DNA of 64,000 bases from Oceanospirillaceae bacterium (GTDB lineage Bacteria > Pseudomonadota > Gammaproteobacteria > Pseudomonadales > Balneatricaceae): positions 124,001 through 188,000 of the forward strand of contig JABSQZ010000007.1 of the NCBI GenBank assembly GCA_013215505.1, written 5' to 3'. Each line of letters opens with the position of its first letter. The stretch's first letter is position 1. The notes beneath the pieces are model-generated. The model did no database searches, was not told the origin of the DNA, and saw nothing but the letters and a program-made list of their open reading frames with translations. The position numbers were made by a program, and so were the translations under genes. Shown one piece after another: positions 1 to 64,000 of the stretch.

Positions 1-1344
1 CAGAACTTCTTCGGCACTTGGGTGATAAACAGGCATCTCCAGAAATTGATCAGCAGTCATTTTGTGGGTAATTGCTAACGCTAATAAATGAGCAAGGTGC
101 TCCGCCTGATGACCCAGTAATTCGGCACCGAGAATCTCACCTGAATGTGCATCCAGATAAACCTGCATCCGCCCTTGAGTTTTTTTCCAGACTTCGTGCC
201 TGGGGCCATTGAAAGGAACATCACCAATAACTATCTGGGTGCCTTTTAACTGTTGGTAACTGAGTCCGACGATAGCCATCTGTGGGTCAGTAAAGTAGAT
301 AGCTAAGGGTGTTTTGCGGGTAATTTTCTCCGCCTGAGGGTAATTCAGTGCGTTATTTCCAGCGATACGGCCTTCGTCATAGGCCTCGTGCCAAAGTGGC
401 AGATCATTGGTCGCGTCACCCGCTATGTATATTGGCAAATTGCCGCATTGCATAGTTTGAGGATCAAAAACAGGAATCCCGTTAGTATCCAGCTGAATAT
501 CTGTATTGTGGATATCCATCTGGTCAACATTAGAGACTCGCCCGGTGGCCACTAAAACGGCGTCAAAGGTTTTAGTAATGACGCTGCCATCATGTTGTTC
601 ATAGGCAATAACGACAGCGTCATCGTCTTCCCAAGCTTCGACGATCCTGCCTTTTTGCAATATGTCCAGCTCTTGGTTGAGACACTTAAATGTTTCTGCC
701 TGTAAGTCCGGATGGGTTAAGTCGCCGATTTTCCCGGTACGGCCAAAGAAACTGGTTTTAACACCCAGCCGGTGAAGGGATTGGCCTAGTTCTAAAGCAA
801 TTACCCCAAGACCTATCACTGCAATAGAATTGGGCAGACTTTCTATTTCAAAAACAGTATCACTGGTCAGTATTTTGCCCGTTACAGATTTTAACTCTTC
901 TGGTATGTAGGGTCTGGTACCACATGCGATAACCACTTTTTCAGCTTCAATAATTAAATCGTCATCGACTTGTATTTGGTTGTTTGAAAGGAACCTAGCA
1001 CGGCCTTGCAGCTTAAATTGATCAGGTATTTTTCCGATTTGTTTTAACACGTTACCGACAAACTTAGTGGCGCGATCTCTGCGTATTCGGTTAAAAATCT
1101 GTTTGTCATCAACCTCCGGTTCAGCATGAATACCAAACTTTGATGCCTGGGTCATCTCGTGCGCATGGTCAGCAGCAGTTATCAGCATCTTACTTGGCAT
1201 GCAGCCAACTCTTGCACAAGTAGTACCGTATGGGCCGTGCTGGATCATGACAAAGTTATCTGTCTTATGACGTATTTTGGAGTAAGCCCCCAGCCCCGCG
1301 GTGCCCGAGCCAATTATCGCGTATTCTACTTTTCTAATGTTCAT
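1..1344 (-). CDS. Dihydrolipoamide dehydrogenase-type flavoprotein (3' end beyond window)
   Basis: About 448 codons are visible, reading right to left from ATG at 1344; the stop lies before position 1. An FAD-binding GSGTAG motif lies at residues 12-17. The redox-active disulfide motif C43-ARVG-C48 is followed by MPSK, as in lipoamide dehydrogenases, mercuric reductases and relatives. A second Rossmann motif (VIGLGVIALELG) and the C-terminal active-site HPSAEE motif are also visible, so only about 10-25 residues are missing. Family knowledge: such enzymes move electrons between NAD(P)H, FAD and a disulfide or other acceptor. It lies 27 bp behind the acyl-CoA ligase gene and probably belongs to that operon. 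The real acceptor cannot be read from sequence; a quinone or soluble transhydrogenase-like role is also possible. Confidence 0.85.
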   Translation of the reverse strand, partial: MNIRKVEYAIIGSGTAGLGAYSKIRHKTDNFVMIQHGPYGTTCARVGCMPSKMLITAADHAHEMTQASKFGIHAEPEVDDKQIFNRIRRDRATKFVGNVLKQIGKIPDQFKLQGRARFLSNNQIQVDDDLIIEAEKVVIACGTRPYIPEELKSVTGKILTSDTVFEIESLPNSIAVIGLGVIALELGQSLHRLGVKTSFFGRTGKIGDLTHPDLQAETFKCLNQELDILQKGRIVEAWEDDDAVVIAYEQHDGSVITKTFDAVLVATGRVSNVDQMDIHNTDIQLDTNGIPVFDPQTMQCGNLPIYIAGDATNDLPLWHEAYDEGRIAGNNALNYPQAEKITRKTPLAIYFTDPQMAIVGLSYQQLKGTQIVIGDVPFNGPRHEVWKKTQGRMQVYLDAHSGEILGAELLGHQAEHLAHLLALAITHKMTADQFLEMPVYHPSAEEVL

Positions 1345-1371
1345 ATCTTAGCCATCGATTCGTTTGTTTTT

Positions 1372-3003
1372 TTAAGCTAGCTTGCTAGCCGTTTGACGAA
1401 GTGCGAACTTCTGAATTTTACCTGTTGAAGTACGTGGAATGCTACAGAATTCAAAACGTGCGGGGACTTTATAGCTAGCCAGTAATTCACGACACCAATC
1501 GAGCAGTTGTGCTGCACTGGCTGCTTGACCTTCAGCCAGCTCAATGAATGCACAGGGCCGCTCACCCCATTTTGTATCTGGCATAGCAACCACAGCCGCT
1601 ACGGCAATTGCCGGGTGTTTGTAGAGGGCAGCTTCGATCTCTATAGACGAAATATTTTCTCCACCGGAAATAATGATGTCCTTAGAGCGGTCTTTAAGCT
1701 GTATATAGCCATCCGGATGAATAACGCCCAGGTCACCTGAATGGAACCAGCCACCGGCAAAGGCCTGTTGGGTTGCCTGCGGGTTTTTGAAATAACCTTT
1801 CATGACGACATTACCGCGAAACATTACTTCGCCGATGGTTTCACCGTCATGTGGTACAGGCTGCATCGATTCTGGATTCAATACGCTGAGCGCTTCTAAT
1901 GGCAAATAACGCACCCCCTGACGGGCTTTAAGCGCTGCCTGGTCTGGATCAGGTAAATGATTCCATGAATGATGCCACTCATTGACGACAGCAGGACCAT
2001 AGGTTTCGGTCAAACCATACAGGTGGACAACGTCAAAGCCTGCTGCACTCATCTGCGTCAGGGTTTTCTCAGGTGGAGGTGCCGCAGCGGTTAGAAATTG
2101 AATCCGTTGTGATGCCTGATAGTCAGCCTGCCCAGCTAAAATTAATGACATGACAATAGGTGCCCCACAAAGATGGCTGACCTTGTGCTTCTTTAACGCC
2201 TGCCATATCGATTCAGCGCGAACCTGACGAAGGCAGATATGCGTACCAGCGACTGCCGATAAGGTCCAGGGAAAGCACCAGCCATTACAATGGAACATGG
2301 GTAGAGTCCACAAGTAGACAGCATGTTTGGGCATGGTCGTAGTTAAAGCGTTGCCCTGGGCCAGCAGGTAAGCGCCGCGATGGTGTGAGACCACCCCTTT
2401 GGGATCACCTGTTGTACCTGAGGTATAGTTAATGGAAATAGCATCCCACTCGTCTTCGGGCATAAGCCAGGCAAAGCTTTCATCTCCTGTTGCCAACAAG
2501 GCTTCATAGTCCAGTGCGTTACTTGGGTAACGCTCACCAAGATACTCAACATCATCATATACAACAAGCAAAGGCTGAACCCTGGCTTGTGCCAATGCCT
2601 GCTGCATGATGGGTATGAATTCGCTATCGACAATTACAATCATGGCTTGGGCATGGTCAAGCTGAAAAGCAATGGCTGTCGGGTCAAGTCGGGTGTTGAT
2701 TGAGTGCAACACGCCGCCGCACATGGGCACTGCGTAATGACATTCCAACATAGCCGGGGTATTTGCCAGCATCACTGATACCGTGTCACCCCGACCAATA
2801 TCACGTCCCACCAGAGCAGATGCTAACTGACGTGAGCGCGAATAAAACTGCTGGTAATTGCGCTTTAACTGGCCATGGATAATGGCGATATTCTCAGGGA
2901 AGACACTGGCGGCACGCTCTAAGAAACCCAGTGGCGTAAGCGGTTGGAAATTAGCCGGATTACGCTCAAGACCGAGCTGATAGGGATTATTAGCGTTGCC
3001 CAT
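1372..3003 (-). CDS. AMP-dependent acyl-CoA ligase (fatty-acid/MMPA-CoA ligase type)
   Basis: The 543-residue protein is full length for the ANL superfamily. The AMP-binding P-loop motif YTSGTTGDPKG is at residues 193-203, the hinge region HSGDL and the GGENIS segment are present, and the adenylation lysine is in TGKIQK (K529). It should activate a carboxylic acid to an acyl-CoA through an acyl-AMP intermediate in the cytoplasm. It starts one base after the stop of the crotonase-fold gene, which indicates tight co-transcription. Neighbouring a GcvT/DmdA-like gene, it could be a methylmercaptopropionate-CoA ligase (DmdB-like), but a medium-chain or aromatic acyl-CoA ligase fits equally well from the motifs alone. 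Confidence 0.85.
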   Translation of the reverse strand: MGNANNPYQLGLERNPANFQPLTPLGFLERAASVFPENIAIIHGQLKRNYQQFYSRSRQLASALVGRDIGRGDTVSVMLANTPAMLECHYAVPMCGGVLHSINTRLDPTAIAFQLDHAQAMIVIVDSEFIPIMQQALAQARVQPLLVVYDDVEYLGERYPSNALDYEALLATGDESFAWLMPEDEWDAISINYTSGTTGDPKGVVSHHRGAYLLAQGNALTTTMPKHAVYLWTLPMFHCNGWCFPWTLSAVAGTHICLRQVRAESIWQALKKHKVSHLCGAPIVMSLILAGQADYQASQRIQFLTAAAPPPEKTLTQMSAAGFDVVHLYGLTETYGPAVVNEWHHSWNHLPDPDQAALKARQGVRYLPLEALSVLNPESMQPVPHDGETIGEVMFRGNVVMKGYFKNPQATQQAFAGGWFHSGDLGVIHPDGYIQLKDRSKDIIISGGENISSIEIEAALYKHPAIAVAAVVAMPDTKWGERPCAFIELAEGQAASAAQLLDWCRELLASYKVPARFEFCSIPRTSTGKIQKFALRQTASKLA

Positions 3004-3804
3004 TTATTCATCACTCCACTGTGGCATACGTTTTTCTATGAAGGCATTAATGCCCTCTTTGGCATCTTTGGCCAGCATGTTTTCGACCATTACATTGGCG
3101 CAAAAATCATAGGCTTCGGATAGCGATAGTTGTTGCTGCTGATAAAAAGCCTGCTTGCCAACCGCCAGAGTTTTACTCGACTTAGCCGCTATTTTGCTGG
3201 CTACTTCCATTGTCGTAGCTGTTAGCTCTGCGGTGTTGGTTGCTCTGTTAATCAGGCCAATCTCTATGGCTCTGTGAGCCGAAATCATCTCTCCGGTTAA
3301 CAGCATTTCCAGCGCATGTTTACTGGAGACGTTGCGCGACAGTGCCACCATCGGGGTTGAGCAGAACAAACCAATATTGACACCGGGCGTGCTGAACGCA
3401 GCGGCCTCATCGGCATATGCGAGATCACAACTGGCAACTAACTGACAGCCGGCAGCCGTAGCCAGTCCCGAAACTTCGGCTATCACCGGCTTAGGATTAT
3501 TGACAATGGCTTGCATCATTGCGCCGCACATCGACATGATTTTGCTAAAATACTCGCGACCCTTATCATCTGCTTTTCGGCCAGCAGTGAGTTCTTTAAG
3601 ATCATGCCCAGCGCAAAATACCGGCCCTTTGGCGGCGAGTACTATGACCCGAACCTTGGGATCTATAGCTGCGTCTTGCATTGCCTGATGTAACTCAGCC
3701 AGCATTGCCTCTGATAGAGCATTGCGTCTGGCAGGGTTATTTAGAGTTAGTCGCAAAATCCCCTGCGCATTGATGTTGGCTAAAACTATGGATTGTTCGG
3801 TCAT
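3004..3804 (-). CDS. Crotonase-superfamily protein (ECHDC3-like), likely non-hydratase
   Basis: The 266-residue protein has the crotonase fold: the oxyanion-hole segment AGHDLKEL near residue 66 and the GLATAAGCQLVASCDLA segment. The two glutamates that activate water in true enoyl-CoA hydratases are not present. The GGGCE position reads AAGCQ, and the following PE position reads PG in STPGVNIGLF. This pattern matches the ECHDC3-like branch and argues against canonical hydratase or DmdD chemistry, since DmdD uses both glutamates. It lies between the GcvT-like gene (23 bp upstream) and the acyl-CoA ligase (adjacent), so it probably acts on the CoA thioester made by that ligase, perhaps as hydrolase, isomerase or decarboxylase. 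The reaction is unknown. Confidence 0.8.
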   Translation of the reverse strand: MTEQSIVLANINAQGILRLTLNNPARRNALSEAMLAELHQAMQDAAIDPKVRVIVLAAKGPVFCAGHDLKELTAGRKADDKGREYFSKIMSMCGAMMQAIVNNPKPVIAEVSGLATAAGCQLVASCDLAYADEAAAFSTPGVNIGLFCSTPMVALSRNVSSKHALEMLLTGEMISAHRAIEIGLINRATNTAELTATTMEVASKIAAKSSKTLAVGKQAFYQQQQLSLSEAYDFCANVMVENMLAKDAKEGINAFIEKRMPQWSDE

Positions 3805-3827
3805 ATTCCGCCCTTTTCTTAGTGAAG

Positions 3828-4970
3828 TTAGCTGGCTTTCAGTTCCTTTTTTGGGTCAAAGAAAGGTTTTTCTACAACAGTGGCCGTGGCGTTACCCTTA
3901 GATGTTACAACGACAAAGTCTGTGCCTAATCCGGAAAATTGTGCCTCAACCATCGCCAGAGCAATGTTCTTTTCCAGCCGCGGTGAGAAAATAGCCGACG
4001 TCACTTGTCCGACTCTAACGCCGTCTTTTTCTAATGCCCAATATTGGGTATTGGAGCCGACCATCGCAGGCCCATAGATAATTAACCCGACATGCTTACG
4101 GCTGACGCCCTGCTGGCGAATCTTTTGTAATGCAGCTTTACCAATAAAGTCAAAATCGGCATCCAGATCAATGAGTCGATCAAACCCTAGCTCGTAAGGG
4201 TTGGTGTTGATGTCCATATCTGCATGGTAAGACAGCATGCCACCTTCGATGCGACGGATTGATGATGTATGACCAGGTTGTAAACCCAAAGGCTGCCCTG
4301 CTGCCATGATCTTCTCCCACAATGTATCGCCTTTTGAGCTGTCTTGTAAGTATAATTCGTAGCCCAGTTCACTTGACCAGCCTGTGCGAGAGACGATTAA
4401 TGGAATACCGTCCAGATCATATTCGCGAAGCCAGTAATATTTCAGATCCAGAATACTGTCGCCAAACAGAGCTTGCATGACTTCGCCAGATTTAGGCCCC
4501 TGTAGCTGCAACGGAGAAACATCTGGTTCACTGATTTTAACATCCAGTCCAGAATGAGTAGCAACACCCTGAGCCCAGAATAAAACGTCACTGTCGGCAA
4601 GAGAAATCCAAAAGTGGTTTTCAGCCAGACGCAATAAAATCGGATCGTTCAATATGCCTCCCTCGGCATTAGTCAACAGTACGTATTTGCATTGGCCTAC
4701 GGCGCATTTTGCAAGATCACGTGGGGTGAGTAATTGAACGAACTTTGCGGCATCCGGGCCGGTAATTTCCACCTGGCGTTCGACAGCAACGTCGCAGAGG
4801 ATAGCGTGATTAACTAAGTTCCAGAAATTTTCCACAGGATTACCGAAGTCTCTGGGGATATACATATGGTTATAGACTGAAAAGTCTTTAGCACCCCAGC
4901 GCACTGTGGCATCAAAATACGGTGAATTACGGATCTGTGTGCCGAAGCCAAATTCCTGCTCTGTGCTCAA
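3828..4970 (-). CDS. GcvT-fold aminomethyltransferase family protein related to DMSP demethylase DmdA
   Basis: The 380-residue protein has the length and layout of the GcvT/DmdA family: an N-terminal folate-binding GcvT domain with a YNHMYIP start motif, VAVERQVEITGPDA near residue 60, QGPKSGEVM, a GWSSELGYELYL segment where GcvT has GYTGEDG, and a C-terminal barrel ending SAIFSPRLEKNIALAMV. These landmarks resemble DmdA, which passes a methyl group from DMSP to tetrahydrofolate. DmdA proper usually reads GWSKQGG(F/Y)E in the substrate region, whereas this protein reads GWSSELGYE, so substrate identity is open. First gene of the apparent four-gene operon. Alternative: a demethylase for another methylated osmolyte or acid. 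Confidence 0.75.
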   Translation of the reverse strand: MSTEQEFGFGTQIRNSPYFDATVRWGAKDFSVYNHMYIPRDFGNPVENFWNLVNHAILCDVAVERQVEITGPDAAKFVQLLTPRDLAKCAVGQCKYVLLTNAEGGILNDPILLRLAENHFWISLADSDVLFWAQGVATHSGLDVKISEPDVSPLQLQGPKSGEVMQALFGDSILDLKYYWLREYDLDGIPLIVSRTGWSSELGYELYLQDSSKGDTLWEKIMAAGQPLGLQPGHTSSIRRIEGGMLSYHADMDINTNPYELGFDRLIDLDADFDFIGKAALQKIRQQGVSRKHVGLIIYGPAMVGSNTQYWALEKDGVRVGQVTSAIFSPRLEKNIALAMVEAQFSGLGTDFVVVTSKGNATATVVEKPFFDPKKELKAS

Positions 4971-5199
4971 GCTGTAATCCTCATATATCCAGGCTGTTAT
5001 TTTGGCCGGAATTGTTTCCTGTCAGACTTAATTACTAATAACAGCATATGAGAAACCAATTATTAATTTGGACTAAAAACATTAGCAGATGTGACTGTAG
5101 AGTCTGTTTTAGCTCAATAATAAATCCGTTTGGACTTAGCGCAGCTGAGACGCACGATCAATGACAGTATTTTCTGGACGGGATAGCTAGTTTGTTTAT
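4971..5199. promoter_or_regulatory. Intergenic region upstream of the DmdA-like operon
   Basis: About 230 bp separate the GcvT-like start from the stop of the Lrp-type gene; both genes read leftward. The stretch is AT-rich and must contain the operon promoter, but no unambiguous -35/-10 pair or operator was identified. Confidence 0.3.
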
Positions 5200-5688
5200 T
5201 CAGGCTGTAGGGGTAATAAGCTTTGAAATGTTGGGTGCAACGGACTTTACTTGCCGGGTGACGATGTAGATAAAGTAGCGATCGATACCGATTTCTGCAT
5301 TTAGCAGTTGTTCAATTAAACTCTGAAAATCAGTCAGGTTATTGGCAATGACCTTCATCACGTAATCACAACCACCACCAGTGGCGTCGCATTCAATAAT
5401 AGCGTCCATTTTCTGGATATAATATTCAAAACGATCAAAGTCAACTTTACTATGATTCTCCAAGGAGATTGTCACAAGCACTTTGGTAAGATCCACAATA
5501 CGTTCGAGATCAATATCGGTTTGGTAGCCGCGGATAAGTCCTGCTTTTTTAAGCTTATCTAAACGCACCCAACAAGGTGTGGGTGAGAGGTTAACCAGCT
5601 CTGCCAATTTCGACTTACTCACCTTTCCATGTTGCTGTAATGCAGACAAAATGCGAATATCTATAGCATCCAGAGCAATTTTCTTCAT
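5200..5688 (-). CDS. Lrp/AsnC-family transcriptional regulator
   Basis: The 162-residue protein has an N-terminal winged helix-turn-helix (residues about 5-60, DIRILSALQQHGKVSKSKLAELVNLSPTPCWVRLDKL in overlapping pieces) followed by a RAM ligand-binding domain with the conserved CDATGGGCDYVMKV segment, where other Lrp proteins have VTGDYD. Such proteins form dimers to octamers and respond to amino acids or related small molecules. It lies upstream of and co-directional with the GcvT-like operon, so it is the natural candidate regulator of that operon; this is inference from position only. Confidence 0.9.
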   Translation of the reverse strand: MKKIALDAIDIRILSALQQHGKVSKSKLAELVNLSPTPCWVRLDKLKKAGLIRGYQTDIDLERIVDLTKVLVTISLENHSKVDFDRFEYYIQKMDAIIECDATGGGCDYVMKVIANNLTDFQSLIEQLLNAEIGIDRYFIYIVTRQVKSVAPNISKLITPTA

Positions 5689-5909
5689 TTATATTTTTGT
5701 CTTTATTATGACCTATTTGTTGATATAGTGGCACTTAGCATATATCGAACGCAATGCTTTTTTGAGTTTTTTCCAGAAGCTTATTTGTTGTTCTTTCATA
5801 CTTCATCGGGCAGCTAGTTAAGGATGTATAATGGCACAATGAATGTGTGTTGCCTGATTAAAACAGCTAGGTGAATTTGGTGAATAATTAAGACGTTTTC
5901 ACACTGTAT

Positions 5910-6224
5910 GTGCCGTGAACTGCCCCATGCCCCCCCCCATTTACAGAGCCTTTATCACGAATATAATGAAGTAGAAGTGAACTTTTTCATTAATGAGTTT
6001 GATAGAAGATTCTTGGTTAAATGCAAGTAACAAAAAAAGGCGAACCATTTCTGATTTGCCTCTCTTACTTTTTGAGTCATAAACTTAATTGAACTCACAA
6101 ACTACCGAAATTAAGTGTGTGATACGCCATTCAAGAACAAAGGGCTGGAACTACATCGTGCTTTAATAAAGCTTGTGACGCAGTGGCTATTCCCATTACC
6201 TATGATGCTAAAGACTCAATGGTA
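5910..6224. repeat. Dispersed ~320 bp repeat, degenerate copy 1
   Basis: This gene-free stretch matches 36140-36485 in order and orientation. Shared blocks include GTGAACTGCCCCATGC / GTGAACTACCCCATGC, TTTTTCATTAATGA, the AACAAAAAAGGCGAACCA hairpin arm and AACAAAGGGCTGGAAC followed by ATCGTGCTTTAATAAAGC. A third, partial copy lies at 14200-14285. In this copy the hairpin arms are decayed (GGCGAACC against TTTGCC). No ORF is supported. It may be the remnant of a non-autonomous mobile element. Confidence 0.65.
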
Positions 6225-7169
6225 TTATGATTGAATGGGTCTTGTTCCAGGTTTCTCACTGGCAGTTTTTTTCAAATTATCCAAAAACTCTTGCTGAATT
6301 TTCGAAAGTTTTTGCCCCGCTGGGATCGCCACGCCAAACGGAATCCAGCGCTCAGGGGTTGTGGGACGGCTAATAAGGTTGGAATGTTGGTCTTGATTAT
6401 TAAGAAGGTAAACCGATGGCATCAACGCTACGCCGAAACCTTGTTGGCAAAGAGAAAGAGCAACAATCGAGGAAGAAGTTTCAAACTGCGGGGTGATATT
6501 AATGTTTTGCAGTTGGATAAAATCGTCTTGGCGTGTGCGTCCAATTTGACCTTGATACAGCGATATCAGCGGATAATTTGCTATATCAGTCGCTGAAACG
6601 GATTCTTTTTCCGCTAACGGATGGTTTTTTTGCATGACGGCTTCAAACCTGAATTCACATATGGGAAGCTCCGACAAATTAGATGATGCCTTCCCTAAAG
6701 GCAAAGATGCAACGGCAATGTCATGAGAACGACTGCCAACAAGAGATTGCATACCCAAATGATCCGCAATTTCAACTGCGCAGGCTAGATCGGGGTAATT
6801 GGTTTTCAATTGTGCCAGAGCTGGAGTTATCCATGAAACAGCTACTGGGGCAGTTGATAATATCCTTAACGCAGTGGCAGACTTTGATTTAATGTCCTGC
6901 GCAATTTGCTCAATACTTTGGAAATTATTCAAAATTGGTAAGCTTTCGCGTAAAAAACGATGGCCTTCGACCGTCAGAGTAAGGTGGCGGCCTTCCCGTG
7001 AGAATAGCTTAAACCCTAAATCGGATTCCAAAATGGAGATCATTCGACTAGCCGCTGGAGGAGACAGGTGAAACTGTTCTGAAGCAGCTGCCAGTGAGCC
7101 GGTATTTGCAACGATATGAAACAGTTTCAATGCCCTTGGATTTATCATCTTATCTTTCTGCATACGCAT
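6225..7169 (-). CDS. LysR-family regulator, divergent from peptide ABC importer
   Basis: The protein has about 314 residues. It carries an N-terminal LysR winged HTH (ALKLFHIVANTGSLAAASEQ and the following recognition helix) and a C-terminal periplasmic-binding-like effector domain. Two nearby downstream ATGs exist (MQKDK, MINPRAL), so the start may be 6-18 bases to the left. It is transcribed away from the binding-protein gene at 7297 with a 127 bp shared promoter region, the standard layout for a LysR activator of the adjacent operon. The effector is probably the transported compound or its breakdown product. Confidence 0.9.
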   Translation of the reverse strand: MRMQKDKMINPRALKLFHIVANTGSLAAASEQFHLSPPAASRMISILESDLGFKLFSREGRHLTLTVEGHRFLRESLPILNNFQSIEQIAQDIKSKSATALRILSTAPVAVSWITPALAQLKTNYPDLACAVEIADHLGMQSLVGSRSHDIAVASLPLGKASSNLSELPICEFRFEAVMQKNHPLAEKESVSATDIANYPLISLYQGQIGRTRQDDFIQLQNINITPQFETSSSIVALSLCQQGFGVALMPSVYLLNNQDQHSNLISRPTTPERWIPFGVAIPAGQKLSKIQQEFLDNLKKTASEKPGTRPIQS

Positions 7170-7296
7170 GATTCCAATTATTCGAACTAAAGTTAACTTA
7201 ATTCAACTTTACACAACTAGCAAATGCTTGCATACTTTTATGACATAAAAATTCAACAATAGCTTTCCAAGCAACAAAAACAATAAGGAGAAAAAC
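7170..7296. promoter_or_regulatory. Divergent LysR/importer promoter region with AAGTTAACTT palindrome
   Basis: The 127 bp intergenic region contains the perfect 10 bp palindrome AAGTTAACTT at 7190-7199, embedded in a weak flanking repeat (GAA and TTC), which is a plausible LysR operator. A clear ribosome binding site, AAGGAG, lies about 7 bases before the ATG at 7297. Confidence 0.4.
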
Positions 7297-8832
7297 ATGC
7301 TCAAATGGTTGAAATACACGTCAGGCATTGTACTGGCGGCACTTACCATCCTGCCAAATATTGCATTTGCAGATAAATCAGATGATACCATTGTGGTGGC
7401 ATTTTCGAGAGAACTGACGAACTTAGATTATAACTTTGGTACCAAAACTGAGTACATCATCTTAGGCGATTTAGTGGATGACTCTCTTTTTTACGTTGAG
7501 CCAAAAACCCTAGCTTATGTACCGAGCTTAGCATCTGACTTTAAAATTGTTAACGACACTACTGTAGAAGTAAATCTCCGCAAAGATGTCACTTTCCACA
7601 GTGGCGAAAAAATGACGGCAGATGACATTGTTTACACTTACAATTTTATCATGCAAGACGACCAAAATAGCCGCCACGCGAAAATTTCTGACTGGTTAAA
7701 AAGCATTGAAAAGACAGGTCAATTTTCGGTTCGATTCAATCTTAAAGAGCCGTATGCAAACCTCTTTAATGACTTATACCGAGTACGCATTCGTCAAAAC
7801 GGAATAATGGGTGTTGAAGGCAACTACGACAGTAATGCACAAGCAACTTCCCTGAATGGTCTTGGTCCATATAAAGTGGTCTCTTTTGACCCTGGTGTTG
7901 AAGTTGTGTTGGAGCGCCATGAAGATTATTTTGGTGGTGCAAAGGGCTTCCCTGCCATTAAAAACATGGTCATTCGTTCAATTCCCGATATTGGCACACA
8001 GCAGGCAGAGCTAATGAGTGGTGGCATCCATTGGATGTACAGCGTTAAACAGGATCTCGGTACTGCCATGGCTCGCTCAAGCCGTATCAATTACCAAATT
8101 GGCCAAAGCCTGCGTATTGGTTTCTTAGTGTTGGATGCCGGTGGCTATTCTGGTAAAGGCCACCCTATTACAGACGTCAGAGTACGACGCGCAATGAACC
8201 ATGCCATCAACCGCGGTAGCATAGCCAAACACCTTATTGGTGGCCCTGCAAAAGCAGTTCATACCGCCTGTAACCCTGTTGTGTTCGGTTGCTATCAAGA
8301 TGTTGCACAATACGAGTACAGCCCCGAAAAAGCTAAAAATTTGCTTGCAGAAGCTGGTTTTCCTCATGGCTTTGATTTAGACCTCTGGAGCTACCGCGAT
8401 AAAGAAGCGGCACAAGCCCTAGCATCCGACCTGGGTAAAGTAGGCATTCGTGTAAACTTGAAACATGGCAAGCTTGCCGGCTTAAACAAAGCCCGTAAAG
8501 CTCGTGAAATCCGCGCTTACTTCGGTACATGGGGCTCAACTGCTTCACCCGATACCGCCACGATTTCAAACATTCACTGGCGTGCCCCTGAATCAGGTGA
8601 TCGCAACCTTTCAGGTGACCCAAAAGTGAATGAACTGATGCTTAGCGCAGAGAGAACCCTCGACTTGAAAGAGCGCAAGCGTCTATACGCCGAAGGCTTA
8701 ACATTAATTGCTGACCAAGCTTATTGGGTTCCACTTTGGACTTACCCTGAAGGCGTACTATCAAGCTCAGACATTATCTTTAACCAAGACCCTGATGGCT
8801 ACCCGCGCCTTTGGAATATTACTTGGAAGTAA
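7297..8832 (+). CDS. ABC peptide/opine-type solute-binding protein (family 5)
   Basis: The 511-residue protein has a Sec signal peptide of about 25 residues ending ANIAFA-DK in effect, followed by a family 5 (DppA/OppA-like) binding-protein fold: PSLASDFKI, the F-H-SGEKMTADDIVYTYNF segment and the late TYPEGV region. It would capture a peptide, opine or similar N-containing compound in the periplasm and deliver it to the permeases at 8929 and 9846. It is the first gene of a five-gene plus-strand cluster. The roughly 95 bp gap to the next gene allows a separate mRNA level for this component, which such systems usually need in excess. Confidence 0.9.
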   Translation: MLKWLKYTSGIVLAALTILPNIAFADKSDDTIVVAFSRELTNLDYNFGTKTEYIILGDLVDDSLFYVEPKTLAYVPSLASDFKIVNDTTVEVNLRKDVTFHSGEKMTADDIVYTYNFIMQDDQNSRHAKISDWLKSIEKTGQFSVRFNLKEPYANLFNDLYRVRIRQNGIMGVEGNYDSNAQATSLNGLGPYKVVSFDPGVEVVLERHEDYFGGAKGFPAIKNMVIRSIPDIGTQQAELMSGGIHWMYSVKQDLGTAMARSSRINYQIGQSLRIGFLVLDAGGYSGKGHPITDVRVRRAMNHAINRGSIAKHLIGGPAKAVHTACNPVVFGCYQDVAQYEYSPEKAKNLLAEAGFPHGFDLDLWSYRDKEAAQALASDLGKVGIRVNLKHGKLAGLNKARKAREIRAYFGTWGSTASPDTATISNIHWRAPESGDRNLSGDPKVNELMLSAERTLDLKERKRLYAEGLTLIADQAYWVPLWTYPEGVLSSSDIIFNQDPDGYPRLWNITWK

Positions 8833-8928
8833 TAATGAAGTAGCTATACCGAGCCAACTCTTTCGATGTTAAATGCGCCAGAGTTGGCTACTTAATACCT
8901 TTCAAAAAATATTTTTTTGGATTTTTTT

Positions 8929-9843
8929 ATGCTGAGATTTATCATGAATCGCCTTCTGGTTGTCATTGCCGTTGCTTTGACATTATCGGTTGTCGCTTTT
9001 TTTCTACTGAATATTGCAATCGACCCGGCCCAGGCTATTGCCGGTGAAGAAGCCAATTTTCTTGAGATTGAACAAGTAAGGGAACGCTACGGCTTTGATC
9101 GGCCAATAGCAGTGCGGTATTTAGAATGGTTTTCTGGCCTCCTTCAAGGTGATTTTGGTACCAGTTACTACTGGAACAAACCTGTTTATCAACTTATTCT
9201 TGAACGTATACCCGAAACTCTCACCTTGGCGTTAATGTCTCTCTCAGTCACTGTTTTAGTTGCCATTCCTCTAGGTTGCGCTGCTGCGTTAAAGCCAAAT
9301 ACAATGATTGACCGTTTTGCGCTGGGAATCGCGGTTTCTGCCCAGGCCATTCCCAATTTTTGGCTCGGCTTAATGCTGATTATTTTACTCGCCGTGATCT
9401 ATCCCATATTTCCTGTTTCAGGTGACAAAACTCTTTATCACTTCATCTTGCCATCTTTGGTTTTAGGAACTAGTTCAGTCCCGCCGGTTATGCGCTTGAT
9501 GAGAACAGGGCTTTTAGAAGTTATGAACGCCGATTACATTCGCACAGCGCGATCAAAAGGCTATTTTGGCTGGAAGCTGTTAATCCGCCATTCTTTGCGT
9601 AATGCCCTATTACCAGTGGTTAGTGTCCTGGCAGTGCAATTAGGACATAAATTTGGTGGTTCAGTGATTACAGAATCTGTTTTTGCCATTAATGGTTTAG
9701 GCCGGTTAGCTTTAGAGTCCATACTGGGTGCAGATATACCCACAGTACAAATTTTGGTATTTATCTTTGCGTTTACTTTCTTAGCGCTTAATTTATTCGC
9801 CGATATTCTCAATGTTTATCTCGACCCTAGGCTGAGGAAATAA
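8929..9843 (+). CDS. ABC transporter permease, DppB-like
   Basis: The protein has about 304 residues with six predicted membrane helices. The BPD_transp_1 domain has the coupling segment (YIRTARSKGYFGWKLL and following) that contacts the ATPase. I chose ATG 8929; an upstream TTG at 8917 and a downstream ATG at 8944 are alternatives, and none has a strong ribosome binding site. Its 3' end lies 2 bp before the second permease gene. Confidence 0.9.
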   Translation: MLRFIMNRLLVVIAVALTLSVVAFFLLNIAIDPAQAIAGEEANFLEIEQVRERYGFDRPIAVRYLEWFSGLLQGDFGTSYYWNKPVYQLILERIPETLTLALMSLSVTVLVAIPLGCAAALKPNTMIDRFALGIAVSAQAIPNFWLGLMLIILLAVIYPIFPVSGDKTLYHFILPSLVLGTSSVPPVMRLMRTGLLEVMNADYIRTARSKGYFGWKLLIRHSLRNALLPVVSVLAVQLGHKFGGSVITESVFAINGLGRLALESILGADIPTVQILVFIFAFTFLALNLFADILNVYLDPRLRK

Positions 9844-9845
9844 AC

Positions 9846-10751
9846 ATGAATATTATTAACAAACTTACAGCTAAAAAAGATTTACGTGATATGACCCCCA
9901 GTGAAGTAATGCTGCGCAAAGCTCGCACCCATAAAGGTTTTAAATTTGGCCTTGGCTTGCTGTTGGTGATTGCGTTTTTAGGTTTTATTGCACCTTTGTT
10001 TATAAGCGTATCTCCTTTTGAACAAGACCTTAGCATGCGTTTACTACCCCCTGCATGGGTTGACGGTGGCACTTGGCAGCATTGGTTAGGCACAGACGGT
10101 AACGGACGAGATTATTTAATCCGTATCTTATACGGAGCCAGAATCTCGATGACTATTGGCTTAGGGGCAGCCTGCGTCGGTATGTTGATCGGTGTAACCC
10201 TTGGCATAATAGCTGGCTTTTTTGGCGGCTGGGTTGACCAAGTGGTTAATTATATTTTGACTTGCCAGTTAGCGCTTCCAGGCCTATTACTGGCGATGAC
10301 CATTGTATTTTTAGTGGGTCCATCCATTTTAGTCGTCATCGTTGTGATTGGTGCATTGCATTGGACATTGTTTTTAGTTGTTGCTCGCGCAGCCACTAAA
10401 CGCATTCGCAGTTTGGATTACGTCACCGCTGCCCAAGCCATTGGTGCAAGTAAATTTCAGATCATGACGCGCGATGTATTACCCAACTTAAAGAACCAGA
10501 TTATTGTGATCTTTACCTTAGAAGTGGGTGTTGCCATTTTATCCGAAGCGAGCCTTTCCTTTTTGGGTGTGGGAATACAGCCACCAACACCTTCATGGGG
10601 CCTGCTCATTGCCGAGGGCAAAGACGCATTATTTTATCAACCCTGGCTTATTATTTTACCCGGTATCGCACTATTTTTACTGGTTTTATCTATCAATATG
10701 ATGGGTGATGGTATACGCGACATCACTGATCCAGAAAGCAACATAGAGTGA
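9846..10751 (+). CDS. ABC transporter permease, DppC-like
   Basis: The 301-residue protein has the DppC N-terminal extension (residues 1-60), the conserved HWLGTDGNGRD motif near residue 80 and a BPD_transp_1 domain with the EAA-type loop AAQAIGASKFQIM. It partners with the preceding permease to form the membrane channel of the importer. It overlaps or abuts the ATPase gene, which supports translational coupling. Confidence 0.9.
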   Translation: MNIINKLTAKKDLRDMTPSEVMLRKARTHKGFKFGLGLLLVIAFLGFIAPLFISVSPFEQDLSMRLLPPAWVDGGTWQHWLGTDGNGRDYLIRILYGARISMTIGLGAACVGMLIGVTLGIIAGFFGGWVDQVVNYILTCQLALPGLLLAMTIVFLVGPSILVVIVVIGALHWTLFLVVARAATKRIRSLDYVTAAQAIGASKFQIMTRDVLPNLKNQIIVIFTLEVGVAILSEASLSFLGVGIQPPTPSWGLLIAEGKDALFYQPWLIILPGIALFLLVLSINMMGDGIRDITDPESNIE

Positions 10752-10756
10752 TCCTG

Positions 10757-12370
10757 ATGACTGAACCCCTGCTTAAAATTTGTAATTTGGCGGTGAGTTT
10801 CAAAACCCATTACGGGCAACTTGAAGTTACCCGTGGTTTTAACCTCACCTTAAACAAAGGCGAAACTGTCGGTATTGTCGGCGAGTCCGGTAGTGGAAAA
10901 ACTATGTCCATGCTGGCAATGGCTCGCCTGTTGCCCGGCCAGGCTTATGTATCATCAGGAAGCATTCAATTTGCAGGTGCTGATTTACTGGATTTGAATA
11001 CCTCAGAGTTTCACCAGCAAATATCGGGAAAAAGAATTGCGATGATTTTTCAGGAACCGATGACCGCGCTTAACCCGGTTTATACCATAGGGAGGCAACT
11101 AACTGAAACCATGCTGCTCCACGAGAATGCATCCCAAGCTGCCGCCAATAAGCGAGCAATCGAAATGCTTGAAGCGGTAAAAATGCCCCAAGCCGCATTG
11201 CGAATGGAACAATATCCACACCAAATGTCGGGCGGTCAGCAACAGCGAGTGATGATTGCCATGGCACTCATGAACAAACCTGACTTGCTTATTGCGGACG
11301 AGCCAACCACCGCTCTTGACGTGACAGTGCAAGATGAAATCATACAGTTATTAGTTGATCTGCAAATACGGTTTGGTATGGCGATGATCATTATCTCCCA
11401 TGACTTAGGCGTGGTATCTCGTGTATCCGAGAACATTATTGTTATGTGCAAAGGTGATACCGTCGAAACGGGAAAAACCGCTAAAGTACTTACCAGCCCT
11501 ACCCATTCTTATACGAAAGGTTTGTTAGAGTGTTTGTGGAAGCTCGAAGATGCGCATGGAATTGCAAAACAGTCGAGTACAGCAGCCGTATTAAGTGTTA
11601 ATAACATTGAAAAAACTTATTCAATATCTGGCGGCTTATTTAGAAAGTCACGTACCATTCAGGCCGTGAAACCTACTTCCTTTTCAGTATTTTCTGGAGA
11701 GACCTTAGCAATTGTGGGAGAGTCAGGCTCAGGTAAATCCACCATCGCTAAAATCATTAACGGGCTTATAAGTACGGATCAAGGGCAAGTGTTACTTGGC
11801 GAAACACCTATCGAGAACATGTCGGATAAAGACAGAGCACGTGTCATTCAACCTATTTTCCAAGATCCCTACTCAAGCCTTAATCCCAGTCAAACCATTG
11901 GCTACATTGTCTCTCGTCCATTGCATATTCATAATACAATAGCCGCCAGCAAAATAAAGAAAAAAGCCTTAGAGACGCTCGAAAAAGTGGGCTTGTCCAG
12001 TGACTTTTACCATCGTTTCCCAAGCCAATTATCCGGTGGGCAAAGACAACGTGTGGCAATTGCACGCGCCATTATATTGGAACCAAAAATATTAATTTGT
12101 GACGAGCCTACTTCGGCTTTGGATGTATCTATTCAAGAGCAGATTTTAGATTTACTTTGCCAATTACAAAAAGATTTAAACATGACAATGATAGTTATTA
12201 GCCATGACATGGCGGTTGTTGGCTATCTGGCTGATCGTGTTTTTATTATGCATAACGGTGAAATTATCGAGAGCGGGGAAGCATCCAAGGTACTCAAGCA
12301 CCCGGAAACAGATTATGCAAAAAAACTGATGGCATCCGTCTATAGCGTTCCAAGAGCAAAAATATTATGA
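10757..12370 (+). CDS. Fused double ATP-binding subunit, DppD-DppF type
   Basis: About 537 residues contain two complete ABC ATPase halves. Half 1 has Walker A GESGSGKT near residue 40, signature MSGGQQQRV and Walker B LLIADEPTTALD. Half 2 has GESGSGKS, LSGGQRQRV and ILICDEPTSALD. It replaces the separate DppD and DppF subunits and powers the preceding permeases. I chose ATG 10757; an in-frame GTG at 10748 overlapping the dppC-like stop is also possible. Its own stop overlaps the next start as ATGA at 12367. Confidence 0.9.
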   Translation: MTEPLLKICNLAVSFKTHYGQLEVTRGFNLTLNKGETVGIVGESGSGKTMSMLAMARLLPGQAYVSSGSIQFAGADLLDLNTSEFHQQISGKRIAMIFQEPMTALNPVYTIGRQLTETMLLHENASQAAANKRAIEMLEAVKMPQAALRMEQYPHQMSGGQQQRVMIAMALMNKPDLLIADEPTTALDVTVQDEIIQLLVDLQIRFGMAMIIISHDLGVVSRVSENIIVMCKGDTVETGKTAKVLTSPTHSYTKGLLECLWKLEDAHGIAKQSSTAAVLSVNNIEKTYSISGGLFRKSRTIQAVKPTSFSVFSGETLAIVGESGSGKSTIAKIINGLISTDQGQVLLGETPIENMSDKDRARVIQPIFQDPYSSLNPSQTIGYIVSRPLHIHNTIAASKIKKKALETLEKVGLSSDFYHRFPSQLSGGQRQRVAIARAIILEPKILICDEPTSALDVSIQEQILDLLCQLQKDLNMTMIVISHDMAVVGYLADRVFIMHNGEIIESGEASKVLKHPETDYAKKLMASVYSVPRAKIL

Positions 12371-13734
12371 ATAGGGAAATAAGCGTTACCCAAGCAGATA
12401 TAGCTGCCGAATCTTTTTTTAGCGACCAATCTAAATGGCAAAGTTGGTTAGACGTTGAAGCTGCCTTAGCTTTATCTCAGGGAGAAATTGGCATGATCCC
12501 AGAAAAAGCGGCAACCAAAATTGCGGCTCAGGCCAATCTAGCCTCATTAGATATTAGCGAATTACGTAAACAGATTAGTCAGACAATGGCTCCAGTGTTT
12601 GCATTGTCTGAATGCCTTGCGACAGTCTGTGCAGAAAATGGAGCCTATGTTCACTGGGGTGCAACTACGCAAAATATTGTAGACACAGGAAGATTAATTG
12701 TTTTAAACCGAGTACAGAATAAACTTTTTAAAAACCTAAATAATGTTTTGCACTTATTATCAGTACTCGCCAAAGAACATGCCAATACCGTCATGGTTGG
12801 CAGGACTAACAGGCAGAATGCCCTGCCTATTACATTTGGTTTTAAAGTTGCGGGTTGGATTGATGAGCTGATGCGCGTCGCTGATCAACTTAATGAGATT
12901 GAACCAAGGCTTTTTCAATTGCGTTTCGGTGGGGCTGTTGGTGCGTTCCATAGCTTGGGAACCCAGGGAGCACAAATTTCAGAATTAATGGCAAAAAAAC
13001 TGGGATTACACTCTAGCTTGGTGCCAAACCGGACGTCAATAGACCCATTAATCGAATATGTTATCAAGTTGTCGATGATTGGTGTTGCCTGTTCGCGGAT
13101 ATCCGACGAATTTTTTTTGCTGATGAGCGAAGAAATAGCCGAAGTGAGTGAAGCTTTTGCTGACAATGTTATTGGCAGTTCGACCATGCCGCACAAAGTT
13201 AATCCTAAATATGTAGTGGATTTAAGCGCAATGGCCATGCAATTACGCACTAAAGGTGGTGCCGCACTCACAGTGCCTAGCCCAAGCCATGAAGGCGATG
13301 CCGTTACCAATCGTTTACTCACAAATTTAATTGAAGAAACTTGCCCTTTGGCAATAAACACCTTACAAAAACTGCACGATACAATTGCTATTATAAAGCC
13401 AAATACAACAAAAATGCGGGAGAATTTTGAACGCTCCAGAGAAATGATGGCGACCGAAAGCCTAATGATGACATTAGCGACAACTCTGGGTCGCGGGCAT
13501 GCCCATGATTTAGTTCATTCATTAGTCGCCAAAGCAAAACAACAAGACATTCCACTACAAAAAATATTGAATGAAAATGCAGTGGTCATCGAAACACTAG
13601 GAAGCAAAGCTATTGAAAAAATATTATACCTGGATGACAATATCGGTGAATGTGCAGTTATTGCAAATCACCTTGCTAAGCTAGGCTCTGTCTCTTTAAA
13701 GCGGCATTTGAAATCTGCATCTCACACTCAATAG
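12367..13734 (+). CDS. Aspartase/fumarase-superfamily lyase (adenylosuccinate-lyase/CMLE-like)
   Basis: The 455-residue, mostly helical protein carries the superfamily signature GSSTMPHKVNP near residue 270 and the HWGATTQNIVDT motif near residue 95, typical of adenylosuccinate lyase and 3-carboxymuconate cycloisomerase relatives. Family members cleave or cyclise C-N or C-O bonds next to a fumarate-like product. It overlaps the fused ATPase gene by 4 bp, so it is translationally coupled to an importer. This suggests it splits the imported compound, for example an N-substituted aspartate releasing fumarate; the substrate is not identifiable. Purine-synthesis PurB is unlikely in this context. 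Confidence 0.85.
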   Translation: MNREISVTQADIAAESFFSDQSKWQSWLDVEAALALSQGEIGMIPEKAATKIAAQANLASLDISELRKQISQTMAPVFALSECLATVCAENGAYVHWGATTQNIVDTGRLIVLNRVQNKLFKNLNNVLHLLSVLAKEHANTVMVGRTNRQNALPITFGFKVAGWIDELMRVADQLNEIEPRLFQLRFGGAVGAFHSLGTQGAQISELMAKKLGLHSSLVPNRTSIDPLIEYVIKLSMIGVACSRISDEFFLLMSEEIAEVSEAFADNVIGSSTMPHKVNPKYVVDLSAMAMQLRTKGGAALTVPSPSHEGDAVTNRLLTNLIEETCPLAINTLQKLHDTIAIIKPNTTKMRENFERSREMMATESLMMTLATTLGRGHAHDLVHSLVAKAKQQDIPLQKILNENAVVIETLGSKAIEKILYLDDNIGECAVIANHLAKLGSVSLKRHLKSASHTQ

Positions 13735-14209
13735 TGTAGCTGACACTGATTTTAGCCCAGTTTAAAGCATGTCATTTTGCTTTTGAAAATGAACAAAACG
13801 AAGATTGCCTTGGTTTTGTTCATCATTAAATTTGCAGGAAAAGTCGAATCTTTTTTCAGCAAACTAGACAAACACAAGAAATTTAAATCTATTTCGTGGC
13901 TAGCCTGGTCATTGTATGTGAGTCGTTATCATAGCACTCATTAATAATAGCCTCTTAATTCTCATTATTATTGTGCCTTTGATAGTTATAGAAGGAAAGT
14001 CTACGCCCCCGGGCTTTATATTTAGATCCGCGACCTTGCCTTAGTATTTTCCGATACATCATAGTCTGGTTCTCCCCCGATTTTCCGGACACCAAATTAG
14101 AATAGATAAAGTCCGGTATCACCGTCCTCAACAGCGTATTTACGAATGCAGAAAATAAATTTACTATTGATTAACTTTATAAAGAACTTACGGGGTAAAA
14201 TCAGCTAAC
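13735..14209. other. Gene-free stretch with an 11+11 bp inverted repeat
   Basis: No coding sequence is supported. A perfect inverted repeat, ATGAACAAAAC at 13789-13799 and GTTTTGTTCAT at 13813-13823, lies about 55 bp after the lyase stop. It could end the transcript, but no run of T follows, so it is not a classical intrinsic terminator. The rest is AT-rich and unremarkable until the hairpin at 14210. Confidence 0.4.
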
Positions 14210-14243
14210 AAAAAAGGCGAATCATCTCTGATTCGCCTTTTTT
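14210..14243. terminator. Perfect bidirectional hairpin terminator
   Basis: A 15 bp perfect stem (AAAAAAGGCGAATCA / TGATTCGCCTTTTTT) closes a TCTC loop, with A and T runs on both flanks, so it can terminate transcription from either side: the lyase operon from the left and the SRPBCC gene from the right. The same hairpin recurs at 36267-36300 and, decayed, near 6031-6062, as part of a dispersed repeat. Confidence 0.75.
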
Positions 14244-14285
14244 ACTACCTACTTCCTACTTCCTACTTACGACTTACGACTGTCA
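14244..14285. repeat. Short degenerate heptamer repeats after the hairpin
   Basis: Imperfect tandem heptamers of the type CTACTTC and TTACGAC follow the hairpin directly. The copy at 36301-36355 has the same arrangement with CTCACGA units. Hairpin and heptamers therefore travel together. Confidence 0.5.
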
Positions 14286-14289
14286 CACC

Positions 14290-14733
14290 CTACTTAAGAA
14301 AACTGTCTTCTAAGGCTTTAAATCCTCCTAAAAACACATCATCTGCAACAAAATTTTTCCAATACTCCGCTTGCTCATCGCTCACGGTAAATTGCGCTGT
14401 CCATTTGGCGAACGTTTGATTACGATCCGTAACTTCTTCCAGAGAAATAGTGGAAACATAATCTATAAATGGCAGAGTGTCGTTTAATAGCATGTTATAG
14501 GTCAGGGTATGTTCCTGATCAGAGATGGCCAAGAGTGTTTCACGAATATTTCCCGATCCGTCCGCTAGCGAGAAGTTTCTAATACATCCCACGGCTCCCT
14601 CTGCATGTGTCGCTTCTATCTGACTTTCTGCGACCGCTGGATGCCAGTTCGGTAGACCATTAAAATCTTTTATTTTATTCCACACATCGGATAATGGGAT
14701 ATTGATAATCGTTGATGAACAAACCTTAATCAT
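14290..14733 (-). CDS. SRPBCC (START/Bet v1-like) family protein
   Basis: About 147 residues have the SRPBCC helix-grip pattern: an N-terminal strand, the VWNKIKDFNGLPNWHP segment with the usual tryptophan, and a C-terminal long helix (FKALEDSFLK). Family members bind hydrophobic ligands in a deep cavity and include polyketide cyclases. I chose ATG 14733 because GGAG lies 7 bases upstream; ATG 14745 is also in frame. It is downstream of the TIM-barrel gene with a 208 bp gap, so co-transcription is likely but not certain. It suggests the pathway handles an apolar or aromatic compound. Confidence 0.8.
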   Translation of the reverse strand: MIKVCSSTIINIPLSDVWNKIKDFNGLPNWHPAVAESQIEATHAEGAVGCIRNFSLADGSGNIRETLLAISDQEHTLTYNMLLNDTLPFIDYVSTISLEEVTDRNQTFAKWTAQFTVSDEQAEYWKNFVADDVFLGGFKALEDSFLK

Positions 14734-14953
14734 TTCATTCTCCATTTTATTTTTATTAATACAGGCTTATAGATAAACCCATATATAGCAGGAAACAAGA
14801 GTAGCTTTTAATGGAGTATTCCCCCCCAACGAAAGTCATTAACCAAAACCCCTCCCAGTCCAAAAGTCCCCTATAGGGATGGGATGCACTTTTGAAAACT
14901 CAAGTTATGCAAAATACTTCCCGAAACTACCAAACTGTTATGGGCTTGGTCAT

Positions 14954-15829
14954 CTACAGAGCAACATTCGACGATTTATTTGCATAATTAGTCGCACCAC
15001 CCATAACAAGCCGAGTAAATTCAGCTGTTCGCTCTACTATTGCTTTTTCGGTTGGCAAGCGCTCCATACTAGAAGCGCCATAGAAACCATGGCAATCCGG
15101 ACAATTTGATATTAAGTACTGCGCATCTTCAGGTTCGGCTAGCGGCCCACCGTGACAGACAAATATCATATCTGACTTAATGCTTCTGACCGCTTCTGTA
15201 CACTCGTTAAACATTTCAACACATTGGTCTAAGCTGTAAGTATCATCTGCACCTATAGAGCCACCTGAGGTTAAGCCAAAATGAGTAACGATGATATCGG
15301 TGCCCGCCTCTGCCATTTGCAGCGCTTCACTTTTATTGAATACATAGGGAGTTGTCAGCATATCTTTATGATTCGCACGGGCAATAAGGTCTACTTCCAT
15401 ATCGTAGCGCATACCTGTGCTTTCCATTCCTTTGCGAAACTTTCCGTCTATGATGCCAATAGTCGGAAAATTTTGTATTCCAGAAAAACCTATCGCCTTC
15501 AAGTCATCTAAAAATTTATCGACGATTAAAAAGGGATCCGTGCCATTTACACCCGCTAAAACGGGTATGTTTTTCACCACAGGCAATACTTCTTTGGCCA
15601 TATCATAGACGATTTCATTTGCATTGCCATACGACATGTAGCCAGATAGAGAGCCTCTGCCAGCCATGCGGTAGCGACCAGAGTTGTATATGACAATTAA
15701 ATCACTGCCACCTTCTTCTTCACATTTTGCACTTAACCCGGTGCCAGCACCACTGCCAATTATTATGCGATTGTTAGCAATTTTATGTCTTAAACGCTTT
15801 AATATCTCTGATTTTTTTTGCGCTGCCAT
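14954..15829 (-). CDS. TIM-barrel protein of the phosphoenolpyruvate-hydrolase-like family
   Basis: The 291-residue protein belongs to the TIM-barrel family often annotated as phosphoenolpyruvate hydrolase or TIM-barrel signal transduction protein. Visible landmarks are [30 protein letters not shown], the barrel segment [27 protein letters not shown] and the late [15 protein letters not shown] segment. It lies 17 bp after the Tm-1-like gene. The tomato Tm-1 resistance protein is known to fuse a UPF0261 domain with a domain of this family, so the adjacent pair is the split form. The true substrate is not established for these bacterial pairs. Confidence 0.85.
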
Positions 15830-15846
15830 GGTTTTCTCCTAAAAAT

Positions 15847-17058
15847 TTAGATCGCTTCTGCTGTGATTGCTTCGAACTGTTGCAAAGTAAATGCAGCGAA
15901 TTCTTTTGAATTAATATGATGATTTACACGTATAACCTGTCGGTTATCAGTTGGGATGACGTTTTTTTCTATAGCATTGAATAACCTGTCGTTTGCCGCG
16001 CGGTGATAAAAAGGCCCGCCTTCTATATCTAGCGAAGACACCCCGAGCTCAGGCAATAGAAAGCGCACAGGCCCATTACATTTGTTGAGTTTTTTTGCTA
16101 TCCACAAGCCAATTTTTTCCGCTTCCTCTTCCGTGGTACGCATCAGAGTGACTTGTTCGTTATGCAAGTAAAAGGTCCTGCCTTCGAATTGGTTCGGAAC
16201 CGTATTTCTTGCCCAAAAATTGGCAATATCCAATGCCCCACAAGACCCAATATAAGGTGTACTTGTTTTCGCTATGGCATCCAGGCGAGATTCTCCGGCA
16301 CTGAGTACGCCCCCAACAATAAGGTCACAAATTTCAGTGGTGGTAATATCAATGACTGCGGCAATATCCCCTTGTGAGACAAGTTTTTCCATTGAGCGCC
16401 CTCCTGTTCCGGTCGCGTGAAAAACCAAACAATCCCAGTCGGACTCCAGCGCTTCGACCAGTGCAAGTACACATGGCGTGGTCACGCCAAACATTGTCAA
16501 CGCGATGGCATCAAGGTTTTCATCAATAGCAGGTACTTCCCAGTGCATCATGCCGGCCAAAGCATGCGCCGCATTACCTAACACTTTTGCGGATACACGA
16601 TTAATGCCTGCGACATCAGTGACCGAGTGGAACATATTAATGTCACAGGGCCCTACATAGGCAGAGACATCCCCTGAAGCGAGGGTCGATACTATTATCT
16701 TCGGTATACCTATAGGTAGTTGCTGCATGGCAGATGCGATCATCGCGGTCCCGCCAGAACCTCCCAGACCAATGATTCCGCCCAGGTCATCACAGGACTT
16801 TATAAAGGCTGTCAGCGCTCTGCTCATCTCCTTTATTGCCTTACCTCTGTCATCAACAAAGACCGACGCTGGTCCGTCTGGATGGTGAATAGCCACTTCT
16901 ATTGACTTAATATCAGCGCTCGACTCTTTAGGTATAGTGCTGATATCAACCACAACGGTTTCTATAAACGTGTTTGATCTTGCGAGAAGATCTCTCACAT
17001 AAATGAGGTCGTTTTCTTTCGTATCAAAAGTGCCGACTATGTATGCCTTTTTGTTCAT
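15847..17058 (-). CDS. Tm-1-like ATP-binding (UPF0261) protein
   Basis: The 403-residue protein has the standard length for UPF0261. It starts with AYIVGTFDTKENDLIYVRDLL, then has GIIGLGGSGGTAM near residue 96, GDVSAYVGPCDINM, and the second-domain FHATGTGGRSMEKLV segment, which are family landmarks. The structure of the plant Tm-1 N-terminal domain shows nucleotide binding. The gene lies between the ABC importer genes and the TIM-barrel partner, which suggests both proteins act on the imported ligand, possibly as one complex. The reaction is unknown. Confidence 0.88.
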   Translation of the reverse strand: MNKKAYIVGTFDTKENDLIYVRDLLARSNTFIETVVVDISTIPKESSADIKSIEVAIHHPDGPASVFVDDRGKAIKEMSRALTAFIKSCDDLGGIIGLGGSGGTAMIASAMQQLPIGIPKIIVSTLASGDVSAYVGPCDINMFHSVTDVAGINRVSAKVLGNAAHALAGMMHWEVPAIDENLDAIALTMFGVTTPCVLALVEALESDWDCLVFHATGTGGRSMEKLVSQGDIAAVIDITTTEICDLIVGGVLSAGESRLDAIAKTSTPYIGSCGALDIANFWARNTVPNQFEGRTFYLHNEQVTLMRTTEEEAEKIGLWIAKKLNKCNGPVRFLLPELGVSSLDIEGGPFYHRAANDRLFNAIEKNVIPTDNRQVIRVNHHINSKEFAAFTLQQFEAITAEAI

Positions 17059-17128
17059 GTTTATATTCCTTGGGCTAGCATAAGGGCTAGTGAGTTCGGT
17101 AGCTTTTCATTACCCGTTTGGCGCACGA

Positions 17129-17839
17129 TCACGCAAAGTTGATGCCTAAATATTTTTGCTGCATTTGTGTATTACTTTTCAGCTCTTCAGCTGTGACCTG
17201 GTCAACAATCCGGCCGTTTAGCATTATTAATATGTCGGAAGCGACCTCTAACGCCACTGAAATATTTTGCTCAACCAGTAATAATCCTATCTCATGTTCC
17301 GCAAGGGAATGTAACAACTCAACCACATCATCGACGATAGTAGGAGCAAGCCCTTCCGTGGGTTCATCCATTATCATTATTTTCGGATCGAGCATAAGCG
17401 CGCGACTGATCGCCAGCATTTGCTGTTCACCGCCGGACAGTCGATCGCCCATATTTTTTCTGCGTTCTGCTAAGCGTGGAAAAATGGAAAATATTTTTTC
17501 AATTGACCATCGTGAATCCTTTTTTTCCACCAGTTTCAGATGTTCAATAACAGTTAGCGAGCGAAATATTCTTCTCCCTTGCGGGACATAGCCAATACCT
17601 GTCTTAGCACGGCTCTCAGGGGAGTATGAGCTGATGTCCGTTTGATCGAGAAACACAGAACCAGATGCTGCTTTTGTTAACCCCATTAGAGCAGAGCACA
17701 AAGTAGTCTTTCCCATACCGTTACGACCAAGTATGGCCTTTGGTCTATTGGAAATGTTGATATCAATATCCTGTAAGGTATGGCTTGACCCATGATATAC
17801 ATTCAACTTATCTATCTTTAATAACTGATCTGGCATCAT
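17129..17839 (-). CDS. livF: Branched-chain-type ABC importer ATPase, LivF-like
   Basis: The 236-residue ATPase has Walker A GRNGMGKT near residue 38, signature LSGGEQQML, Walker B IMIMDEPTEGLAP and the LivF-typical ending QQKYLG. Its start overlaps the livG stop by 4 bp. It energises uptake together with LivG. The symbol denotes the family only; the ligand is unlikely to be leucine given the catabolic neighbours. Confidence 0.9.
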   Translation of the reverse strand: MMPDQLLKIDKLNVYHGSSHTLQDIDINISNRPKAILGRNGMGKTTLCSALMGLTKAASGSVFLDQTDISSYSPESRAKTGIGYVPQGRRIFRSLTVIEHLKLVEKKDSRWSIEKIFSIFPRLAERRKNMGDRLSGGEQQMLAISRALMLDPKIMIMDEPTEGLAPTIVDDVVELLHSLAEHEIGLLLVEQNISVALEVASDILIMLNGRIVDQVTAEELKSNTQMQQKYLGINFA

Positions 17840-18609
17840 TGTCTTTTACCCACATAAATTTCACGGACAATATCACTGTGCACAACTTCTTCTGGTTCAC
17901 CTTCCAACAAGTGTTTACCGTTGTGCATGACACTGACGATATTGGATGTTTCAAGGGCAATATCCATATCGTGCTCTATTAAGATAACGCTCAATTTTTT
18001 AGGTAGTGACAACAGCAGTTCAGTCAATACAGGCCGTTCCGCTGGCGACAAACCCGCGGCGGGCTCATCAAACAGAACAATTTTAGGATCACCAGAGAGT
18101 GCTATCCCTATTTCTAATTGACGCTTCTGACCGTGTGATAATGCCCCGACCAATACATCCATTTTTGAAGAAAGTCCTGCAACTTTTGCCAGTGCTTCTG
18201 CCTTTTCGTGGTATTTACTATTCTTTTTTAGCGGATAAAACAGAGGCCATTTATTATGAATGCCAACAACAGCTAATAGTAATGTATCACGCACACTTAA
18301 ACTGTCGAACAACAACGCATGCTGATAAGTGCGCCGTAAGCCTGCTTGAATCCGCTTATGTGTAGGTAGGGTAGAACTTTCAACACCTTCAATCTCAATG
18401 CTGCCTTCAGAGAGGGGGAAGTCTCCTGTAATCAGGTTAAACAGAGTCGTTTTTCCCGCTCCGTTTGACCCCAGAATTGCCCTTCTTTCCCCTGTCTTTA
18501 TCGTCATATTTAGATTGTCAACGGCCACAAAGCTGCCAAAGCGTCGGGTGACGCCTTTTAAATTTAGCGCCACCCTTTGATTGCTTGCAGACCCATCAGT
18601 TAGGGGCAA
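17836..18609 (-). CDS. livG: Branched-chain-type ABC importer ATPase, LivG-like
   Basis: The 257-residue ATPase has Walker A GSNGAGKT near residue 47, signature LSHGQKRQLEI, Walker B IVLFDEPAAGLSP and the LivG/BCA_ABC_TP-type C-terminus ending REIYVG. It overlaps the binding-protein gene upstream by about 10 bp and livF downstream by 4 bp, consistent with tight coupling. Confidence 0.9.
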   Translation of the reverse strand: MPLTDGSASNQRVALNLKGVTRRFGSFVAVDNLNMTIKTGERRAILGSNGAGKTTLFNLITGDFPLSEGSIEIEGVESSTLPTHKRIQAGLRRTYQHALLFDSLSVRDTLLLAVVGIHNKWPLFYPLKKNSKYHEKAEALAKVAGLSSKMDVLVGALSHGQKRQLEIGIALSGDPKIVLFDEPAAGLSPAERPVLTELLLSLPKKLSVILIEHDMDIALETSNIVSVMHNGKHLLEGEPEEVVHSDIVREIYVGKRQ

Positions 18610-19850
18610 GATGGGTTCTCCCGACTAACCGCGCCAATGGCTCTAAACGCAGTAGGATCCTGGCCCATTGTCTGGTTAACGTTACTTACCAGCTTGAGAA
18701 CACGATTGCCAAGTGACCCGTCCTCACGTTCGTAAACTTCGGTGACAAAGTTATCAATAATACCGTTGCGGTTTTCATCGAGGCGCATAGTACCGCCGGT
18801 TGGAGTAACAAACTCCAGATTATTAAGGGAAGCGCGCAGGGCCTTATGTTGGTTTGATAAATCGCCATCTACTTGCTCTAAGCCAAGCAATACCGCTTTA
18901 CCGGCCATGTAATAGTGGTGCGCAAATATCGTCGGTGATGTCATCCCCTCTGGGAAGTTACTGAGATAAGATGCGGTAAACTCTTTCCACTCTTTACCCT
19001 CGTAATCACTGACCGTTGGAGTTCCAGCAGGTGCACCTATTAATAATTTTTTAAAGGGTCCTTTACTGTCTAAAATTGACTGATCTATGGTTATGGTGCC
19101 ACCAATAATAGGCTTATCACCACCGGCCTGATCATATTGAGTCAAGAAGTTGACTGCGTCAGCACCCCCTAGAGCAACAAAAATAGCATCCACATCATCG
19201 GGAATTGAATAGACAACTGATGAATAATCTTTAGTGCCAATCGGGGTCCAAAACTTCTTCGGAACACGGCCACCAGCAGCACAGTATTCAGACATAAAAC
19301 CTAAAACTTGTGTATATGGAAAAGAGTAATCCTCAGCGACAACCGCCACTTTTTTGTAACCTAATTCTTCAAACGCATAAGTTCCAACACCGGCCATCCA
19401 CTGAGCACCATCACCGCCAAATCGGAAAAAATTATCAGAGCCTTCTCGAAAGGTCGCATCCTGTGCTGCCGATGAGCCGTTGACAAAAGTGACCCCTTTG
19501 TTACCCTTTGATAAATCGCGCAGTGCAATGCCTTCTGACCCCGATAAAGGACCAATAATAATATCGACGTTATCATGATCTATTAACTTTCTCGCCGCAT
19601 TTACGGCTGAATCGGGACTGGCATCTGATGACATGACGATAATTTCTACGTCCATTCCGGCCACTTTGCCACCCGCTTCTTTAAACGCCAGTTCTGCACC
19701 GCGTACACCGTCTTGGCCTAATGAGGCGAAAGCACCTTCTAATATCGATATCACACCAATTTTAATTTTATCGGCTGCTAATATGGGTTGTGATAGACAA
19801 GCGATAGCTACCGCACCGACCAGGATAATTTTTTTAAATTTCACAATCAT
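18600..19850 (-). CDS. Branched-chain-type ABC importer substrate-binding protein, LivJ/K-like
   Basis: The 416-residue protein has a Sec signal peptide of about 25 residues ending in ILAADK, then a type I periplasmic binding fold with the opening KIGVISILEGAFASLGQDGVRG region and the AARKLIDHDNVDIIIGPLSGSEG loop. It defines what the operon imports. Unusually it is placed between the permease and ATPase genes. Its start overlaps the livM stop by 17 bp. The ligand cannot be read from sequence; the SRPBCC and Tm-1-like neighbours suggest an organic acid or aromatic compound rather than an amino acid. Confidence 0.9.
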   Translation of the reverse strand: MIVKFKKIILVGAVAIACLSQPILAADKIKIGVISILEGAFASLGQDGVRGAELAFKEAGGKVAGMDVEIIVMSSDASPDSAVNAARKLIDHDNVDIIIGPLSGSEGIALRDLSKGNKGVTFVNGSSAAQDATFREGSDNFFRFGGDGAQWMAGVGTYAFEELGYKKVAVVAEDYSFPYTQVLGFMSEYCAAGGRVPKKFWTPIGTKDYSSVVYSIPDDVDAIFVALGGADAVNFLTQYDQAGGDKPIIGGTITIDQSILDSKGPFKKLLIGAPAGTPTVSDYEGKEWKEFTASYLSNFPEGMTSPTIFAHHYYMAGKAVLLGLEQVDGDLSNQHKALRASLNNLEFVTPTGGTMRLDENRNGIIDNFVTEVYEREDGSLGNRVLKLVSNVNQTMGQDPTAFRAIGAVSRENPSCP

Positions 19851-20829
19851 TTTTTATTTTCCTTTTTATTGCATTATTATCATATTTTCTTATCCGTTTT
19901 TGAGCGGACAAGAAGCTTCCAAGTATCCCTTGCGGTGCCGCCATAACAATAAACAAAAGAACAAGTCCAATGATCATGTTAAAGCGGTCTCTGCTGAAGA
20001 GATCTATAACAAATGTATCAATCAAGACATAAGTGATAGCGCCAATGAATGCTCCCAGAGGATGTCGCATTCCTCCGATAACGGCGATGATTAACAAATC
20101 GATGGTGGGACCCAATCCGACAGAAAAGGATGAGATCCTCTCTTGCTGCCAGACGTTAAGAACCCCTGACATACCGGCGATAAACCCTGAAAATGCATAA
20201 GCGGCAATGATCACCGGCGTGGTGGGAATACCAATTGCGCGCACGCGCCGGGCAGCATCTTTAACCCCTTGCACAGCAAGTCCTAAGGGACTTGATGTGA
20301 ATTTGACTACTAAATACCCCGCCGCCGTGGCGCTTAGCAGTGTGGCGTAATAAAACACCAGCGAATCCTCTAGTGATACACCGAAGGCGACAGGGGCTGT
20401 TATCCCGGAGAAGCCGGTCCATCCATTGAAAATTGAATAATTCTGTCGAGTGAAGTAAAAAAATGCCATGCTGATCGCCAGGGTAATCATAATGGAATAA
20501 ATACCCACAGATTTCTTAGCGATCGCACCGACAAAAGCCCCTGCCAATGTTGAAAACAGCAATGCTAATGCCACTGCAAATAACCAAGGTAATTCAATAC
20601 CTAAACCTGTGGTATTGGGACTAAAATAGGCGATGGTATAACCGGCAACACCTGCAAGTGTAATCTGTGCAAACGAGACCACACCTAGGTAAGTGGTTAA
20701 GAACGTAAGGCTCAGTGCTGCAATGCCCAAAATAATAGATCGGGTCAATATTTGATTCAGCCAAAAATCCGAAATAAAAGCGGGCAAGATTATCAAAATG
20801 ACCACTATTAACAGTAGAGTGCGGCTCAT
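19834..20829 (-). CDS. livM: Branched-chain-type ABC importer permease, LivM-like
   Basis: The 331-residue protein has about nine hydrophobic segments, the YLGVVSFAQITLAGVAGY motif of LivM permeases and the GGMRHPLGAFIGA loop. Its ATG overlaps the livH stop as ATGA. The Liv-type permeases form a heterodimer that receives substrate from the binding protein. Confidence 0.9.
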   Translation of the reverse strand: MSRTLLLIVVILIILPAFISDFWLNQILTRSIILGIAALSLTFLTTYLGVVSFAQITLAGVAGYTIAYFSPNTTGLGIELPWLFAVALALLFSTLAGAFVGAIAKKSVGIYSIMITLAISMAFFYFTRQNYSIFNGWTGFSGITAPVAFGVSLEDSLVFYYATLLSATAAGYLVVKFTSSPLGLAVQGVKDAARRVRAIGIPTTPVIIAAYAFSGFIAGMSGVLNVWQQERISSFSVGLGPTIDLLIIAVIGGMRHPLGAFIGAITYVLIDTFVIDLFSRDRFNMIIGLVLLFIVMAAPQGILGSFLSAQKRIRKYDNNAIKRKIKNDCEI

Positions 20830-21692
20830 TGCTCTGCCCTCCCTAAAATACCTTGTGGTCGAAATGCTAAGACGGTCACCATAATTAAAAAGGTAAAAAC
20901 TACCCCGTAAGTAGGGGCGTAAGCTAAGCCATACTGCTCGGCCAAGCCTATTAACAACGCACCTAGCGCAGCTCCTCCCACGCTGCCCATACCACCTACG
21001 ATGACGACAACAAGAGAAGACAGCAGAAACTGAATATCCGTGCCTGGTGAAATAGAGAGCGCGCTGCCAAAGATAACTCCTGCCATACCCGCGAGCGCTG
21101 CACCCATAGCAAAAACAATAATAAATATTTTCTTAATCTCAAAACCTAGTGCTTGCAGCATTTCGCGATCATCTACACCGGCACGGATAATAATACCCAG
21201 TTTAGTCTTAGCAATGAGTAACCAGAGTAGTACACCGACAACTATTGCCATCCCTATTAGCGTCAGGCGAACCACGGAGTAACCAACATTTAACAACGGC
21301 AGTCTTATCCCCCCCTGTAACATCTCGGGAAGACTGATCTGATAGGTTAACCCTCCCCATGCCCAGAGTAAGAAATCAGCTAAAATTATTGAAATAGCGA
21401 TCGTTATCAATGTCTGACGTAGCTCGTCACCTTGATACCGTCCCAGTATAAATGCTTGTAGAAAAGCACCCACTAGTGCGCAAGAGAGACCCCCTGCTAT
21501 AATTCCCAGCACCCAAAACCCGGTCATTTCGACAACTTCATAACCAATATAGGCACCTAAGAGGAGCAGCACACCATGCGCCATGTTAACCGTTCTCATC
21601 AACCCAAAAATCAATGTAAAGCCACATGCAGTTATAAAATATAATGACGCCAGGGTTAGGCCATTAAGAAAAACAATAAAAAATAATTTCAT
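20826..21692 (-). CDS. livH: Branched-chain-type ABC importer permease, LivH-like
   Basis: The 288-residue permease opens with a hydrophobic helix and the LIFGLMRTVNMAHG motif that is diagnostic for LivH, and later has GGMGSVGGAALGALLIG. It is the first gene of the minus-strand operon. A strong ribosome binding site, GAGGTG, lies 5 bases before its ATG. Confidence 0.9.
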   Translation of the reverse strand: MKLFFIVFLNGLTLASLYFITACGFTLIFGLMRTVNMAHGVLLLLGAYIGYEVVEMTGFWVLGIIAGGLSCALVGAFLQAFILGRYQGDELRQTLITIAISIILADFLLWAWGGLTYQISLPEMLQGGIRLPLLNVGYSVVRLTLIGMAIVVGVLLWLLIAKTKLGIIIRAGVDDREMLQALGFEIKKIFIIVFAMGAALAGMAGVIFGSALSISPGTDIQFLLSSLVVVIVGGMGSVGGAALGALLIGLAEQYGLAYAPTYGVVFTFLIMVTVLAFRPQGILGRAEQ

Positions 21693-21795
21693 TTACACCT
21701 CTTTTTTCTCTATTGTTAAGGAATAAGGAGGTGATAAAAACCAAAACTACATTTAAAATTTAATGCTTAATATTCAATTAGATAACAAATACTCT

Positions 21796-21834
21796 GGAAA
21801 AATTTTCCGATTATTATAGGAAATAATCGGAAAA
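21796..21834. promoter_or_regulatory. Probable operator: perfect 13+13 bp inverted repeat between divergent units
   Basis: TTTTCCGATTATT at 21803-21815 and AATAATCGGAAAA at 21822-21834 form a perfect inverted repeat around a 6-base spacer. An overlapping smaller palindrome, GGAAAAATTTTCC, occupies 21796-21808. It is roughly midway between livH (start 21692) and the plus-strand regulator pair (start 21875), so it is the likely binding site of the AAA+ regulator. No convincing TGGC...TTGC (-24/-12) promoter was found next to it. Confidence 0.65.
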
Positions 21835-21874
21835 ATTCATTCCTGTTTCCGGTTTTTTCTGTATTGTATTCAAT

Positions 21875-22540
21875 ATGAAAATATTAACGATGGTTTCTCA
21901 TTGCAAAAATAACAGCTCCGATCAGATTTTATGTCCCATTTTAAAAGGACTAAATTCGGCACAATCCGATTGCGCTATTATTATCCCCGCAGGAAATGCC
22001 AATAGGCTTCTACTTACGGCGCTTGCAACTAAAAAGAATAGAGCGAATTGTCAAGTCGCCATTTTGTGCAACGATCCCTTTATAGATAGAGATAGTTTTT
22101 TTTTAGAACTGTATTCACTAGGGGTTAGAACGATCTCAAACTGGCCCTCCTCTATATTTCTAGAACAGAGTTTCAAAAAGGCCATGTCCAATATTGGTAT
22201 ACACCCTGAATCTGAATTTGAGTATCTTACCCAGGCCACCTCGGCAGGGTTAAGGCCGCAAGCATTTATACGATCACTCGATCAGGGCAGACAGGCAATT
22301 GAAAAAGGCATCAAAGATTTAATTATCCACCCAGGGTTAAACCAAAAACTCACACTGAAAGCACAAAATGCTGTTTTAGATTCTCTACAATTGATGATTG
22401 AAGCGTTTTTAAATATTGACCCTAACTTAAGCATCTACATTTATCAGCATTCACTAAAAGACCTAAATGCCTATCGCGAACGCTACTCAGGAAAAGTTTC
22501 ACCTATCAGTGGCTATGTAATTTATGGAAGTGTGGAATGA
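21875..22540 (+). CDS. Degenerate TIM-barrel-like protein coupled to the AAA+ regulator
   Basis: The 221-residue protein has no standard family name that I recognise. The stretch from about residue 90 to the end aligns by eye with the TIM-barrel proteins next door: NWPSSIFLEQSFKKAM against [16 protein letters not shown], then the FEYLTQATSAGLRPQAF segment against the corresponding helix and strand. The glycine-rich strand ends that mark the active site of the enzyme are not kept. Its stop overlaps the regulator start by 4 bp (ATGA), so the two are translationally coupled. It may be a non-catalytic partner of the sensor domain; this is inference. Confidence 0.65.
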   Translation: MKILTMVSHCKNNSSDQILCPILKGLNSAQSDCAIIIPAGNANRLLLTALATKKNRANCQVAILCNDPFIDRDSFFLELYSLGVRTISNWPSSIFLEQSFKKAMSNIGIHPESEFEYLTQATSAGLRPQAFIRSLDQGRQAIEKGIKDLIIHPGLNQKLTLKAQNAVLDSLQLMIEAFLNIDPNLSIYIYQHSLKDLNAYRERYSGKVSPISGYVIYGSVE

Positions 22541-24306
22541 AAAAGCTAATCGCTAGCAAAAAGTCATCGTTTAGTTTTGCCGCAGCTGTAGGTACCGGGA
22601 TGACCGCTAAAGCGGCAGAAAAAGGTGGGGCAGAGTTTTTATTACTGGTCAATGCGGGGCGTTTACGGATGCGTGGAGCCCCATCACTTAGCTGCTATCT
22701 GCCACTAGAGAACGTAAATACCTGGATTGCAAACATCGGCAAAACAGAAGTGTTAAACCGCTGTAAGATCCCCGTTTTAATGGGATGCAGTGTCGCTAAC
22801 CCCCAGGATAATATAAATGACATCATCACCTTAGCCAAAGAAAGCGGTTTTACAGGTGTCACCAATTTCCCTTCTGCTTGCTTAATAGACGGTGACATTA
22901 GAGAAGTGCTCGAATTGCAGAATATGGGATTTGAAAAAGAATGTGAACTGATAAAAGCCGCGTCGAAGCAGGGGCTGCAAACCTTAGCTTATGTGACAAA
23001 CAATGATGAGGCACTACAAATGGCGGCCGCTGGGGCTAGCAGGCTCTGCATTAATATTGGTTTCACAAACAGCTCCTCAGTAGAGCCCAGTAATTTGACT
23101 GTCGATAATACAGTAAAGATTATCGATCGCGCATTGCGCAATATTCCTGATCACATTGCTACTTATGTTGAGGGAGGGCCTATTACAACGCCAGAATCCG
23201 CTTTAGCCATTTGTAGTAAAAGTCGTGTTCAGGGGTATATCGCAGGCTCGACTATCGACCGGATCCCGCTGGAAGAGGCGATCATAAATATCGCTAAATC
23301 CTATAGGGTTATTAGTAACATAGAGAATATTGACAGTATCATCCAAGAGTCTTCATATATTTTTGGATCGTCGAAAAAAATGTTGCAGATAAAAAAAATG
23401 GTAGAACAGTTTGCTTCCCTTAACACACCTATTTTAATTACCGGTCCTAGTGGGTCTGGCAAAGATGCACTTGTTGAAGAAATCCACCAGCGCAGTGATA
23501 AACACCGTAATAAAATTATTCATGTTGATTGCTTGAACCTAGCGCTTGAAGGCGGACTAGAATTCTTGTTTGGCAGCGTTGCAGGTTATCAGGGTAAAGG
23601 TTCTGCCTCTAAAATCGGCGTTTTGGAATATGTTAATAATACCACGATATATTTTGACGAAATATCTGCACTTGATCACGAAACTCAATCAAAACTGATT
23701 AATTTTTTTGATACAGGTACCGTTCGGCGCTTAGGTGACGATAAACACCATCAAGTGAATTGCCGAATAATTTCATCCACCAGAGAACCCATTGATCAGT
23801 TATTAAAGAAAGGGGTACTTATAGAAGAGTTATACTATCGCCTAAGCGCATTATATATCTCTATCCCCGCATTAAATAAAAGAACCGAGGATATCCCCTT
23901 TCTGGCAAAAAAATTCATCGCAGATATAAAAAAAAGCCACTCGCAAAAAATTTCAAATTCTGGACTGAGCGCCCTTATGGAATATGACTGGCCAGGTAAT
24001 ATACGAGAATTTAAAAACGCTTTAACCAGAGCATGCTTATTAAATCATTCAAAAACATTAAAATCTTCAGATTTCAACTTTCTAAAAGAGCTGCTAATCA
24101 CTAACAGTATTGATGAAGCATCGGTAGTTCCTCTAAACGCCCCTGAGAAAAAATCACTTTCTGCACAGCCACTGACTGAAAAAGATTGGATCACTGAGAC
24201 CTTACAAAGGAATCGATTTAAAAGAGGACCTACCGCCACTGCACTGGGTATAACAACCAGAACGCTATATAGCAAAATAAAAAAGTATAATATTTATTCC
24301 CCCTAA
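22537..24306 (+). CDS. TIM-barrel sensor / AAA+ / Fis-HTH transcriptional regulator with degenerate GAFTGA loop
   Basis: The 589-residue protein has three parts. Residues 1-270 are a phosphoenolpyruvate-hydrolase-like TIM barrel, clearly paralogous to the operon enzyme (shared GTGMTAKAAEKGGAEFLLL-type opening, GVTNFPSACLIDGDIRE, YVEGGPITTPESA). Residues about 280-510 are an enhancer-binding AAA+ domain with Walker A GPSGSGKD, Walker B TIYFDEIS and LYYRLSALYISIPAL. The C-terminus is a Fis-type HTH (ALGITTRTLYSKIKKY). The loop that contacts sigma-54, normally GAFTGA, reads GYQGKG. The protein therefore probably senses the same ligand as the enzyme and controls the divergent operon, perhaps without sigma-54, as TyrR does. 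Confidence 0.88.
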   Translation: MKKLIASKKSSFSFAAAVGTGMTAKAAEKGGAEFLLLVNAGRLRMRGAPSLSCYLPLENVNTWIANIGKTEVLNRCKIPVLMGCSVANPQDNINDIITLAKESGFTGVTNFPSACLIDGDIREVLELQNMGFEKECELIKAASKQGLQTLAYVTNNDEALQMAAAGASRLCINIGFTNSSSVEPSNLTVDNTVKIIDRALRNIPDHIATYVEGGPITTPESALAICSKSRVQGYIAGSTIDRIPLEEAIINIAKSYRVISNIENIDSIIQESSYIFGSSKKMLQIKKMVEQFASLNTPILITGPSGSGKDALVEEIHQRSDKHRNKIIHVDCLNLALEGGLEFLFGSVAGYQGKGSASKIGVLEYVNNTTIYFDEISALDHETQSKLINFFDTGTVRRLGDDKHHQVNCRIISSTREPIDQLLKKGVLIEELYYRLSALYISIPALNKRTEDIPFLAKKFIADIKKSHSQKISNSGLSALMEYDWPGNIREFKNALTRACLLNHSKTLKSSDFNFLKELLITNSIDEASVVPLNAPEKKSLSAQPLTEKDWITETLQRNRFKRGPTATALGITTRTLYSKIKKYNIYSP

Positions 24307-24312
24307 ACCACT

Positions 24313-25150
24313 TCACCCTTTACGGCTTGGGTATACGGCATAAATATCCAAAGAGTTGCCCACACACCCATCTAACACCCGCACCAATTTCTTTTCTTTA
24401 AGTTGGTCCGCACATAAACAATCAGGCAACAGGGCAATGCCCATATGATCCACAGCCATCTGTAACAACACATTAAAATCGTCGCAGATAAAGGCGGCAT
24501 TGATATCCACGTATTTCTTTTGATTATCTACGGTTAGCTGCCAGCGCTGTTTTTGGACCGAGGCACTCATGAACAAACAGTATGTTGGGCTAGATCATCC
24601 GGGGTTTTTAAGGTTTTTTTGGACTGACTCTTGGTTAAATATTGCGGACTGGCATACAAGTGCAATTTCACCGAGCACAACCTTTTGGAAATTAAATTTG
24701 AATCCGGCGATGGCCCTACCCGAATGGTCAAATCAAAGCCTTCTTCTATGAGACAGATGCGCCGATTACTTAATATTAAGTCCAGCTTCAGCTGAGGGAA
24801 AGACTCATAAAACCCTGCCAAGCGAGCTGCTAACAAGGCTTGCCCCACAGTCACCGAAGCACACACCTTTAACCAGCCCTTGGGCACCGCTGCCATAGCT
24901 TCAACACAGCCTTGGGCGTTGGTCATTTCTTCATGAATGCGGGCACAGTGTTCGTAAGAAATTTGCCAATTTCGCTGAGACGCAGCGAGCGTGTGGTGCG
25001 TACTAGCAACAACACCCCCAGCTGTTCTTCCAAACGGCTCACCTTGCGGCTGATGTTGGACTTGGGCAGGCCGATACTGTTAGCAGCCTTAGTAAAACTG
25101 CCATGTTCCACCACAGTGCGAAAAACCATCATGTCATTTAGATCGGGCAT
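24313..25150 (-). pseudogene. LysR-family regulator broken by two frameshifts
   Basis: Three overlapping reading frames together make one LysR protein. The N-terminal HTH is at 25150-24923 (MPDLNDMMVFRTVVEHGSF region), the middle effector domain up to 24567 and the C-terminus at 24576-24313. Near 24955-24965 the frame of LSEIGKF must shift to reach YEHCARIHEE. Near 24590 the frame of DLAQH must shift to reach CLFMSASVQKQ. Each is consistent with one lost base. It is divergent from the pirin gene, the usual layout of such LysR genes. Either a recent pseudogene or two sequencing errors. Confidence 0.85.
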
Positions 25151-25262
25151 TGTTACTCCAGATGGAACGTTAAGTTACTCATGCGAGTATTTATCGCATA
25201 TCAGGTTACAAATATACTGTTTTAAAATCAATACAGCACATATATAAATTCAGGAGCACAGT

Positions 25263-25943
25263 GTGGAAACTTTAAAATTTGATGACCTAACCCAAGGTGG
25301 CTTTGCCGGGCTTATTGAGCGCCGTTTTGTCATGGACCAAAGGGTCTTTGGCAGCTCCAAAAAACCTGGGGTATTTGACGGCATAGGCAATTTTGTTTAC
25401 CTGGCCGATGCCAACTTCTTACCCAAGGGTGAGACCGGTATGCACAGTCACAAGGAAATAGACGTGATCTCTGTGATGGTAGATGGCCGCGTGAGCCATG
25501 CAGGTTCGCTGGAACACGGCCAAAGCCTGCAATCAGGGGCTGCTCAGGTCCAACGGGCCGGTGCACAAGGGTTTAAACACAACGAAATTAACCCCGATGA
25601 TACAGAAAACAACATGATCCAACTCTGGGTAATGCCGGATGAAGCCGGCGAGGCTGCTGGTTATAAGATGTATGAACCCAAGCAGGGAGAGGTTACCCAT
25701 ATTTACGGTGGTCCCAAGGGACAGGATGATACCTTTTATGGTGGTACTTCCATAAGCGTGGCTAATCCCGACGCCGGGCAAACCATTGAGCAGGAGGGCA
25801 AAGTTATGGCTTACCTCACTCGCGGCAAAGGCACCATCAATGGTGAGGCGGTGAATGGTCGTACTTTGGTGCGCAGCGACAGCGGTGTAAAGTTTATACC
25901 AGAAGAAGACAGTCAGCTTATTTTAATTTACTTAACGCAATAA
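25263..25943 (+). CDS. Pirin-family protein (quercetinase-like bicupin)
   Basis: The 226-residue bicupin begins with GTG. The pirin metal site is visible in the first cupin: the MHSHKEIDV segment supplies two histidines and a glutamate, with GRVSHAGS following. Pirins bind Fe(II); some bacterial members oxidise quercetin. It lies divergent from the broken LysR gene and 24 bp before a small membrane-protein gene, a common LysR-pirin pairing. A GGAGCAC ribosome-binding-like stretch precedes the start. Confidence 0.9.
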   Translation: METLKFDDLTQGGFAGLIERRFVMDQRVFGSSKKPGVFDGIGNFVYLADANFLPKGETGMHSHKEIDVISVMVDGRVSHAGSLEHGQSLQSGAAQVQRAGAQGFKHNEINPDDTENNMIQLWVMPDEAGEAAGYKMYEPKQGEVTHIYGGPKGQDDTFYGGTSISVANPDAGQTIEQEGKVMAYLTRGKGTINGEAVNGRTLVRSDSGVKFIPEEDSQLILIYLTQ

Positions 25944-25967
25944 TCATTAACCAGTAGGAGCAAGCCT

Positions 25968-26189
25968 ATGAACCAAGCGAATATAACGCCCCCTAGCAAG
26001 CATGTTATGGCCGTGCTGACCTTTCTGGCGCTGTTGCCGCTGGTGTATGTTATTCCACCTTGGGTGGCGGCACATATTAGTGATCACCATGGTTGGGTGA
26101 CGCAGATCTCAGTGGCCAGCATTGTGCCAATCATTACCTATGTGTTGTTGCCGGGCATGTTGCGACTGAGGGCCAAGCTGAAAGGCTGA
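25968..26189 (+). CDS. Small two-helix membrane protein
   Basis: The 73-residue protein has two hydrophobic segments (about residues 13-31 and 42-63) and a basic end. AGGAGCAAGCCT precedes its ATG. It follows pirin closely and is probably co-transcribed. I do not recognise a named family. Its 3' end abuts an IS1182 remnant on the other strand. Confidence 0.65.
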   Translation: MNQANITPPSKHVMAVLTFLALLPLVYVIPPWVAAHISDHHGWVTQISVASIVPIITYVLLPGMLRLRAKLKG

Positions 26190-26194
26190 ACATC

Positions 26195-26430
26195 CTTGGG
26201 CATATCCGCGCATCTGGGTCGCTTAGACATTTCTGTTTCGTTGGAGACTTTTCAATTTCAGATTCAATAACCTTTAGTCCTTCCATTTGTAATTTAAGAC
26301 GCTCGAGTTTGTCTTTTATTCCAGCAACTTTGATGAGAATGACCTGAGCCATCTTTGTCAGCGGCATCTAAATTCTTTAGATACCTATCAATGCTCTGCT
26401 CGGCTTTCTTAATCGTTAAAAGTCTGGCTT
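26195..26430 (-). mobile_element. IS1182-type transposase fragment
   Basis: Two frames on the minus strand together read a middle piece of an IS1182-family transposase: IKKAEQSIDRYLKNLDAAD, then after a frameshift near 26335 KVAGIKDKLERLKLQMEG and SDPDAR. The larger remnant at 32309-33300 has the matching KIKDKIAALNEEMQRLKE and LTDPDSR segments. Both ends of the gene are missing, so this is a dead fragment filling the gap between the small membrane protein and the GlpA-like gene. Confidence 0.7.
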
Positions 26431-26567
26431 ATATTTTCATTAAAGTCCCTGGATGCTTGTATCTACTTTTCGGAGGCCCTTTCGGAGGGTTTAAATGCCT
26501 GATGGATTGGTTGACATATGCCCGAACGGGCAATAGTATGGCTGAATGGTAATTTTAAGGTGGTGCA

Positions 26568-28007
26568 ATGAGTTCTGAAGGAGGTATCAATAATGGTTGC
26601 TCAAGGTCGGATCATGAGGTTTTCGATGTCGCAGTAGTTGGTGGTGGGGTTGTAGGCTGTGCTGTTGCACGTAGATTTGTACTTGAGGGTGCGAGGGTGG
26701 CTTTGCTTGAGAAGGGTGAGGATATTTTAAGCGGTGCCAGTAAAGCTAACAGCGCAATTTTGCATACTGGTTTTGATGCGCCTGTGGGCTCGCTAGAGCT
26801 TGAGTGTGTTCAGGCGGGTTATAAAGAGTATATGGAGATATTTAAGGATTTTGATCTTCCTATCCTTAAAACGAGTGCTTTTGTAGTGGCGTGGACACAA
26901 GAGCAACTGGCTCGTCTGCCTAGTATTGAAAGCCAAGCGCATCAAAACAATGTAGATAATGTTCATATAGTCACGTCTGATACTTTGCTTAAGCGGGAAC
27001 CCAATCTTTCTCGCTCAGCCCTAGGTGCAGTTTCAATACCTGGAGAATTTGTCATTGATCCATGGTCATCACCCTTGTCTTATTTAACGCAGGCCGTGTT
27101 GAATGGAGCCGAAGTGAGGTTTGGGTATGGAGTATCATCCGGTCAGTTTGATGGAGAAACCTGGGTGCTCAAGAGCGCTACAAAAAAAGATATATCTGCA
27201 CGATTTGTCATCAATTGTGCCGGACTCTATGGTGATCAGTTGGATGAGGCGCTTCTGGGTCGCTCCGAGTTCTCGATCAAGCCACGTAAAGGTCAATTTG
27301 TTGTTTATGACAAAGCCGCTTCTGCCTTGTTGAACGCTATCATCCTTCCTGTGCCGACTGAGCGTACTAAGGGGATAGTGTTAACTCGCACAATATTTGG
27401 GAATTTGCTGCTCGGCCCGACGGCTGAGGAGCAGGATGATAGAGCGCTAGCGAGTGTTTCTAAAAAGGAGGTTGAGTTGCTCAAAAATCAAGCAGAAGCG
27501 ATGGTGCCTTGCTTAAAAGGGATGCCGGTAACTGCGACCTATGCAGGCCTTCGGCCAGCGTCAGAAAGTAAGGAATACCGAGTTTTTGAATACGAGCAGA
27601 AAAACTGGATAACTGCTGGCGGAATCCGCTCAACGGGATTGACTGCATCTTTAGGGTTGGCTGCTCACATTTACAAACAGTATTCGAAAATGGCAAATTT
27701 CCTGGTACCACTGACATCAGTAAAGACGCCGAAGATGCCAAACCTAGCAGAGCATAAACAGCGAGACTGGATGCAAAAAGGGTACGAAGAAATAGTTTGT
27801 CATTGCGAAATGGTGACAAAAAGAGAAATTGATAATGCATTTGCGTCTGTTATACCCGCGCGTGATTTATCAGGATTGAAACGCCGTACTAGAGCGACGA
27901 TGGGGCGTTGTCAGTCTTTTTACTGTTCAGCACGCCTCGCTGAATTGACGAAAGATCGCTTTATCGATGATCTGTCAGTCGATGTAAGTGGTGAAGAGCA
28001 TGAATAA
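26568..28007 (+). CDS. FAD-dependent dehydrogenase, GlpA-like with C-terminal BFD [2Fe-2S] domain
   Basis: The 479-residue protein has a DAO-type FAD fold (VAVVGGGVVGCAVARRF near residue 18) and a C-terminal BFD-like iron-sulfur domain with cysteines in the patterns CHC and GRCQSFYC in the last 60 residues, as in anaerobic glycerol-3-phosphate dehydrogenase subunit A. It probably oxidises glycerol-3-phosphate or a similar polyol phosphate. AAGGTGG lies 4 bases before the ATG. It overlaps the next gene by 8 bp. Confidence 0.88.
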   Translation: MSSEGGINNGCSRSDHEVFDVAVVGGGVVGCAVARRFVLEGARVALLEKGEDILSGASKANSAILHTGFDAPVGSLELECVQAGYKEYMEIFKDFDLPILKTSAFVVAWTQEQLARLPSIESQAHQNNVDNVHIVTSDTLLKREPNLSRSALGAVSIPGEFVIDPWSSPLSYLTQAVLNGAEVRFGYGVSSGQFDGETWVLKSATKKDISARFVINCAGLYGDQLDEALLGRSEFSIKPRKGQFVVYDKAASALLNAIILPVPTERTKGIVLTRTIFGNLLLGPTAEEQDDRALASVSKKEVELLKNQAEAMVPCLKGMPVTATYAGLRPASESKEYRVFEYEQKNWITAGGIRSTGLTASLGLAAHIYKQYSKMANFLVPLTSVKTPKMPNLAEHKQRDWMQKGYEEIVCHCEMVTKREIDNAFASVIPARDLSGLKRRTRATMGRCQSFYCSARLAELTKDRFIDDLSVDVSGEEHE

Positions 28008-29238
28008 AAAAATTATGCAGGTGGATGTCGCTATCATTGGGGCTGGTCCTGCGGGTTTGGCTGCCGCGACACGGTTGCGTCAGCGAGGTGTTGATCAGGT
28101 TGTTGTATTGGATAGAGAGGCAGAAGGCGGCGGAATACCGCGCCACTGTGGGCATCCTCCTTTTGGAATGCGTGAGTTCTATAGCGTTTTAACTGGCCCT
28201 CAATACGCGAAGAGACTAGTCGCACAAGCTATTACAGCGGGAGTAAGAGTATTAACTCGTCATACGATTACGCGTTTGCTCAAGGGAGGTGAGCTAGAAG
28301 TAGCCACTCCAGATGGCCTGATTACCATTATGGCGAAGCGGGTCTTGATTGCAACGGGAGTTAGGGAAACACCGCGATCGGCCAGGCTTGTTACTGGTGC
28401 CAGACCTCTCGGAATTACCACTACCGGGGCTCTCCAATCAATGTTTTATTTGAAGGGATTAGTTCCTTTTAAAAGACCTGTTGTAATAGGCACTGAACTG
28501 GTCGCCTTTTCTTCGATTATGACAGCTTCCAATGCAGGGCTAGAACCGGTCGCAATGATAGAATCAGGATCACGTATTACTGCTCGCCATCCATGTGAAT
28601 TGCTTCCTCTATTTAAGGGAGTGCCATTACTTCTTAATACTGAATTAGAGGAAATTCTGGGTGTAACTAAAGTAGAAGGGGTAAGTGTTAAAAATACCAA
28701 GACAGGAGAACGTCGATTGATTGAATGTGATGGTGTCATTTTTACAGGGCAGTTTACTCCAGAATCAACGCTAGCTAGGATGTCTCACCTTAAAGTCGAT
28801 CCTGCTAGCGGTGGTCTACACATTAATCAGTTTGGCCGCTGCTCTGATCCTGCGTATTTCGCAGCAGGAAATATCCTGCGACCTGTAGAAACAGCCGGCT
28901 GGAGTTACCGCGAAGGTCGTTCTGTCGGAGGTTGGATCGCCGATGATTTAGAGCGAGCATCAAGTCTCATCCATGACCCAGAAGTTACATTGATATGTGA
29001 AGATCCTATTAAATTGGTTGTACCACAAAGAATAATATCGGGGCAATCAGGCGGCTTTACACATCTCCAACTTCGGGTTTGCCGCCCGGTAACAGGAGAA
29101 CTGATTATTGAAAACGATGATAAGACCTTCTGGCAAAAAAAAATATCGACTTTACCGGAGCGTCGTATCCTAATTCCTATTACTGACCTAGATTACTTTG
29201 AAGGCACAAAATCACTGAGAGTTTATTTGAAAGAATAA
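28000..29238 (+). CDS. NAD(P)/FAD-dependent oxidoreductase partner
   Basis: About 412 residues form a pyridine-nucleotide-disulfide-type flavoprotein (VAIIGAGPAGLAAATRL, a second NAD-type nucleotide segment with RVLIATGVRETPRSAR, and GQFTPES) plus an 80-residue tail. I chose ATG 28000, which overlaps the previous stop as ATGAATAA; an in-frame GTG at 27988 is an alternative. Similar pairs with a GlpA/BFD protein and a glycerol kinase occur in glycerol operons of other bacteria. It probably passes electrons from the dehydrogenase to NAD or another carrier. Confidence 0.85.
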   Translation: MNKKIMQVDVAIIGAGPAGLAAATRLRQRGVDQVVVLDREAEGGGIPRHCGHPPFGMREFYSVLTGPQYAKRLVAQAITAGVRVLTRHTITRLLKGGELEVATPDGLITIMAKRVLIATGVRETPRSARLVTGARPLGITTTGALQSMFYLKGLVPFKRPVVIGTELVAFSSIMTASNAGLEPVAMIESGSRITARHPCELLPLFKGVPLLLNTELEEILGVTKVEGVSVKNTKTGERRLIECDGVIFTGQFTPESTLARMSHLKVDPASGGLHINQFGRCSDPAYFAAGNILRPVETAGWSYREGRSVGGWIADDLERASSLIHDPEVTLICEDPIKLVVPQRIISGQSGGFTHLQLRVCRPVTGELIIENDDKTFWQKKISTLPERRILIPITDLDYFEGTKSLRVYLKE

Positions 29239-29325
29239 CTATTTAGCGCATTAAATAAAAACCAAAAGTTTATAAAACTCAGTCTATTACTAATAAAGGT
29301 GGTCTGTCTAAAGGGTAGAAAATAT

Positions 29326-30774
29326 ATGCGAAATCAACGATATGCGGCAATAGACCAAGGTACCACAAGCACGAAAGCCATAGTCTTCGGTGAATCTGGT
29401 GAATATCAAAGCTGTCACTCAATTATGAATCTAACCCATAAACAAATTACGCCAAAAAGTGGTTGGGTTGAACATGATCCTGAAGAGATACTTGCGAATA
29501 TTAGAAAATGTCTCAGTAGCTGTGGCCCTGTTGATGCAATAGGAATATGTCATCAGGGAGAAAGTATCATCGCATGGAACGCTGAGACTGGTCAGCCAAT
29601 ATATAACGCTATAGTTTGGCAAGATATGCGCACTGAGAATGAGCTTCAGGGAATGAGGCAAGATAAACTTGAGTCAATTGTTAAACAAAAGACAGGATTA
29701 CCATTAGACCCTTATTTTTCTGCTAGTAAGATGGGGTGGATTTTGAAGCATGTTAAAGGTGCTAAAGAGCTAGCTAACAAGGGTCGTCTGCGTATTGGAA
29801 CAATGGATTCATTTTTCTTAGATCGACTTTGTGGGAATTTTTGTACCGATTTTAACTCAGCATCCAGAACATCTCTTTTTAATATACATACTCTTGAATG
29901 GGATGCCGAGCTTTGCGAAATGTTCGGAGTGCCTATCCACTGTTTGCCAGAGATTAGAGATAGCATAGGCGTTTTCGGTACTTTGGTTCAAGACGGCCGG
30001 AATACTCCGATAACTGCTTCGCTTGTTGATCAGTTTGCGGGTATTTATGGCCATGGCTGTACCAATAAGGGAGACGCGAAAGTTACGCTAGGTACCGGGG
30101 CATTCATTCAGTCCCTGACAGGAAATGAAATTCGTGATGTTGGTAACACTGGGTTACTACCCACGCTTTGCTGGAAATTTCCTGGCGAAGAGCCTGTTTT
30201 TGGTTTAGATGGAGGAGTCTATAACGCCGCATCCGCTGTGAACTGGGCACGGAGCATCGGATTGTTTTGTGATTATGATGAGCTTAAAAATTTTTCACCT
30301 CACTCTGCTGTGTCACGTGGCTTAGCGTTTGTGCCCGCACTATCAGGATTAGGTTGCCCATACTGGGATAGGTCAGCTGCGGGCCTTTGGGCGGGGCTTT
30401 CATTGGAGATAAACCGTAAAGATATGCTTCAGTCTCTGCTGGAAGGAATAGCCCTAAGAACTGCTGAGGTTATTGAGGCGATGGACTCGATATCTGCACT
30501 GGGAGATAAAGTGTATGTAGATGGGGGATTGTCAGCAAATAGTTATTTCAAGCAATTTCTGGCGGACATATTAGGCAAAACCATTGTTTCCCCTTTGAAT
30601 GAGGAAATTACTGCTTTAGGTACGGCGATGTTGGCAAGAAAAGGTTTAGGAGTCAAAGAAAAAATCAATCTAAAACAAGAGGTTGATCTAATAACTCCAA
30701 GGAAAACAGATAGGAAGAAAATTTTGGATAAATATAAGGATATCATATCGCGTTCACGCGGTTTAAGAGAATAA
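29326..30774 (+). CDS. FGGY-family carbohydrate kinase (glycerol-kinase-like)
   Basis: The 482-residue kinase opens with the glycerol-kinase-type phosphate loop AIDQGTTSTKAIVF and keeps the second FGGY landmarks: VKVTLGTGAFIQ-type adenosine-binding loop (read as AKVTLGTGAF) and VYVDGGLSANSYF. I chose ATG 29326; an upstream GTG at 29299 gives an unconvincing leader. It should phosphorylate glycerol or a related polyol for the two upstream flavoproteins. It is 87 bp after them and probably in one transcript. Confidence 0.85.
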   Translation: MRNQRYAAIDQGTTSTKAIVFGESGEYQSCHSIMNLTHKQITPKSGWVEHDPEEILANIRKCLSSCGPVDAIGICHQGESIIAWNAETGQPIYNAIVWQDMRTENELQGMRQDKLESIVKQKTGLPLDPYFSASKMGWILKHVKGAKELANKGRLRIGTMDSFFLDRLCGNFCTDFNSASRTSLFNIHTLEWDAELCEMFGVPIHCLPEIRDSIGVFGTLVQDGRNTPITASLVDQFAGIYGHGCTNKGDAKVTLGTGAFIQSLTGNEIRDVGNTGLLPTLCWKFPGEEPVFGLDGGVYNAASAVNWARSIGLFCDYDELKNFSPHSAVSRGLAFVPALSGLGCPYWDRSAAGLWAGLSLEINRKDMLQSLLEGIALRTAEVIEAMDSISALGDKVYVDGGLSANSYFKQFLADILGKTIVSPLNEEITALGTAMLARKGLGVKEKINLKQEVDLITPRKTDRKKILDKYKDIISRSRGLRE

Positions 30775-31014
30775 TAATGTCTTCAGCTATGATTTAATTC
30801 AATTTTTATTTCTCTATGTGATTGAAATTATTTAGCTGTTTTAAAATATCATATATTTAATACGTAGTTTCTATTGATCGCAAATTACAATCTCAATTGA
30901 GGCGTTGAATCACAAGCTTCTATTTTAGTTGTTGTTTTCTTGGGTTTTTATGATTATAGGTTTGTGTTGTGGTATGTTTTTTGATTTTATCGGGTCTGTC
31001 TGGGGTGCTGTTAG

Positions 31015-31776
31015 ATGAATGCAGAGCAAAGAAGGTTAAAAATTGTTGAAATTACCAACTCTGAAAAGAGAGTTGAAGTTAATTATTTGGCAGATTTTTT
31101 TTCTGCTTCTAAAGAGACGATACGTAGGGACCTTGTTGTTTTATCTGAGAAATCATTGTTAAGAAAAGTACACGGCGGCGCGGCGGCTATCCAAACAGCT
31201 ATAGAGAGCCCAATTTCCAGCCGCTACAAAGAAAGTAGCGATGAAAAGAAAAGAATTGCTGACTATGCTGCTACTTTAGTCAATCCGGGTGACAGCGTTT
31301 TCATTGATACTGGGTCAACGACATATGCACTATGTGAAGGGCTTTGTAAGACAAATGGACTGACAATTGTTACAAACTCGCTGAGGCTGGCACTTGATGT
31401 AGGCGCTGGATCAAACCATTCTATTTATCTGGTAGGTGGTCAGTACTGCGACCAGGCATCAGAAGTGATAGGGAATGTAGCTTTAGAAGTAATAAATAAG
31501 TTTCACTGTGATCACGCCTTTATTACAGTCGGTGCAATCGATGTGATTGATGGTTGCATGGATTACAACATGGATGAAGCGAGTGTTGCACAAGCTATGA
31601 TTCAAAACTCAAGGAGTGTGACTATATTGGCTGATCATACAAAAATTGGAAGAAAAGCCCTGTGTACGGTTTGTGATCTATCAAAAATCACCAGGCTGAT
31701 TACTGATGAAACCCCATTTAATGATTTCGTCTTTGAGTTAGAAAAAAATGAAGTAGAACTAGTTGTTGTTTCCTAA
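31015..31776 (+). CDS. DeoR/GlpR-family repressor
   Basis: The 253-residue protein has an N-terminal DeoR HTH (SKETIRRDLVVLSEKSLLRKVHGGA) and a C-terminal sugar-phosphate-binding DeoRC domain (DSVFIDTGSTTYALCEGL). Family members dissociate from DNA on binding a phosphorylated substrate such as glycerol-3-phosphate. It follows the kinase after a 240 bp AT-rich gap that may carry its own promoter, and most likely represses the flavoprotein-kinase operon. Confidence 0.9.
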   Translation: MNAEQRRLKIVEITNSEKRVEVNYLADFFSASKETIRRDLVVLSEKSLLRKVHGGAAAIQTAIESPISSRYKESSDEKKRIADYAATLVNPGDSVFIDTGSTTYALCEGLCKTNGLTIVTNSLRLALDVGAGSNHSIYLVGGQYCDQASEVIGNVALEVINKFHCDHAFITVGAIDVIDGCMDYNMDEASVAQAMIQNSRSVTILADHTKIGRKALCTVCDLSKITRLITDETPFNDFVFELEKNEVELVVVS

Positions 31777-32308
31777 TTCTTCTATCGCGGTAGATCAGGT
31801 AGGGAAAATAAATTATTTAACATACCTCACAATATTAGTCAGATATTTAGACTAAAAGCACAAAGAAGTGAGGAAAAACCAGAACGACAGTGTGAAGATC
31901 TTTACATTCTAGGGATCTGGTTAACCGACTTTCTCCTTCACCACCGCGTAATTTTTATTTGCTTGCGTGTGGGCTAGTTTTACCAATTTCCTCCCAGGAT
32001 ACCGGTGAATCAGCAGGTACTTTGGCCTCTCGTTATCTGGGATTGAAGTCAATTCAAGCTTGTCGCCTTAAACAAGCAGCTTAGAGGCATGCGATCAAGT
32101 CCAGTAAAGCTATAAGGACGTAGTTCAAAGCGATCATCTGCTTTGGTAGGTAAGGAGCGATAGCAGGACGCAGTAGCTTTGTCAGGCTACTTAAAGAGCT
32201 CGTTATTTCGCCACGTTGCCTTTCATACATCTGATCGCTTAATATTGGGGAGAGACAATACAGGGCTTAGTTGCTTGTTCCTTAGTCTCGCCGCCCCGAC
32301 ACTATACC
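31777..32308. other. Gene-free stretch between DeoR gene and IS1182 remnant
   Basis: About 530 bp contain no supported gene. The right end is probably the non-coding terminus of the IS1182 element, since it abuts the transposase stop near 32309. I could not identify its terminal inverted repeat with confidence. Confidence 0.35.
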
Positions 32309-33300
32309 TTATGGAAGTAGTGCAATAGACCTTGGGTCGACATAATTGACCATTTGATATGTTGTGGCACTTATAGCACCTATTAATCTGTTGATTCCCA
32401 CTATATTTATTACTCTTTTTCATTTTATATGCCAGTATATGTAAGCTCATTTCGGTACTGACTCGGCCTGCAGTTCTGGTTAATAAATGAGTGGCTCCCA
32501 TCCATGCCTTAATAGTTCCGAAGGGATGCTCCACAATCTTCATAGACTCAGGCGCTTGTTCTAACCTTGCCTGCATATCATCAAGTACTTCTTCATGTTC
32601 CCAGCGCCTTATTCGACGCTCTTTTCCCGTAGTACACTGTGTTTTAATGTGACAGTTCTTACATTTAAGACTGGTATAGCTTTGGTAAATTTTTTTGTCA
32701 TTAGTAGTGGATCCGGTTTGTCGTAAACGTTCACCAACTGGGCAAAGATATTCGATATCGGATGCGATAAAGGTAAAGTCTGTACTCGCAAAGCGCCCTT
32801 GTGCAACATTATTTGAAGTATAGGTTTTAGGGATTAAAGGTCTAAAACCTGCATGATAGCTGGCCAGTATTTCTTCACTTCTGAAGTAGCCACGATCTGC
32901 GATAATCGTTAGGTTATCCTGATTGAGTACCTCTCTAGAATGGATAGACATATTCGTAAGCTGGCGACGGTCAGTGCCTTCATTTGTAACTTCGTGTGCG
33001 ACAATCAAGTGATGCTCTGCATCCACCGCAGTCTGCACATTGTAGCCAACGATCCCCTGGCCACGTGTCTTCATCTACCTGGAGTCTGGGTCTGTTAATG
33101 AGACCTGCTTATCTGGCGCTGCTAGCATCCCAACTTCGATCTCTTTCAGCCGCTGCATCTCCTCATTTAATGCTGCAATTTTGTCCTTTATTTTTACTGT
33201 TTGGAGATTAATGCACGCAGACTCGACCTGATCAGTTTCTTCCAATTTAGCCATATATTTATCTAGGCTTTTATCTATCTGCTCTAAACGGCGCTTCAAA
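32309..33300 (-). pseudogene. IS1182-family transposase, 5'-truncated and decayed
   Basis: The DDE transposase of IS1182 type reads leftward: RRLEQIDKSLDKYMAKLEE, LTDPDSR, then an in-frame TAG at 33075, MKTRGQGIVGYNVQTAVD (the first catalytic region), TIIADRGYFRSEEI, a cysteine cluster and HPFGTIKAWMGATHLLTR. A frameshift in an A-rich run near 32415 is needed to restore the end VINIVGINRLIGAI, giving a stop at 32309. The N-terminal third is missing; a matching N-terminal fragment lies at 35694. Non-functional. Confidence 0.85.
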
Positions 33301-33468
33301 ATAACGCGGATAGCCACGATTTTGGATCTCACGATAGCGATAGGCGGTAGAATTAATAATAGGTGAAGCAAGCCCACCCCAGACTTTATCTTCAATGCGC
33401 CCCGCATGAAAACAAAGAGTGTTTAGATTGGTTTTACTGATTCCTTTTTTTACAGCCATGGCTACCAC
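33300..33468 (-). pseudogene. 5' fragment of a Cys/Met-metabolism PLP enzyme (cystathionine/methionine gamma-lyase type)
   Basis: Reading leftward from 33468, the sequence encodes LNTLCFHAGRIEDKVWGGL, then SPIINSTAYRYREIQ and GYPRYFE. This is the N-terminal signature of trans-sulfuration PLP enzymes. The frame is lost near 33300, where the IS1182 transposase sequence begins. Only about 50 of roughly 390 codons survive; the catalytic lysine is gone. This looks like a deletion between the IS and the host gene. Confidence 0.7.
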
Positions 33469-33557
33469 CTTTTATCGCAGATATTTTATATCACTAAAAC
33501 TATCGGAGCCGCCGTCACCGATAGCACAGAATTAGCCACCAGTGACGATGCTAAATC

Positions 33558-34526
33558 TTATTTTTCATCTGGAATCAGCAGAACCTTTCCGGCACTTTTC
33601 CCCTCTTCGAGAAAGCGATGGGCGGCCTGACCTTCAGACAGTTTGAATTCTGTAGGAGTTTTAAGCTTTACAACACCTTGAATTAGCCAGTCAAAGATCT
33701 CTTTAGAGCGCTTCAAACGTTGTTCTTTTGAAGTCAGATAATTCCATAGGTCACCGCCGGTCAGGGTCTTGCTGGTATCCATCAACATACGTGGATCAAC
33801 AGGTTCTGGATCAGCGCCACTCATGCCGTAAAAGACAATGGTGCCACAGACTTTGGTCACACAAAAACTATCCATCAGCGTGGAACCGACACTGTCATAG
33901 ACCACATCCACGCCCTTGCCTTGGCTGATCTCCATGACTCTTTTCTGCCAGCCCTCTTCCAGGATCAACGCGTGATCGGCTTTGGCTTCTAGAATATCGG
34001 CGATTTTACCCCTTTCACGAGTAAGTCCAATAACGGTTGCGCCACGTAACTTGCATATTTGCGACAAGATCTGCCCTACCCCACCAGAAGCGGCATGAAC
34101 CAGAACCACATCACCTGACTTGACCTGATAGCTGTCCGCTGCCAGGTATTGCGCGGTCAGTCCCTGTAATAATACCGAGGAAGCCGTGTTGAAGCTGATG
34201 TCATCCGGCAGTGGTATAACATGCTCCACTGATGCAGACACATATTCAGCGTTGGAGAATGGCACATCGGCAAAGGAAACTCGGTCACCGACTTTAAAGA
34301 GGGGCGATGTGGTTTTAACCACCACGCCAGCGCCTTCGTAGCCGGCAATAAAGGGCGGGTTACCTATTAAGTGGTAATTGCCTTTGCGGCGATAAATATC
34401 GGCGTAATTTAGGCCAATGGCTTTCATTTTAATCAGTACTTCATCAGCATTTAAGAGCAGATCAGGTACATCGCCATATTCCAGCACTTCCGCACCGCCA
34501 AATTTCGAAAAAGTCAGGGCTTTCAT
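33558..34526 (-). CDS. Zinc-independent quinone oxidoreductase (MDR family)
   Basis: The 322-residue protein is an NADPH:quinone-reductase-type MDR enzyme: an N-terminal GroES-like part (MKALTFSKFGGAEVLEYGD, LNYADIYRRKG) and a Rossmann part with VLVHAASGGVGQI. The zinc ligands of alcohol dehydrogenases are absent. I chose ATG 34526 with AAAGGAAATAGG upstream; the longer in-frame TTG start at 34541 is inside that ribosome binding site. It would reduce quinones or enals with NADPH. Divergent from the LysR gene at 34642, its probable regulator. Confidence 0.9.
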   Translation of the reverse strand: MKALTFSKFGGAEVLEYGDVPDLLLNADEVLIKMKAIGLNYADIYRRKGNYHLIGNPPFIAGYEGAGVVVKTTSPLFKVGDRVSFADVPFSNAEYVSASVEHVIPLPDDISFNTASSVLLQGLTAQYLAADSYQVKSGDVVLVHAASGGVGQILSQICKLRGATVIGLTRERGKIADILEAKADHALILEEGWQKRVMEISQGKGVDVVYDSVGSTLMDSFCVTKVCGTIVFYGMSGADPEPVDPRMLMDTSKTLTGGDLWNYLTSKEQRLKRSKEIFDWLIQGVVKLKTPTEFKLSEGQAAHRFLEEGKSAGKVLLIPDEK

Positions 34527-34641
34527 CCTATTTCCTTTCAATTTTAAATTTTAAATTCGCTTGCTCCGCAAATATATCCAACCCAACTTGGCTTGACTAA
34601 TCATCTTTCGACGCCGTAGACTGTAGAAAATATACTGGCTT

Positions 34642-35499
34642 ATGTCGAGATTGGTAATGCGATCACCAAATCTAAATGCTCTGAAAATGTTTGATGCCGC
34701 GGCAAGACATCTGAATTTTCGATTAGCAGCAGAAGAACTGAACCTGACTCAAGGGGCTGTAGCTCAACAAGTAAGACGGCTGGAGAAAGACTTGCAGCTC
34801 CAGCTGTTTCATCGCCAACCACGCGGGCTTAAATTGACCCCGATCGGCCAGGAATACCATCGACCAATTCGACGTGCTTTAGCCTTGATTGATTCCGCTA
34901 CCCATAAGCTGCAACCCCTGAACCCCCGTATTTCCCTGAGTGTCCCACCCTCTATTGCCTCAAAATGGCTGATTCCTCGCCTCAGTCAATTTTCCCAAAA
35001 TCATCCCGATATTGATTTGCAAACTGATGCCAGTGAGCGGGTGGTAGATTTTCATAGAGATGAAGCGGATATCGCCATTCGCCAAGGTTTTCCACCCTTT
35101 TCTAACTACCTTCAGGTAGAGCAGCTATCCTCATTTCAACTCTGTGCAGTTTCTAGCCCTGACTTGGCCAAGAACATAGGCATTGTAGAAAATTTGCAAG
35201 ATCTGTCTAAACAGCGGCTAATACAGGACAGTCATTTTCGCTGGGACAATTTTCTTGAGCAGTTTGGGATATCAGCCAGCCAGCGCATATTACAGTTTAA
35301 TCAAACCGCGTTGGCAATTGATGCCGCCGCCAATGGCCAAGGCATCGCCCTTGCTCCACGTTTGTTGCTCGCCACAGAAATAGCTAAGGGTAGATTGGTA
35401 TGCCTGTGGCGGGATACGGAACCAGATGAGGGAGGCTATTATTTACTCTGCCCTACATTTAGAGGACCCCTGCCCGAGACAAAGTGGTTCAATGGCTGA
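34642..35499 (+). CDS. LysR-family regulator, GcvA-like
   Basis: The 285-residue protein has the GcvA-type LysR opening (LNALKMFDAAARHLNFRLAAEELNLTQGAVAQQ in adjoining pieces) and effector domain. It is divergent from the quinone oxidoreductase gene, with a 115 bp intergenic region between them, so it most likely controls that gene. A second in-frame ATG lies 15 bases downstream. Confidence 0.9.
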   Translation: MSRLVMRSPNLNALKMFDAAARHLNFRLAAEELNLTQGAVAQQVRRLEKDLQLQLFHRQPRGLKLTPIGQEYHRPIRRALALIDSATHKLQPLNPRISLSVPPSIASKWLIPRLSQFSQNHPDIDLQTDASERVVDFHRDEADIAIRQGFPPFSNYLQVEQLSSFQLCAVSSPDLAKNIGIVENLQDLSKQRLIQDSHFRWDNFLEQFGISASQRILQFNQTALAIDAAANGQGIALAPRLLLATEIAKGRLVCLWRDTEPDEGGYYLLCPTFRGPLPETKWFNG

Positions 35500-35559
35500 T
35501 AGCCACCGCGAAAGCTTCCTTGGACTCCATATGAGCGCCATTTCTGTGAAGTCCAGTAA

Positions 35560-35640
35560 GCCCTAGTACTCTAGGCACATATTCCTTTCTAATAACATTT
35601 TTAGCAACCCTTTGAAATGTCTGCAATGTGTCCAGGCTGT
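35560..35640. repeat. Left half of the gene-array repeat (solitary copy)
   Basis: CCCTAGTACTCTAGGCACATAT and then CTTTGAAATGTCTGCAATGTG match the left half of the repeat units at 44435, 49501 and 50321 (each motif split here by intervening bases). The right half (CGGCCAATTGCGGACATT) is missing. It is the only copy seen left of the TRAP cluster. Confidence 0.55.
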
Positions 35641-35693
35641 GTGAAAACTACTTTCTTGTTATAGTTGTTCCTTCGTTATCGAAACGATCTTCT

Positions 35694-35972
35694 ATGACGC
35701 GTTTTATTGAAGGCGAGAGTCGAACTCAAACGACAATGTTCCCTGAATCATTGGATGATTATGTCAGCGATGATAACCTGTCAGGGTAATCGAAGCCTTC
35801 CTCGAACAGCTGGATCTTAAAGCTTTAGGATTCAAGCGTGTTGAGGCCAAAGACACTGGCCGTCCAGGTTATCACCCCTCCACGATGCTAAAAATATATG
35901 TGTATGGTTATTTGAATCGTATTCAAACCAGTCGTAGATTAGAAGCTGAAACACATCGTAATGTAAAATAAT
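35694..35972 (+). pseudogene. IS1182-family transposase, N-terminal fragment
   Basis: From ATG 35694 the plus strand reads MTRFIEGESRTQTTMFPE, then after a one-base frameshift near 35785 VIEAFLEQLDLKALGFKRVE, GRPGYHPSTMLKIYVYGYLN and SRRLEAETHRN, the typical IS1182 N-terminus. It stops after about 93 codons. It carries the part missing from the minus-strand remnant at 32309-33300, although the middle portion is absent from both, so they are either separate copies or one copy split by rearrangement. Confidence 0.75.
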
Positions 35973-36139
35973 GGAAGGAGGAAACAGCATTTAACCACAG
36001 GTACAGAAGATTAATTTATTGATTTTAATGGGAAAAATCATATTAGATTAACCCGAATGGACGATATAATAAGTTTGTACATACATATACTCGTTCGGAT
36101 TATTAGTCATGATACCTGATGCTAGCATAACAAAGTGAC

Positions 36140-36485
36140 AGCTTTTGGCCGTGAACTACCCCATGCTACCCCATTTATAGAGCCTCTATCACGGGCCTAC
36201 TGAAGTAGAAGATTACATTTTTCATTAATGAATTTGAGCGGAGATTCTTAGCTAAGAACAGCTAACAAAAAAGGCGAACCACTTCTGATTCGCCTTTTTT
36301 ACTTCCTACTTACGACTCGCTACTCACGACTCACGACTCACGACTCACAACTTGTCATACTCTAATTAAGTTTGTGAAACGCCATTCAAAAACAAAGGGC
36401 TGGAACCACATCGTGCTTTAATAAAGCTTGTGACTGAGTGGCTATTCTCATTAAATTATGACTCTAAAGAATCAATGGAGTTTGT
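36140..36485. repeat. Dispersed ~320 bp repeat, copy 2, with hairpin and heptamers
   Basis: This copy matches 5910-6224 throughout. It contains the intact hairpin AAAAAAGGCGAA (36267-36278) / TTCGCCTTTTTT (36289-36300), then tandem CTCACGA-type heptamers (about 36315-36355) and the block AACAAAGGGCTGGAACCACA. No ORF is supported. The T run after the stem means the hairpin can act as a terminator. Confidence 0.7.
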
Positions 36486-36968
36486 GACTAATTCAAATAT
36501 TGGAAATCTTGTGTATTGGGGTAATTAAAACAGATACAAAATAGCTTGTAACACTCACGATTAGGCATCCATTGTAGCCCCTTTGATGCATTAAAACGAA
36601 AGCAATCAGAAGTCCCGCCATTATTAACTTTCAGCCACATCAACAGTCTTACAATCCAGTTCGGTTATCTGCTTAACAGTTTCGAGATTAAACTCATCGG
36701 GATTATGCTATCCCCTCGATTTTGGTGGAAAATTCAATGCACCACTACACACTGAGCTGTAATGGATTTAACCACATCCATGGTTAAGTCTATGTCTTAA
36801 AAAAATACACACTTATGAAAATGGATTCGCAGTGCCTATTTTTTGTAAACTTAGTTGTACTAGCTCAAACCTAAACTGACCGATGCTTGTATATTCAGAT
36901 AATGGTCAAATCGAGGCTGAGATAGTACAGATGTTCTTGTTAACACCAAGCGACTCGCCGGTCTATAG
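36486..36968. other. Gene-free stretch downstream of the TRAP/NIPSNAP genes
   Basis: About 480 bp with no supported gene, no recognised repeat and no clear terminator beyond the NIPSNAP stop at 36969. It may hold eroded remains of mobile DNA given its position next to two remnants. Confidence 0.3.
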
Positions 36969-37292
36969 TTACCTTTTTGCCGTAGCAAAAGATGCTGGAG
37001 TCATCATTCTATTTTCTTGGCTGACTAAATAGGCAGCTTCAGAGCTGATGCTCAAGAATTTCTTCCAGTCTGGGTCTGTTTGCATTTGTTTTCGTTTAGC
37101 AGCACGATCTTCTACGCTGTCATATACCCAAATATGCATATAGGAATTCAACGCACCGGTTTCTGTAATCAAGTATGCAAGCGGATCACCTAAGTGCTTA
37201 AACTGCACATCGCGGCCGAATTCTTCATACAGCGCAAGATGCTTATTAATTGTACCTGGACGACAAGTGTATGTACGAACATCATAAATCAT
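36969..37292 (-). CDS. NIPSNAP-family protein
   Basis: The 107-residue protein matches the NIPSNAP ferredoxin-like fold: it starts MIYDVRTYTCRPGTINKHL and continues LYEEFGRDV, HIWVYDSVEDRAAKR and DPDWKKFL. GAAGAAGG precedes the ATG. It is the last gene of the minus-strand TRAP cluster, 21 bp after dctQ. NIPSNAP proteins often accompany catabolic operons in bacteria, but their biochemical role is not settled. Confidence 0.88.
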   Translation of the reverse strand: MIYDVRTYTCRPGTINKHLALYEEFGRDVQFKHLGDPLAYLITETGALNSYMHIWVYDSVEDRAAKRKQMQTDPDWKKFLSISSEAAYLVSQENRMMTPASFATAKR

Positions 37293-37313
37293 TGTAATAA
37301 CCTTCTTCTATTA

Positions 37314-37823
37314 TTAAACATCATCAATAACGAGAGCTTCGGAACCAATCTCGCCACCAGTAAATAATGCGTGCAAATCACGCATACTATAAAAAGACAT
37401 AATTAGACCCGACAGCGGAATACTTGCATAACTAACAAAAGTGGGAATTTCCAAAATTGGAGTTATCGCACCCGCTTTTACAGTCAGCATAAATCCTTGC
37501 CATGTCAGTATTACCAAGAAAAACAAACAAGATGACACAATAAATACATCTAAGACCCATCCTAGCTTGGTATGAGCAAGCTTCTTGCTTAAATAGTCCA
37601 CACGAAAATGATCATGTTTCATCCAAAGTGCCGCAGCACCCATAAATACCATCCAGGAAAAAATAATTTCAATAACTTCATTTATCCAGCTGAGTGTATA
37701 GAGCTCAAAGTAACGCCCAAATACATTTATCAAGATCAGGAACAATATAGACAAGAGAGCGACAATTGAAATACCCGATAAAAACCTAAACACATGATTT
37801 TCAATATAATTTAATATTTTCAT
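37314..37823 (-). CDS. dctQ: TRAP transporter small permease, DctQ
   Basis: About 169 residues with four membrane helices fit the DctQ family (WINEVIEIIFSWMVFMGAA and the DHFRVDYL motif). I chose ATG 37823, two bases after the dctM stop; a longer open frame to 37922 lies inside dctM and is not credible. It pairs with DctM to form the sodium-driven carboxylate importer. Confidence 0.9.
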   Translation of the reverse strand: MKILNYIENHVFRFLSGISIVALLSILFLILINVFGRYFELYTLSWINEVIEIIFSWMVFMGAAALWMKHDHFRVDYLSKKLAHTKLGWVLDVFIVSSCLFFLVILTWQGFMLTVKAGAITPILEIPTFVSYASIPLSGLIMSFYSMRDLHALFTGGEIGSEALVIDDV

Positions 37824-37825
37824 TA

Positions 37826-39112
37826 TCAACCTCCCATCATCATATTTGGAAGAAATGTAGAAATTGATGGTATATATGTCACCATCATAAGAACTACAAA
37901 GATGCCAATAAAATAGGGCCACAGCTCTTTTGACAAAACGCCTATGGATACTCCTGAGGCACTGGATACAGCAAATAAAACCATACCGACTGGCGGAGTT
38001 AACAACCCGAGCATAGAAGTCATTATCATAATTACTCCAAATTGGACCATATCTATTTCTAAACTGGTTACAACTGGCATAAATAGCGGAACCGCAATAA
38101 CAATAATTGCTATACCTTCCAAAAACATTCCAAGCACAAGAAGAATAGCGACGATAATGCCAAGCGTGATGTACTTGTCGTCACTTATAGCCAGTAATAA
38201 TTCAACTAACTTATCAGGAACATTTTGCTGAATAAGTAGCCAGCCAAAGAAACCAGCAGCAGCAATGACGAACATGACTCTCAGTGTATGTCTGAGCGTT
38301 TCCCACAGAATCGGAATCAGATCTGCGATAACGATTTCTTTATATACGTACAGCCCTAAAAAAGCCGCGTAGACACAAGCTATTGCCCCTGCTTCTGTAG
38401 GTGTAAATCCACCTCCCATAATTCCGGCAATAATGATCACCGGCGTGAGCAGAGGTAAAACCGACTCTTTAGCTGATATTAAAATTTCTTTAAGGGAAGC
38501 TCTCGGCTCTTTTGGATATTTTCTTACGACAGAAACGACATAAACAGCAACCATCAGCATTAGAGCCATTAACAGCCCTGGAAGCACACCCGCTAAAAAT
38601 AGTTGTATAACCGACACTCCGGTAATACTGCTGTAAATAACGAAAGGTATGCTGGGTGGAAAAACCGGACCAATTGTAGAAGATGCCGCAGTCACTGCCG
38701 CGGAGAACACTGGATCATAGCCCTTATCATTCATGGCCTTCAGTTCCACTTGCCCTAAACCAGCCGCGTCAGCAACGGCGGAGCCTGACATGCCAGAGAA
38801 AATAAGACTAGCGACTATATTAACTTGCCCCAGTCCTCCCCTTATGTGCCCGACCAAAGCGCCGGCGAAACGAAAAATTCTTTCCGTTATTCCTCCTGTG
38901 TTCATTAAACTACCCGCCAGTATAAAAAACGGGATGGCCAGGAGCGTAAAAGAAGTGGTGGCTGCATACATACGCTGCGGCAGCATCTGCAACAAAAATG
39001 ACATATCAAGTGCTAAATAGGTCGTAACCGCTGTAAAGCCTAAACTGATTGCTATAGGTAAACCTAAGAATATTAATAGTACTAATCCAAATATTATAGC
39101 GAGGGGAAGCAT
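37826..39112 (-). CDS. dctM: TRAP transporter large permease, DctM
   Basis: The 428-residue protein has the normal DctM length, about twelve hydrophobic helices, the IPFFILAGSLMNTGGITERI motif and GGFTPTEAGAIACVYA, both typical of DctM. It lies between dctP and dctQ, the usual TRAP gene order. Confidence 0.92.
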   Translation of the reverse strand: MLPLAIIFGLVLLIFLGLPIAISLGFTAVTTYLALDMSFLLQMLPQRMYAATTSFTLLAIPFFILAGSLMNTGGITERIFRFAGALVGHIRGGLGQVNIVASLIFSGMSGSAVADAAGLGQVELKAMNDKGYDPVFSAAVTAASSTIGPVFPPSIPFVIYSSITGVSVIQLFLAGVLPGLLMALMLMVAVYVVSVVRKYPKEPRASLKEILISAKESVLPLLTPVIIIAGIMGGGFTPTEAGAIACVYAAFLGLYVYKEIVIADLIPILWETLRHTLRVMFVIAAAGFFGWLLIQQNVPDKLVELLLAISDDKYITLGIIVAILLVLGMFLEGIAIIVIAVPLFMPVVTSLEIDMVQFGVIMIMTSMLGLLTPPVGMVLFAVSSASGVSIGVLSKELWPYFIGIFVVLMMVTYIPSISTFLPNMMMGG

Positions 39113-39142
39113 GACAGTTACTCTTACCGATTATGTAATAAT

Positions 39143-39163
39143 GGGCTCTATTAAATAGAGCCC
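39143..39163 (-). promoter_or_regulatory. Intercistronic stem-loop between dctP and dctM
   Basis: GGGCTCTATT and AATAGAGCCC form a 21 bp palindrome in the 65 bp gap. There is no T run after it on the minus strand, so it is more likely a processing or mRNA-stabilising element that lets the binding protein be made in excess than a full terminator. Confidence 0.55.
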
Positions 39164-39177
39164 AGACAACCCTTTAA

Positions 39178-40173
39178 TTATTTAATCATTGAAAGAAACT
39201 TTTCCATGTTCTCTTTACCGGCATACTCTCCAATGCGAACATAAGCGGGTCCCATCATTGCTTTAAAGGCAGCGAGATCTGGCTCTGTGATTTTCAATCC
39301 CGCTTTCTTCATTGCTGCAAGATTGTCACTTTCTTGTTCAGAGACCAACTTCCGCATTAGCTGACCAGCAGACTTACTTTCCTCCATGAGAATTTTCTGA
39401 TGTTCTTTAGTAAGGCGATCAAAAGAAGATTTATTGATCACATTGACCATGCTGTTGTATGAGTGACGTGTTAGCGCTAAGTGCTCTTGGATTTCGAACA
39501 GCTTATAGTGATAAATGACACTAATTGGGTTTTCTTGACCATCAACCACACCTGAGTTTAATGCCATAGGCAGTTCAGGAAAGGCAATTTGTGTGGCAGA
39601 TGCACCCGCAGCCTCCATTGCAGCAACCAGCTGAATCTCTGGTGGAGTGCGCAACTTAATGCCTTTTAAATCTTCTGGGGAATTAATTGGGCGCTTATTG
39701 TTGGTAATATTGCGAAAGCCGTATTCCCAATTTGACAAAAGCACCAGTCCCTTTTTCTCTAACTTTGGAGAAACCCAGTCATTGAATGGGCCATCGAGCA
39801 CCGCATGTGCATGTTTGTAGTCACGAAAGGCAAATGGACTCATCACTGTTGCAAATGCTTTTTCGTATTTATCCAAAGCCCCTTGAGTTGGCAGGTTCAT
39901 ATCGATAGCACCTAGGATAGTCTGCTCCAATTGCTCAGGAGGAGAGCCAAGTGCATTCGCTGGATATATCTTAATTGTCAACTCGCCATCTGTTCGAAGG
40001 CTCACTTGCTCTGCCAGTTGCAGCGCCGCAATATGTGATGGGTGAGTTTTTGCACCAAAGTGAGATAGTTTAAGCACTGTCTCAGCACTGGCCTGATTGG
40101 CCACCAGGAACGGACTCATTGCAGCACCCGCAACGATTATAGCTTTTGTTAGATTTTTCATATATTTCATCAT
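39178..40173 (-). CDS. dctP: TRAP transporter substrate-binding protein, DctP
   Basis: The 331-residue protein has a signal peptide of about 30 residues ending in NQASA, followed by the DctP fold with SHFGAKTHPSHIAAL, the PEQLEQTILGAIDMNL segment and the arginine-containing LKGIKLRTPPEIQL region that usually binds the substrate carboxylate. It therefore captures an organic acid in the periplasm. An operator-like palindrome lies 32-44 bp upstream of its start. Confidence 0.92.
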   Translation of the reverse strand: MMKYMKNLTKAIIVAGAAMSPFLVANQASAETVLKLSHFGAKTHPSHIAALQLAEQVSLRTDGELTIKIYPANALGSPPEQLEQTILGAIDMNLPTQGALDKYEKAFATVMSPFAFRDYKHAHAVLDGPFNDWVSPKLEKKGLVLLSNWEYGFRNITNNKRPINSPEDLKGIKLRTPPEIQLVAAMEAAGASATQIAFPELPMALNSGVVDGQENPISVIYHYKLFEIQEHLALTRHSYNSMVNVINKSSFDRLTKEHQKILMEESKSAGQLMRKLVSEQESDNLAAMKKAGLKITEPDLAAFKAMMGPAYVRIGEYAGKENMEKFLSMIK

Positions 40174-40204
40174 TTTCTCCTAATTTTTTTATGTTTTTTA
40201 TCAG

Positions 40205-40217
40205 GTTGTAAGACAAC
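40205..40217. promoter_or_regulatory. GntR operator-like palindrome upstream of dctP
   Basis: GTTGTAAGACAAC shares the arms and spacing of the palindromes at 41230 (GTTGTCTGACAAC) and 44329. It lies in the 77 bp gap between the dehydrogenase stop and the dctP start. Confidence 0.6.
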
Positions 40218-40250
40218 TATATTTATGTAAATTCTTAGCCATCATTTAGG

Positions 40251-41162
40251 TCATTTTTCTTCGGGTAATTTTGCTTCCACTCCGGTTAGAGTTTCATAAT
40301 ATTTTATAACTGCGGTACATCCTTCATCACCGTGCCCCATGATTGATGCCATTGCATATGTTTGATGAACCGATTGGGCCATAAACCCAGGTAATCCAGC
40401 ACTTTCAAGCCACTGAGCATAATATTTAACATCTTTTTGAGCATTACTGAGTGTCATTAAAGGCTGAAAATCTCTCTTTAACGTCGACTCACCATAAAGA
40501 TCCATCATGCCACTTCTTCCGCCAGCTGCGGAAATGATATCGATCACCTTGCTCATATCTAGACCTTCCTTAGCAGCAAGAGCGAATCCTTCACACCAGG
40601 AAGCAACGTTGGCGAATGCGATATAGTTGTGAATCAACTTGAGTTTAATTGCATGACCGGTTTCTCCAATGTGGAAAATGTTTTCAGCATAACAATCAAA
40701 TAGCGGCCGTAGATCCTCCAACAGGTCACTCTCACCTCCGAACAGAACATTCACACAGCCTTTATCTGCATGAATCGGCGTCCTGGTCATCGGTGCTTCA
40801 GCGTATTTAGCACCCTGTTTGGTAATAGCAGTGTGCAGTTTTTCTACTGTGGTCGGATTGGTTGTAGTGTGATCAACAACAATTTGCCCCTCTGACAAAT
40901 ACTTAAGGATCCCTTGTTCACCCAACACTAGCCCTTCAATATCTTCTGCTGTACTGACGCAATACATCAGCACATCGACTTTTTGGCTCATTTCTTTGAG
41001 ATCAGGGCAGGCAATCGCACCAAAATTTTCTACCACATCTGTAACGGCTTCTGTGCGAGTATCAGCAACATAAACAGGCATATCGTGCAGACGAAGATGT
41101 TTAACAAGACCTCTGCCCATACCCCCTAGCCCTACAAAACCTACTTTGCGATTGTCTTTCAT
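40251..41162 (-). CDS. 3-hydroxyisobutyrate-dehydrogenase-family NAD(P)-dependent reductase
   Basis: The 303-residue beta-hydroxyacid dehydrogenase has the Rossmann motif GFVGLGGMGRGLVKH at residue 8, the substrate-binding DHTTTNPTT segment, APMTRTP and the catalytic lysine in GHAIKLKLIHN. Relatives interconvert beta-hydroxy acids and semialdehydes (tartronate semialdehyde, hydroxyisobutyrate, sulfolactaldehyde). It is the first gene before the TRAP genes and divergent from the GntR regulator. With the TPP enzyme it could form a two-step carboligation-reduction route; this is inference. Confidence 0.88.
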   Translation of the reverse strand: MKDNRKVGFVGLGGMGRGLVKHLRLHDMPVYVADTRTEAVTDVVENFGAIACPDLKEMSQKVDVLMYCVSTAEDIEGLVLGEQGILKYLSEGQIVVDHTTTNPTTVEKLHTAITKQGAKYAEAPMTRTPIHADKGCVNVLFGGESDLLEDLRPLFDCYAENIFHIGETGHAIKLKLIHNYIAFANVASWCEGFALAAKEGLDMSKVIDIISAAGGRSGMMDLYGESTLKRDFQPLMTLSNAQKDVKYYAQWLESAGLPGFMAQSVHQTYAMASIMGHGDEGCTAVIKYYETLTGVEAKLPEEK

Positions 41163-41224
41163 CTACTAACTACCTCAGCATTATTTTGTCAAATTTCAAC
41201 TTAGTCTCAGTACCTTACATTAAG

Positions 41225-41247
41225 AACAGGTTGTCTGACAACATGTT
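41225..41247. promoter_or_regulatory. GntR operator in the divergent dehydrogenase/gntR promoter
   Basis: A 23 bp near-perfect palindrome (one mismatch) is centred on T 41236, with core GTTGTCTGACAAC. It lies 63-85 bp upstream of the dehydrogenase and about 185 bp upstream of the GntR gene, so it can serve both and suggests autoregulation. Confidence 0.7.
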
Positions 41248-41430
41248 TTTATTACTAATATCTAAATGTATGTTAACATGTACCTAAATCATTAATATGA
41301 ATAAACTTTTAACAACAAACCTAATGCATGGAACGCTTTAATATCAATTGCTTAATTGAAAACGCCTTTAAAATAAAGGCCTTTCATCGGTTGATCTTGC
41401 TGCTCCATCCGACTGCAAAGAGCAAAAGCT

Positions 41431-42168
41431 ATGACTCAAATCTATGAAAAAATTGCCAGACCACGTAGATTACCTGATGAAATTGCAGAGAAACTTTCCG
41501 AAGACATTAATTCTGGAACCCTAAAAGCTGGCGATAAGCTCCCCACCGAACAAAAGCTATCTCTGGCATTCGGAGTAGCCAGAACCGTCGTAAGGGAGGC
41601 GATCTCGCAACTTAAGTTTGAAGGCCTGATACAATCAAAACAGGGAGTAGGTGCTTTTGTTACTAACCCTGATCAAAAGTCAGTTTTTAGAATTGGTAGT
41701 TCTTGTTTTAAAAAGCGTAAAGAACTGGCAATGGTATTGCAGTTACAAACCAGTAATCTTTCTGCCTCAGCTGCCCTTGCAGCGGAAAACCGCACCAGTG
41801 AAGATTTATCAGCACTGGCTGATTTACATGAAAGCATCTTAAAAAGCCCTGCGCCCTCTTCCTATGAAATTACAGAAGTCCTTTTGGATACTATTCGCTC
41901 TTTTTATCTGGCCATCGCCAAAGCATCTGGAAATATACACTTTCTTGAAATTATAAGAATGATAGATACTCGACTAAATGAAAACCTGCGCTCTGTAGCG
42001 ATAAAGAATTTAATGGCAACTGATGTGAATCTTATTCGCAGTGAATTAACAAGTATCCATGAACAAATACTGCAAGCTAATTCCGAGTCTTCTCGTCTTG
42101 CAACAAGAAGCCATTTTGAGAAGTCCACAGAACGCCTACTGGCACGCGCTGACGAAAGAGACGTTTAA
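41431..42168 (+). CDS. GntR-family regulator, FadR/FCD subfamily
   Basis: The 245-residue protein has an N-terminal GntR winged helix (AGDKLPTEQKLSLAFGVARTVVREA in adjoining parts, then GLIQSKQGVGAFV) and a helical FCD effector domain. FadR/LldR-type regulators recognise short palindromes of the TTGTCNGACAA kind, and exactly such a motif is found three times around this gene. It probably represses the TRAP, dehydrogenase and TPP-enzyme genes until the imported acid or an intermediate binds. Confidence 0.9.
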   Translation: MTQIYEKIARPRRLPDEIAEKLSEDINSGTLKAGDKLPTEQKLSLAFGVARTVVREAISQLKFEGLIQSKQGVGAFVTNPDQKSVFRIGSSCFKKRKELAMVLQLQTSNLSASAALAAENRTSEDLSALADLHESILKSPAPSSYEITEVLLDTIRSFYLAIAKASGNIHFLEIIRMIDTRLNENLRSVAIKNLMATDVNLIRSELTSIHEQILQANSESSRLATRSHFEKSTERLLARADERDV

Positions 42169-42583
42169 CGTTATTTTGGGAGGATAAAAAGGTAATATTA
42201 CTGTTTGAAGCAAGATCCTTTATGCAACGTGAAATGTATTTTACAAAGTGATGAGTGTCTTGCTAATACCTTCTCTACCTGCTTAAGAATTTATCGATGC
42301 CACGAATTACTCTGTACTCCAACCCAGCCAAAATCACATGCAAGTAACCTGTTTATCGGCACAGCGTACGGGAAAATCTCCATAAACAGACCCAGTAGCC
42401 CTATTATGTTTGCACTGTTTAGCAGAGGATTCCCCCACTAAAGCCTTACGAATTTAGTAAAAAAAAATCCAAATGCATTTCATTTAGCTAACTACCGACA
42501 AGTCCTGGTCAGCAGGCCTATTTGACTTAGGCGCGATAAACGGCGCTTATATCTGCGAGCGCCGCTCCACAGTCACTGTTGCA
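42169..42583. other. Gene-free stretch between convergent gntR and TPP-enzyme genes
   Basis: No gene is supported. A hairpin CGGCGCT (42541-42547) / AGCGCCG (42558-42564) lies 20 bp past the TPP-enzyme stop on the minus strand, followed by a short GTTTATC, so it may be a weak terminator for that gene. Confidence 0.45.
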
Positions 42584-44281
42584 CTAGCTATCTGCAATCA
42601 CGGATAATTTTTTAATAGAACTTTCTATAATCTTACTGAGTGAAGCATTGGCCGTTAGTGCTTCAGGATCTACTCTCAATTCGATCAGCGAAAAACGGTT
42701 TTGATCTCGAGCCCGATTAAAAGCCTCTTCAAAGTCCTCGGTTTTATCAATGATTTCAGCATAGCCGCCATACGCTCGAGCAAGCGCAGCAAAATCGGGG
42801 TTTTGTAAATCAGTTCCCACGACTCGCTTCGGATAAGTACGCTCCTGATGCATTCGAATGGTGCCGTACATCCCGTTGTTTACCACCACAACGATGATAG
42901 CAACCTTATATTGGGCAGCGGTTGCCAACTCCTGGCCGTGCATTAAGAAACAGCCGTCTCCAGCAAAGCATACAACAGGTACATCTGGCCTCTCTAATTT
43001 GGCAGCAATCGCCGCGGGTACTCCGTAACCCATTGAGCCGGAGGTCGGTGCTAACTGTGTGCTATAGTCCTTAAAAGAATAAAAGCGATGGACAAAAGCA
43101 CAATAATTTCCAGCACCGTTAGTAATAATTGAGTTGCTGGGGAGATTATCAGATAAGTCACTGACGATTTTTGAGAAGTTGGCATCCCCTGGCATTGATA
43201 CCGGCTTGCAATACTGCTGGTAATTTAGTCTTAATGCTTTGGTCCACTGGGCCCATCGATCAGTTAATTTTAAGGGCATATCTGAGAGTTGGCTCAACAG
43301 AGATTTTTGACTGGCATTAATCGCTATATCCGGGCGATACACACTGCCTAGTTCTTCTGAAGCAGAAAACACATGTATTAGTTTCTGCTTAGGGTTAGGT
43401 ACTTCAAGTAATGTATAGCCACTACTGGTCATCTCGCCCATTCTGGAGCCAATTAAGATAATCAAATCGGCTTTCTTTATATTTTCTGCAAGGTTCGGAT
43501 TAATTCCAATGCCTACGTCACCCACATAGTGACTATGGGCATTATTTAAATAGTCTTGGCAGCGGAACGAGGTAGCGACTGGTACCCCTGTTTTTTCAGC
43601 AAATGTGGCTAAGTCTTTAGTCGCCTGTGCAGTCCATCCCCCACCGCCCACTATAACCAAAGGTCTTTCGGCTAAATATAGTGATTGCAGCATAGACTCA
43701 ACATCTTCAATAGTCGCTTTAGCTTCAACATTGACTGCGGGTTTTGCATCCACAACATCTGCTCGATCGAAAAGAACGTTTTCGGGCAAGGCCAAAACCA
43801 CCGGCCCTGGTCGGCCGCTATTCGCCACATGATAGGCTCTACTTATATATTCAGGAATACGTTCAATATCATTGATCTCCGCCACCCACTTGGCAAGGGG
43901 GGCAAACATTTGTCGATAATCGACTTCCTGAAACCCTTCTCTATCAATGGAATTGCGATCAACTTGACCGACGAACAGTATCATAGGAGTAGAATCTTGA
44001 TGCGCTATATGGACACCACATGAGGCATTCGTGGCACCTGGCCCGCGTGTCACCATACAGACACCCGTCTCATTGGTAAGTTTACCATGAGCTTCAGCCA
44101 TGATGGCAGCGCCACCCTCTTGGCGACAAACCACAACTTCAATATTATCAGAGTCATGCAAACCATCAAGTACAGGTAGATAGCTTTCTCCAGGCACCAG
44201 AAATACTCTTTTACATCCTTGAATAGTCAGTTGATCGACGAGAATTTGTCCCCCGTGTCTTGAATTACTCGATACAGACAT
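42584..44281 (-). CDS. Thiamine-pyrophosphate-dependent enzyme, acetolactate-synthase-like
   Basis: About 565 residues show the three-domain TPP fold. The activating glutamate is E55 in RQEGGAA, and the TPP/Mg site is GDGCFLMHGQELATA followed by NNGMYG. Because the glutamate is kept, it is not a glyoxylate carboligase, which has a hydrophobic residue there. I chose ATG 44281 with AGGAG 8 bases upstream; the longer frame to 44359 crosses the operator. Family members carry out decarboxylation-carboligation of 2-oxo acids. Alone on its transcript, but it shares the operator of the TRAP cluster. Confidence 0.88.
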   Translation of the reverse strand: MSVSSNSRHGGQILVDQLTIQGCKRVFLVPGESYLPVLDGLHDSDNIEVVVCRQEGGAAIMAEAHGKLTNETGVCMVTRGPGATNASCGVHIAHQDSTPMILFVGQVDRNSIDREGFQEVDYRQMFAPLAKWVAEINDIERIPEYISRAYHVANSGRPGPVVLALPENVLFDRADVVDAKPAVNVEAKATIEDVESMLQSLYLAERPLVIVGGGGWTAQATKDLATFAEKTGVPVATSFRCQDYLNNAHSHYVGDVGIGINPNLAENIKKADLIILIGSRMGEMTSSGYTLLEVPNPKQKLIHVFSASEELGSVYRPDIAINASQKSLLSQLSDMPLKLTDRWAQWTKALRLNYQQYCKPVSMPGDANFSKIVSDLSDNLPSNSIITNGAGNYCAFVHRFYSFKDYSTQLAPTSGSMGYGVPAAIAAKLERPDVPVVCFAGDGCFLMHGQELATAAQYKVAIIVVVVNNGMYGTIRMHQERTYPKRVVGTDLQNPDFAALARAYGGYAEIIDKTEDFEEAFNRARDQNRFSLIELRVDPEALTANASLSKIIESSIKKLSVIADS

Positions 44282-44319
44282 GCATAACACTCCTAAATAA
44301 AGTTCGATATACCATACAT

Positions 44320-44350
44320 CAATATCATGTTGTCTGACAACATGATATTG
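44320..44350. promoter_or_regulatory. Perfect 31 bp palindromic operator upstream of TPP enzyme
   Basis: Fifteen-base arms centred on T 44335, with the core GTTGTCTGACAAC, form a perfect palindrome 39-69 bp before the start codon. The core is identical to the one at 41230-41242. Confidence 0.8.
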
Positions 44351-44434
44351 GTAAGTCAAAGTTAAATATCTCCTTAATGGTGACTGTTTTACTTCTACTT
44401 CTGAGTTCGGTTAAAAGGAGAGGATTAGACCTTT

Positions 44435-44586
44435 GTTTTCTAGACACATATTTAGTTCCAAAAACACATTTCACCAGTACCTTTGAAATGTGTGCAATGT
44501 GTCACGTTTTGCCGTTACCCAGGCTGACTTGCAAGCACTGAATCTTCGATTAGTTATGGCGACTGTCGGCCAATTGCAGACATTTC
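44435..44586. repeat. Gene-array repeat, full copy
   Basis: The unit starts TTTTCTAGACACATATTTAG, passes AAATGTGTGCAATGTGTCA and GCCGTTACCCAGGCTGACTT, and ends GTCGGCCAATTGCAGACATT. The outer ends of the core are inverted (AATGT-TGCAA against TTGCAGACATT). It opens the accessory array. Confidence 0.75.
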
Positions 44587-44791
44587 TGGGGCTGAAATTA
44601 TATCAAGCGATACCTAGTTACTCATATTTTAAAATAGCACTTAAAGCCCCTTAGATATCGGATACTACCAATTTTCTGTTATATTAAATCTGTTAATTAT
44701 TATAGTGTTATTAAATGAAAGCTCATAAACATGGTCTATCAGACAAGTTAATCGCTGTAGTGGGCATTAAGCTAATTGAAAAAATTGAATA

Positions 44792-45889
44792 ATGAATGAT
44801 ATCAAAGAGCCAGAAAGCTATGGGGTAACTCCTACTCTATACTCTCAGTGGCGATCACCTCGTTTCGGTAAGAAGAACCCCGATAGAATAGAGTCTATTG
44901 TCTGGTTATGGCTGGTTCGTTCTGGTTTAAGTGCTTATGAAGCCAACGAGAAAATGGATGGCCCATCTTCTTTAGTGAAGGGCGCATCATGGTGCTTTGA
45001 TCGAATGGGCCAATCCGTAACTGAATTACCTGACGGTAGAAAAATCTTTATTGGTGGAGAGCATGAAGACCATTATGATCCCGATTTCTGTATTTATAAT
45101 GATGTTGTTGTCGAGAATACAGATGGCAGCATAGATATTTATTCGTACCCTAAAGAAAACTTTCCTCCTACTGATTTTCATTCGGCCACTTTTTTAGATA
45201 ATAAAATCATTATCATTGGATCGCTTGGCTATACCGATGATCGAGCTATAGGTAATACTCAGGTATATCTGCTGGATACTACTAGTTTTGAAATCCATAA
45301 CGTTAACACGACTGGAAGTTCCCCAGGGTGGATCCATGACCAGGAAGCAAGTCTAGAATTTGATAAAAGTCGAATCATTATTAAGAAGGGAAAAGTCTAT
45401 ATAGGTAATGACTCTCCATTGAGGGAAAACATCGATGATTGGGAACTTGATTTAAAAGAGTGGCAGTGGAAACCGATTACTAATAGACCCTGGGTGAGAT
45501 GGGAAATCACAAGATCCGATCAAAAAATGATCCACCTATGGGATATTAGACAGGCTTTATACAGCCTAGAAACAAATAAGACAGAAAATTACGATAAGGA
45601 ATTAGCTAATTTAGAGCTTCAACTAGGGCATTTGCCTGATGTTAACTTGATTAAAGAACTATATTCACCAGGTGTTCCTCATATTGTTCTACCTGAAATT
45701 GAAGATGAATATAACCTTTTCAGAATCTCGATCAGTGGAATTGTTATTCGTTTTGTCGAGGATATGGATATCATTCAAGTAACGGTAGAGGGGATATTGC
45801 CCAATAATTTAATTGAATGTATCAAAAAAGATACTTTAGATAAAATTACAGCCTTAGAGAATGCTCCTTGCGAATTGGTATCCTATTAA
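44792..45889 (+). CDS. Kelch/beta-propeller-like protein of unknown function
   Basis: The 365-residue protein has no signal peptide. Its centre reads like one or two Kelch-type blades: HSATFLDNKIIIIGSLGY and then TQVYLLDTTSFEIHNV with TTGSSPGWIHDQEASL, followed by a charged C-terminal region. I do not recognise a named family. It is the first gene of the repeat-separated array and stands alone between two repeat copies. Confidence 0.7.
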   Translation: MNDIKEPESYGVTPTLYSQWRSPRFGKKNPDRIESIVWLWLVRSGLSAYEANEKMDGPSSLVKGASWCFDRMGQSVTELPDGRKIFIGGEHEDHYDPDFCIYNDVVVENTDGSIDIYSYPKENFPPTDFHSATFLDNKIIIIGSLGYTDDRAIGNTQVYLLDTTSFEIHNVNTTGSSPGWIHDQEASLEFDKSRIIIKKGKVYIGNDSPLRENIDDWELDLKEWQWKPITNRPWVRWEITRSDQKMIHLWDIRQALYSLETNKTENYDKELANLELQLGHLPDVNLIKELYSPGVPHIVLPEIEDEYNLFRISISGIVIRFVEDMDIIQVTVEGILPNNLIECIKKDTLDKITALENAPCELVSY

Positions 45890-45910
45890 TGGAGCTTACC
45901 AAGGACGAAA

Positions 45911-45945
45911 ATCTAGTTGCTATCGGCCAAAAGCGGCCTCTTTTG
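45911..45945. repeat. Gene-array repeat, right-end fragment
   Basis: The sequence CTATCGGCCAAAAGCGGCCTC corresponds to the right end of the repeat (CGGCCAATTGCGGACATT). It lies 22 bp after the Kelch-like gene. Confidence 0.45.
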
Positions 45946-46161
45946 CAACCGTCTAGAAAGACCTTTGAGTGATGGATAGGAGATAGATATTCGTGCCTTT
46001 TTTACAGAACTACTTTTCATATACGACCCAAATAAAGAGACCCTTTTCTCATTATCTCGGAAAACAAGCGCTAACCCATTGATTCTAAATTGTAATAATA
46101 TACTATCAAATTCAAGGAAATATACATTCGGCCAAGGTTGGCACTTTTTTGTAAAGCTCAC
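45913..46161 (-). CDS. Possible small protein, low support
   Basis: An 82-codon frame from a GTG start runs leftward and ends inside the repeat fragment. It reads NVYFLEFDSILLQFRINGL and then RISISYPSLKGLSRR, which looks protein-like, but no family or clear ribosome binding site was recognised. It may be a non-coding stretch. Confidence 0.25.
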   Translation of the reverse strand: MSFTKKCQPWPNVYFLEFDSILLQFRINGLALVFRDNEKRVSLFGSYMKSSSVKKARISISYPSLKGLSRRLQKRPLLADSN

Positions 46162-46296
46162 TTCTGTCGAAATACTAATATCTCTTTGAATATAAACAAA
46201 TTAATGTCTTTGCTTGATTACTTGAATCCCAAATAGGGAGCCAAATGTATAGAAAGCCTTAGGCTCTTGAATAAACTGTTATGTGTAAATCGAACT

Positions 46297-46650
46297 ATGT
46301 CTAATCAATTGAGAATATCATTAATAATAGGAGCATTTTTGGGAGGGGCAATTGCCGTTTCTAGCTTTTTACCTTCTAATTTTGGGTTAATACTTTCAGC
46401 GGTTTCATGTGTGGTAGCAGGTATCGTAACTGTCATCAAAATTGATAATAAACCTCACTTGTACGCGATGCCTGCTAGTTTATTATCTGTGGTTATTGTT
46501 TTAATTACTTACGGCTTAGAAAATGGTGTTGGTTATTCTCTTTTCGTTGTATTTCTTTATGGGATTATATCTGTTCAACTTTGCATGGCCCTTGCGAATG
46601 CATTTGATAATGTTAAATTTCTTATAGAAAAAATGCAGGGTAAAAAGTAG
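46297..46650 (+). CDS. Small four-helix membrane protein, unknown
   Basis: About 117 residues with four hydrophobic segments (starting ISLIIGAFLGGAIAV) and a basic C-terminus MQGKK. I chose ATG 46297; an in-frame TTG at 46267 is not convincing. No family recognised. It stands alone between repeat copies at 45911 and 46749. Confidence 0.55.
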   Translation: MSNQLRISLIIGAFLGGAIAVSSFLPSNFGLILSAVSCVVAGIVTVIKIDNKPHLYAMPASLLSVVIVLITYGLENGVGYSLFVVFLYGIISVQLCMALANAFDNVKFLIEKMQGKK

Positions 46651-46748
46651 TTTACACATAACAAGCACTTTAAACGGAACAAAAAGAGAATAAAATGGGC
46701 TGGTAAACCCCGAGATTGCTAGACACTTGTTGGGTTTTGACAAGGCCA

Positions 46749-46826
46749 TTGAAATGTCTGCAATGTGTCAGTTCCTTCGGTTAGTCAGAGATTAGGAGCG
46801 GTCGGTTTCGGCCAATTGCGGACATT
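46749..46826. repeat. Gene-array repeat, internally shortened copy
   Basis: Starts GAAATGTCTGCAATGTGTCAG and ends CGGCCAATTGCGGACATT, about 75 bp instead of 100, so the middle is partly deleted while both inverted ends are intact (first motif spans 46751-46771). Confidence 0.65.
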
Positions 46827-47017
46827 ATTGATGTTAAGGGATTTTTAAATTTCGGGATGGGCACATGGTGGTGAAGGTTGGTTATGGATGATTACTACCA
46901 ACCGAATTAAATTATCTAGGGTGTTGTGGCATACTAATTTTGGCCACCTAAAAAGAGGTGATATTATTAACACTCTTGAACTTAGGTGCTACATGACAAA
47001 ACGTTGATATTAATAAT

Positions 47018-47806
47018 TCAATTGGATATCTGAGGACCAATTCCGTGCTTTAAAAAAATTTGGTGCTTTATCTTTTCTAATTCTCCGCTTGCCCGCAAGC
47101 TCTCTAATATCTGATTAATTTTCGGTATTAAATATTGGTATTTAGATTTGTTGCCAATAAAGATATGCCAACCTAGCTTTCTGATTGAGGGTTCATTAAA
47201 TGTTACCAGTTCATCAAGTACTCCAGCCTTTTTTGCCTGGTATCTGAACATTTCTGCCTGTTCGATATAGACGTCAGCCCGGAGTAATTTAAGCATCATA
47301 GGAATATTGGATGCATCAGGGATTGTAATTATATTTTTCATGTTCTTAAGTGCATTTATATGCCACCCTGATCCGAGCATGTGGATGTGCATAAGATTCT
47401 GTATTTTCTCCAGATCCTTTAATGACGTAATTGCTTTAAGTTGTTTGATATTTGGATTGTTTTTACTGGTGTGCATCACGAAGTGCGTTTCATAAAACGG
47501 CAGGCTACTGGTTTTCGTGTATTGAGCTCTTTCCGGCGTAGGTACTGTAAAGAAACCATCTCTTGACCCTTCTCTCACCAAGGCCTGACAGCGGGCCCAT
47601 GGACAGGCTTCATGAATCACCTTGATCCCTAGCCTTTTGCCTAAAATCTCTTCAACAAAATCCTTCTGCACTCCGTATGGCACACCTTCTTCGCCCCAGG
47701 CAAACGGTTTGTAATATGACCCATAGGTAATCCTAATAGCATCTTCTGCGAAGCTATCAAAGCTAAATGAGAGACACAAAGCGATAGTAAGTAATAGACT
47801 CTTCAT
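47018..47806 (-). CDS. Solitary periplasmic solute-binding protein (SBP_bac_3-like), paralog 1
   Basis: The 262-residue protein has a signal peptide of about 20 residues (ALCLSFSFDSFAED) and an amino-acid-binding-protein-like fold: YKPFAWGEEGVPYGVQKDF, ILGKRLGIKV, FFTVPTPERAQ. No permease or ATPase is near, so it is not part of a canonical importer; such solitary proteins may act as sensors or scavengers. Paralog 2 at 48470 is about 85 percent identical by eye, and the flanking DNA is also similar, so the two arose by tandem duplication. Confidence 0.85.
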   Translation of the reverse strand: MKSLLLTIALCLSFSFDSFAEDAIRITYGSYYKPFAWGEEGVPYGVQKDFVEEILGKRLGIKVIHEACPWARCQALVREGSRDGFFTVPTPERAQYTKTSSLPFYETHFVMHTSKNNPNIKQLKAITSLKDLEKIQNLMHIHMLGSGWHINALKNMKNIITIPDASNIPMMLKLLRADVYIEQAEMFRYQAKKAGVLDELVTFNEPSIRKLGWHIFIGNKSKYQYLIPKINQILESLRASGELEKIKHQIFLKHGIGPQISN

Positions 47807-48148
47807 ATGAAATGACCCGTTTTACGAAGGTTGTTACTTAATGATGAAAAATAAATTAACGACTTTAAGCCGACATTTTCCGAGTAATAGGCAATCTGGA
47901 AACATTTCTACATCATTGCATTGGGTTTAGTTAAATGATTCCTTTTAACGGTCCGACACCTTTCAGCCTCCCTATAGTGGCATATCCTTCAAACTGTAAT
48001 CCACCCAATAATTAGTTGGAGCTAAAAATAGAATTTACTCTTACACCTAGCGAGGGGATCTACATGAAATAACCACATAACAGGCAACTTATTTCGCGCT
48101 TTACATGCCTACCTCTTTCCGATTATTGCTACGATAATACTTTTAGCC
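47807..48148. other. Upstream region of paralog 1, shared with paralog 2
   Basis: The first 200 bp are similar to 49259-49450 (for example GTCCGACA, ACTGTAATCCACCC and TAGAAT blocks), which shows that promoter DNA was duplicated together with the gene. No ORF is supported. Confidence 0.5.
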
Positions 48149-48289
48149 CCTGTCTGCTATGTGTCAGGTTTGCCGTTACCCAGGCTGACTTGCAAGCACG
48201 AAGCCTTCAGTTGGCGATGACGACTGTCGGCCAATTGCAGTCATTTCACTTCTGCTTTTGACTTCAGTTAAAAAGGGGAGGATTACCCT
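48149..48289. repeat. Gene-array repeat with 3' extension
   Basis: The core runs from TGTCTGCTATGTGTCAGG to CGGCCAATTGCAGTCATT (to about 48246). It is followed by an extension, TTTTGACTTCAGTTAAAA then GGGGAGGATTA, that recurs after the copy at 50321 and, in part, at 51291. Confidence 0.7.
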
Positions 48290-48392
48290 TAGGTGCTTTT
48301 CGCATGCTACAGCAAACGGATACTCACAATCGAGTATTTATTTTCAGGTTTCCCAGAGGTAAATTGAAAATGTTTAGAGTCAACTCAATAGT

Positions 48393-48408
48393 GCAGAGCA
48401 TGCTCTGC
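48393..48408. other. Perfect 16 bp palindrome downstream of paralog 2
   Basis: GCAGAGCATGCTCTGC is a perfect palindrome 62 bp beyond the stop of the gene at 48470. There is no T run, so its role as a terminator is uncertain. Confidence 0.35.
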
Positions 48409-48469
48409 GCCGAGGCACTATCACTAGAGACTTCATTATGACCAGTGAGAAAACGTTGATACTCATAAA

Positions 48470-49258
48470 TCAATTGGATATCGGAGGGTTAATTCCGTAC
48501 TTTAAAAAAATTTGGTGCTTTATCTTTTCTAATTCTCCGCTCGCCCGCAACCTCTCTAAGATCTGATTAATTTTCGGTATTAGATATTGGTATTTAGATT
48601 TATTTCCAATAAAGATATGCCAACCTAGCTCTCTGATTGAGGGTTCATTAAATGTTACCAGTTCATCAAGTATTCCAGCCTTTTTTGCCTGGTATCTGAA
48701 CATTTCTGCCCCTTCGATATAGACGTCAACCCGGAGTAATTTAAGCATCATAGGAATCTGAGATGCATCATTGATTGTAGATATATATTTCATGTTCTTA
48801 AGTGCATTTTTATGCCACCCTGAACCAAACATGTGGATGTGCTTAAGACTCTGTATTTTCTCCAGATCCTTTAATGACGTAATTGCTTTAAGTTGTTTGA
48901 TATATGGATTATTTTTACTGGTGTGCATCACGAAGTGCGTTTCATAAAACGGCAGGCTACTGGTTTTCGTGTATAGAGCTCTTTCGGACGTAGGTATTGT
49001 AAAGAAACCATCTTTTAACCCCTCTCTCACCAAGTCCTGACAGCGGGCCCATGGACAGGTTTCATGAATAACCTTGATTCCTAGCCTTTTACCTAAAATC
49101 TCTTCAACAAAATCCTTCTGCACTCCGTATGCAGCACCTTCTTCACCCCAGGCAAACGGTTTGTAATCTGCCCCATAGATAATTGTAATAGCATCCCCTG
49201 CAAAACTATTTAGACTCAATGAGATATAGAAGGCAATAGTGAGTAATATTTTCTTCAT
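48470..49258 (-). CDS. Solitary periplasmic solute-binding protein (SBP_bac_3-like), paralog 2
   Basis: The 262-residue protein has the same length and layout as paralog 1: signal peptide (LTIAFYISLSLNSFAG), YKPFAWGEEGAAYGVQKDF, and the conserved ending of long helices. Differences are scattered single substitutions, several conservative, and both frames are intact, so both copies are probably still functional. The duplicated unit covers the gene, its upstream DNA and a trailing array repeat. Confidence 0.85.
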   Translation of the reverse strand: MKKILLTIAFYISLSLNSFAGDAITIIYGADYKPFAWGEEGAAYGVQKDFVEEILGKRLGIKVIHETCPWARCQDLVREGLKDGFFTIPTSERALYTKTSSLPFYETHFVMHTSKNNPYIKQLKAITSLKDLEKIQSLKHIHMFGSGWHKNALKNMKYISTINDASQIPMMLKLLRVDVYIEGAEMFRYQAKKAGILDELVTFNEPSIRELGWHIFIGNKSKYQYLIPKINQILERLRASGELEKIKHQIFLKYGINPPISN

Positions 49259-49500
49259 ATTATATGGTCCGTTTCTACGAAAGAAGTTCCAGTCTGGACG
49301 CGTATATACATTGTGGCATTAGGCTTAGCTGCATGATTCCTTTCGATCGTCCGACATATCACGTCCTTCCTATACTTACATATTACTTCGACTGTAATCC
49401 ACCCGAAAATGAATAGGAGCATAGAATAGAATTTTCTCGTACTTCTGGTGTATTTGCAGCGTACCAGTCCTTACTAATGAAGATCAGGTAAGGTCTTTAT

Positions 49501-49660
49501 GGCCCTAGTACTCCAGGCACATATTTGATTCTCAAAGCGCCTATTATCAGGTCAGTCAGAACGGCAACTATGTGTCAGGTTTTGCCGTTACCGAGGCTGA
49601 CTTGAAAACGCTGAGTCCTCTATTAGCCATGGCGACTGTCGGCCAAAAGCGGCCCTTTTG
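49501..49660. repeat. Gene-array repeat, copy with CCCTAGTACT left extension
   Basis: Starts GGCCCTAGTACTCCAGGCAC, as at 35560, has ATGTGTCAGGTTTTGCCGTT and ends GGCGACTGTCGGCCAAAAGC. The following 49661-49745 resembles 54811-54893 (shared AATAACTCTTTGAAG block), a second-level shared sequence. Confidence 0.65.
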
Positions 49661-49856
49661 ATAAGCTTATATTTACCCTGTGATCTCCCCTTGTCAATCA
49701 TCAGCGATTAACGTTTAATAACTCTTTGAAGTGTCTACTGTTTTATGGCCTTACCACCTTTGAGTAAATGCGATAATCTGTGATTGGCATTCATCGGTTT
49801 TGCTATTTTTTATAAAGCTGTAACAAATTTACCGTGTTTTGGGACAAGTAATTGTA

Positions 49857-50258
49857 ATGAAAAAATTGAGCGAAGATATATTTTTTGGTATCTACTCTCA
49901 TCTGCTAAAAGCTGAAGGCGGGGGGAAAAGTGAAGTTTCTTGGTATTTTGCATACTCAACAGTTTTTGCATTAGTTTTCTTACAGATTTTGATTATTGCA
50001 AGCGGGATGTTGTTGTTGGGTTTGAATGTTTCTCTTGTAAATGACAGAGTTATAAATGGTGTTATCATTTCTTCTCTGATGTTTTTACTTAATTGGCTAC
50101 CCTTTCTAAAGGACGATAAATACAAAAAGTTTTTGCCTTTATATTTCCAAAAAAACGAGCTAGCAAGACTTGCGAAAAAAAGGACTGTAATAATTACAAG
50201 CTTAATTGTTGTACAGTTTTTCTTAGCATTAGTTATAAAGATCATTCAAGTTAGTTGA
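49857..50258 (+). CDS. Small membrane protein, unknown
   Basis: About 133 residues have three hydrophobic segments (VFALVFLQILIIASGMLLL, VIISSLMFLLNWLPFL and a C-terminal IITSLIVVQFFLALVIKII) and a charged loop between. I chose ATG 49857 (MKKLSEDIFF); an in-frame TTG at 49839 is unlikely. No family recognised. It stands alone between repeat copies. Confidence 0.6.
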   Translation: MKKLSEDIFFGIYSHLLKAEGGGKSEVSWYFAYSTVFALVFLQILIIASGMLLLGLNVSLVNDRVINGVIISSLMFLLNWLPFLKDDKYKKFLPLYFQKNELARLAKKRTVIITSLIVVQFFLALVIKIIQVS

Positions 50259-50320
50259 TAACAAATGAACATAGCAACAGGTGAAAATATCGACGGATAG
50301 CGGACATTAGTTAGCCACTA

Positions 50321-50510
50321 TTTTCTAGACGCATCTTTAGTTCTGAAAACACCCTTCTCCTAGGCCTGTGAAATGTCTGCAATGTGTCAGGCTTTGCCGT
50401 TATCCATACTGACTTGCAAGCGCTGAGTCTTCGGTTAGCTATGACGACTGTCGGCCAATTGCGGACATTTTACTTCTACTTTTGACTTCAGTTGATAAGG
50501 GGAGATGACC
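50321..50510. repeat. Gene-array repeat, longest intact copy
   Basis: This copy has all parts: TTTTCTAGACGCATCTTTAG, core from AAATGTCTGCAATGTGTCAG (50371) to CGGCCAATTGCGGACATT (about 50469) and the 3' extension CTTTTGACTTCAGTTGATAA. The inverted core ends AATGTCTGCAAT / AATTGCGGACATT pair with one G-T. Confidence 0.75.
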
Positions 50511-50563
50511 AGGTGAGCTATGACCAATTCAATGCAAAGTCGTAATTTTATTTTGGCGGAAAT

Positions 50564-51037
50564 GTGAAAAATAATATTGGTAGAGTAGTGAATGTCCAAA
50601 TCAAGAAAGTAACGGACGATGGACTTGAAGTGACTTTCAATAACTTCGAAGGGGTTGTCAGAATAATAGACCTAGCTTGGGATACTAAGGGGCTTCTTGA
50701 AGTGATTTATACAAGATATAAGCCATTCGATGTAATTAAAGTAAAAATCATGGCGGCAGATGAAACCAAGTTTTTGGCATCAGTTAGGGATATGTTCCCA
50801 GAAGAGAACCCCTGGAATGACCCTACTAAATATATTTTGGGCAATAAGTTCAATGCTGGAATAACGGATATAAAAAGTTTTGGCTATATACTGAAGCTCG
50901 ACACTGGAGCCACTGCATTGTTAAAAAAAAATAATGACCATAAATCCGACTATAAATTGGAACAAAATTTAATGGTAGTTGTTTGTGAAGTAGACCCATC
51001 TATCCATAAAATCATTGTTGAACTCGATGAGAAGTAG
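50564..51037 (+). CDS. Small protein with two S1-like OB-fold repeats
   Basis: The 157-residue protein starts with GTG. Two segments look like S1 RNA-binding domains: residues 4-70 (GRVVNVQIKKVTDDGLEVTF, then YKPFDVIKVKI) and residues 90-155 (GNKFNAGITDIKSFGYILKL, then LEQNLMVVVCEVD). Such domains bind RNA, but nothing else identifies a role. Not a ribosomal protein by size. It stands alone in the repeat array. Confidence 0.6.
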   Translation: MKNNIGRVVNVQIKKVTDDGLEVTFNNFEGVVRIIDLAWDTKGLLEVIYTRYKPFDVIKVKIMAADETKFLASVRDMFPEENPWNDPTKYILGNKFNAGITDIKSFGYILKLDTGATALLKKNNDHKSDYKLEQNLMVVVCEVDPSIHKIIVELDEK

Positions 51038-51074
51038 ATAAAACCATCATATTGTTCTTGAGGTACCAGTGGGG

Positions 51075-51097
51075 GCTTACGGCCAATAGCAGTCATT
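51075..51097. repeat. Gene-array repeat, right-end fragment
   Basis: GCTTACGGCCAATAGCAGTC corresponds to the right end of the repeat core (CGGCCAATTGCGGACATT) and lies shortly after the S1-like gene. Confidence 0.45.
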
Positions 51098-51290
51098 CTT
51101 GCTTAGAATACATGAGTCGCGAGCACCAATTTTAAAAATAGAGTATTTCTTATTCAAGCGTCTCTAATAATAGACTATTGTGGTGTTTCTCAATTTGTAG
51201 AGACTATCTGTTGAGTATTTTTTGGTAGATGTTTATCAGTTGGTTATTTTTTATTGTTATTCGTACACTGATTTATGACACCCACAGCCT

Positions 51291-51524
51291 TTGACGGTAG
51301 TTAAAAATGGGAGGATTACCAATGCACTTTTAGCGGCTGGGATATCGTCAGAAGAAGTTCAGCATTCTGGATTCTCTATTTCAAAATTACCGCATCATCT
51401 AATTGTATCCAAACAATTACCAAGGGCTCAGGAAATAATTGATGCCTTTAACGATGGATCGAAAATACTCTGGGGAAACGGGAGTTATCAGGCTCTAATC
51501 AAAGAATTCAACTGGGTCGAATGA
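51291..51524 (+). pseudogene. C-terminal fragment of an SBP_bac_3-type binding protein
   Basis: The frame reads LPHHLIVSKQLPRAQEIIDAF, with the usual closing ILWGNGSYQALIKEFNW of amino-acid-type binding proteins (first motif at about 51390-51450). No start or N-terminal lobe precedes it; the 5' edge coincides with the repeat extension GTTAAAAATGGGAGGATTA. It is therefore a remnant of another solitary binding-protein gene cut at a repeat. Confidence 0.6.
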
Positions 51525-51678
51525 ATAAACAAGGCCATATTTCAATGTTGAATTTCATAAGCCCCACAGAATAATAAAGAACTGCTCTTTTTAGCATTCA
51601 ATTTTACTTTTGAAAACTATATTTAAATATAGTCTTTGATTAAAAAATCACTTCCTACTTTCAATGGAGGGAGGCGTT

Positions 51679-52581
51679 ATGTCCTTTAAAGTTAATAGTC
51701 AAATAGGCAGGGGTTTATTTCTTCTTTTAATCATGTTTGCATGCCTACGGGGTGCGACAGCTGAAGAAGTTATCGTAATGAATCCCAACCAGTCAGCTAG
51801 CGATGACCGTTTAGACTACCTACAATTGCTACTGATGAAGGCTATGGAGCGAACCATACACCTATACGGGCCTTATCGTATTGAACAGTATCCAACAGCC
51901 CTTACAAGAAAGCGTTCATTAGCGTTACTTGTTAAAGGTGAGATTACAGTTTATGTTGCTCCAACAAGCCGTAAGTGGGAAGCAGCAGCTATTCCAGTTC
52001 GAATTCCTCTTAGAAAAGGGATATTGGGCTATCGTCTCTTCTTCATTCGCGATAAGGATCAAGCGCTATTTAGTGAAGTTAGCTCGATGAAGGAATTGCT
52101 GAAATTTCGACTTGGTCAAGGCGCGCAATGGACTATTACTCAATCATTTAAAAGGCTGGGAATAAAAGTATCTGGCGGCGTAGAGTATGAACCACTTTTT
52201 AAAATGCTGGAAATGGGGCGGTTTGATTATTTTCCACGCGGTATTAATGAAATTTTCCGTGAATATGAAACTCGGAAAAATAAATTTCCAACCCTAAAAA
52301 TTGAAGAAACTTTATCAATTTACTTGCCCCTTCCTCAATATTTCTTTGTTCCCCCCACAAGGCCCGATTTGGCGAAGCGAATTGAAATTGGGCTACTTTC
52401 AATTTTGGAGGATGGCACTTTTGACAAATTTTTCATGGACTATCACCGTGAAGATATCAAGAAGGCTCGTTGGGGCTCCCGGAAGATTTTTGAGCTGAAA
52501 AATCTAAACCTTCCCGACGGAACACCCTTTGATCGGCCAGAGTTTTGGTACAAGCCGCACAATAGTCAATCGGCTGACTGA
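51679..52581 (+). CDS. Periplasmic solute-binding-like protein, tandem pair member 1
   Basis: About 300 residues with a signal peptide (LFLLLIMFACLRGATAEE) and a divergent SBP_bac_3-like fold: LALLVKGEITVYVAPTSRKW, RIPLRKGILGYRLFFI, KFRLGQGAQWTITQ and RFDYFPRGINEIF. I chose ATG 51679 because GGAGGGAGG lies 5 bases upstream; ATG 51664 is inside that site. The next gene (52709) is a diverged paralog in the same direction. No permease nearby; ligand unknown. Confidence 0.75.
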   Translation: MSFKVNSQIGRGLFLLLIMFACLRGATAEEVIVMNPNQSASDDRLDYLQLLLMKAMERTIHLYGPYRIEQYPTALTRKRSLALLVKGEITVYVAPTSRKWEAAAIPVRIPLRKGILGYRLFFIRDKDQALFSEVSSMKELLKFRLGQGAQWTITQSFKRLGIKVSGGVEYEPLFKMLEMGRFDYFPRGINEIFREYETRKNKFPTLKIEETLSIYLPLPQYFFVPPTRPDLAKRIEIGLLSILEDGTFDKFFMDYHREDIKKARWGSRKIFELKNLNLPDGTPFDRPEFWYKPHNSQSAD

Positions 52582-52708
52582 TAGGCTATTGCAACTCGGA
52601 CTAACCATTAGTGCCTTATGGCGTTTTGAGCAGAAGCCATTACGACTAACACCACTGTGGTGGCCTGTGGGGTCATTCTTATAGTAACTAAGGAAGCGAG
52701 ATAATGCA

Positions 52709-53587
52709 GTGAAGATTATTGCCAAAACTGTAGTGCTATTTTTTATAACAGCAATTTGCAGTGCTAGTACTCTGACTATACGCCATATACCAACGGCACA
52801 GGCCAGCAATGATTTACGCGAAACTTACTACTTGGCTCTGCTTGAATTAGCCCTTAACAAGACCATTCCTGACCGGGATTATCAGCAACTTAGTTTGAGA
52901 CCTTTCAAGCGTATTATCTATAGAAAGCGCGCCTTTGAATTACTGCGTACTGGCGAGCTGGACGTGATCTGGAGTATGACTTCAAGAGCGCGTGAAAAAA
53001 AAGCTCTGGCTATCAGAGTACCACTTCTTAAAGGCTTGCTGGGCTACCGTATTTTTATTATACGACAGGGAGAACAGCAGCGTTTTTCGGTAATTGATAG
53101 TTTAGAGCAGCTTAGAGGACTAACGGCCGGGCAAGGGCCGCACTGGGCGGATACAAAGATTCTACAAGCCAACGGCTTAGAGGTAGTCACAGCGGAAAGT
53201 TACAACAGTTTATTCTCTCTGCTGCAACGCAAAAGATTCGATTATTTCCCCAGGGGAGTGCACGAGCCATGGCATGAAATTATCGCCAATAAAGATAAAA
53301 ACCTAGTGGTGGAGAAAAAACTATTATTACGCTACCCCTCACCATTCTTCTTCTTTGTCAGTAACAACAATACAGCGCTGCATCAGCGCATAAAATCCGG
53401 CTTACAAATAGCCATCGCCGACGGCTCTTTTGATCTGTTATTGTACAACCATCCGATCACTCAAAAGATATTCAGCGAAGCCAATATATCTCAGCGGCTA
53501 ATTATTGACTTATCTAATCCGCAATTGAGCCCTGAGACAAAAGCCCTGTTAGAAGACCAGAGTCTATGGTACTCGATTGGAGATTGA
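52709..53587 (+). CDS. Periplasmic solute-binding-like protein, tandem pair member 2
   Basis: The 292-residue protein starts with GTG and has a signal peptide (VLFFITAICSAST). It shares blocks with its neighbour: the FELLRTGELDVIWSMTSR region, VPLLKGLLGYRIFII, LTAGQGPHWADTKIL and RFDYFPRGVHEPW, so the pair arose by an older duplication. No transport partners are present. Confidence 0.75.
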   Translation: MKIIAKTVVLFFITAICSASTLTIRHIPTAQASNDLRETYYLALLELALNKTIPDRDYQQLSLRPFKRIIYRKRAFELLRTGELDVIWSMTSRAREKKALAIRVPLLKGLLGYRIFIIRQGEQQRFSVIDSLEQLRGLTAGQGPHWADTKILQANGLEVVTAESYNSLFSLLQRKRFDYFPRGVHEPWHEIIANKDKNLVVEKKLLLRYPSPFFFFVSNNNTALHQRIKSGLQIAIADGSFDLLLYNHPITQKIFSEANISQRLIIDLSNPQLSPETKALLEDQSLWYSIGD

Positions 53588-53993
53588 TTGCTGTCTAAAC
53601 AGACCCATCAGTGCCAATACAAGCCCTTAGTGGCGACCATTCAGTGATGTTTTTTAGCGCTTTCGTATGGTTCTAGGTTTCTTGTATTTGTATGAATAAG
53701 CTATAGTCAAACAGCCTTGTTAGCTTGGGAACTTCTATCTGTCTCAGGACATCTGTCAGATATTTATGCTCATATCGTCTGTGAATTCTCTGTGGGAGGG
53801 GTGAACTGATTCAGATGTGCAGGGCCGATTTTTAGAACTCGCTCGCTGGACTCCCTATTGGCCTCAGAACCTTATGTTATTAGTCATTAATGATGGTAGT
53901 TGTCGAATGTATTATAGGGCAGAAAATCAAGACGGCATGAGACGCATTCCGAGTGCAATATCTGCATAATAGCAATTTTTGGTAAGTTCTTTA
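53588..53993. other. Gene-free stretch after the binding-protein pair
   Basis: About 400 bp with no supported gene or RNA; it leads into a repeat copy at 53994. Confidence 0.35.
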
Positions 53994-54090
53994 AAACTTC
54001 CGCTATGTGTCAAATTCAGGAGCTTCCAGGCCAAATTAGCTAGCGTAAGAGTTTGACTGGCAATCGACGGTGTCGGCCAACAGCGGTCAT
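53994..54090. repeat. Gene-array repeat, diverged copy
   Basis: ACTTCCGCTATGTGTCAAAT, then TTCCAGGCCAAATTAGCTAGCG and TGTCGGCCAACAGCGGTCATT keep the layout of the core with many substitutions (second and third blocks are separated by about 25 bp). It resembles the copy at 56652 most. Confidence 0.55.
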
Positions 54091-54133
54091 TGCCAGCCAA
54101 TTTATCTATGGTCAGAACTTCTTTGTTATGGCA

Positions 54134-54529
54134 CTAGTGCACCTGTTTCTTTAGCTGATTTTGAAGCCAAATTATAGCGCCTTTTTCAACATCAAAGACT
54201 TTCAAATTTTGATCGTTTATAGCCGGTACTTGAGCTTTAATCGTGCCTAAGACGCTAACTGATTTTATTACTATTGCCTTGGCTAGCAGCTGTTGTGTAT
54301 TTAACCATTGATTAAGTACTTGGAACTCATAATAGGCTTCCGGGGTAGCACCTATAAATTCTAGATCGTTAACTAATATGCAGAATCTTTTGCCGTTACA
54401 CTGTGCTACGGCTTGTTTCACTCTCGGCCCAATATCTTGAAAATCATATTCATTACAACCACCACGGAGTGTGATTGATATTATATTGTCTTGGATTGAC
54501 ACTTGGTTAGCACCATGCCCTCTAAACAT
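54134..54529 (-). CDS. STAS/SpoIIAA-like single-domain protein
   Basis: About 131 residues fit the alpha/beta layout of STAS-like proteins: NIISITLRGGCNEYDF, then RVKQAVAQCNGKRFCILVNDL and AYYEFQVLNQWL, ending with a helix. I chose ATG 54529 because AGGAG lies 5 bases upstream; ATG 54547 overlaps that site. The assignment rests on general pattern only. It stands alone between repeats. Confidence 0.5.
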   Translation of the reverse strand: MFRGHGANQVSIQDNIISITLRGGCNEYDFQDIGPRVKQAVAQCNGKRFCILVNDLEFIGATPEAYYEFQVLNQWLNTQQLLAKAIVIKSVSVLGTIKAQVPAINDQNLKVFDVEKGAIIWLQNQLKKQVH

Positions 54530-54760
54530 TTCGACTCCTATTTTCATTCAAAGGGCTTATAACTACTATCTCGTGCTTCACCCTCTTAATTTACATCAAC
54601 ATATTGTTCCCTAGCTTGTATTACCTAAACACTACAGAAATTATAGTTGTGGCGTTGAAAGTGATACATAGAAATAAGTCTAATTTAACCTAAGTAAAGC
54701 AATGGTAAGCACCCGGTTTTACAGACTCTTATATGTTTCTTTGTATAAAGTATTGATCAT

Positions 54761-54893
54761 GTGACACTGAAGGACACGAGTCGACTAACGGCCAATAGCA
54801 GCCCTTTTACTATTTGTGATTTTGCCCTCTGACCTTTCCTTGTCATTCATCAACGATTAAAGTTTAATAACTCTTTGAAGGGACTACGGTCAT
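54761..54893. repeat. Gene-array repeat fragment with shared 3' sequence
   Basis: GACTAACGGCCAATAGCAGC matches the right end of the core. The following sequence up to 54893 (CATTCATCAACGATTAAAGT, then AATAACTCTTTGAAG) matches 49681-49745. Confidence 0.55.
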
Positions 54894-54904
54894 AGGGAGC
54901 GACT

Positions 54905-55165
54905 ATGGAATTAGGGAAAACGCTGTTCATACTTATTGTACTTGTAGCTATCGCAGTTCCATTATTTAGATTGATAAAAGCTAGAAATAGTACGTGTACC
55001 AAATGCGGGGGAAAACTTATTTTAGATGAGTTAACAGACCCCACAGGTATAAATATAAATAAGAAGCTTACTATCTCTCTATATCAAGGGCCTAGAAAAT
55101 ATAAAGAAGAATGGAAATGTGAAGTCTGTGGTGAAAAAACAATTACAAGCTATTGGGGAGGCTAG
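54905..55165 (+). CDS. Small membrane-anchored zinc-ribbon protein
   Basis: The 86-residue protein has one N-terminal hydrophobic helix (LFILIVLVAIAVPLFRLI) and four cysteines in two pairs, CTKCGGK and CEVCGEK, which form a zinc ribbon. A GGGAG ribosome binding site precedes the ATG. No family recognised. Its stop touches the next repeat copy, so gene and repeat form one unit. Confidence 0.6.
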   Translation: MELGKTLFILIVLVAIAVPLFRLIKARNSTCTKCGGKLILDELTDPTGININKKLTISLYQGPRKYKEEWKCEVCGEKTITSYWGG

Positions 55166-55241
55166 CCATCGCTATCCAGGCTGATTGTCTAGCGTTGGAC
55201 GGTGAGTTGCAATTGACGGTATCGGCCAATTGCAGACATTT
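55165..55241. repeat. Gene-array repeat, shortened copy
   Basis: GCTATCCAGGCTGATTGTCT then GACGGTATCGGCCAATTGCA with the GACATT end. It begins directly at the stop of the zinc-ribbon gene. Confidence 0.55.
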
Positions 55242-55501
55242 ATCTAAGCAGTCTTACAACCTGGTGTGGTTATCAGCCTGACTACTTCAATTTTGAAGTC
55301 ATAGGAACGTTGTCCTCGCATATACCCCCCCTAAGATAGATTAAGAGTAAAATACTGGCTAAAACAGCGCTTTACCCTGTATCCACGCGGCTTTACACGT
55401 TTTAATCGTGTCCAATTATTTTAATACTTGTCCAAAACACCGTATAAGCCTTCTGCCTCCCTTGATTGCTAAATCACTCACTCACTTACTCCCTATCGTA
55501 T

Positions 55502-55753
55502 CTACGAATTAGGCTTTTCGAGATTATCCACTTCTTTTTTAGCTTCAAGCAGTGCATCTCTCTCGGCAGTTAACCTAGCCTCCAAGTCTCTTTCTTCTTT
55601 ATTTTTTCCATACACAAAACTTGGCTCATTACCTCCGTTCTTGTAATTGTGCGTATTTGTTTTAAGGTTTTTATTATCTACAGACTGATGTGCGCAACCA
55701 CTAAAAAACAACACCGATACCAAGGTAATACCAAACAAAGAACTAACTTTCAT
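55502..55753 (-). CDS. Small lipoprotein, unknown
   Basis: The 83-residue protein has a lipoprotein signal (FGITLVSVLFFSGC, lipobox cysteine at residue 20) and a charged coiled-coil-like tail (EERDLEARLTAERDALLEAK). Its ATG overlaps the stop of the upstream frame at 55753, which suggests coupling. No family recognised. Confidence 0.6.
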   Translation of the reverse strand: MKVSSLFGITLVSVLFFSGCAHQSVDNKNLKTNTHNYKNGGNEPSFVYGKNKEERDLEARLTAERDALLEAKKEVDNLEKPNS

Positions 55754-55956
55754 TATTTCCTCTCACTGATAGCAATAATTTTATTGAAATTAAGCAGAAT
55801 AGAATATATTAATTCACGCTGAAAATGCATTAAATCTATATTATTGTGCACAGTGCTATCTGGGTTAGGAACTGGCGTTTTAACTCCGTTTTTTGTTCTA
55901 GTGTCTTTAGCCTTATCTCTCAGGTTCTTATTATATTCATGCTCGAACGGTAGCAC
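55753..55956 (-). CDS. Possible small protein or gene remnant
   Basis: A 67-codon frame starts with GTG and reads PFEHEYNKNLRDKAKDTRTK and ELIYSILLNFNKIIAIS. The frame is open a further eight codons upstream without a better start, so it could be the end of a broken gene. It overlaps the lipoprotein start by one base. Confidence 0.35.
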   Translation of the reverse strand: MLPFEHEYNKNLRDKAKDTRTKNGVKTPVPNPDSTVHNNIDLMHFQRELIYSILLNFNKIIAISERK

Positions 55957-55999
55957 TTTAGAAAGAGCCTTATATGCCAGCTAATAATACTCAATCGCT

Positions 56000-56311
56000 T
56001 TAAGGTAATAGTTTTTCAAGTCTCTTTTTAGCAATGACTAAAATCAGATATGCCACGGCAGCAATGACATGGAAAAAAAGCAAAGAAAAACCCCAAATCA
56101 CTCTATTATTAATACTTTTATTCTTAAAGAAATGTGTCAACATCGACAACCAGAAACTCATAGCGCCAATTGCAATGGCTACACCACCAAAGGCTTTTAA
56201 ATAAGTCGTTTCCCCTTGTTGTATGGCCTCCATCCCTACGCTTCCTGTAGAAAAAAATATCCACAAAAAAAGACCACTTATAACAGTAAAACTTGCAAAA
56301 AAAACTTTCAT
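56000..56311 (-). CDS. Small three-helix membrane protein, unknown
   Basis: About 103 residues with three hydrophobic segments (SFTVISGLFLWIFF, AFGGVAIAIGAMSFWL, FSLLFFHVIAAVAYLILVI) and a basic C-terminus. I chose ATG 56311 with AGGTTG upstream; TTG 56317 is also in frame. No family recognised. Confidence 0.55.
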   Translation of the reverse strand: MKVFFASFTVISGLFLWIFFSTGSVGMEAIQQGETTYLKAFGGVAIAIGAMSFWLSMLTHFFKNKSINNRVIWGFSLLFFHVIAAVAYLILVIAKKRLEKLLP

Positions 56312-56853
56312 AATCAACCTATAAATACGAATAAATTTCTAATTTATTACCATCTGGTAAATCGAGCTTAATATCCAAAATACCTATTATGCCCCCACTA
56401 AATTCAAAAAAACCATATCCACTTGTATTTACAACACCATTACCATTAAAACACCACGAATATATTCTCAAAATCTGTGTGCACTGTTTCTTCGTGGTTG
56501 ACCAAGGGATGTAATCGACATAAATCGAACGTTTTATTAGAGAGTGTCCGTCTGAAAATCCACTGGAAATTGGGTGTTCACTACTCTTTATGAAATTTTT
56601 AATCTTTATAATTCAGATCACAACGCGATAATTTGTCCAAAGTAACTCTAAATGTAACGTCCGCTTTGTGTCAGATCCCGTATTTTCCAGGCCAGATTAA
56701 CTAGCGTGGGTGGTGTGGTTGGCAATAGCCTATATGGTCAAAAACCTGTGATTCGCAATGTGCTTACTCTAAAATTTTGACTACCCATAGCCACTCATTA
56801 GGCTATAAGGTTCAACTATCTAAAGTTATAGAGCCATATCAACCCTAACATTC
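56312..56853. other. Gene-free stretch containing one repeat copy
   Basis: About 540 bp with no supported gene. The part 56330-56560 might be an eroded coding sequence, but no frame stays open. The repeat copy at 56652 is listed separately. Confidence 0.35.
56652..56740. repeat. Gene-array repeat, diverged copy
   Basis: ATGTAACGTCCGCTTTGTGT, then TTTTCCAGGCCAGATTAACT and CTAGCGTGGG resemble the copy at 53994. The right end is poorly kept. Confidence 0.45.
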
Positions 56854-57276
56854 CTAGTCAAAATCAATAAATTTCATTTCCATTGAAAGGTCTATCGCTT
56901 TAATCTGTTTTTGAAATTCTTCAAAGTTTAATGGTCCGATGACGTTCTTATCAATGATGTTCGAAACTTTATCGATTAACGGCACAATATAATAAGTTTT
57001 TATTGTAGACTTAATTGTACTGTTGAATTGTGCCTCTTGAGTTACAGCTATTATTTTGTCATTGTAGAAATAACTAGTTACTTTAGGGCTTACGACATTG
57101 ACCCTATATTTTCCATCTTCTACCATAAGCGCCATATCATCTTTGGAATCTAGTGCCCATAGCCAATAATCATTATTCAATTTGATCTCGTAAGCTTCTC
57201 CACACCCAGCTATAACAATAAACATAGATATAAAACATACTTTGATTAGTTTCACATTTATTTTATTTATCACCAT
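56854..57276 (-). CDS. Small lipoprotein, unknown
   Basis: The 140-residue protein has a lipoprotein signal (KVCFISMFIVIAGC, cysteine at residue 25) and a mainly beta, soluble remainder. GGAGGG lies 11 bases before the ATG. No family recognised. It is the last gene of the repeat array before the transposition module. Confidence 0.6.
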   Translation of the reverse strand: MVINKINVKLIKVCFISMFIVIAGCGEAYEIKLNNDYWLWALDSKDDMALMVEDGKYRVNVVSPKVTSYFYNDKIIAVTQEAQFNSTIKSTIKTYYIVPLIDKVSNIIDKNVIGPLNFEEFQKQIKAIDLSMEMKFIDFD

Positions 57277-57610
57277 TAATATCTATACCCTCCGTGAGTT
57301 GATATTTATTTCTTATGATAAGTGGTTCGCTTCCAGTTTTCTAGACGTTTTTTTTGTTATGAAAACACCTATCATCAGTGCCTTTGAAATGTCTGCAATG
57401 TGTCATTTGCAGACATCTACACCTTTATCAAACTCTCCGCGTTCTGCTTGGTAGGAACAACTATGACTACTGAATATTGTGTATTGGGTGATGTAATCTA
57501 ACCGACCTTACGACCGCCTTCTCAATCTGATAGCGATCTCTGGTATGAGTGGACTGTCCGTGGGACTGGGGTGGAACTATAACGTCCAATCTACAAGATG
57601 ACTAATTAAA
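57277..57610. other. Gap between the small-gene array and tnsD
   Basis: About 330 bp without a gene. It contains the repeat at 57337-57417; the remaining bases show no recognised terminator or TnsB-site array. Confidence 0.35.
57337..57417. repeat. Gene-array repeat, copy with deleted centre
   Basis: TTTTCTAGACGTTTTTTTTG, GCCTTTGAAATGTCTGCAAT and then directly TGTCATTTGCAGACATCT: left part and inverted right end are joined with the middle about 70 bp missing, leaving a near-palindrome (ATGTCTGCAA... / ...TTGCAGACAT). Confidence 0.65.
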
Positions 57611-59038
57611 CTAATTTATCCTTGGGGGTAAATGAAGGTATAGCCACTTGTTATCATTTTTGTACAGCCATAGGTAGCTCGTATTTAGCCTAATTTTCAG
57701 CTGTGTCCGAGAATATTCAGGATACTTTTTTATTGCCATTTTCATTGCAATACGGTGTTTTGATCGCCTTTTCCTAAACCGAACTTCTTTGCGACGTACT
57801 ACCAGTTCTGGATGTTGAGTAAGTATCTGTTCTACAGAGCTAGCACTAACTCCAAACTGCTCAGCAATAATCTTTGTCGGTAATCCAATAAGTAGCTTTC
57901 GATAAATCTCCCTGCGCTCATTGGCAAACAGTTTTGATGGCCTTCTTTTAATACTACCTCCCAAGGCAAGGACTTTGGTCTTAATGGCATTGACACTTAA
58001 TCCAAAAAATTTGGCTATGCTACGAAGACTTTTCCCTTTGTTAGCAAGAGCCCTGGTTTGAGAATCAGATATTCGGTTTATTTCAAGTTGTGTATTTGAG
58101 TTCTCAAGGGGTGATCCTTCTGACACTGGCTTGTTTTCAGAAACAGAATTATAAGCCTGAATAAAGTATTTAGGCTCTCTAAAGAGAAATGACATCAAAA
58201 CTAAGTGCTTAACTGGATGGATGTGGTGGTATTCATAATTATAAAATAGTTGCTGTGGGAAAGGTGTAGCAACATTTGATTCGAATACTAGCTGCCAAGC
58301 TGGTAATAACAGCTCTTCTTCAAAATGCCGTTTTAATTCACGCCGTAATTCAGCTTGACGAATGCTTAGGCTTTGTACAGCTAACCCTCTATTGAATAGT
58401 GATATTCGATAACAATCTGTTAACGTATCAAAATTAAAGTGAGGGATCTCACTTTGATTCATTACCCAGTCATTGAATAATGTGAAAGGACTAATCTCCT
58501 GTGTAGAAACTGCAATAACGGGTGTTTCTATTTGCGGTGGTAATGTCACACTCCGACGCTTAACCTTTTCTATGAATAGCTTTTCCCCATGCCTTACACA
58601 CTGTGTAGTCCCATACAGTTGATGTTGTCGGTGCCAGTAGGCTATACCAAAGGTTTGCAAATCTGAATTGATACATACAGGGCAATATCGAAGTTCTTGT
58701 GGCTCCTTTAATCTATTTGCTGTAATGCCTAGCCAGTTATGGATGTATTGAGCATCTCCTTTTTTCAATGCTAGATAAGTCTGCTGGTACTTTTCTTTCG
58801 ACAGAAAGGGACGGTAATAATTAAGTGCAGTATGGTTAATTATTATGTCATCTAGATTAAGTTCAAACCGATTAGCGATCCAAGGAATAAGGCTTGGGAA
58901 ATGACTGTTGATTTGGAGGTTATCACTCCCCCACAAGTAGTGCTGCGCTATTCGTGGAGTTGGATAACCTTCACTTATTAGTTGGCGTACCAAGAAGCTG
59001 GTAATCGTTTCATCGGGTAAAAGAGCACCGTAAATCAT
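57611..59038 (-). CDS. tnsD: TnsD-like target-selection protein (TniQ family with C-terminal HTH)
   Basis: The 475-residue protein has an N-terminal TniQ domain with zinc ligands in RYCPVC near residue 118 and in the following CVRHGEKL segment. Its C-terminal half has at least two helix-turn-helix-like stretches (SLRSIAKFFGLSVNAIKTKV, then PTKIIAEQFGVSASSVEQIL), as expected for a TnsD that binds a fixed chromosomal site. Tn7 TnsD is about 508 residues. It lies 3 bp behind tniQ and is the last gene of the module. Its target sequence cannot be inferred here. Confidence 0.85.
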   Translation of the reverse strand: MIYGALLPDETITSFLVRQLISEGYPTPRIAQHYLWGSDNLQINSHFPSLIPWIANRFELNLDDIIINHTALNYYRPFLSKEKYQQTYLALKKGDAQYIHNWLGITANRLKEPQELRYCPVCINSDLQTFGIAYWHRQHQLYGTTQCVRHGEKLFIEKVKRRSVTLPPQIETPVIAVSTQEISPFTLFNDWVMNQSEIPHFNFDTLTDCYRISLFNRGLAVQSLSIRQAELRRELKRHFEEELLLPAWQLVFESNVATPFPQQLFYNYEYHHIHPVKHLVLMSFLFREPKYFIQAYNSVSENKPVSEGSPLENSNTQLEINRISDSQTRALANKGKSLRSIAKFFGLSVNAIKTKVLALGGSIKRRPSKLFANERREIYRKLLIGLPTKIIAEQFGVSASSVEQILTQHPELVVRRKEVRFRKRRSKHRIAMKMAIKKYPEYSRTQLKIRLNTSYLWLYKNDNKWLYLHLPPRIN

Positions 59039-59041
59039 TAC

Positions 59042-59992
59042 TTACCCCAATAGCATGTTCTCAACTTGCTCCTGGGAATAAAACAATCTTAATGCAGCCA
59101 AAAAGCATAAAGGCGGATAATAAGCTTCTCTATACATTAAATGGACTAAATTAACCGAGTAAGGTGTAGCTACACGTTCACCACTAGAGCTCCAAAAATA
59201 GAAATATGGCATATAATCACCTTCTGACACAGATGATGTCATTAGCCCCTGAAAATGCTTAATGGTAGTCCTGTGTTCTCGTGAAAGTTCTGATTCATAA
59301 ACCGGACAAGCCATAGCTTTTTTCAATGCTGATTTAATAACCTGCAAATTGCTAAATGCCGGTGTTGTAAGTAACTTCGTTGTTAAGGACTGAAGCCACT
59401 TACTTTCGTGGCTAAGATCTGACTTTTCATACGCAAGGGCTTCACCACATTTAGGGCATTCATTATCACGTGGAGGCAGCTCATATTTAGTTAGTCTGTC
59501 TTGGAAAAACTCACATGATTCACATGAGTAATTCAGCAATAATTCGTGCTTTGAACAACTTATAATACTGGGCACTTGATGTATTACATGCCAAAAGCGC
59601 ATACCATACTTTGCTACATCTTCATCAACACAATCCGGGCACCAGCGCCACACATCGGAATAGTATAAATTTTTCAGACCGCTATACCATATGCTTCCAT
59701 CTATACTTCCAAGGAAGACTTTGGTCACTACATCCTCAGGTAAAAATTTCGAGTCATAACTAAATGAGGTATGCTCATTTACCAATTGATCTCGTGCCAA
59801 GATCCCCTGATATTTTGACCAAATAATTTCGAAATTTTTACGCCATACTTTCTTGTTGTTAAGCAGTTTGTCTGTAGGTAAGAATTCTCGAATAGTCTTA
59901 TTAAAATCAGTCTTTCCCTCTAGCACATGAAATCGAGCCAATACACTATGGATATGCTCTCCTTCAAAAGGGGGAGGAATTGAATTAAGCAT
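59042..59992 (-). CDS. tniQ: TniQ-family protein, short form
   Basis: The 316-residue protein has a TniQ domain (opening PFEGEHIHSVLARFHVLEG) and zinc-finger cysteines in WCPDC near residue 147, CSKHELLLNYSCESC and CPKCGE. It lacks the C-terminal HTH region of the following TnsD. It starts 2 bp after tnsC. In other Tn7-like elements a short TniQ can serve as adaptor between TnsC and a separate targeting factor. Confidence 0.85.
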   Translation of the reverse strand: MLNSIPPPFEGEHIHSVLARFHVLEGKTDFNKTIREFLPTDKLLNNKKVWRKNFEIIWSKYQGILARDQLVNEHTSFSYDSKFLPEDVVTKVFLGSIDGSIWYSGLKNLYYSDVWRWCPDCVDEDVAKYGMRFWHVIHQVPSIISCSKHELLLNYSCESCEFFQDRLTKYELPPRDNECPKCGEALAYEKSDLSHESKWLQSLTTKLLTTPAFSNLQVIKSALKKAMACPVYESELSREHRTTIKHFQGLMTSSVSEGDYMPYFYFWSSSGERVATPYSVNLVHLMYREAYYPPLCFLAALRLFYSQEQVENMLLG

Positions 59993-59994
59993 AG

Positions 59995-61422
59995 CTATAT
60001 CCCCACATCGAAATCATCATCACTTACCGGTTCTGTACCTTTTTCATGATAACCGTACTCCGGCATGTCAGGGATATTATGCTCTACTATCCCCTTACCC
60101 TTAGAAGGGGATTTTTTACTCCAATTGGCATGTCCAGAGCTCTCACGCGGAAGATTTTTCTCAAAGTCTTGAACCTGCTTTGAAGACAACTGCGTTGTTT
60201 GATTTGAATTGCGAATACGAGAGAGCGCAAAATCTATATGCCTAAACTGACTATTATAAACTGCATTGAGTAGACCGATATCATCGGTTTTTACATTCTC
60301 TACAGTAATAACTTGTTCGTGATGTAGTCGAGCTAAGCGATTGATAATTGCAGGTAGGCCAGCACTTAACCTATGAAACTCAACCTTGAACTCCTCACTA
60401 GGACGACCACCAATACAAATTTCTTCAGGAAAGAAGGCATCATATATAGCGTTAAATTCATCTGAATTTAACTGATAAGTACTGAATACGAATTCTCGCT
60501 CGGAGATCATACGCCTTGGAATACTAATATCAGGTAACTCGCTGCTATCATAGGAGGGAACAGGCTTAAATAAAGCCAAACCTTCAGTCGTACAACTCAA
60601 AAACACTGGTATCCCAATTTTGTTAAATAGAGACTCTAAAATAATCAAATTAGGTGAATTTTTTGAGGCTGAATATTTAAGGAAAAATTGCACTTCATCA
60701 ATATGTATCAGACCAATATGGTGTTTTGCTGCTATTAACTGCATATTGGCATAAAACCGTTCAACAGAATCCCTACCACGTTTTTCCCATTCCTTGAAAT
60801 ACTCGGTATTTAAGGCTTTATCGACAGCAGCGAAAAAAGACAACGCTAATGCTTTAGGCGAAGGGCTAGCAGAGCAATCAAAACTGATATACGTTAATTG
60901 TTTTCTCATAAATGGCATACCAGCATATTCTTTATGAGGTATTAATTGCTCAATGAGAGACAATACTGTTCTCAGGGTCGTAGTTTTTGACGATCCGCTT
61001 AAACCACTCACCAAACATGACGGGGCTGAAGTTATACCAAATGTAGGGTTAATATATTGGACATATTGTCCATCCCTAGCACCTTCAGCAAGGGCTGAAA
61101 GCAATCGTACATTAGCAGGTTGTAACGGGTTTCTATCTATGTACCCGCACAGGATAAGCTCCATTATTTTTTGATACAGAAAAAAGCTCATTGGATGTGG
61201 AGAAATCACTCTATTAAAGTGATTAATTTGTGATTTTTGGTAAAATTTAGGTAAGTCACTAAAATTCTCGACTGTCGGATGGCCTTTTTTCAACTGTTCA
61301 AAAACGTCGTTTCTGGATAAAATGACTGTCAAACATTCAGTCAGTGGATTTCCGTTTAGTAATGGATCTGGATGTTCCCGATATGTTGCATAGTTGATGT
61401 GATCATTTGTATCAATCTGCAT
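59995..61422 (-). CDS. tnsC: TnsC-like AAA+ regulator of transposition
   Basis: About 475 residues contain an AAA+ ATPase: Walker A GLSGSSKT at residues 140-147 (serine in place of the second glycine), Walker B LIHIDEVQF, and a C-terminal tail rich in charged residues. I chose ATG 61422, with AGGA 8 bases upstream and an 11 bp overlap with tnsB; the longer frame to 61527 lies in tnsB. TnsC assembles on target DNA and recruits the transposase. Confidence 0.88.
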   Translation of the reverse strand: MQIDTNDHINYATYREHPDPLLNGNPLTECLTVILSRNDVFEQLKKGHPTVENFSDLPKFYQKSQINHFNRVISPHPMSFFLYQKIMELILCGYIDRNPLQPANVRLLSALAEGARDGQYVQYINPTFGITSAPSCLVSGLSGSSKTTTLRTVLSLIEQLIPHKEYAGMPFMRKQLTYISFDCSASPSPKALALSFFAAVDKALNTEYFKEWEKRGRDSVERFYANMQLIAAKHHIGLIHIDEVQFFLKYSASKNSPNLIILESLFNKIGIPVFLSCTTEGLALFKPVPSYDSSELPDISIPRRMISEREFVFSTYQLNSDEFNAIYDAFFPEEICIGGRPSEEFKVEFHRLSAGLPAIINRLARLHHEQVITVENVKTDDIGLLNAVYNSQFRHIDFALSRIRNSNQTTQLSSKQVQDFEKNLPRESSGHANWSKKSPSKGKGIVEHNIPDMPEYGYHEKGTEPVSDDDFDVGI

Positions 61423-63613
61423 TAAATAAATTCCTGTCAGTTGGACCGGTGGTGTCTTGACGTTTAGCACTTGGTCCTTTACCTGCATCGGCTCCTCTGA
61501 ACGCCTTTTGGATGTCGGAGGAAACATTAAGCATATCCATTTGTTTCTGAATTTTTTGTCGCGCTTTCACGTCTGGCTGCATCGACTTTCGGGTGTTTTC
61601 TGGTGCTGATGACATCTCTTCAAGCTGCTCGGCAAGTAGCTTCTTAATTTCGAAGTCTTTTGTTATTCTCTCCTCTTTCTCATATTGTTCAAGGTCCGCC
61701 TCTTGGCATAGTTCTTCGTATTGCCGATGCATGACCATATCCCAATGCTCATCCGCAAACCGCTCACAGTGATCCTCTTTCTTAAGTTTAAGTTCGACAT
61801 AAGTACCATCATCAGTTTGGAAAATGATGAAGTTACAAGTTGCGCGAGTCCAGCCTACGGTGATAGAAAAAGCACCGGTCGCTCTTGCACGGACATACCA
61901 GTCATTGACATGTGCATAATCGGAGTCATACGCTAATTTGTTAAAATATATAGCCCCATCCCTAATAGACGCTTTACCTTTGAGAAGGAATGCCCAACGA
62001 ACCATCATATGATCCTGAGTATTTAAAGTGGGATTACCTCCATTCATTTCTTCATCTATGTTACTTAACCAAAGGTTTTTAGGTGTAAGCCCTATTTTTT
62101 TCTTAGCGTCTCTTTTGTTTAATAAGTGAGTTCTTTTACTGGCATTATTGTGGTGGAGAATATCTCTTATAATTATTTTGTGGAGCGCCTCTAAATCATA
62201 AACAGCATTATTGCTCGGGTGAGCATCTTCTCTTTTCAGGTCAATAATGGCACCCGGAGAATAATGAATAGTCATGCCTTGGATAATCCCAAAACGTCTT
62301 TCAACAATACCTTTCATGTCGCCTCTGTATACAGCTACAAAATTCACAGTACGAAGCTTAAGCATCGATTGAAGCATTGGCTCAAGGTGCTTTAAAGAAT
62401 ATTCAGATCCATTGTCAGCTGTTAACTGAAAGGGAATATGATGACAAGGCCATTGATCCTTTTTTAAAGAAACGCCATATTTTGCACAGTGCTCTTCTTT
62501 GGGTAGACAAGCATTCACCATAGCTTCAGCTGCGCCAATCCAATCAGGACCGTGAAAGCCGATGTAATAGCCCACTATCATTGTTGTATACACATCAACT
62601 ACAAAATAGAGTACTGGTCGACCTACAGAGAGGCGTTCAGTGGTATCGTATGTATATCGCACATAAATATCTAAGACGGTCGCATCTATTTCATATCGAT
62701 AGCTAGGCCCTATTACGCCTTCACGTGCGCGCTCGAATCGAGGCTTCCAATCTTTTTCGTATCCAATATCGCCATATTTTAGTTTCAACAAATCTTCACG
62801 ATGAAATAAATTCTTGAATTGGCGAAAAAATATTTGCTTTGAAATACAATCTTTAGCAGCCAGTACTTCAATTATTTCAATCGGACCGTTTGCGGTTTCT
62901 TCTTTGTGAATTATTGTTTCAAACTCACTTTGATAAACACGGTACGCGAACGACTTCGTAAATTTTATGCCATTACCTTTAAAGTATCCTATTAGTTTGA
63001 GAAAGTTACTTTTATCCCATTCAGTAAACCCTCTATGTTTTCTAACTGAATTTCTGTTATCTTTTCCATTACAGCCTCTTTTTATGTTACCCACACCAGG
63101 TTTGTCTATATACAGGTAATTATTGCCACAATTTTTATATCCGAATGGCAAAAATGCATTGTCCATACATCCAAATGCAATGTATTTATTGAGCGCATTA
63201 TAATAAGCACCTGGGGTTTTCCAGGTACTACCGGTATCTATTAAGTCCTGAATTTTTGCGGATATACCCTGACCAAAAAGATACTCCTGGATAATGTCCT
63301 CATCTAGCAATGGTTTAATATTTACAATTCGCTTATTTCTGTAATCTATCCATTTCTCACTTCGTTTTCTAATTATTGCGACATCTGTCATACCGAGTTC
63401 TATTGGCGAAACAAAGCGGCTTAATACAGTTCCCTTTTTATTTTTAAGGCCTTCAATTTTGTCAAAAGTAAAGATTATTGGTTTTTTAACATTTGAATTA
63501 TTTTTTAATTGATTAATGTCTACTAAAGCAGCTCTTCTAAGGTATTTGTGTAAGACACAAATAACATAGTTAAAACCTTCTTTTTCATTAATGAGTTGTT
63601 GCCCCTCAAACAT
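61412..63613 (-). CDS. tnsB: TnsB-like DDE transposase
   Basis: About 733 residues contain the retroviral-integrase-type core: D310 (EIDATV), D400 (LTADNGSEY) and E438 (GIVERRFG) form the DDE triad. The C-terminal part, with EQYEKEERITKDFEIKKLL, fits the TnsC-contact region. I chose ATG 63613, which overlaps the tnsA stop as ATGTTTGA and has GAAGAGG upstream; a TTG at 63634 is not needed. It joins the 3' transposon ends to target DNA. Confidence 0.9.
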   Translation of the reverse strand: MFEGQQLINEKEGFNYVICVLHKYLRRAALVDINQLKNNSNVKKPIIFTFDKIEGLKNKKGTVLSRFVSPIELGMTDVAIIRKRSEKWIDYRNKRIVNIKPLLDEDIIQEYLFGQGISAKIQDLIDTGSTWKTPGAYYNALNKYIAFGCMDNAFLPFGYKNCGNNYLYIDKPGVGNIKRGCNGKDNRNSVRKHRGFTEWDKSNFLKLIGYFKGNGIKFTKSFAYRVYQSEFETIIHKEETANGPIEIIEVLAAKDCISKQIFFRQFKNLFHREDLLKLKYGDIGYEKDWKPRFERAREGVIGPSYRYEIDATVLDIYVRYTYDTTERLSVGRPVLYFVVDVYTTMIVGYYIGFHGPDWIGAAEAMVNACLPKEEHCAKYGVSLKKDQWPCHHIPFQLTADNGSEYSLKHLEPMLQSMLKLRTVNFVAVYRGDMKGIVERRFGIIQGMTIHYSPGAIIDLKREDAHPSNNAVYDLEALHKIIIRDILHHNNASKRTHLLNKRDAKKKIGLTPKNLWLSNIDEEMNGGNPTLNTQDHMMVRWAFLLKGKASIRDGAIYFNKLAYDSDYAHVNDWYVRARATGAFSITVGWTRATCNFIIFQTDDGTYVELKLKKEDHCERFADEHWDMVMHRQYEELCQEADLEQYEKEERITKDFEIKKLLAEQLEEMSSAPENTRKSMQPDVKARQKIQKQMDMLNVSSDIQKAFRGADAGKGPSAKRQDTTGPTDRNLFNAD

Positions 63614-64000
63614 TTGCAACAACCTCTTCGCCAAGCATGTCTACTGGATAATATAGCTTTAGTTTTTTTGAAAGGTCTAACGGTAAAGCCTGCTCTAGGC
63701 CACAAACTTTGAATAATGTAATCCCTTTCTTAGTTGTTAAGGACAACTGAGTACAGGAAAATTCGATATGTTGCTTGATTGGCGCTCTTTTATTTAAAAA
63801 CCAACTCTCTAAAAACGCTTCGCTAAACTCTAACTTTATACTATCTTCCAAAGGAGCATCCCACTCTTGGCTAAACCAATCCAAATTCCAACAACGCTCT
63901 TTTGTCGTGTCTAGTTCACTAATCAACTTTAATTTGACACCTCTTCTATGCCAATATTCACGCTCTATCTTGAGTTTCAATAGTGTCCTACCTTTTTTCA
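63606..64000 (-). CDS. tnsA: TnsA-like endonuclease, C-terminal part (start beyond window)
   Basis: 131 codons are open to the window edge. The segment LLKLKIEREYWHRRGVKLKL is the conserved junction between the TnsA catalytic domain and its C-terminal domain (Tn7 has a similar KLEIERRYW pattern). The catalytic residues lie outside the window. The TTG at 63980 is internal, not a start. TnsA cleaves the 5' transposon ends so that the element moves by cut and paste. Confidence 0.85.
   Translation of the reverse strand, partial: KKGRTLLKLKIEREYWHRRGVKLKLISELDTTKERCWNLDWFSQEWDAPLEDSIKLEFSEAFLESWFLNKRAPIKQHIEFSCTQLSLTTKKGITLFKVCGLEQALPLDLSKKLKLYYPVDMLGEEVVANV

Follow-up and report, generated by a model that had tools for sequence, protein, structure and literature searches.

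Gene content of the locus

Within the window (the whole 64,000-nucleotide stretch of DNA analysed here), positions 14,290–24,306 hold two divergent operons (Table 1). Reading frames together with a Pfam profile search recovered every gene that a preliminary description of this region had named, as well as one that it had overlooked within the same region: a third PF09370 barrel, on the plus strand, which we call the companion. Both the N- and C-terminal domains of the UPF0261 protein and the PF09370 barrel of the enzyme score above the curated Pfam cut-offs. Judged from sequence, the divergent control unit consists of two further copies of this TIM barrel: the first forms part of an AAA+/Fis regulator, and the second is a degenerate protein in its own right. 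The module is patchily distributed, occurring in three of seven same-genus genomes and in none of 50 other relatives.

Table 1. Features of the locus in window coordinates.
Feature	Position	Strand	Support or remark
SRPBCC protein (PF10604 Polyketide_cyc2)	14290..14745	-	Pfam E 4.8e-21; putative helper of the enzyme pair
TIM-barrel enzyme (PF09370), Tm-1 C-terminal half	14954..15829	-	Pfam E 2.7e-124
UPF0261 protein (PF06792 + PF23189), Tm-1 N-terminal half	15847..17058	-	E 1.7e-57 (N-terminal), 5.8e-86 (C-terminal)
LivF-type ATPase	17129..17839	-	Pfam profile
LivG-type ATPase	17836..18609	-	Pfam profile
Periplasmic binding protein (PF13458)	18600..19850	-	Pfam E 2e-54
LivM-type permease (PF02653)	19834..20829	-	Pfam profile
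LivH-type permease (PF02653)	20826..21692	-	Pfam profile
Candidate operator, 16-nt inverted repeat between the divergent operons	21800..21837		Arms 94% complementary
Companion, stand-alone degenerate PF09370 barrel, predicted pseudoenzyme, 221 aa	21875..22540	+	E 3e-14, 53.3 bits, cut-off 33.8
Regulator, PF09370 + Sigma54_activat + Fis HTH	22537..24306	+	E 1e-65, 4.4e-37, 5.1e-08

The enzyme pair and its importer

The UPF0261 and TIM-barrel proteins are a putative two-protein enzyme with an SRPBCC helper. The 17-bp gap reported between their genes is present (15829/15847), and among 89 enzyme loci, which include a few close relatives of one another, the two lie on the same strand and at most 60 bp apart in 80, so that the pairing is not due to chance; UPF0261 is more distant in seven, and none was found on the examined stretch in the remaining two. 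In some relatives the SRPBCC gene occurs twice, forms a fusion with a zinc alcohol dehydrogenase, or has a cupin in its place. By phmmer, the UPF0261 protein matches tomato Tm-1 (3wry; E 4.3e-91) and the TIM enzyme is a close relative of Mll9387 (2p10; E 1.6e-112), which is the enzyme barrel in a sister module (L102) carried by the Mesorhizobium plasmid pMLa (630.8 bits, residues 1–285); that module, like the window locus, has its own companion and sensor. The ‘putative phosphonopyruvate hydrolase’ of the 2p10 entry, which comes from structural genomics, is a label, and a search of open-licence PMC literature found no enzymatic activity for Mll9387/2p10.

These two domains are the same as those of plant Tm-1 and Tm-1-like proteins and of bacterial UPF0261 and TBST pairs, but here they are encoded by separate genes and accompanied by an SRPBCC protein, an importer and a control unit with two barrels. 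The pathway had been described as apparently uncharacterised. This holds for its function, of which we found no description in open-licence PMC publications, but not for the association of the two families: a study published in 2016 (PMC5028733, in the part of the text available) found UPF0261 and TBST (PF09370) together in 97.4% of 504 bacterial genomes analysed, and also reported their correlated distances and co-evolution. The text of that paper contains neither ‘sigma’, ‘AAA’ nor ‘transcription’, and has ‘operon’ just once, in its reference list. Likewise, the open-licence PMC literature searched held no functional study of a Tm-1-like ATP-binding protein or phosphoenolpyruvate hydrolase, and papers on Yersinia and maize, in the portions available, do no more than include a TIM-barrel signal transduction protein in a list.

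The importer is a complete Liv/Urt-type (HAAT) system, with one Peripla_BP_6, two BPD_transp_2 and two ABC_tran subunits, whose binding protein has 4zpj (140.6 bits), 4ey3 (78.2) and 4evq (77.5) as its best PDB relatives. Assignment as a known urea or branched-chain amino acid importer was rejected, as NCBIfam equivalog cut-offs were not reached (for example LivF 164.2 against 441, UrtE 222.3 against 285.8 and UrtA 59.7 against 492.75). Gene fusions of LivF with UPF0261, found in 11 of 88 related loci, tie the importer to the enzyme. Across relatives, however, the constant UPF0261 and TIM core is surrounded by a Liv-type importer, a sugar-type importer or no importer on the stretch. Flanking genes also vary from clade to clade.

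The regulator and its sensor barrel

The regulator comprises a PF09370 sensor barrel (aa 1–265), an AAA+ domain of the sigma-54-activator type (aa ~270–515) and a Fis HTH (aa ~547–584); the model of the regulator has a pLDDT of 80.6 and a pTM of 0.50. Placement of a PF09370 domain N-terminal to sigma-54-type activators is noted in the Pfam family description, and the same architecture is found in y4pA-type regulators, annotated on NGR234 pNGR234a and on Mesorhizobium pMLa; the one y4pA paper that we found merely calls the gene, in the part available, a sigma-54 copy.

Sensor barrel and enzyme are paralogs, as had been described. The sensor keeps 67% of 56 enzyme-conserved columns, and the pocket, as placed by alignment, is largely retained. 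Among 29 representative sensors, all keep G51, R54, N71, N120, E145, GGP 227–229, S253 and E261, which suggests that the sensor barrel binds a ligand itself; the substitutions (H183 to N in 25 of 29, E256 to D in 28, Y48 to L in 27 and H226 to E in 20) probably fall on catalytic residues. With so much of the pocket kept, and with the neighbourhood conserved in other genomes, neither of the two findings that would have contradicted the preliminary description (an unconserved neighbourhood, or a sensor pocket wholly unlike that of the enzyme) was obtained. Over 18 loci, sensor distances follow those of the enzyme (r 0.92) and of UPF0261 (r 0.93) and, less closely, those of the binding protein (r 0.65), all computed on non-independent pairs.

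The preliminary description went further, proposing that one compound is recognised by the importer, the two-protein enzyme and the sensor alike and that the regulator captured a copy of the enzyme, a reading that leaves the companion irrelevant. Conservation of the operon, the LivF–UPF0261 fusions and the close tracking of the enzyme by the sensor favour this model, but as a whole we consider it unlikely. The proposed capture is not supported: all sensor barrels form one clade (support 100/98) apart from all enzymes, and a recent capture of the local enzyme was therefore rejected. Moreover, the companion goes with the sensor rather than with the enzyme (see below). As for the single compound, the fusions speak for it while the exchange of importer types and the lower binding protein–sensor correlation speak against it, so that it is partly supported at most; because different importers accompany the five-gene core, clades may differ in the compound that they sense.

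The companion barrel

Single-chain modelling of the companion (pLDDT 91.4) returned 2p10 at ranks 1–6 among known structures (Z 21.5 over 211 residues; next 13.6), and in this comparison, made with the companion model, 2hrw (Z 11.3) and PEP mutase (Z about 12) score no higher than PdxJ (Z 13). In a quick tree the companions make up one side of a branch with support 100. They keep only 27% of the 56 enzyme-conserved columns and have lost R54, GGP and the 253–261 motif (enzyme numbering), so that the companion is unlikely to bind a ligand alone. Loss of the active-site motif together with a conserved linkage to the sensor marks it as a predicted pseudoenzyme.

This linkage is seen in the distribution of the companion: 61 of 65 sensor loci have one, against none of 20 enzyme-only loci. 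No companion was found on the examined stretch of L070, L071 and L072, and L027 has a 51-residue remnant; among the 29 representative sensors (<85% identity) it is absent only from L071. Left out before this count were the short loci L001–L016 and L017, L018 and L023 (same contigs as L075 and L037), and L024, in which scanning found no barrel reading frame, enters no count. A phylum sample of 27 genomes with PF09370, from 20 of which one region each was taken, gave a companion in three of three regions with a sensor (two of which look like species already counted) and in none of 17 without, a sensor-less set that includes one region with decayed barrel pieces (G551, L137). Of the 61 companions, 19 lie directly upstream of the regulator on the same strand, 36 tail-to-tail within 120 bp and six remotely.

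Could the companion instead belong to the UPF0261/TIM enzyme as a non-catalytic subunit? Its homology to the enzyme and its place in the same cluster speak for this, but its absence from all enzyme-only loci and from all further sensor-less regions, and its position within 120 bp of the regulator in 55 of 61 loci, led us to reject this role as improbable. More improbable still is a decaying, functionless leftover copy. Companions do evolve fast, at a mean distance of 1.79 where sensors have 0.90, and they have been lost in a few loci. Against decay, the frame is open in most loci, translational coupling is indicated (here the companion overlaps the regulator start by 4 bp), and 42 to 44 of the 44 representatives retain N71, D98, P99, N120, P122 and E145 (enzyme numbering; N43, D67, P68, N89, P91 and E114 of the companion).

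GAFTGA loop, promoter and operator

The window regulator has AGYQGKG in place of GAFTGA, a loop kept in only six of 65 sensors. Under one rule applied to every locus (at least 10 of 12 matches, before the target operon), a -24/-12 box faces the operon in 6/6 GAFTGA-plus and 0/46 GAFTGA-minus loci. This count omits 13 GAFTGA-minus sensor loci in which neither LivH nor UPF0261 lies on the stretch, and its GAFTGA-plus loci are few and related to one another, five being of Ectothiorhodospiraceae type and the sixth from Chelativorans. Scans of whole loci found chance boxes of at least 11 matches elsewhere, GAFTGA-minus loci included. At the window operon the best match (9 of 12) lies inside the LivH frame and the intergenic maximum is 7 of 12. 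A working sigma-54 activator, lacking both loop and box, was thus rejected for the window lineage; rpoN itself is encoded in the genome. Because loop and box go together, this lineage has probably left sigma-54 control.

Two TTTCCGATT half sites lie within the candidate operator, one at 21804 (+) and the other at 21825 (-), and a third half site, TTTCCGGTT, follows at 21846. The motif ATCGGAAA is found in 8 of 16 intergenic regions, which are homologous to each other, and in at most five in 200 mononucleotide shuffles.

TyrR, DhaR and HupR are not known to have a PF09370 barrel. Their AAA+ domains lack GAFTGA, as does that of the window regulator. In the available part of a published account, all three are relatives of sigma-54 activators that have lost this loop and depend on sigma-70, and DhaR is governed by enzyme binding (PMC3162934). 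By analogy with DhaR, the sensor barrel here might bind no small ligand, and the companion (or the enzyme) might act on the regulator as a protein co-effector reporting substrate. The companion, without R54, GGP and the 253–261 motif, would suit such a role, but the many pocket residues kept by all 29 representative sensor barrels make this reading unlikely. The partner proposed below differs from that of DhaR: it is degenerate, and paralogous to the very sensor with which it would work.

Proposed mechanism and significance

At about even odds, we read the locus as a horizontally spread, self-contained, substrate-inducible catabolic module under sigma-70-type control, with an enzyme-derived and probably two-protein sensor. 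The sensor barrel would bind substrate or product of the enzyme, having kept binding residues and lost catalysis, and the companion would be its dedicated protein partner, as heteromeric half or adaptor, and set the state of the regulator. The partial sensor–companion correlation given UPF0261, at just 0.21, and the few sensor loci without a companion weigh against this reading. In the minority lineage with intact GAFTGA, the regulator may drive a sigma-54 promoter before the operon, whereas in the window lineage it probably acts at a sigma-70-type promoter via the inverted TTTCCGATT sites. A bolder and more tentative reading (a probability of roughly 35%) is that the catalysis-dead regulator barrel pairs with the degenerate companion as a heteromeric ligand switch that goes back to the oligomer of the enzyme itself, and that this cassette spread across catabolic modules with different importers and left sigma-54 control in most lineages.

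Co-occurrence of UPF0261 and the TIM barrel is already published (PMC5028733, in the part available). New here are the companion, the sensor clade, the correlation of GAFTGA with the promoter and the LivF–UPF0261 fusions found alongside exchanged importer types; open-licence PMC publications that we found describe neither the companion barrel nor the GAFTGA loss with its matching -24/-12 loss. Almost every land plant sequenced has Tm-1-like genes (PMC5028733, same part), and the open-licence PMC literature searched gave no native function for them. The locus offers three independent routes to the substrate, through gene induction, the binding protein and the sensor barrel. Should the companion act together with the sensor, the regulator would be built from two copies, both since retired, of the enzyme under its control, and the correlation between GAFTGA and promoter suggests a sigma-54 activator family leaving sigma-54 along with its promoters.

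Gene content of the locus

The array claimed in the preliminary description (importer, UPF0261, TIM barrel, SRPBCC and divergent regulator) was recovered in its entirety by a gene and domain scan: the minus strand carries LivH and LivM permeases, a Peripla_BP_6 binding protein, LivG, LivF, UPF0261, a PF09370 TIM barrel (the 'enzyme') 17 bp from UPF0261, and SRPBCC. The control genes had been described only in part. The regulator, which joins a PF09370 barrel (the 'sensor') to AAA+ and Fis HTH domains, is the second of two plus-strand genes that overlap by 4 bp and start 182 bp from the minus-strand operon; the first, the 'companion', had been overlooked. The locus thus holds three PF09370 barrels, and a search of the organism's own genome returned the same three together with one UPF0261 gene.

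Features of the window and of related loci (L-numbers)
Feature	Position	Strand	Description
Enzyme	14954-15829	-	PF09370 TIM barrel
UPF0261	15847-17058	-	
16-nt inverted repeat	21800-21837		Intergenic; TTTCCGATT half sites 21 bp apart
Companion	21875-22540	+	221 aa; PF09370, E 3e-14
Regulator	22537-24306	+	Sensor barrel at aa 1-265
Second, unrelated uptake-and-breakdown operon	6225-13734		LysR regulator, dipeptide-type importer, Lyase_1/ADSL_C lyase
Glycerol-3-phosphate-like operon	26568-31776		FAD oxidoreductase with BFD domain, pyridine nucleotide oxidoreductase, FGGY kinase, DeoR regulator
Decayed extra barrel pieces	L137:4805-5937		Next to intact UPF0261/TIM pair (phylum-sample genome G551)
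Ligilactobacillus protein	L082:6630-7805		391 aa; PF09370-like barrel plus extra residues; beside second UPF0261/TIM pair
Molybdenum hydroxylase subunits	L141:14653-18695		CO-dehydrogenase type; adjoin Liv/UPF0261/TIM module
SRPBCC-zinc alcohol dehydrogenase fusion; flotillin-family protein	L020:5286-6776, L020:7223-9277, L141:10865-13732		Adjoining enzyme pair
LivF-UPF0261 fusions	L020, L073, L075, L134, L138, L141, L145-L148, L151		Single reading frame

The companion and sensor barrels

The companion is a predicted barrel without an active site. The six chains of 2p10, the structure of the enzyme of a sister module, took the top Foldseek ranks with the companion model (mean pLDDT 91.4), and VIA-align placed 211 residues on 2p10 with a Z of 21.5 and an rmsd of 2.7 (runner-up entry, 13.6). 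A threshold of at least 92% conservation among 37 enzymes selected 56 columns, of which sensors (n = 29) keep 67% and companions (n = 44) 27%. Companions have lost R54 and G51 together with the strand-7 GGP and the motif at 253-261 (enzyme numbering), while N71, D98, P99, N120, P122 and E145 persist in 42 to 44 of the 44; the secondary structure of the model would place these residues close to where strands 2 to 4 end C-terminally, to one side of the usual pocket face.

The sensor barrel, previously proposed to read out the enzyme's substrate, has at 67% retention of these columns a pocket not wholly different from that of the enzyme. G31, A34, G51, R54, G57, N71, G93, N120, P122, E145, GG 227-228, P229, S253 and E261 are invariant in all 29 sensors, and substitutions recur at Y48 (to L, 27 sensors), H183 (N, 25), H226 (E, 20), A252 (G, 29), S254 (T, 26) and E256 (D, 28). 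Such a pattern should be expected of an enzyme turned receptor, the catalytic roles assumed here being putative.

Companion and sensor occur together almost without exception. One scan of genome contigs with a sensor-barrel query returned 64 loci, which were tabulated with plasmid records, further genome stretches and the window. The companion accompanies 61 of 65 barrel-AAA+ fusions and none of 20 loci with the enzyme barrel alone, although a Fisher value overstates this linkage because many loci are close kin, Bradyrhizobium above all; among the 29 sensors left after thinning at 85% identity, it is absent only from L071. L027 retains a 51-residue remnant immediately 5' of the regulator, and no companion was found within the stretch examined at L070, L071 or L072. 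A phylum-sample draw of 20 regions gave companions in 3/3 sensor-bearing regions (two of which resemble species counted before) and 0/17 sensor-less ones. The 61 companions lie directly upstream on the same strand (19), tail-to-tail within 120 bp (36) or farther away (6). Both genes also occur on rhizobial plasmids (L092, L095 and L102: NGR234 pNGR234a, Bradyrhizobium with nodU nearby, and Mesorhizobium pMLa).

Regulation

At the position of the activators' GAFTGA the window regulator has AGYQGKG, and GAFTGA is retained in 6 of 65 sensors. We scanned for -24/-12 boxes by one rule at all loci: taking whichever LivH or UPF0261 frame lies closest to the control genes, we covered the 500 bases ahead of its start and the 250 that follow, and accepted only boxes that face that gene. 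All six GAFTGA-plus loci have a box (10 to 12 of 12 matches) versus 0/46 GAFTGA-minus loci, a count that leaves out 13 loci that could not be scored; the weakest box (L040, 10 of 12) was reached by 12 of 200 shuffles. The genome encodes rpoN, so the sigma factor itself has not been lost. GAFTGA-less relatives TyrR, DhaR and HupR are sigma-70 dependent according to the available text of PMC3162934. The intergenic inverted repeat is a candidate operator, and ATCGGAAA recurs in 8/16 homologous intergenic regions; none of 200 shuffles gave more than 5.

The enzyme pair, its importers and possible substrates

The available text of PMC5028733 reports split UPF0261/TBST genes with 97.4% co-occurrence in 504 bacterial genomes, correlated distances and a proposed interaction. 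The neighbourhood is likewise conserved here, UPF0261 adjoining the enzyme barrel in 80 of 89 loci. In 11 of 88 UPF0261 loci LivF and UPF0261 are fused (confirmed by Pfam in 4/4 scanned), a direct link from importer to enzyme pair.

The proposal that all parts recognise one compound gains from this fusion, but importers vary and the binding protein tracks the sensor at only 0.65. Rhizobial and related modules carry sugar-type importers, cupin and Gfo/Idh genes, pMLa lacks an importer in the conserved stretch, the haloarchaeal module pairs a Liv importer with a cupin, enterobacterial and Vibrio plasmid modules have only a TetR regulator, and L041/L044 have a divergent Liv set; this variation disfavours a single fixed substrate. 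In 18 loci where every component is present, distances of the sensor correlate with those of enzyme (0.92), UPF0261 (0.93), companion (0.76), LivH (0.77) and binding protein (0.65), so the sensor tracks the enzyme more than the importer.

Weak pointers suggest a (hetero)aromatic or related acid as substrate: the binding protein is distantly related to the aromatic-acid binders 4ey3 and 4evq, and in other clades the module adjoins genes for FAA hydrolase, alpha/beta hydrolase, amidohydrolase and CO-dehydrogenase-type molybdenum hydroxylase. The carbohydrate-type genes of rhizobial modules point elsewhere.

Origin and spread

It had been suggested that the regulator captured a copy of its local enzyme. 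Against this, a branch with support 100/98 sets all sensors apart in a careful tree of 67 barrels, and another does so for the companions in a quick tree of 112 (support 100; long branches leave their exact place unsure); capture of the neighbouring enzyme by each regulator is therefore contradicted. The literature searched yielded no description of the companion or of how nearly always it accompanies the sensor, and none of GAFTGA and -24/-12 box being lost together, of LivF fused to UPF0261 or of a single origin of sensors. The family is present in 3 of 7 genomes of the window's genus and in none of 50 further relatives searched; among named records, Osedax symbiont Rs2 comes closest (L025; 95% across the sensor barrel). 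The window proteins group among alphaproteobacterial ones, so horizontal transfer of the module is likely. Sensor and companion themselves were, as these phylogenies indicate, made once and then inherited together, beside enzymes of quite different clades.
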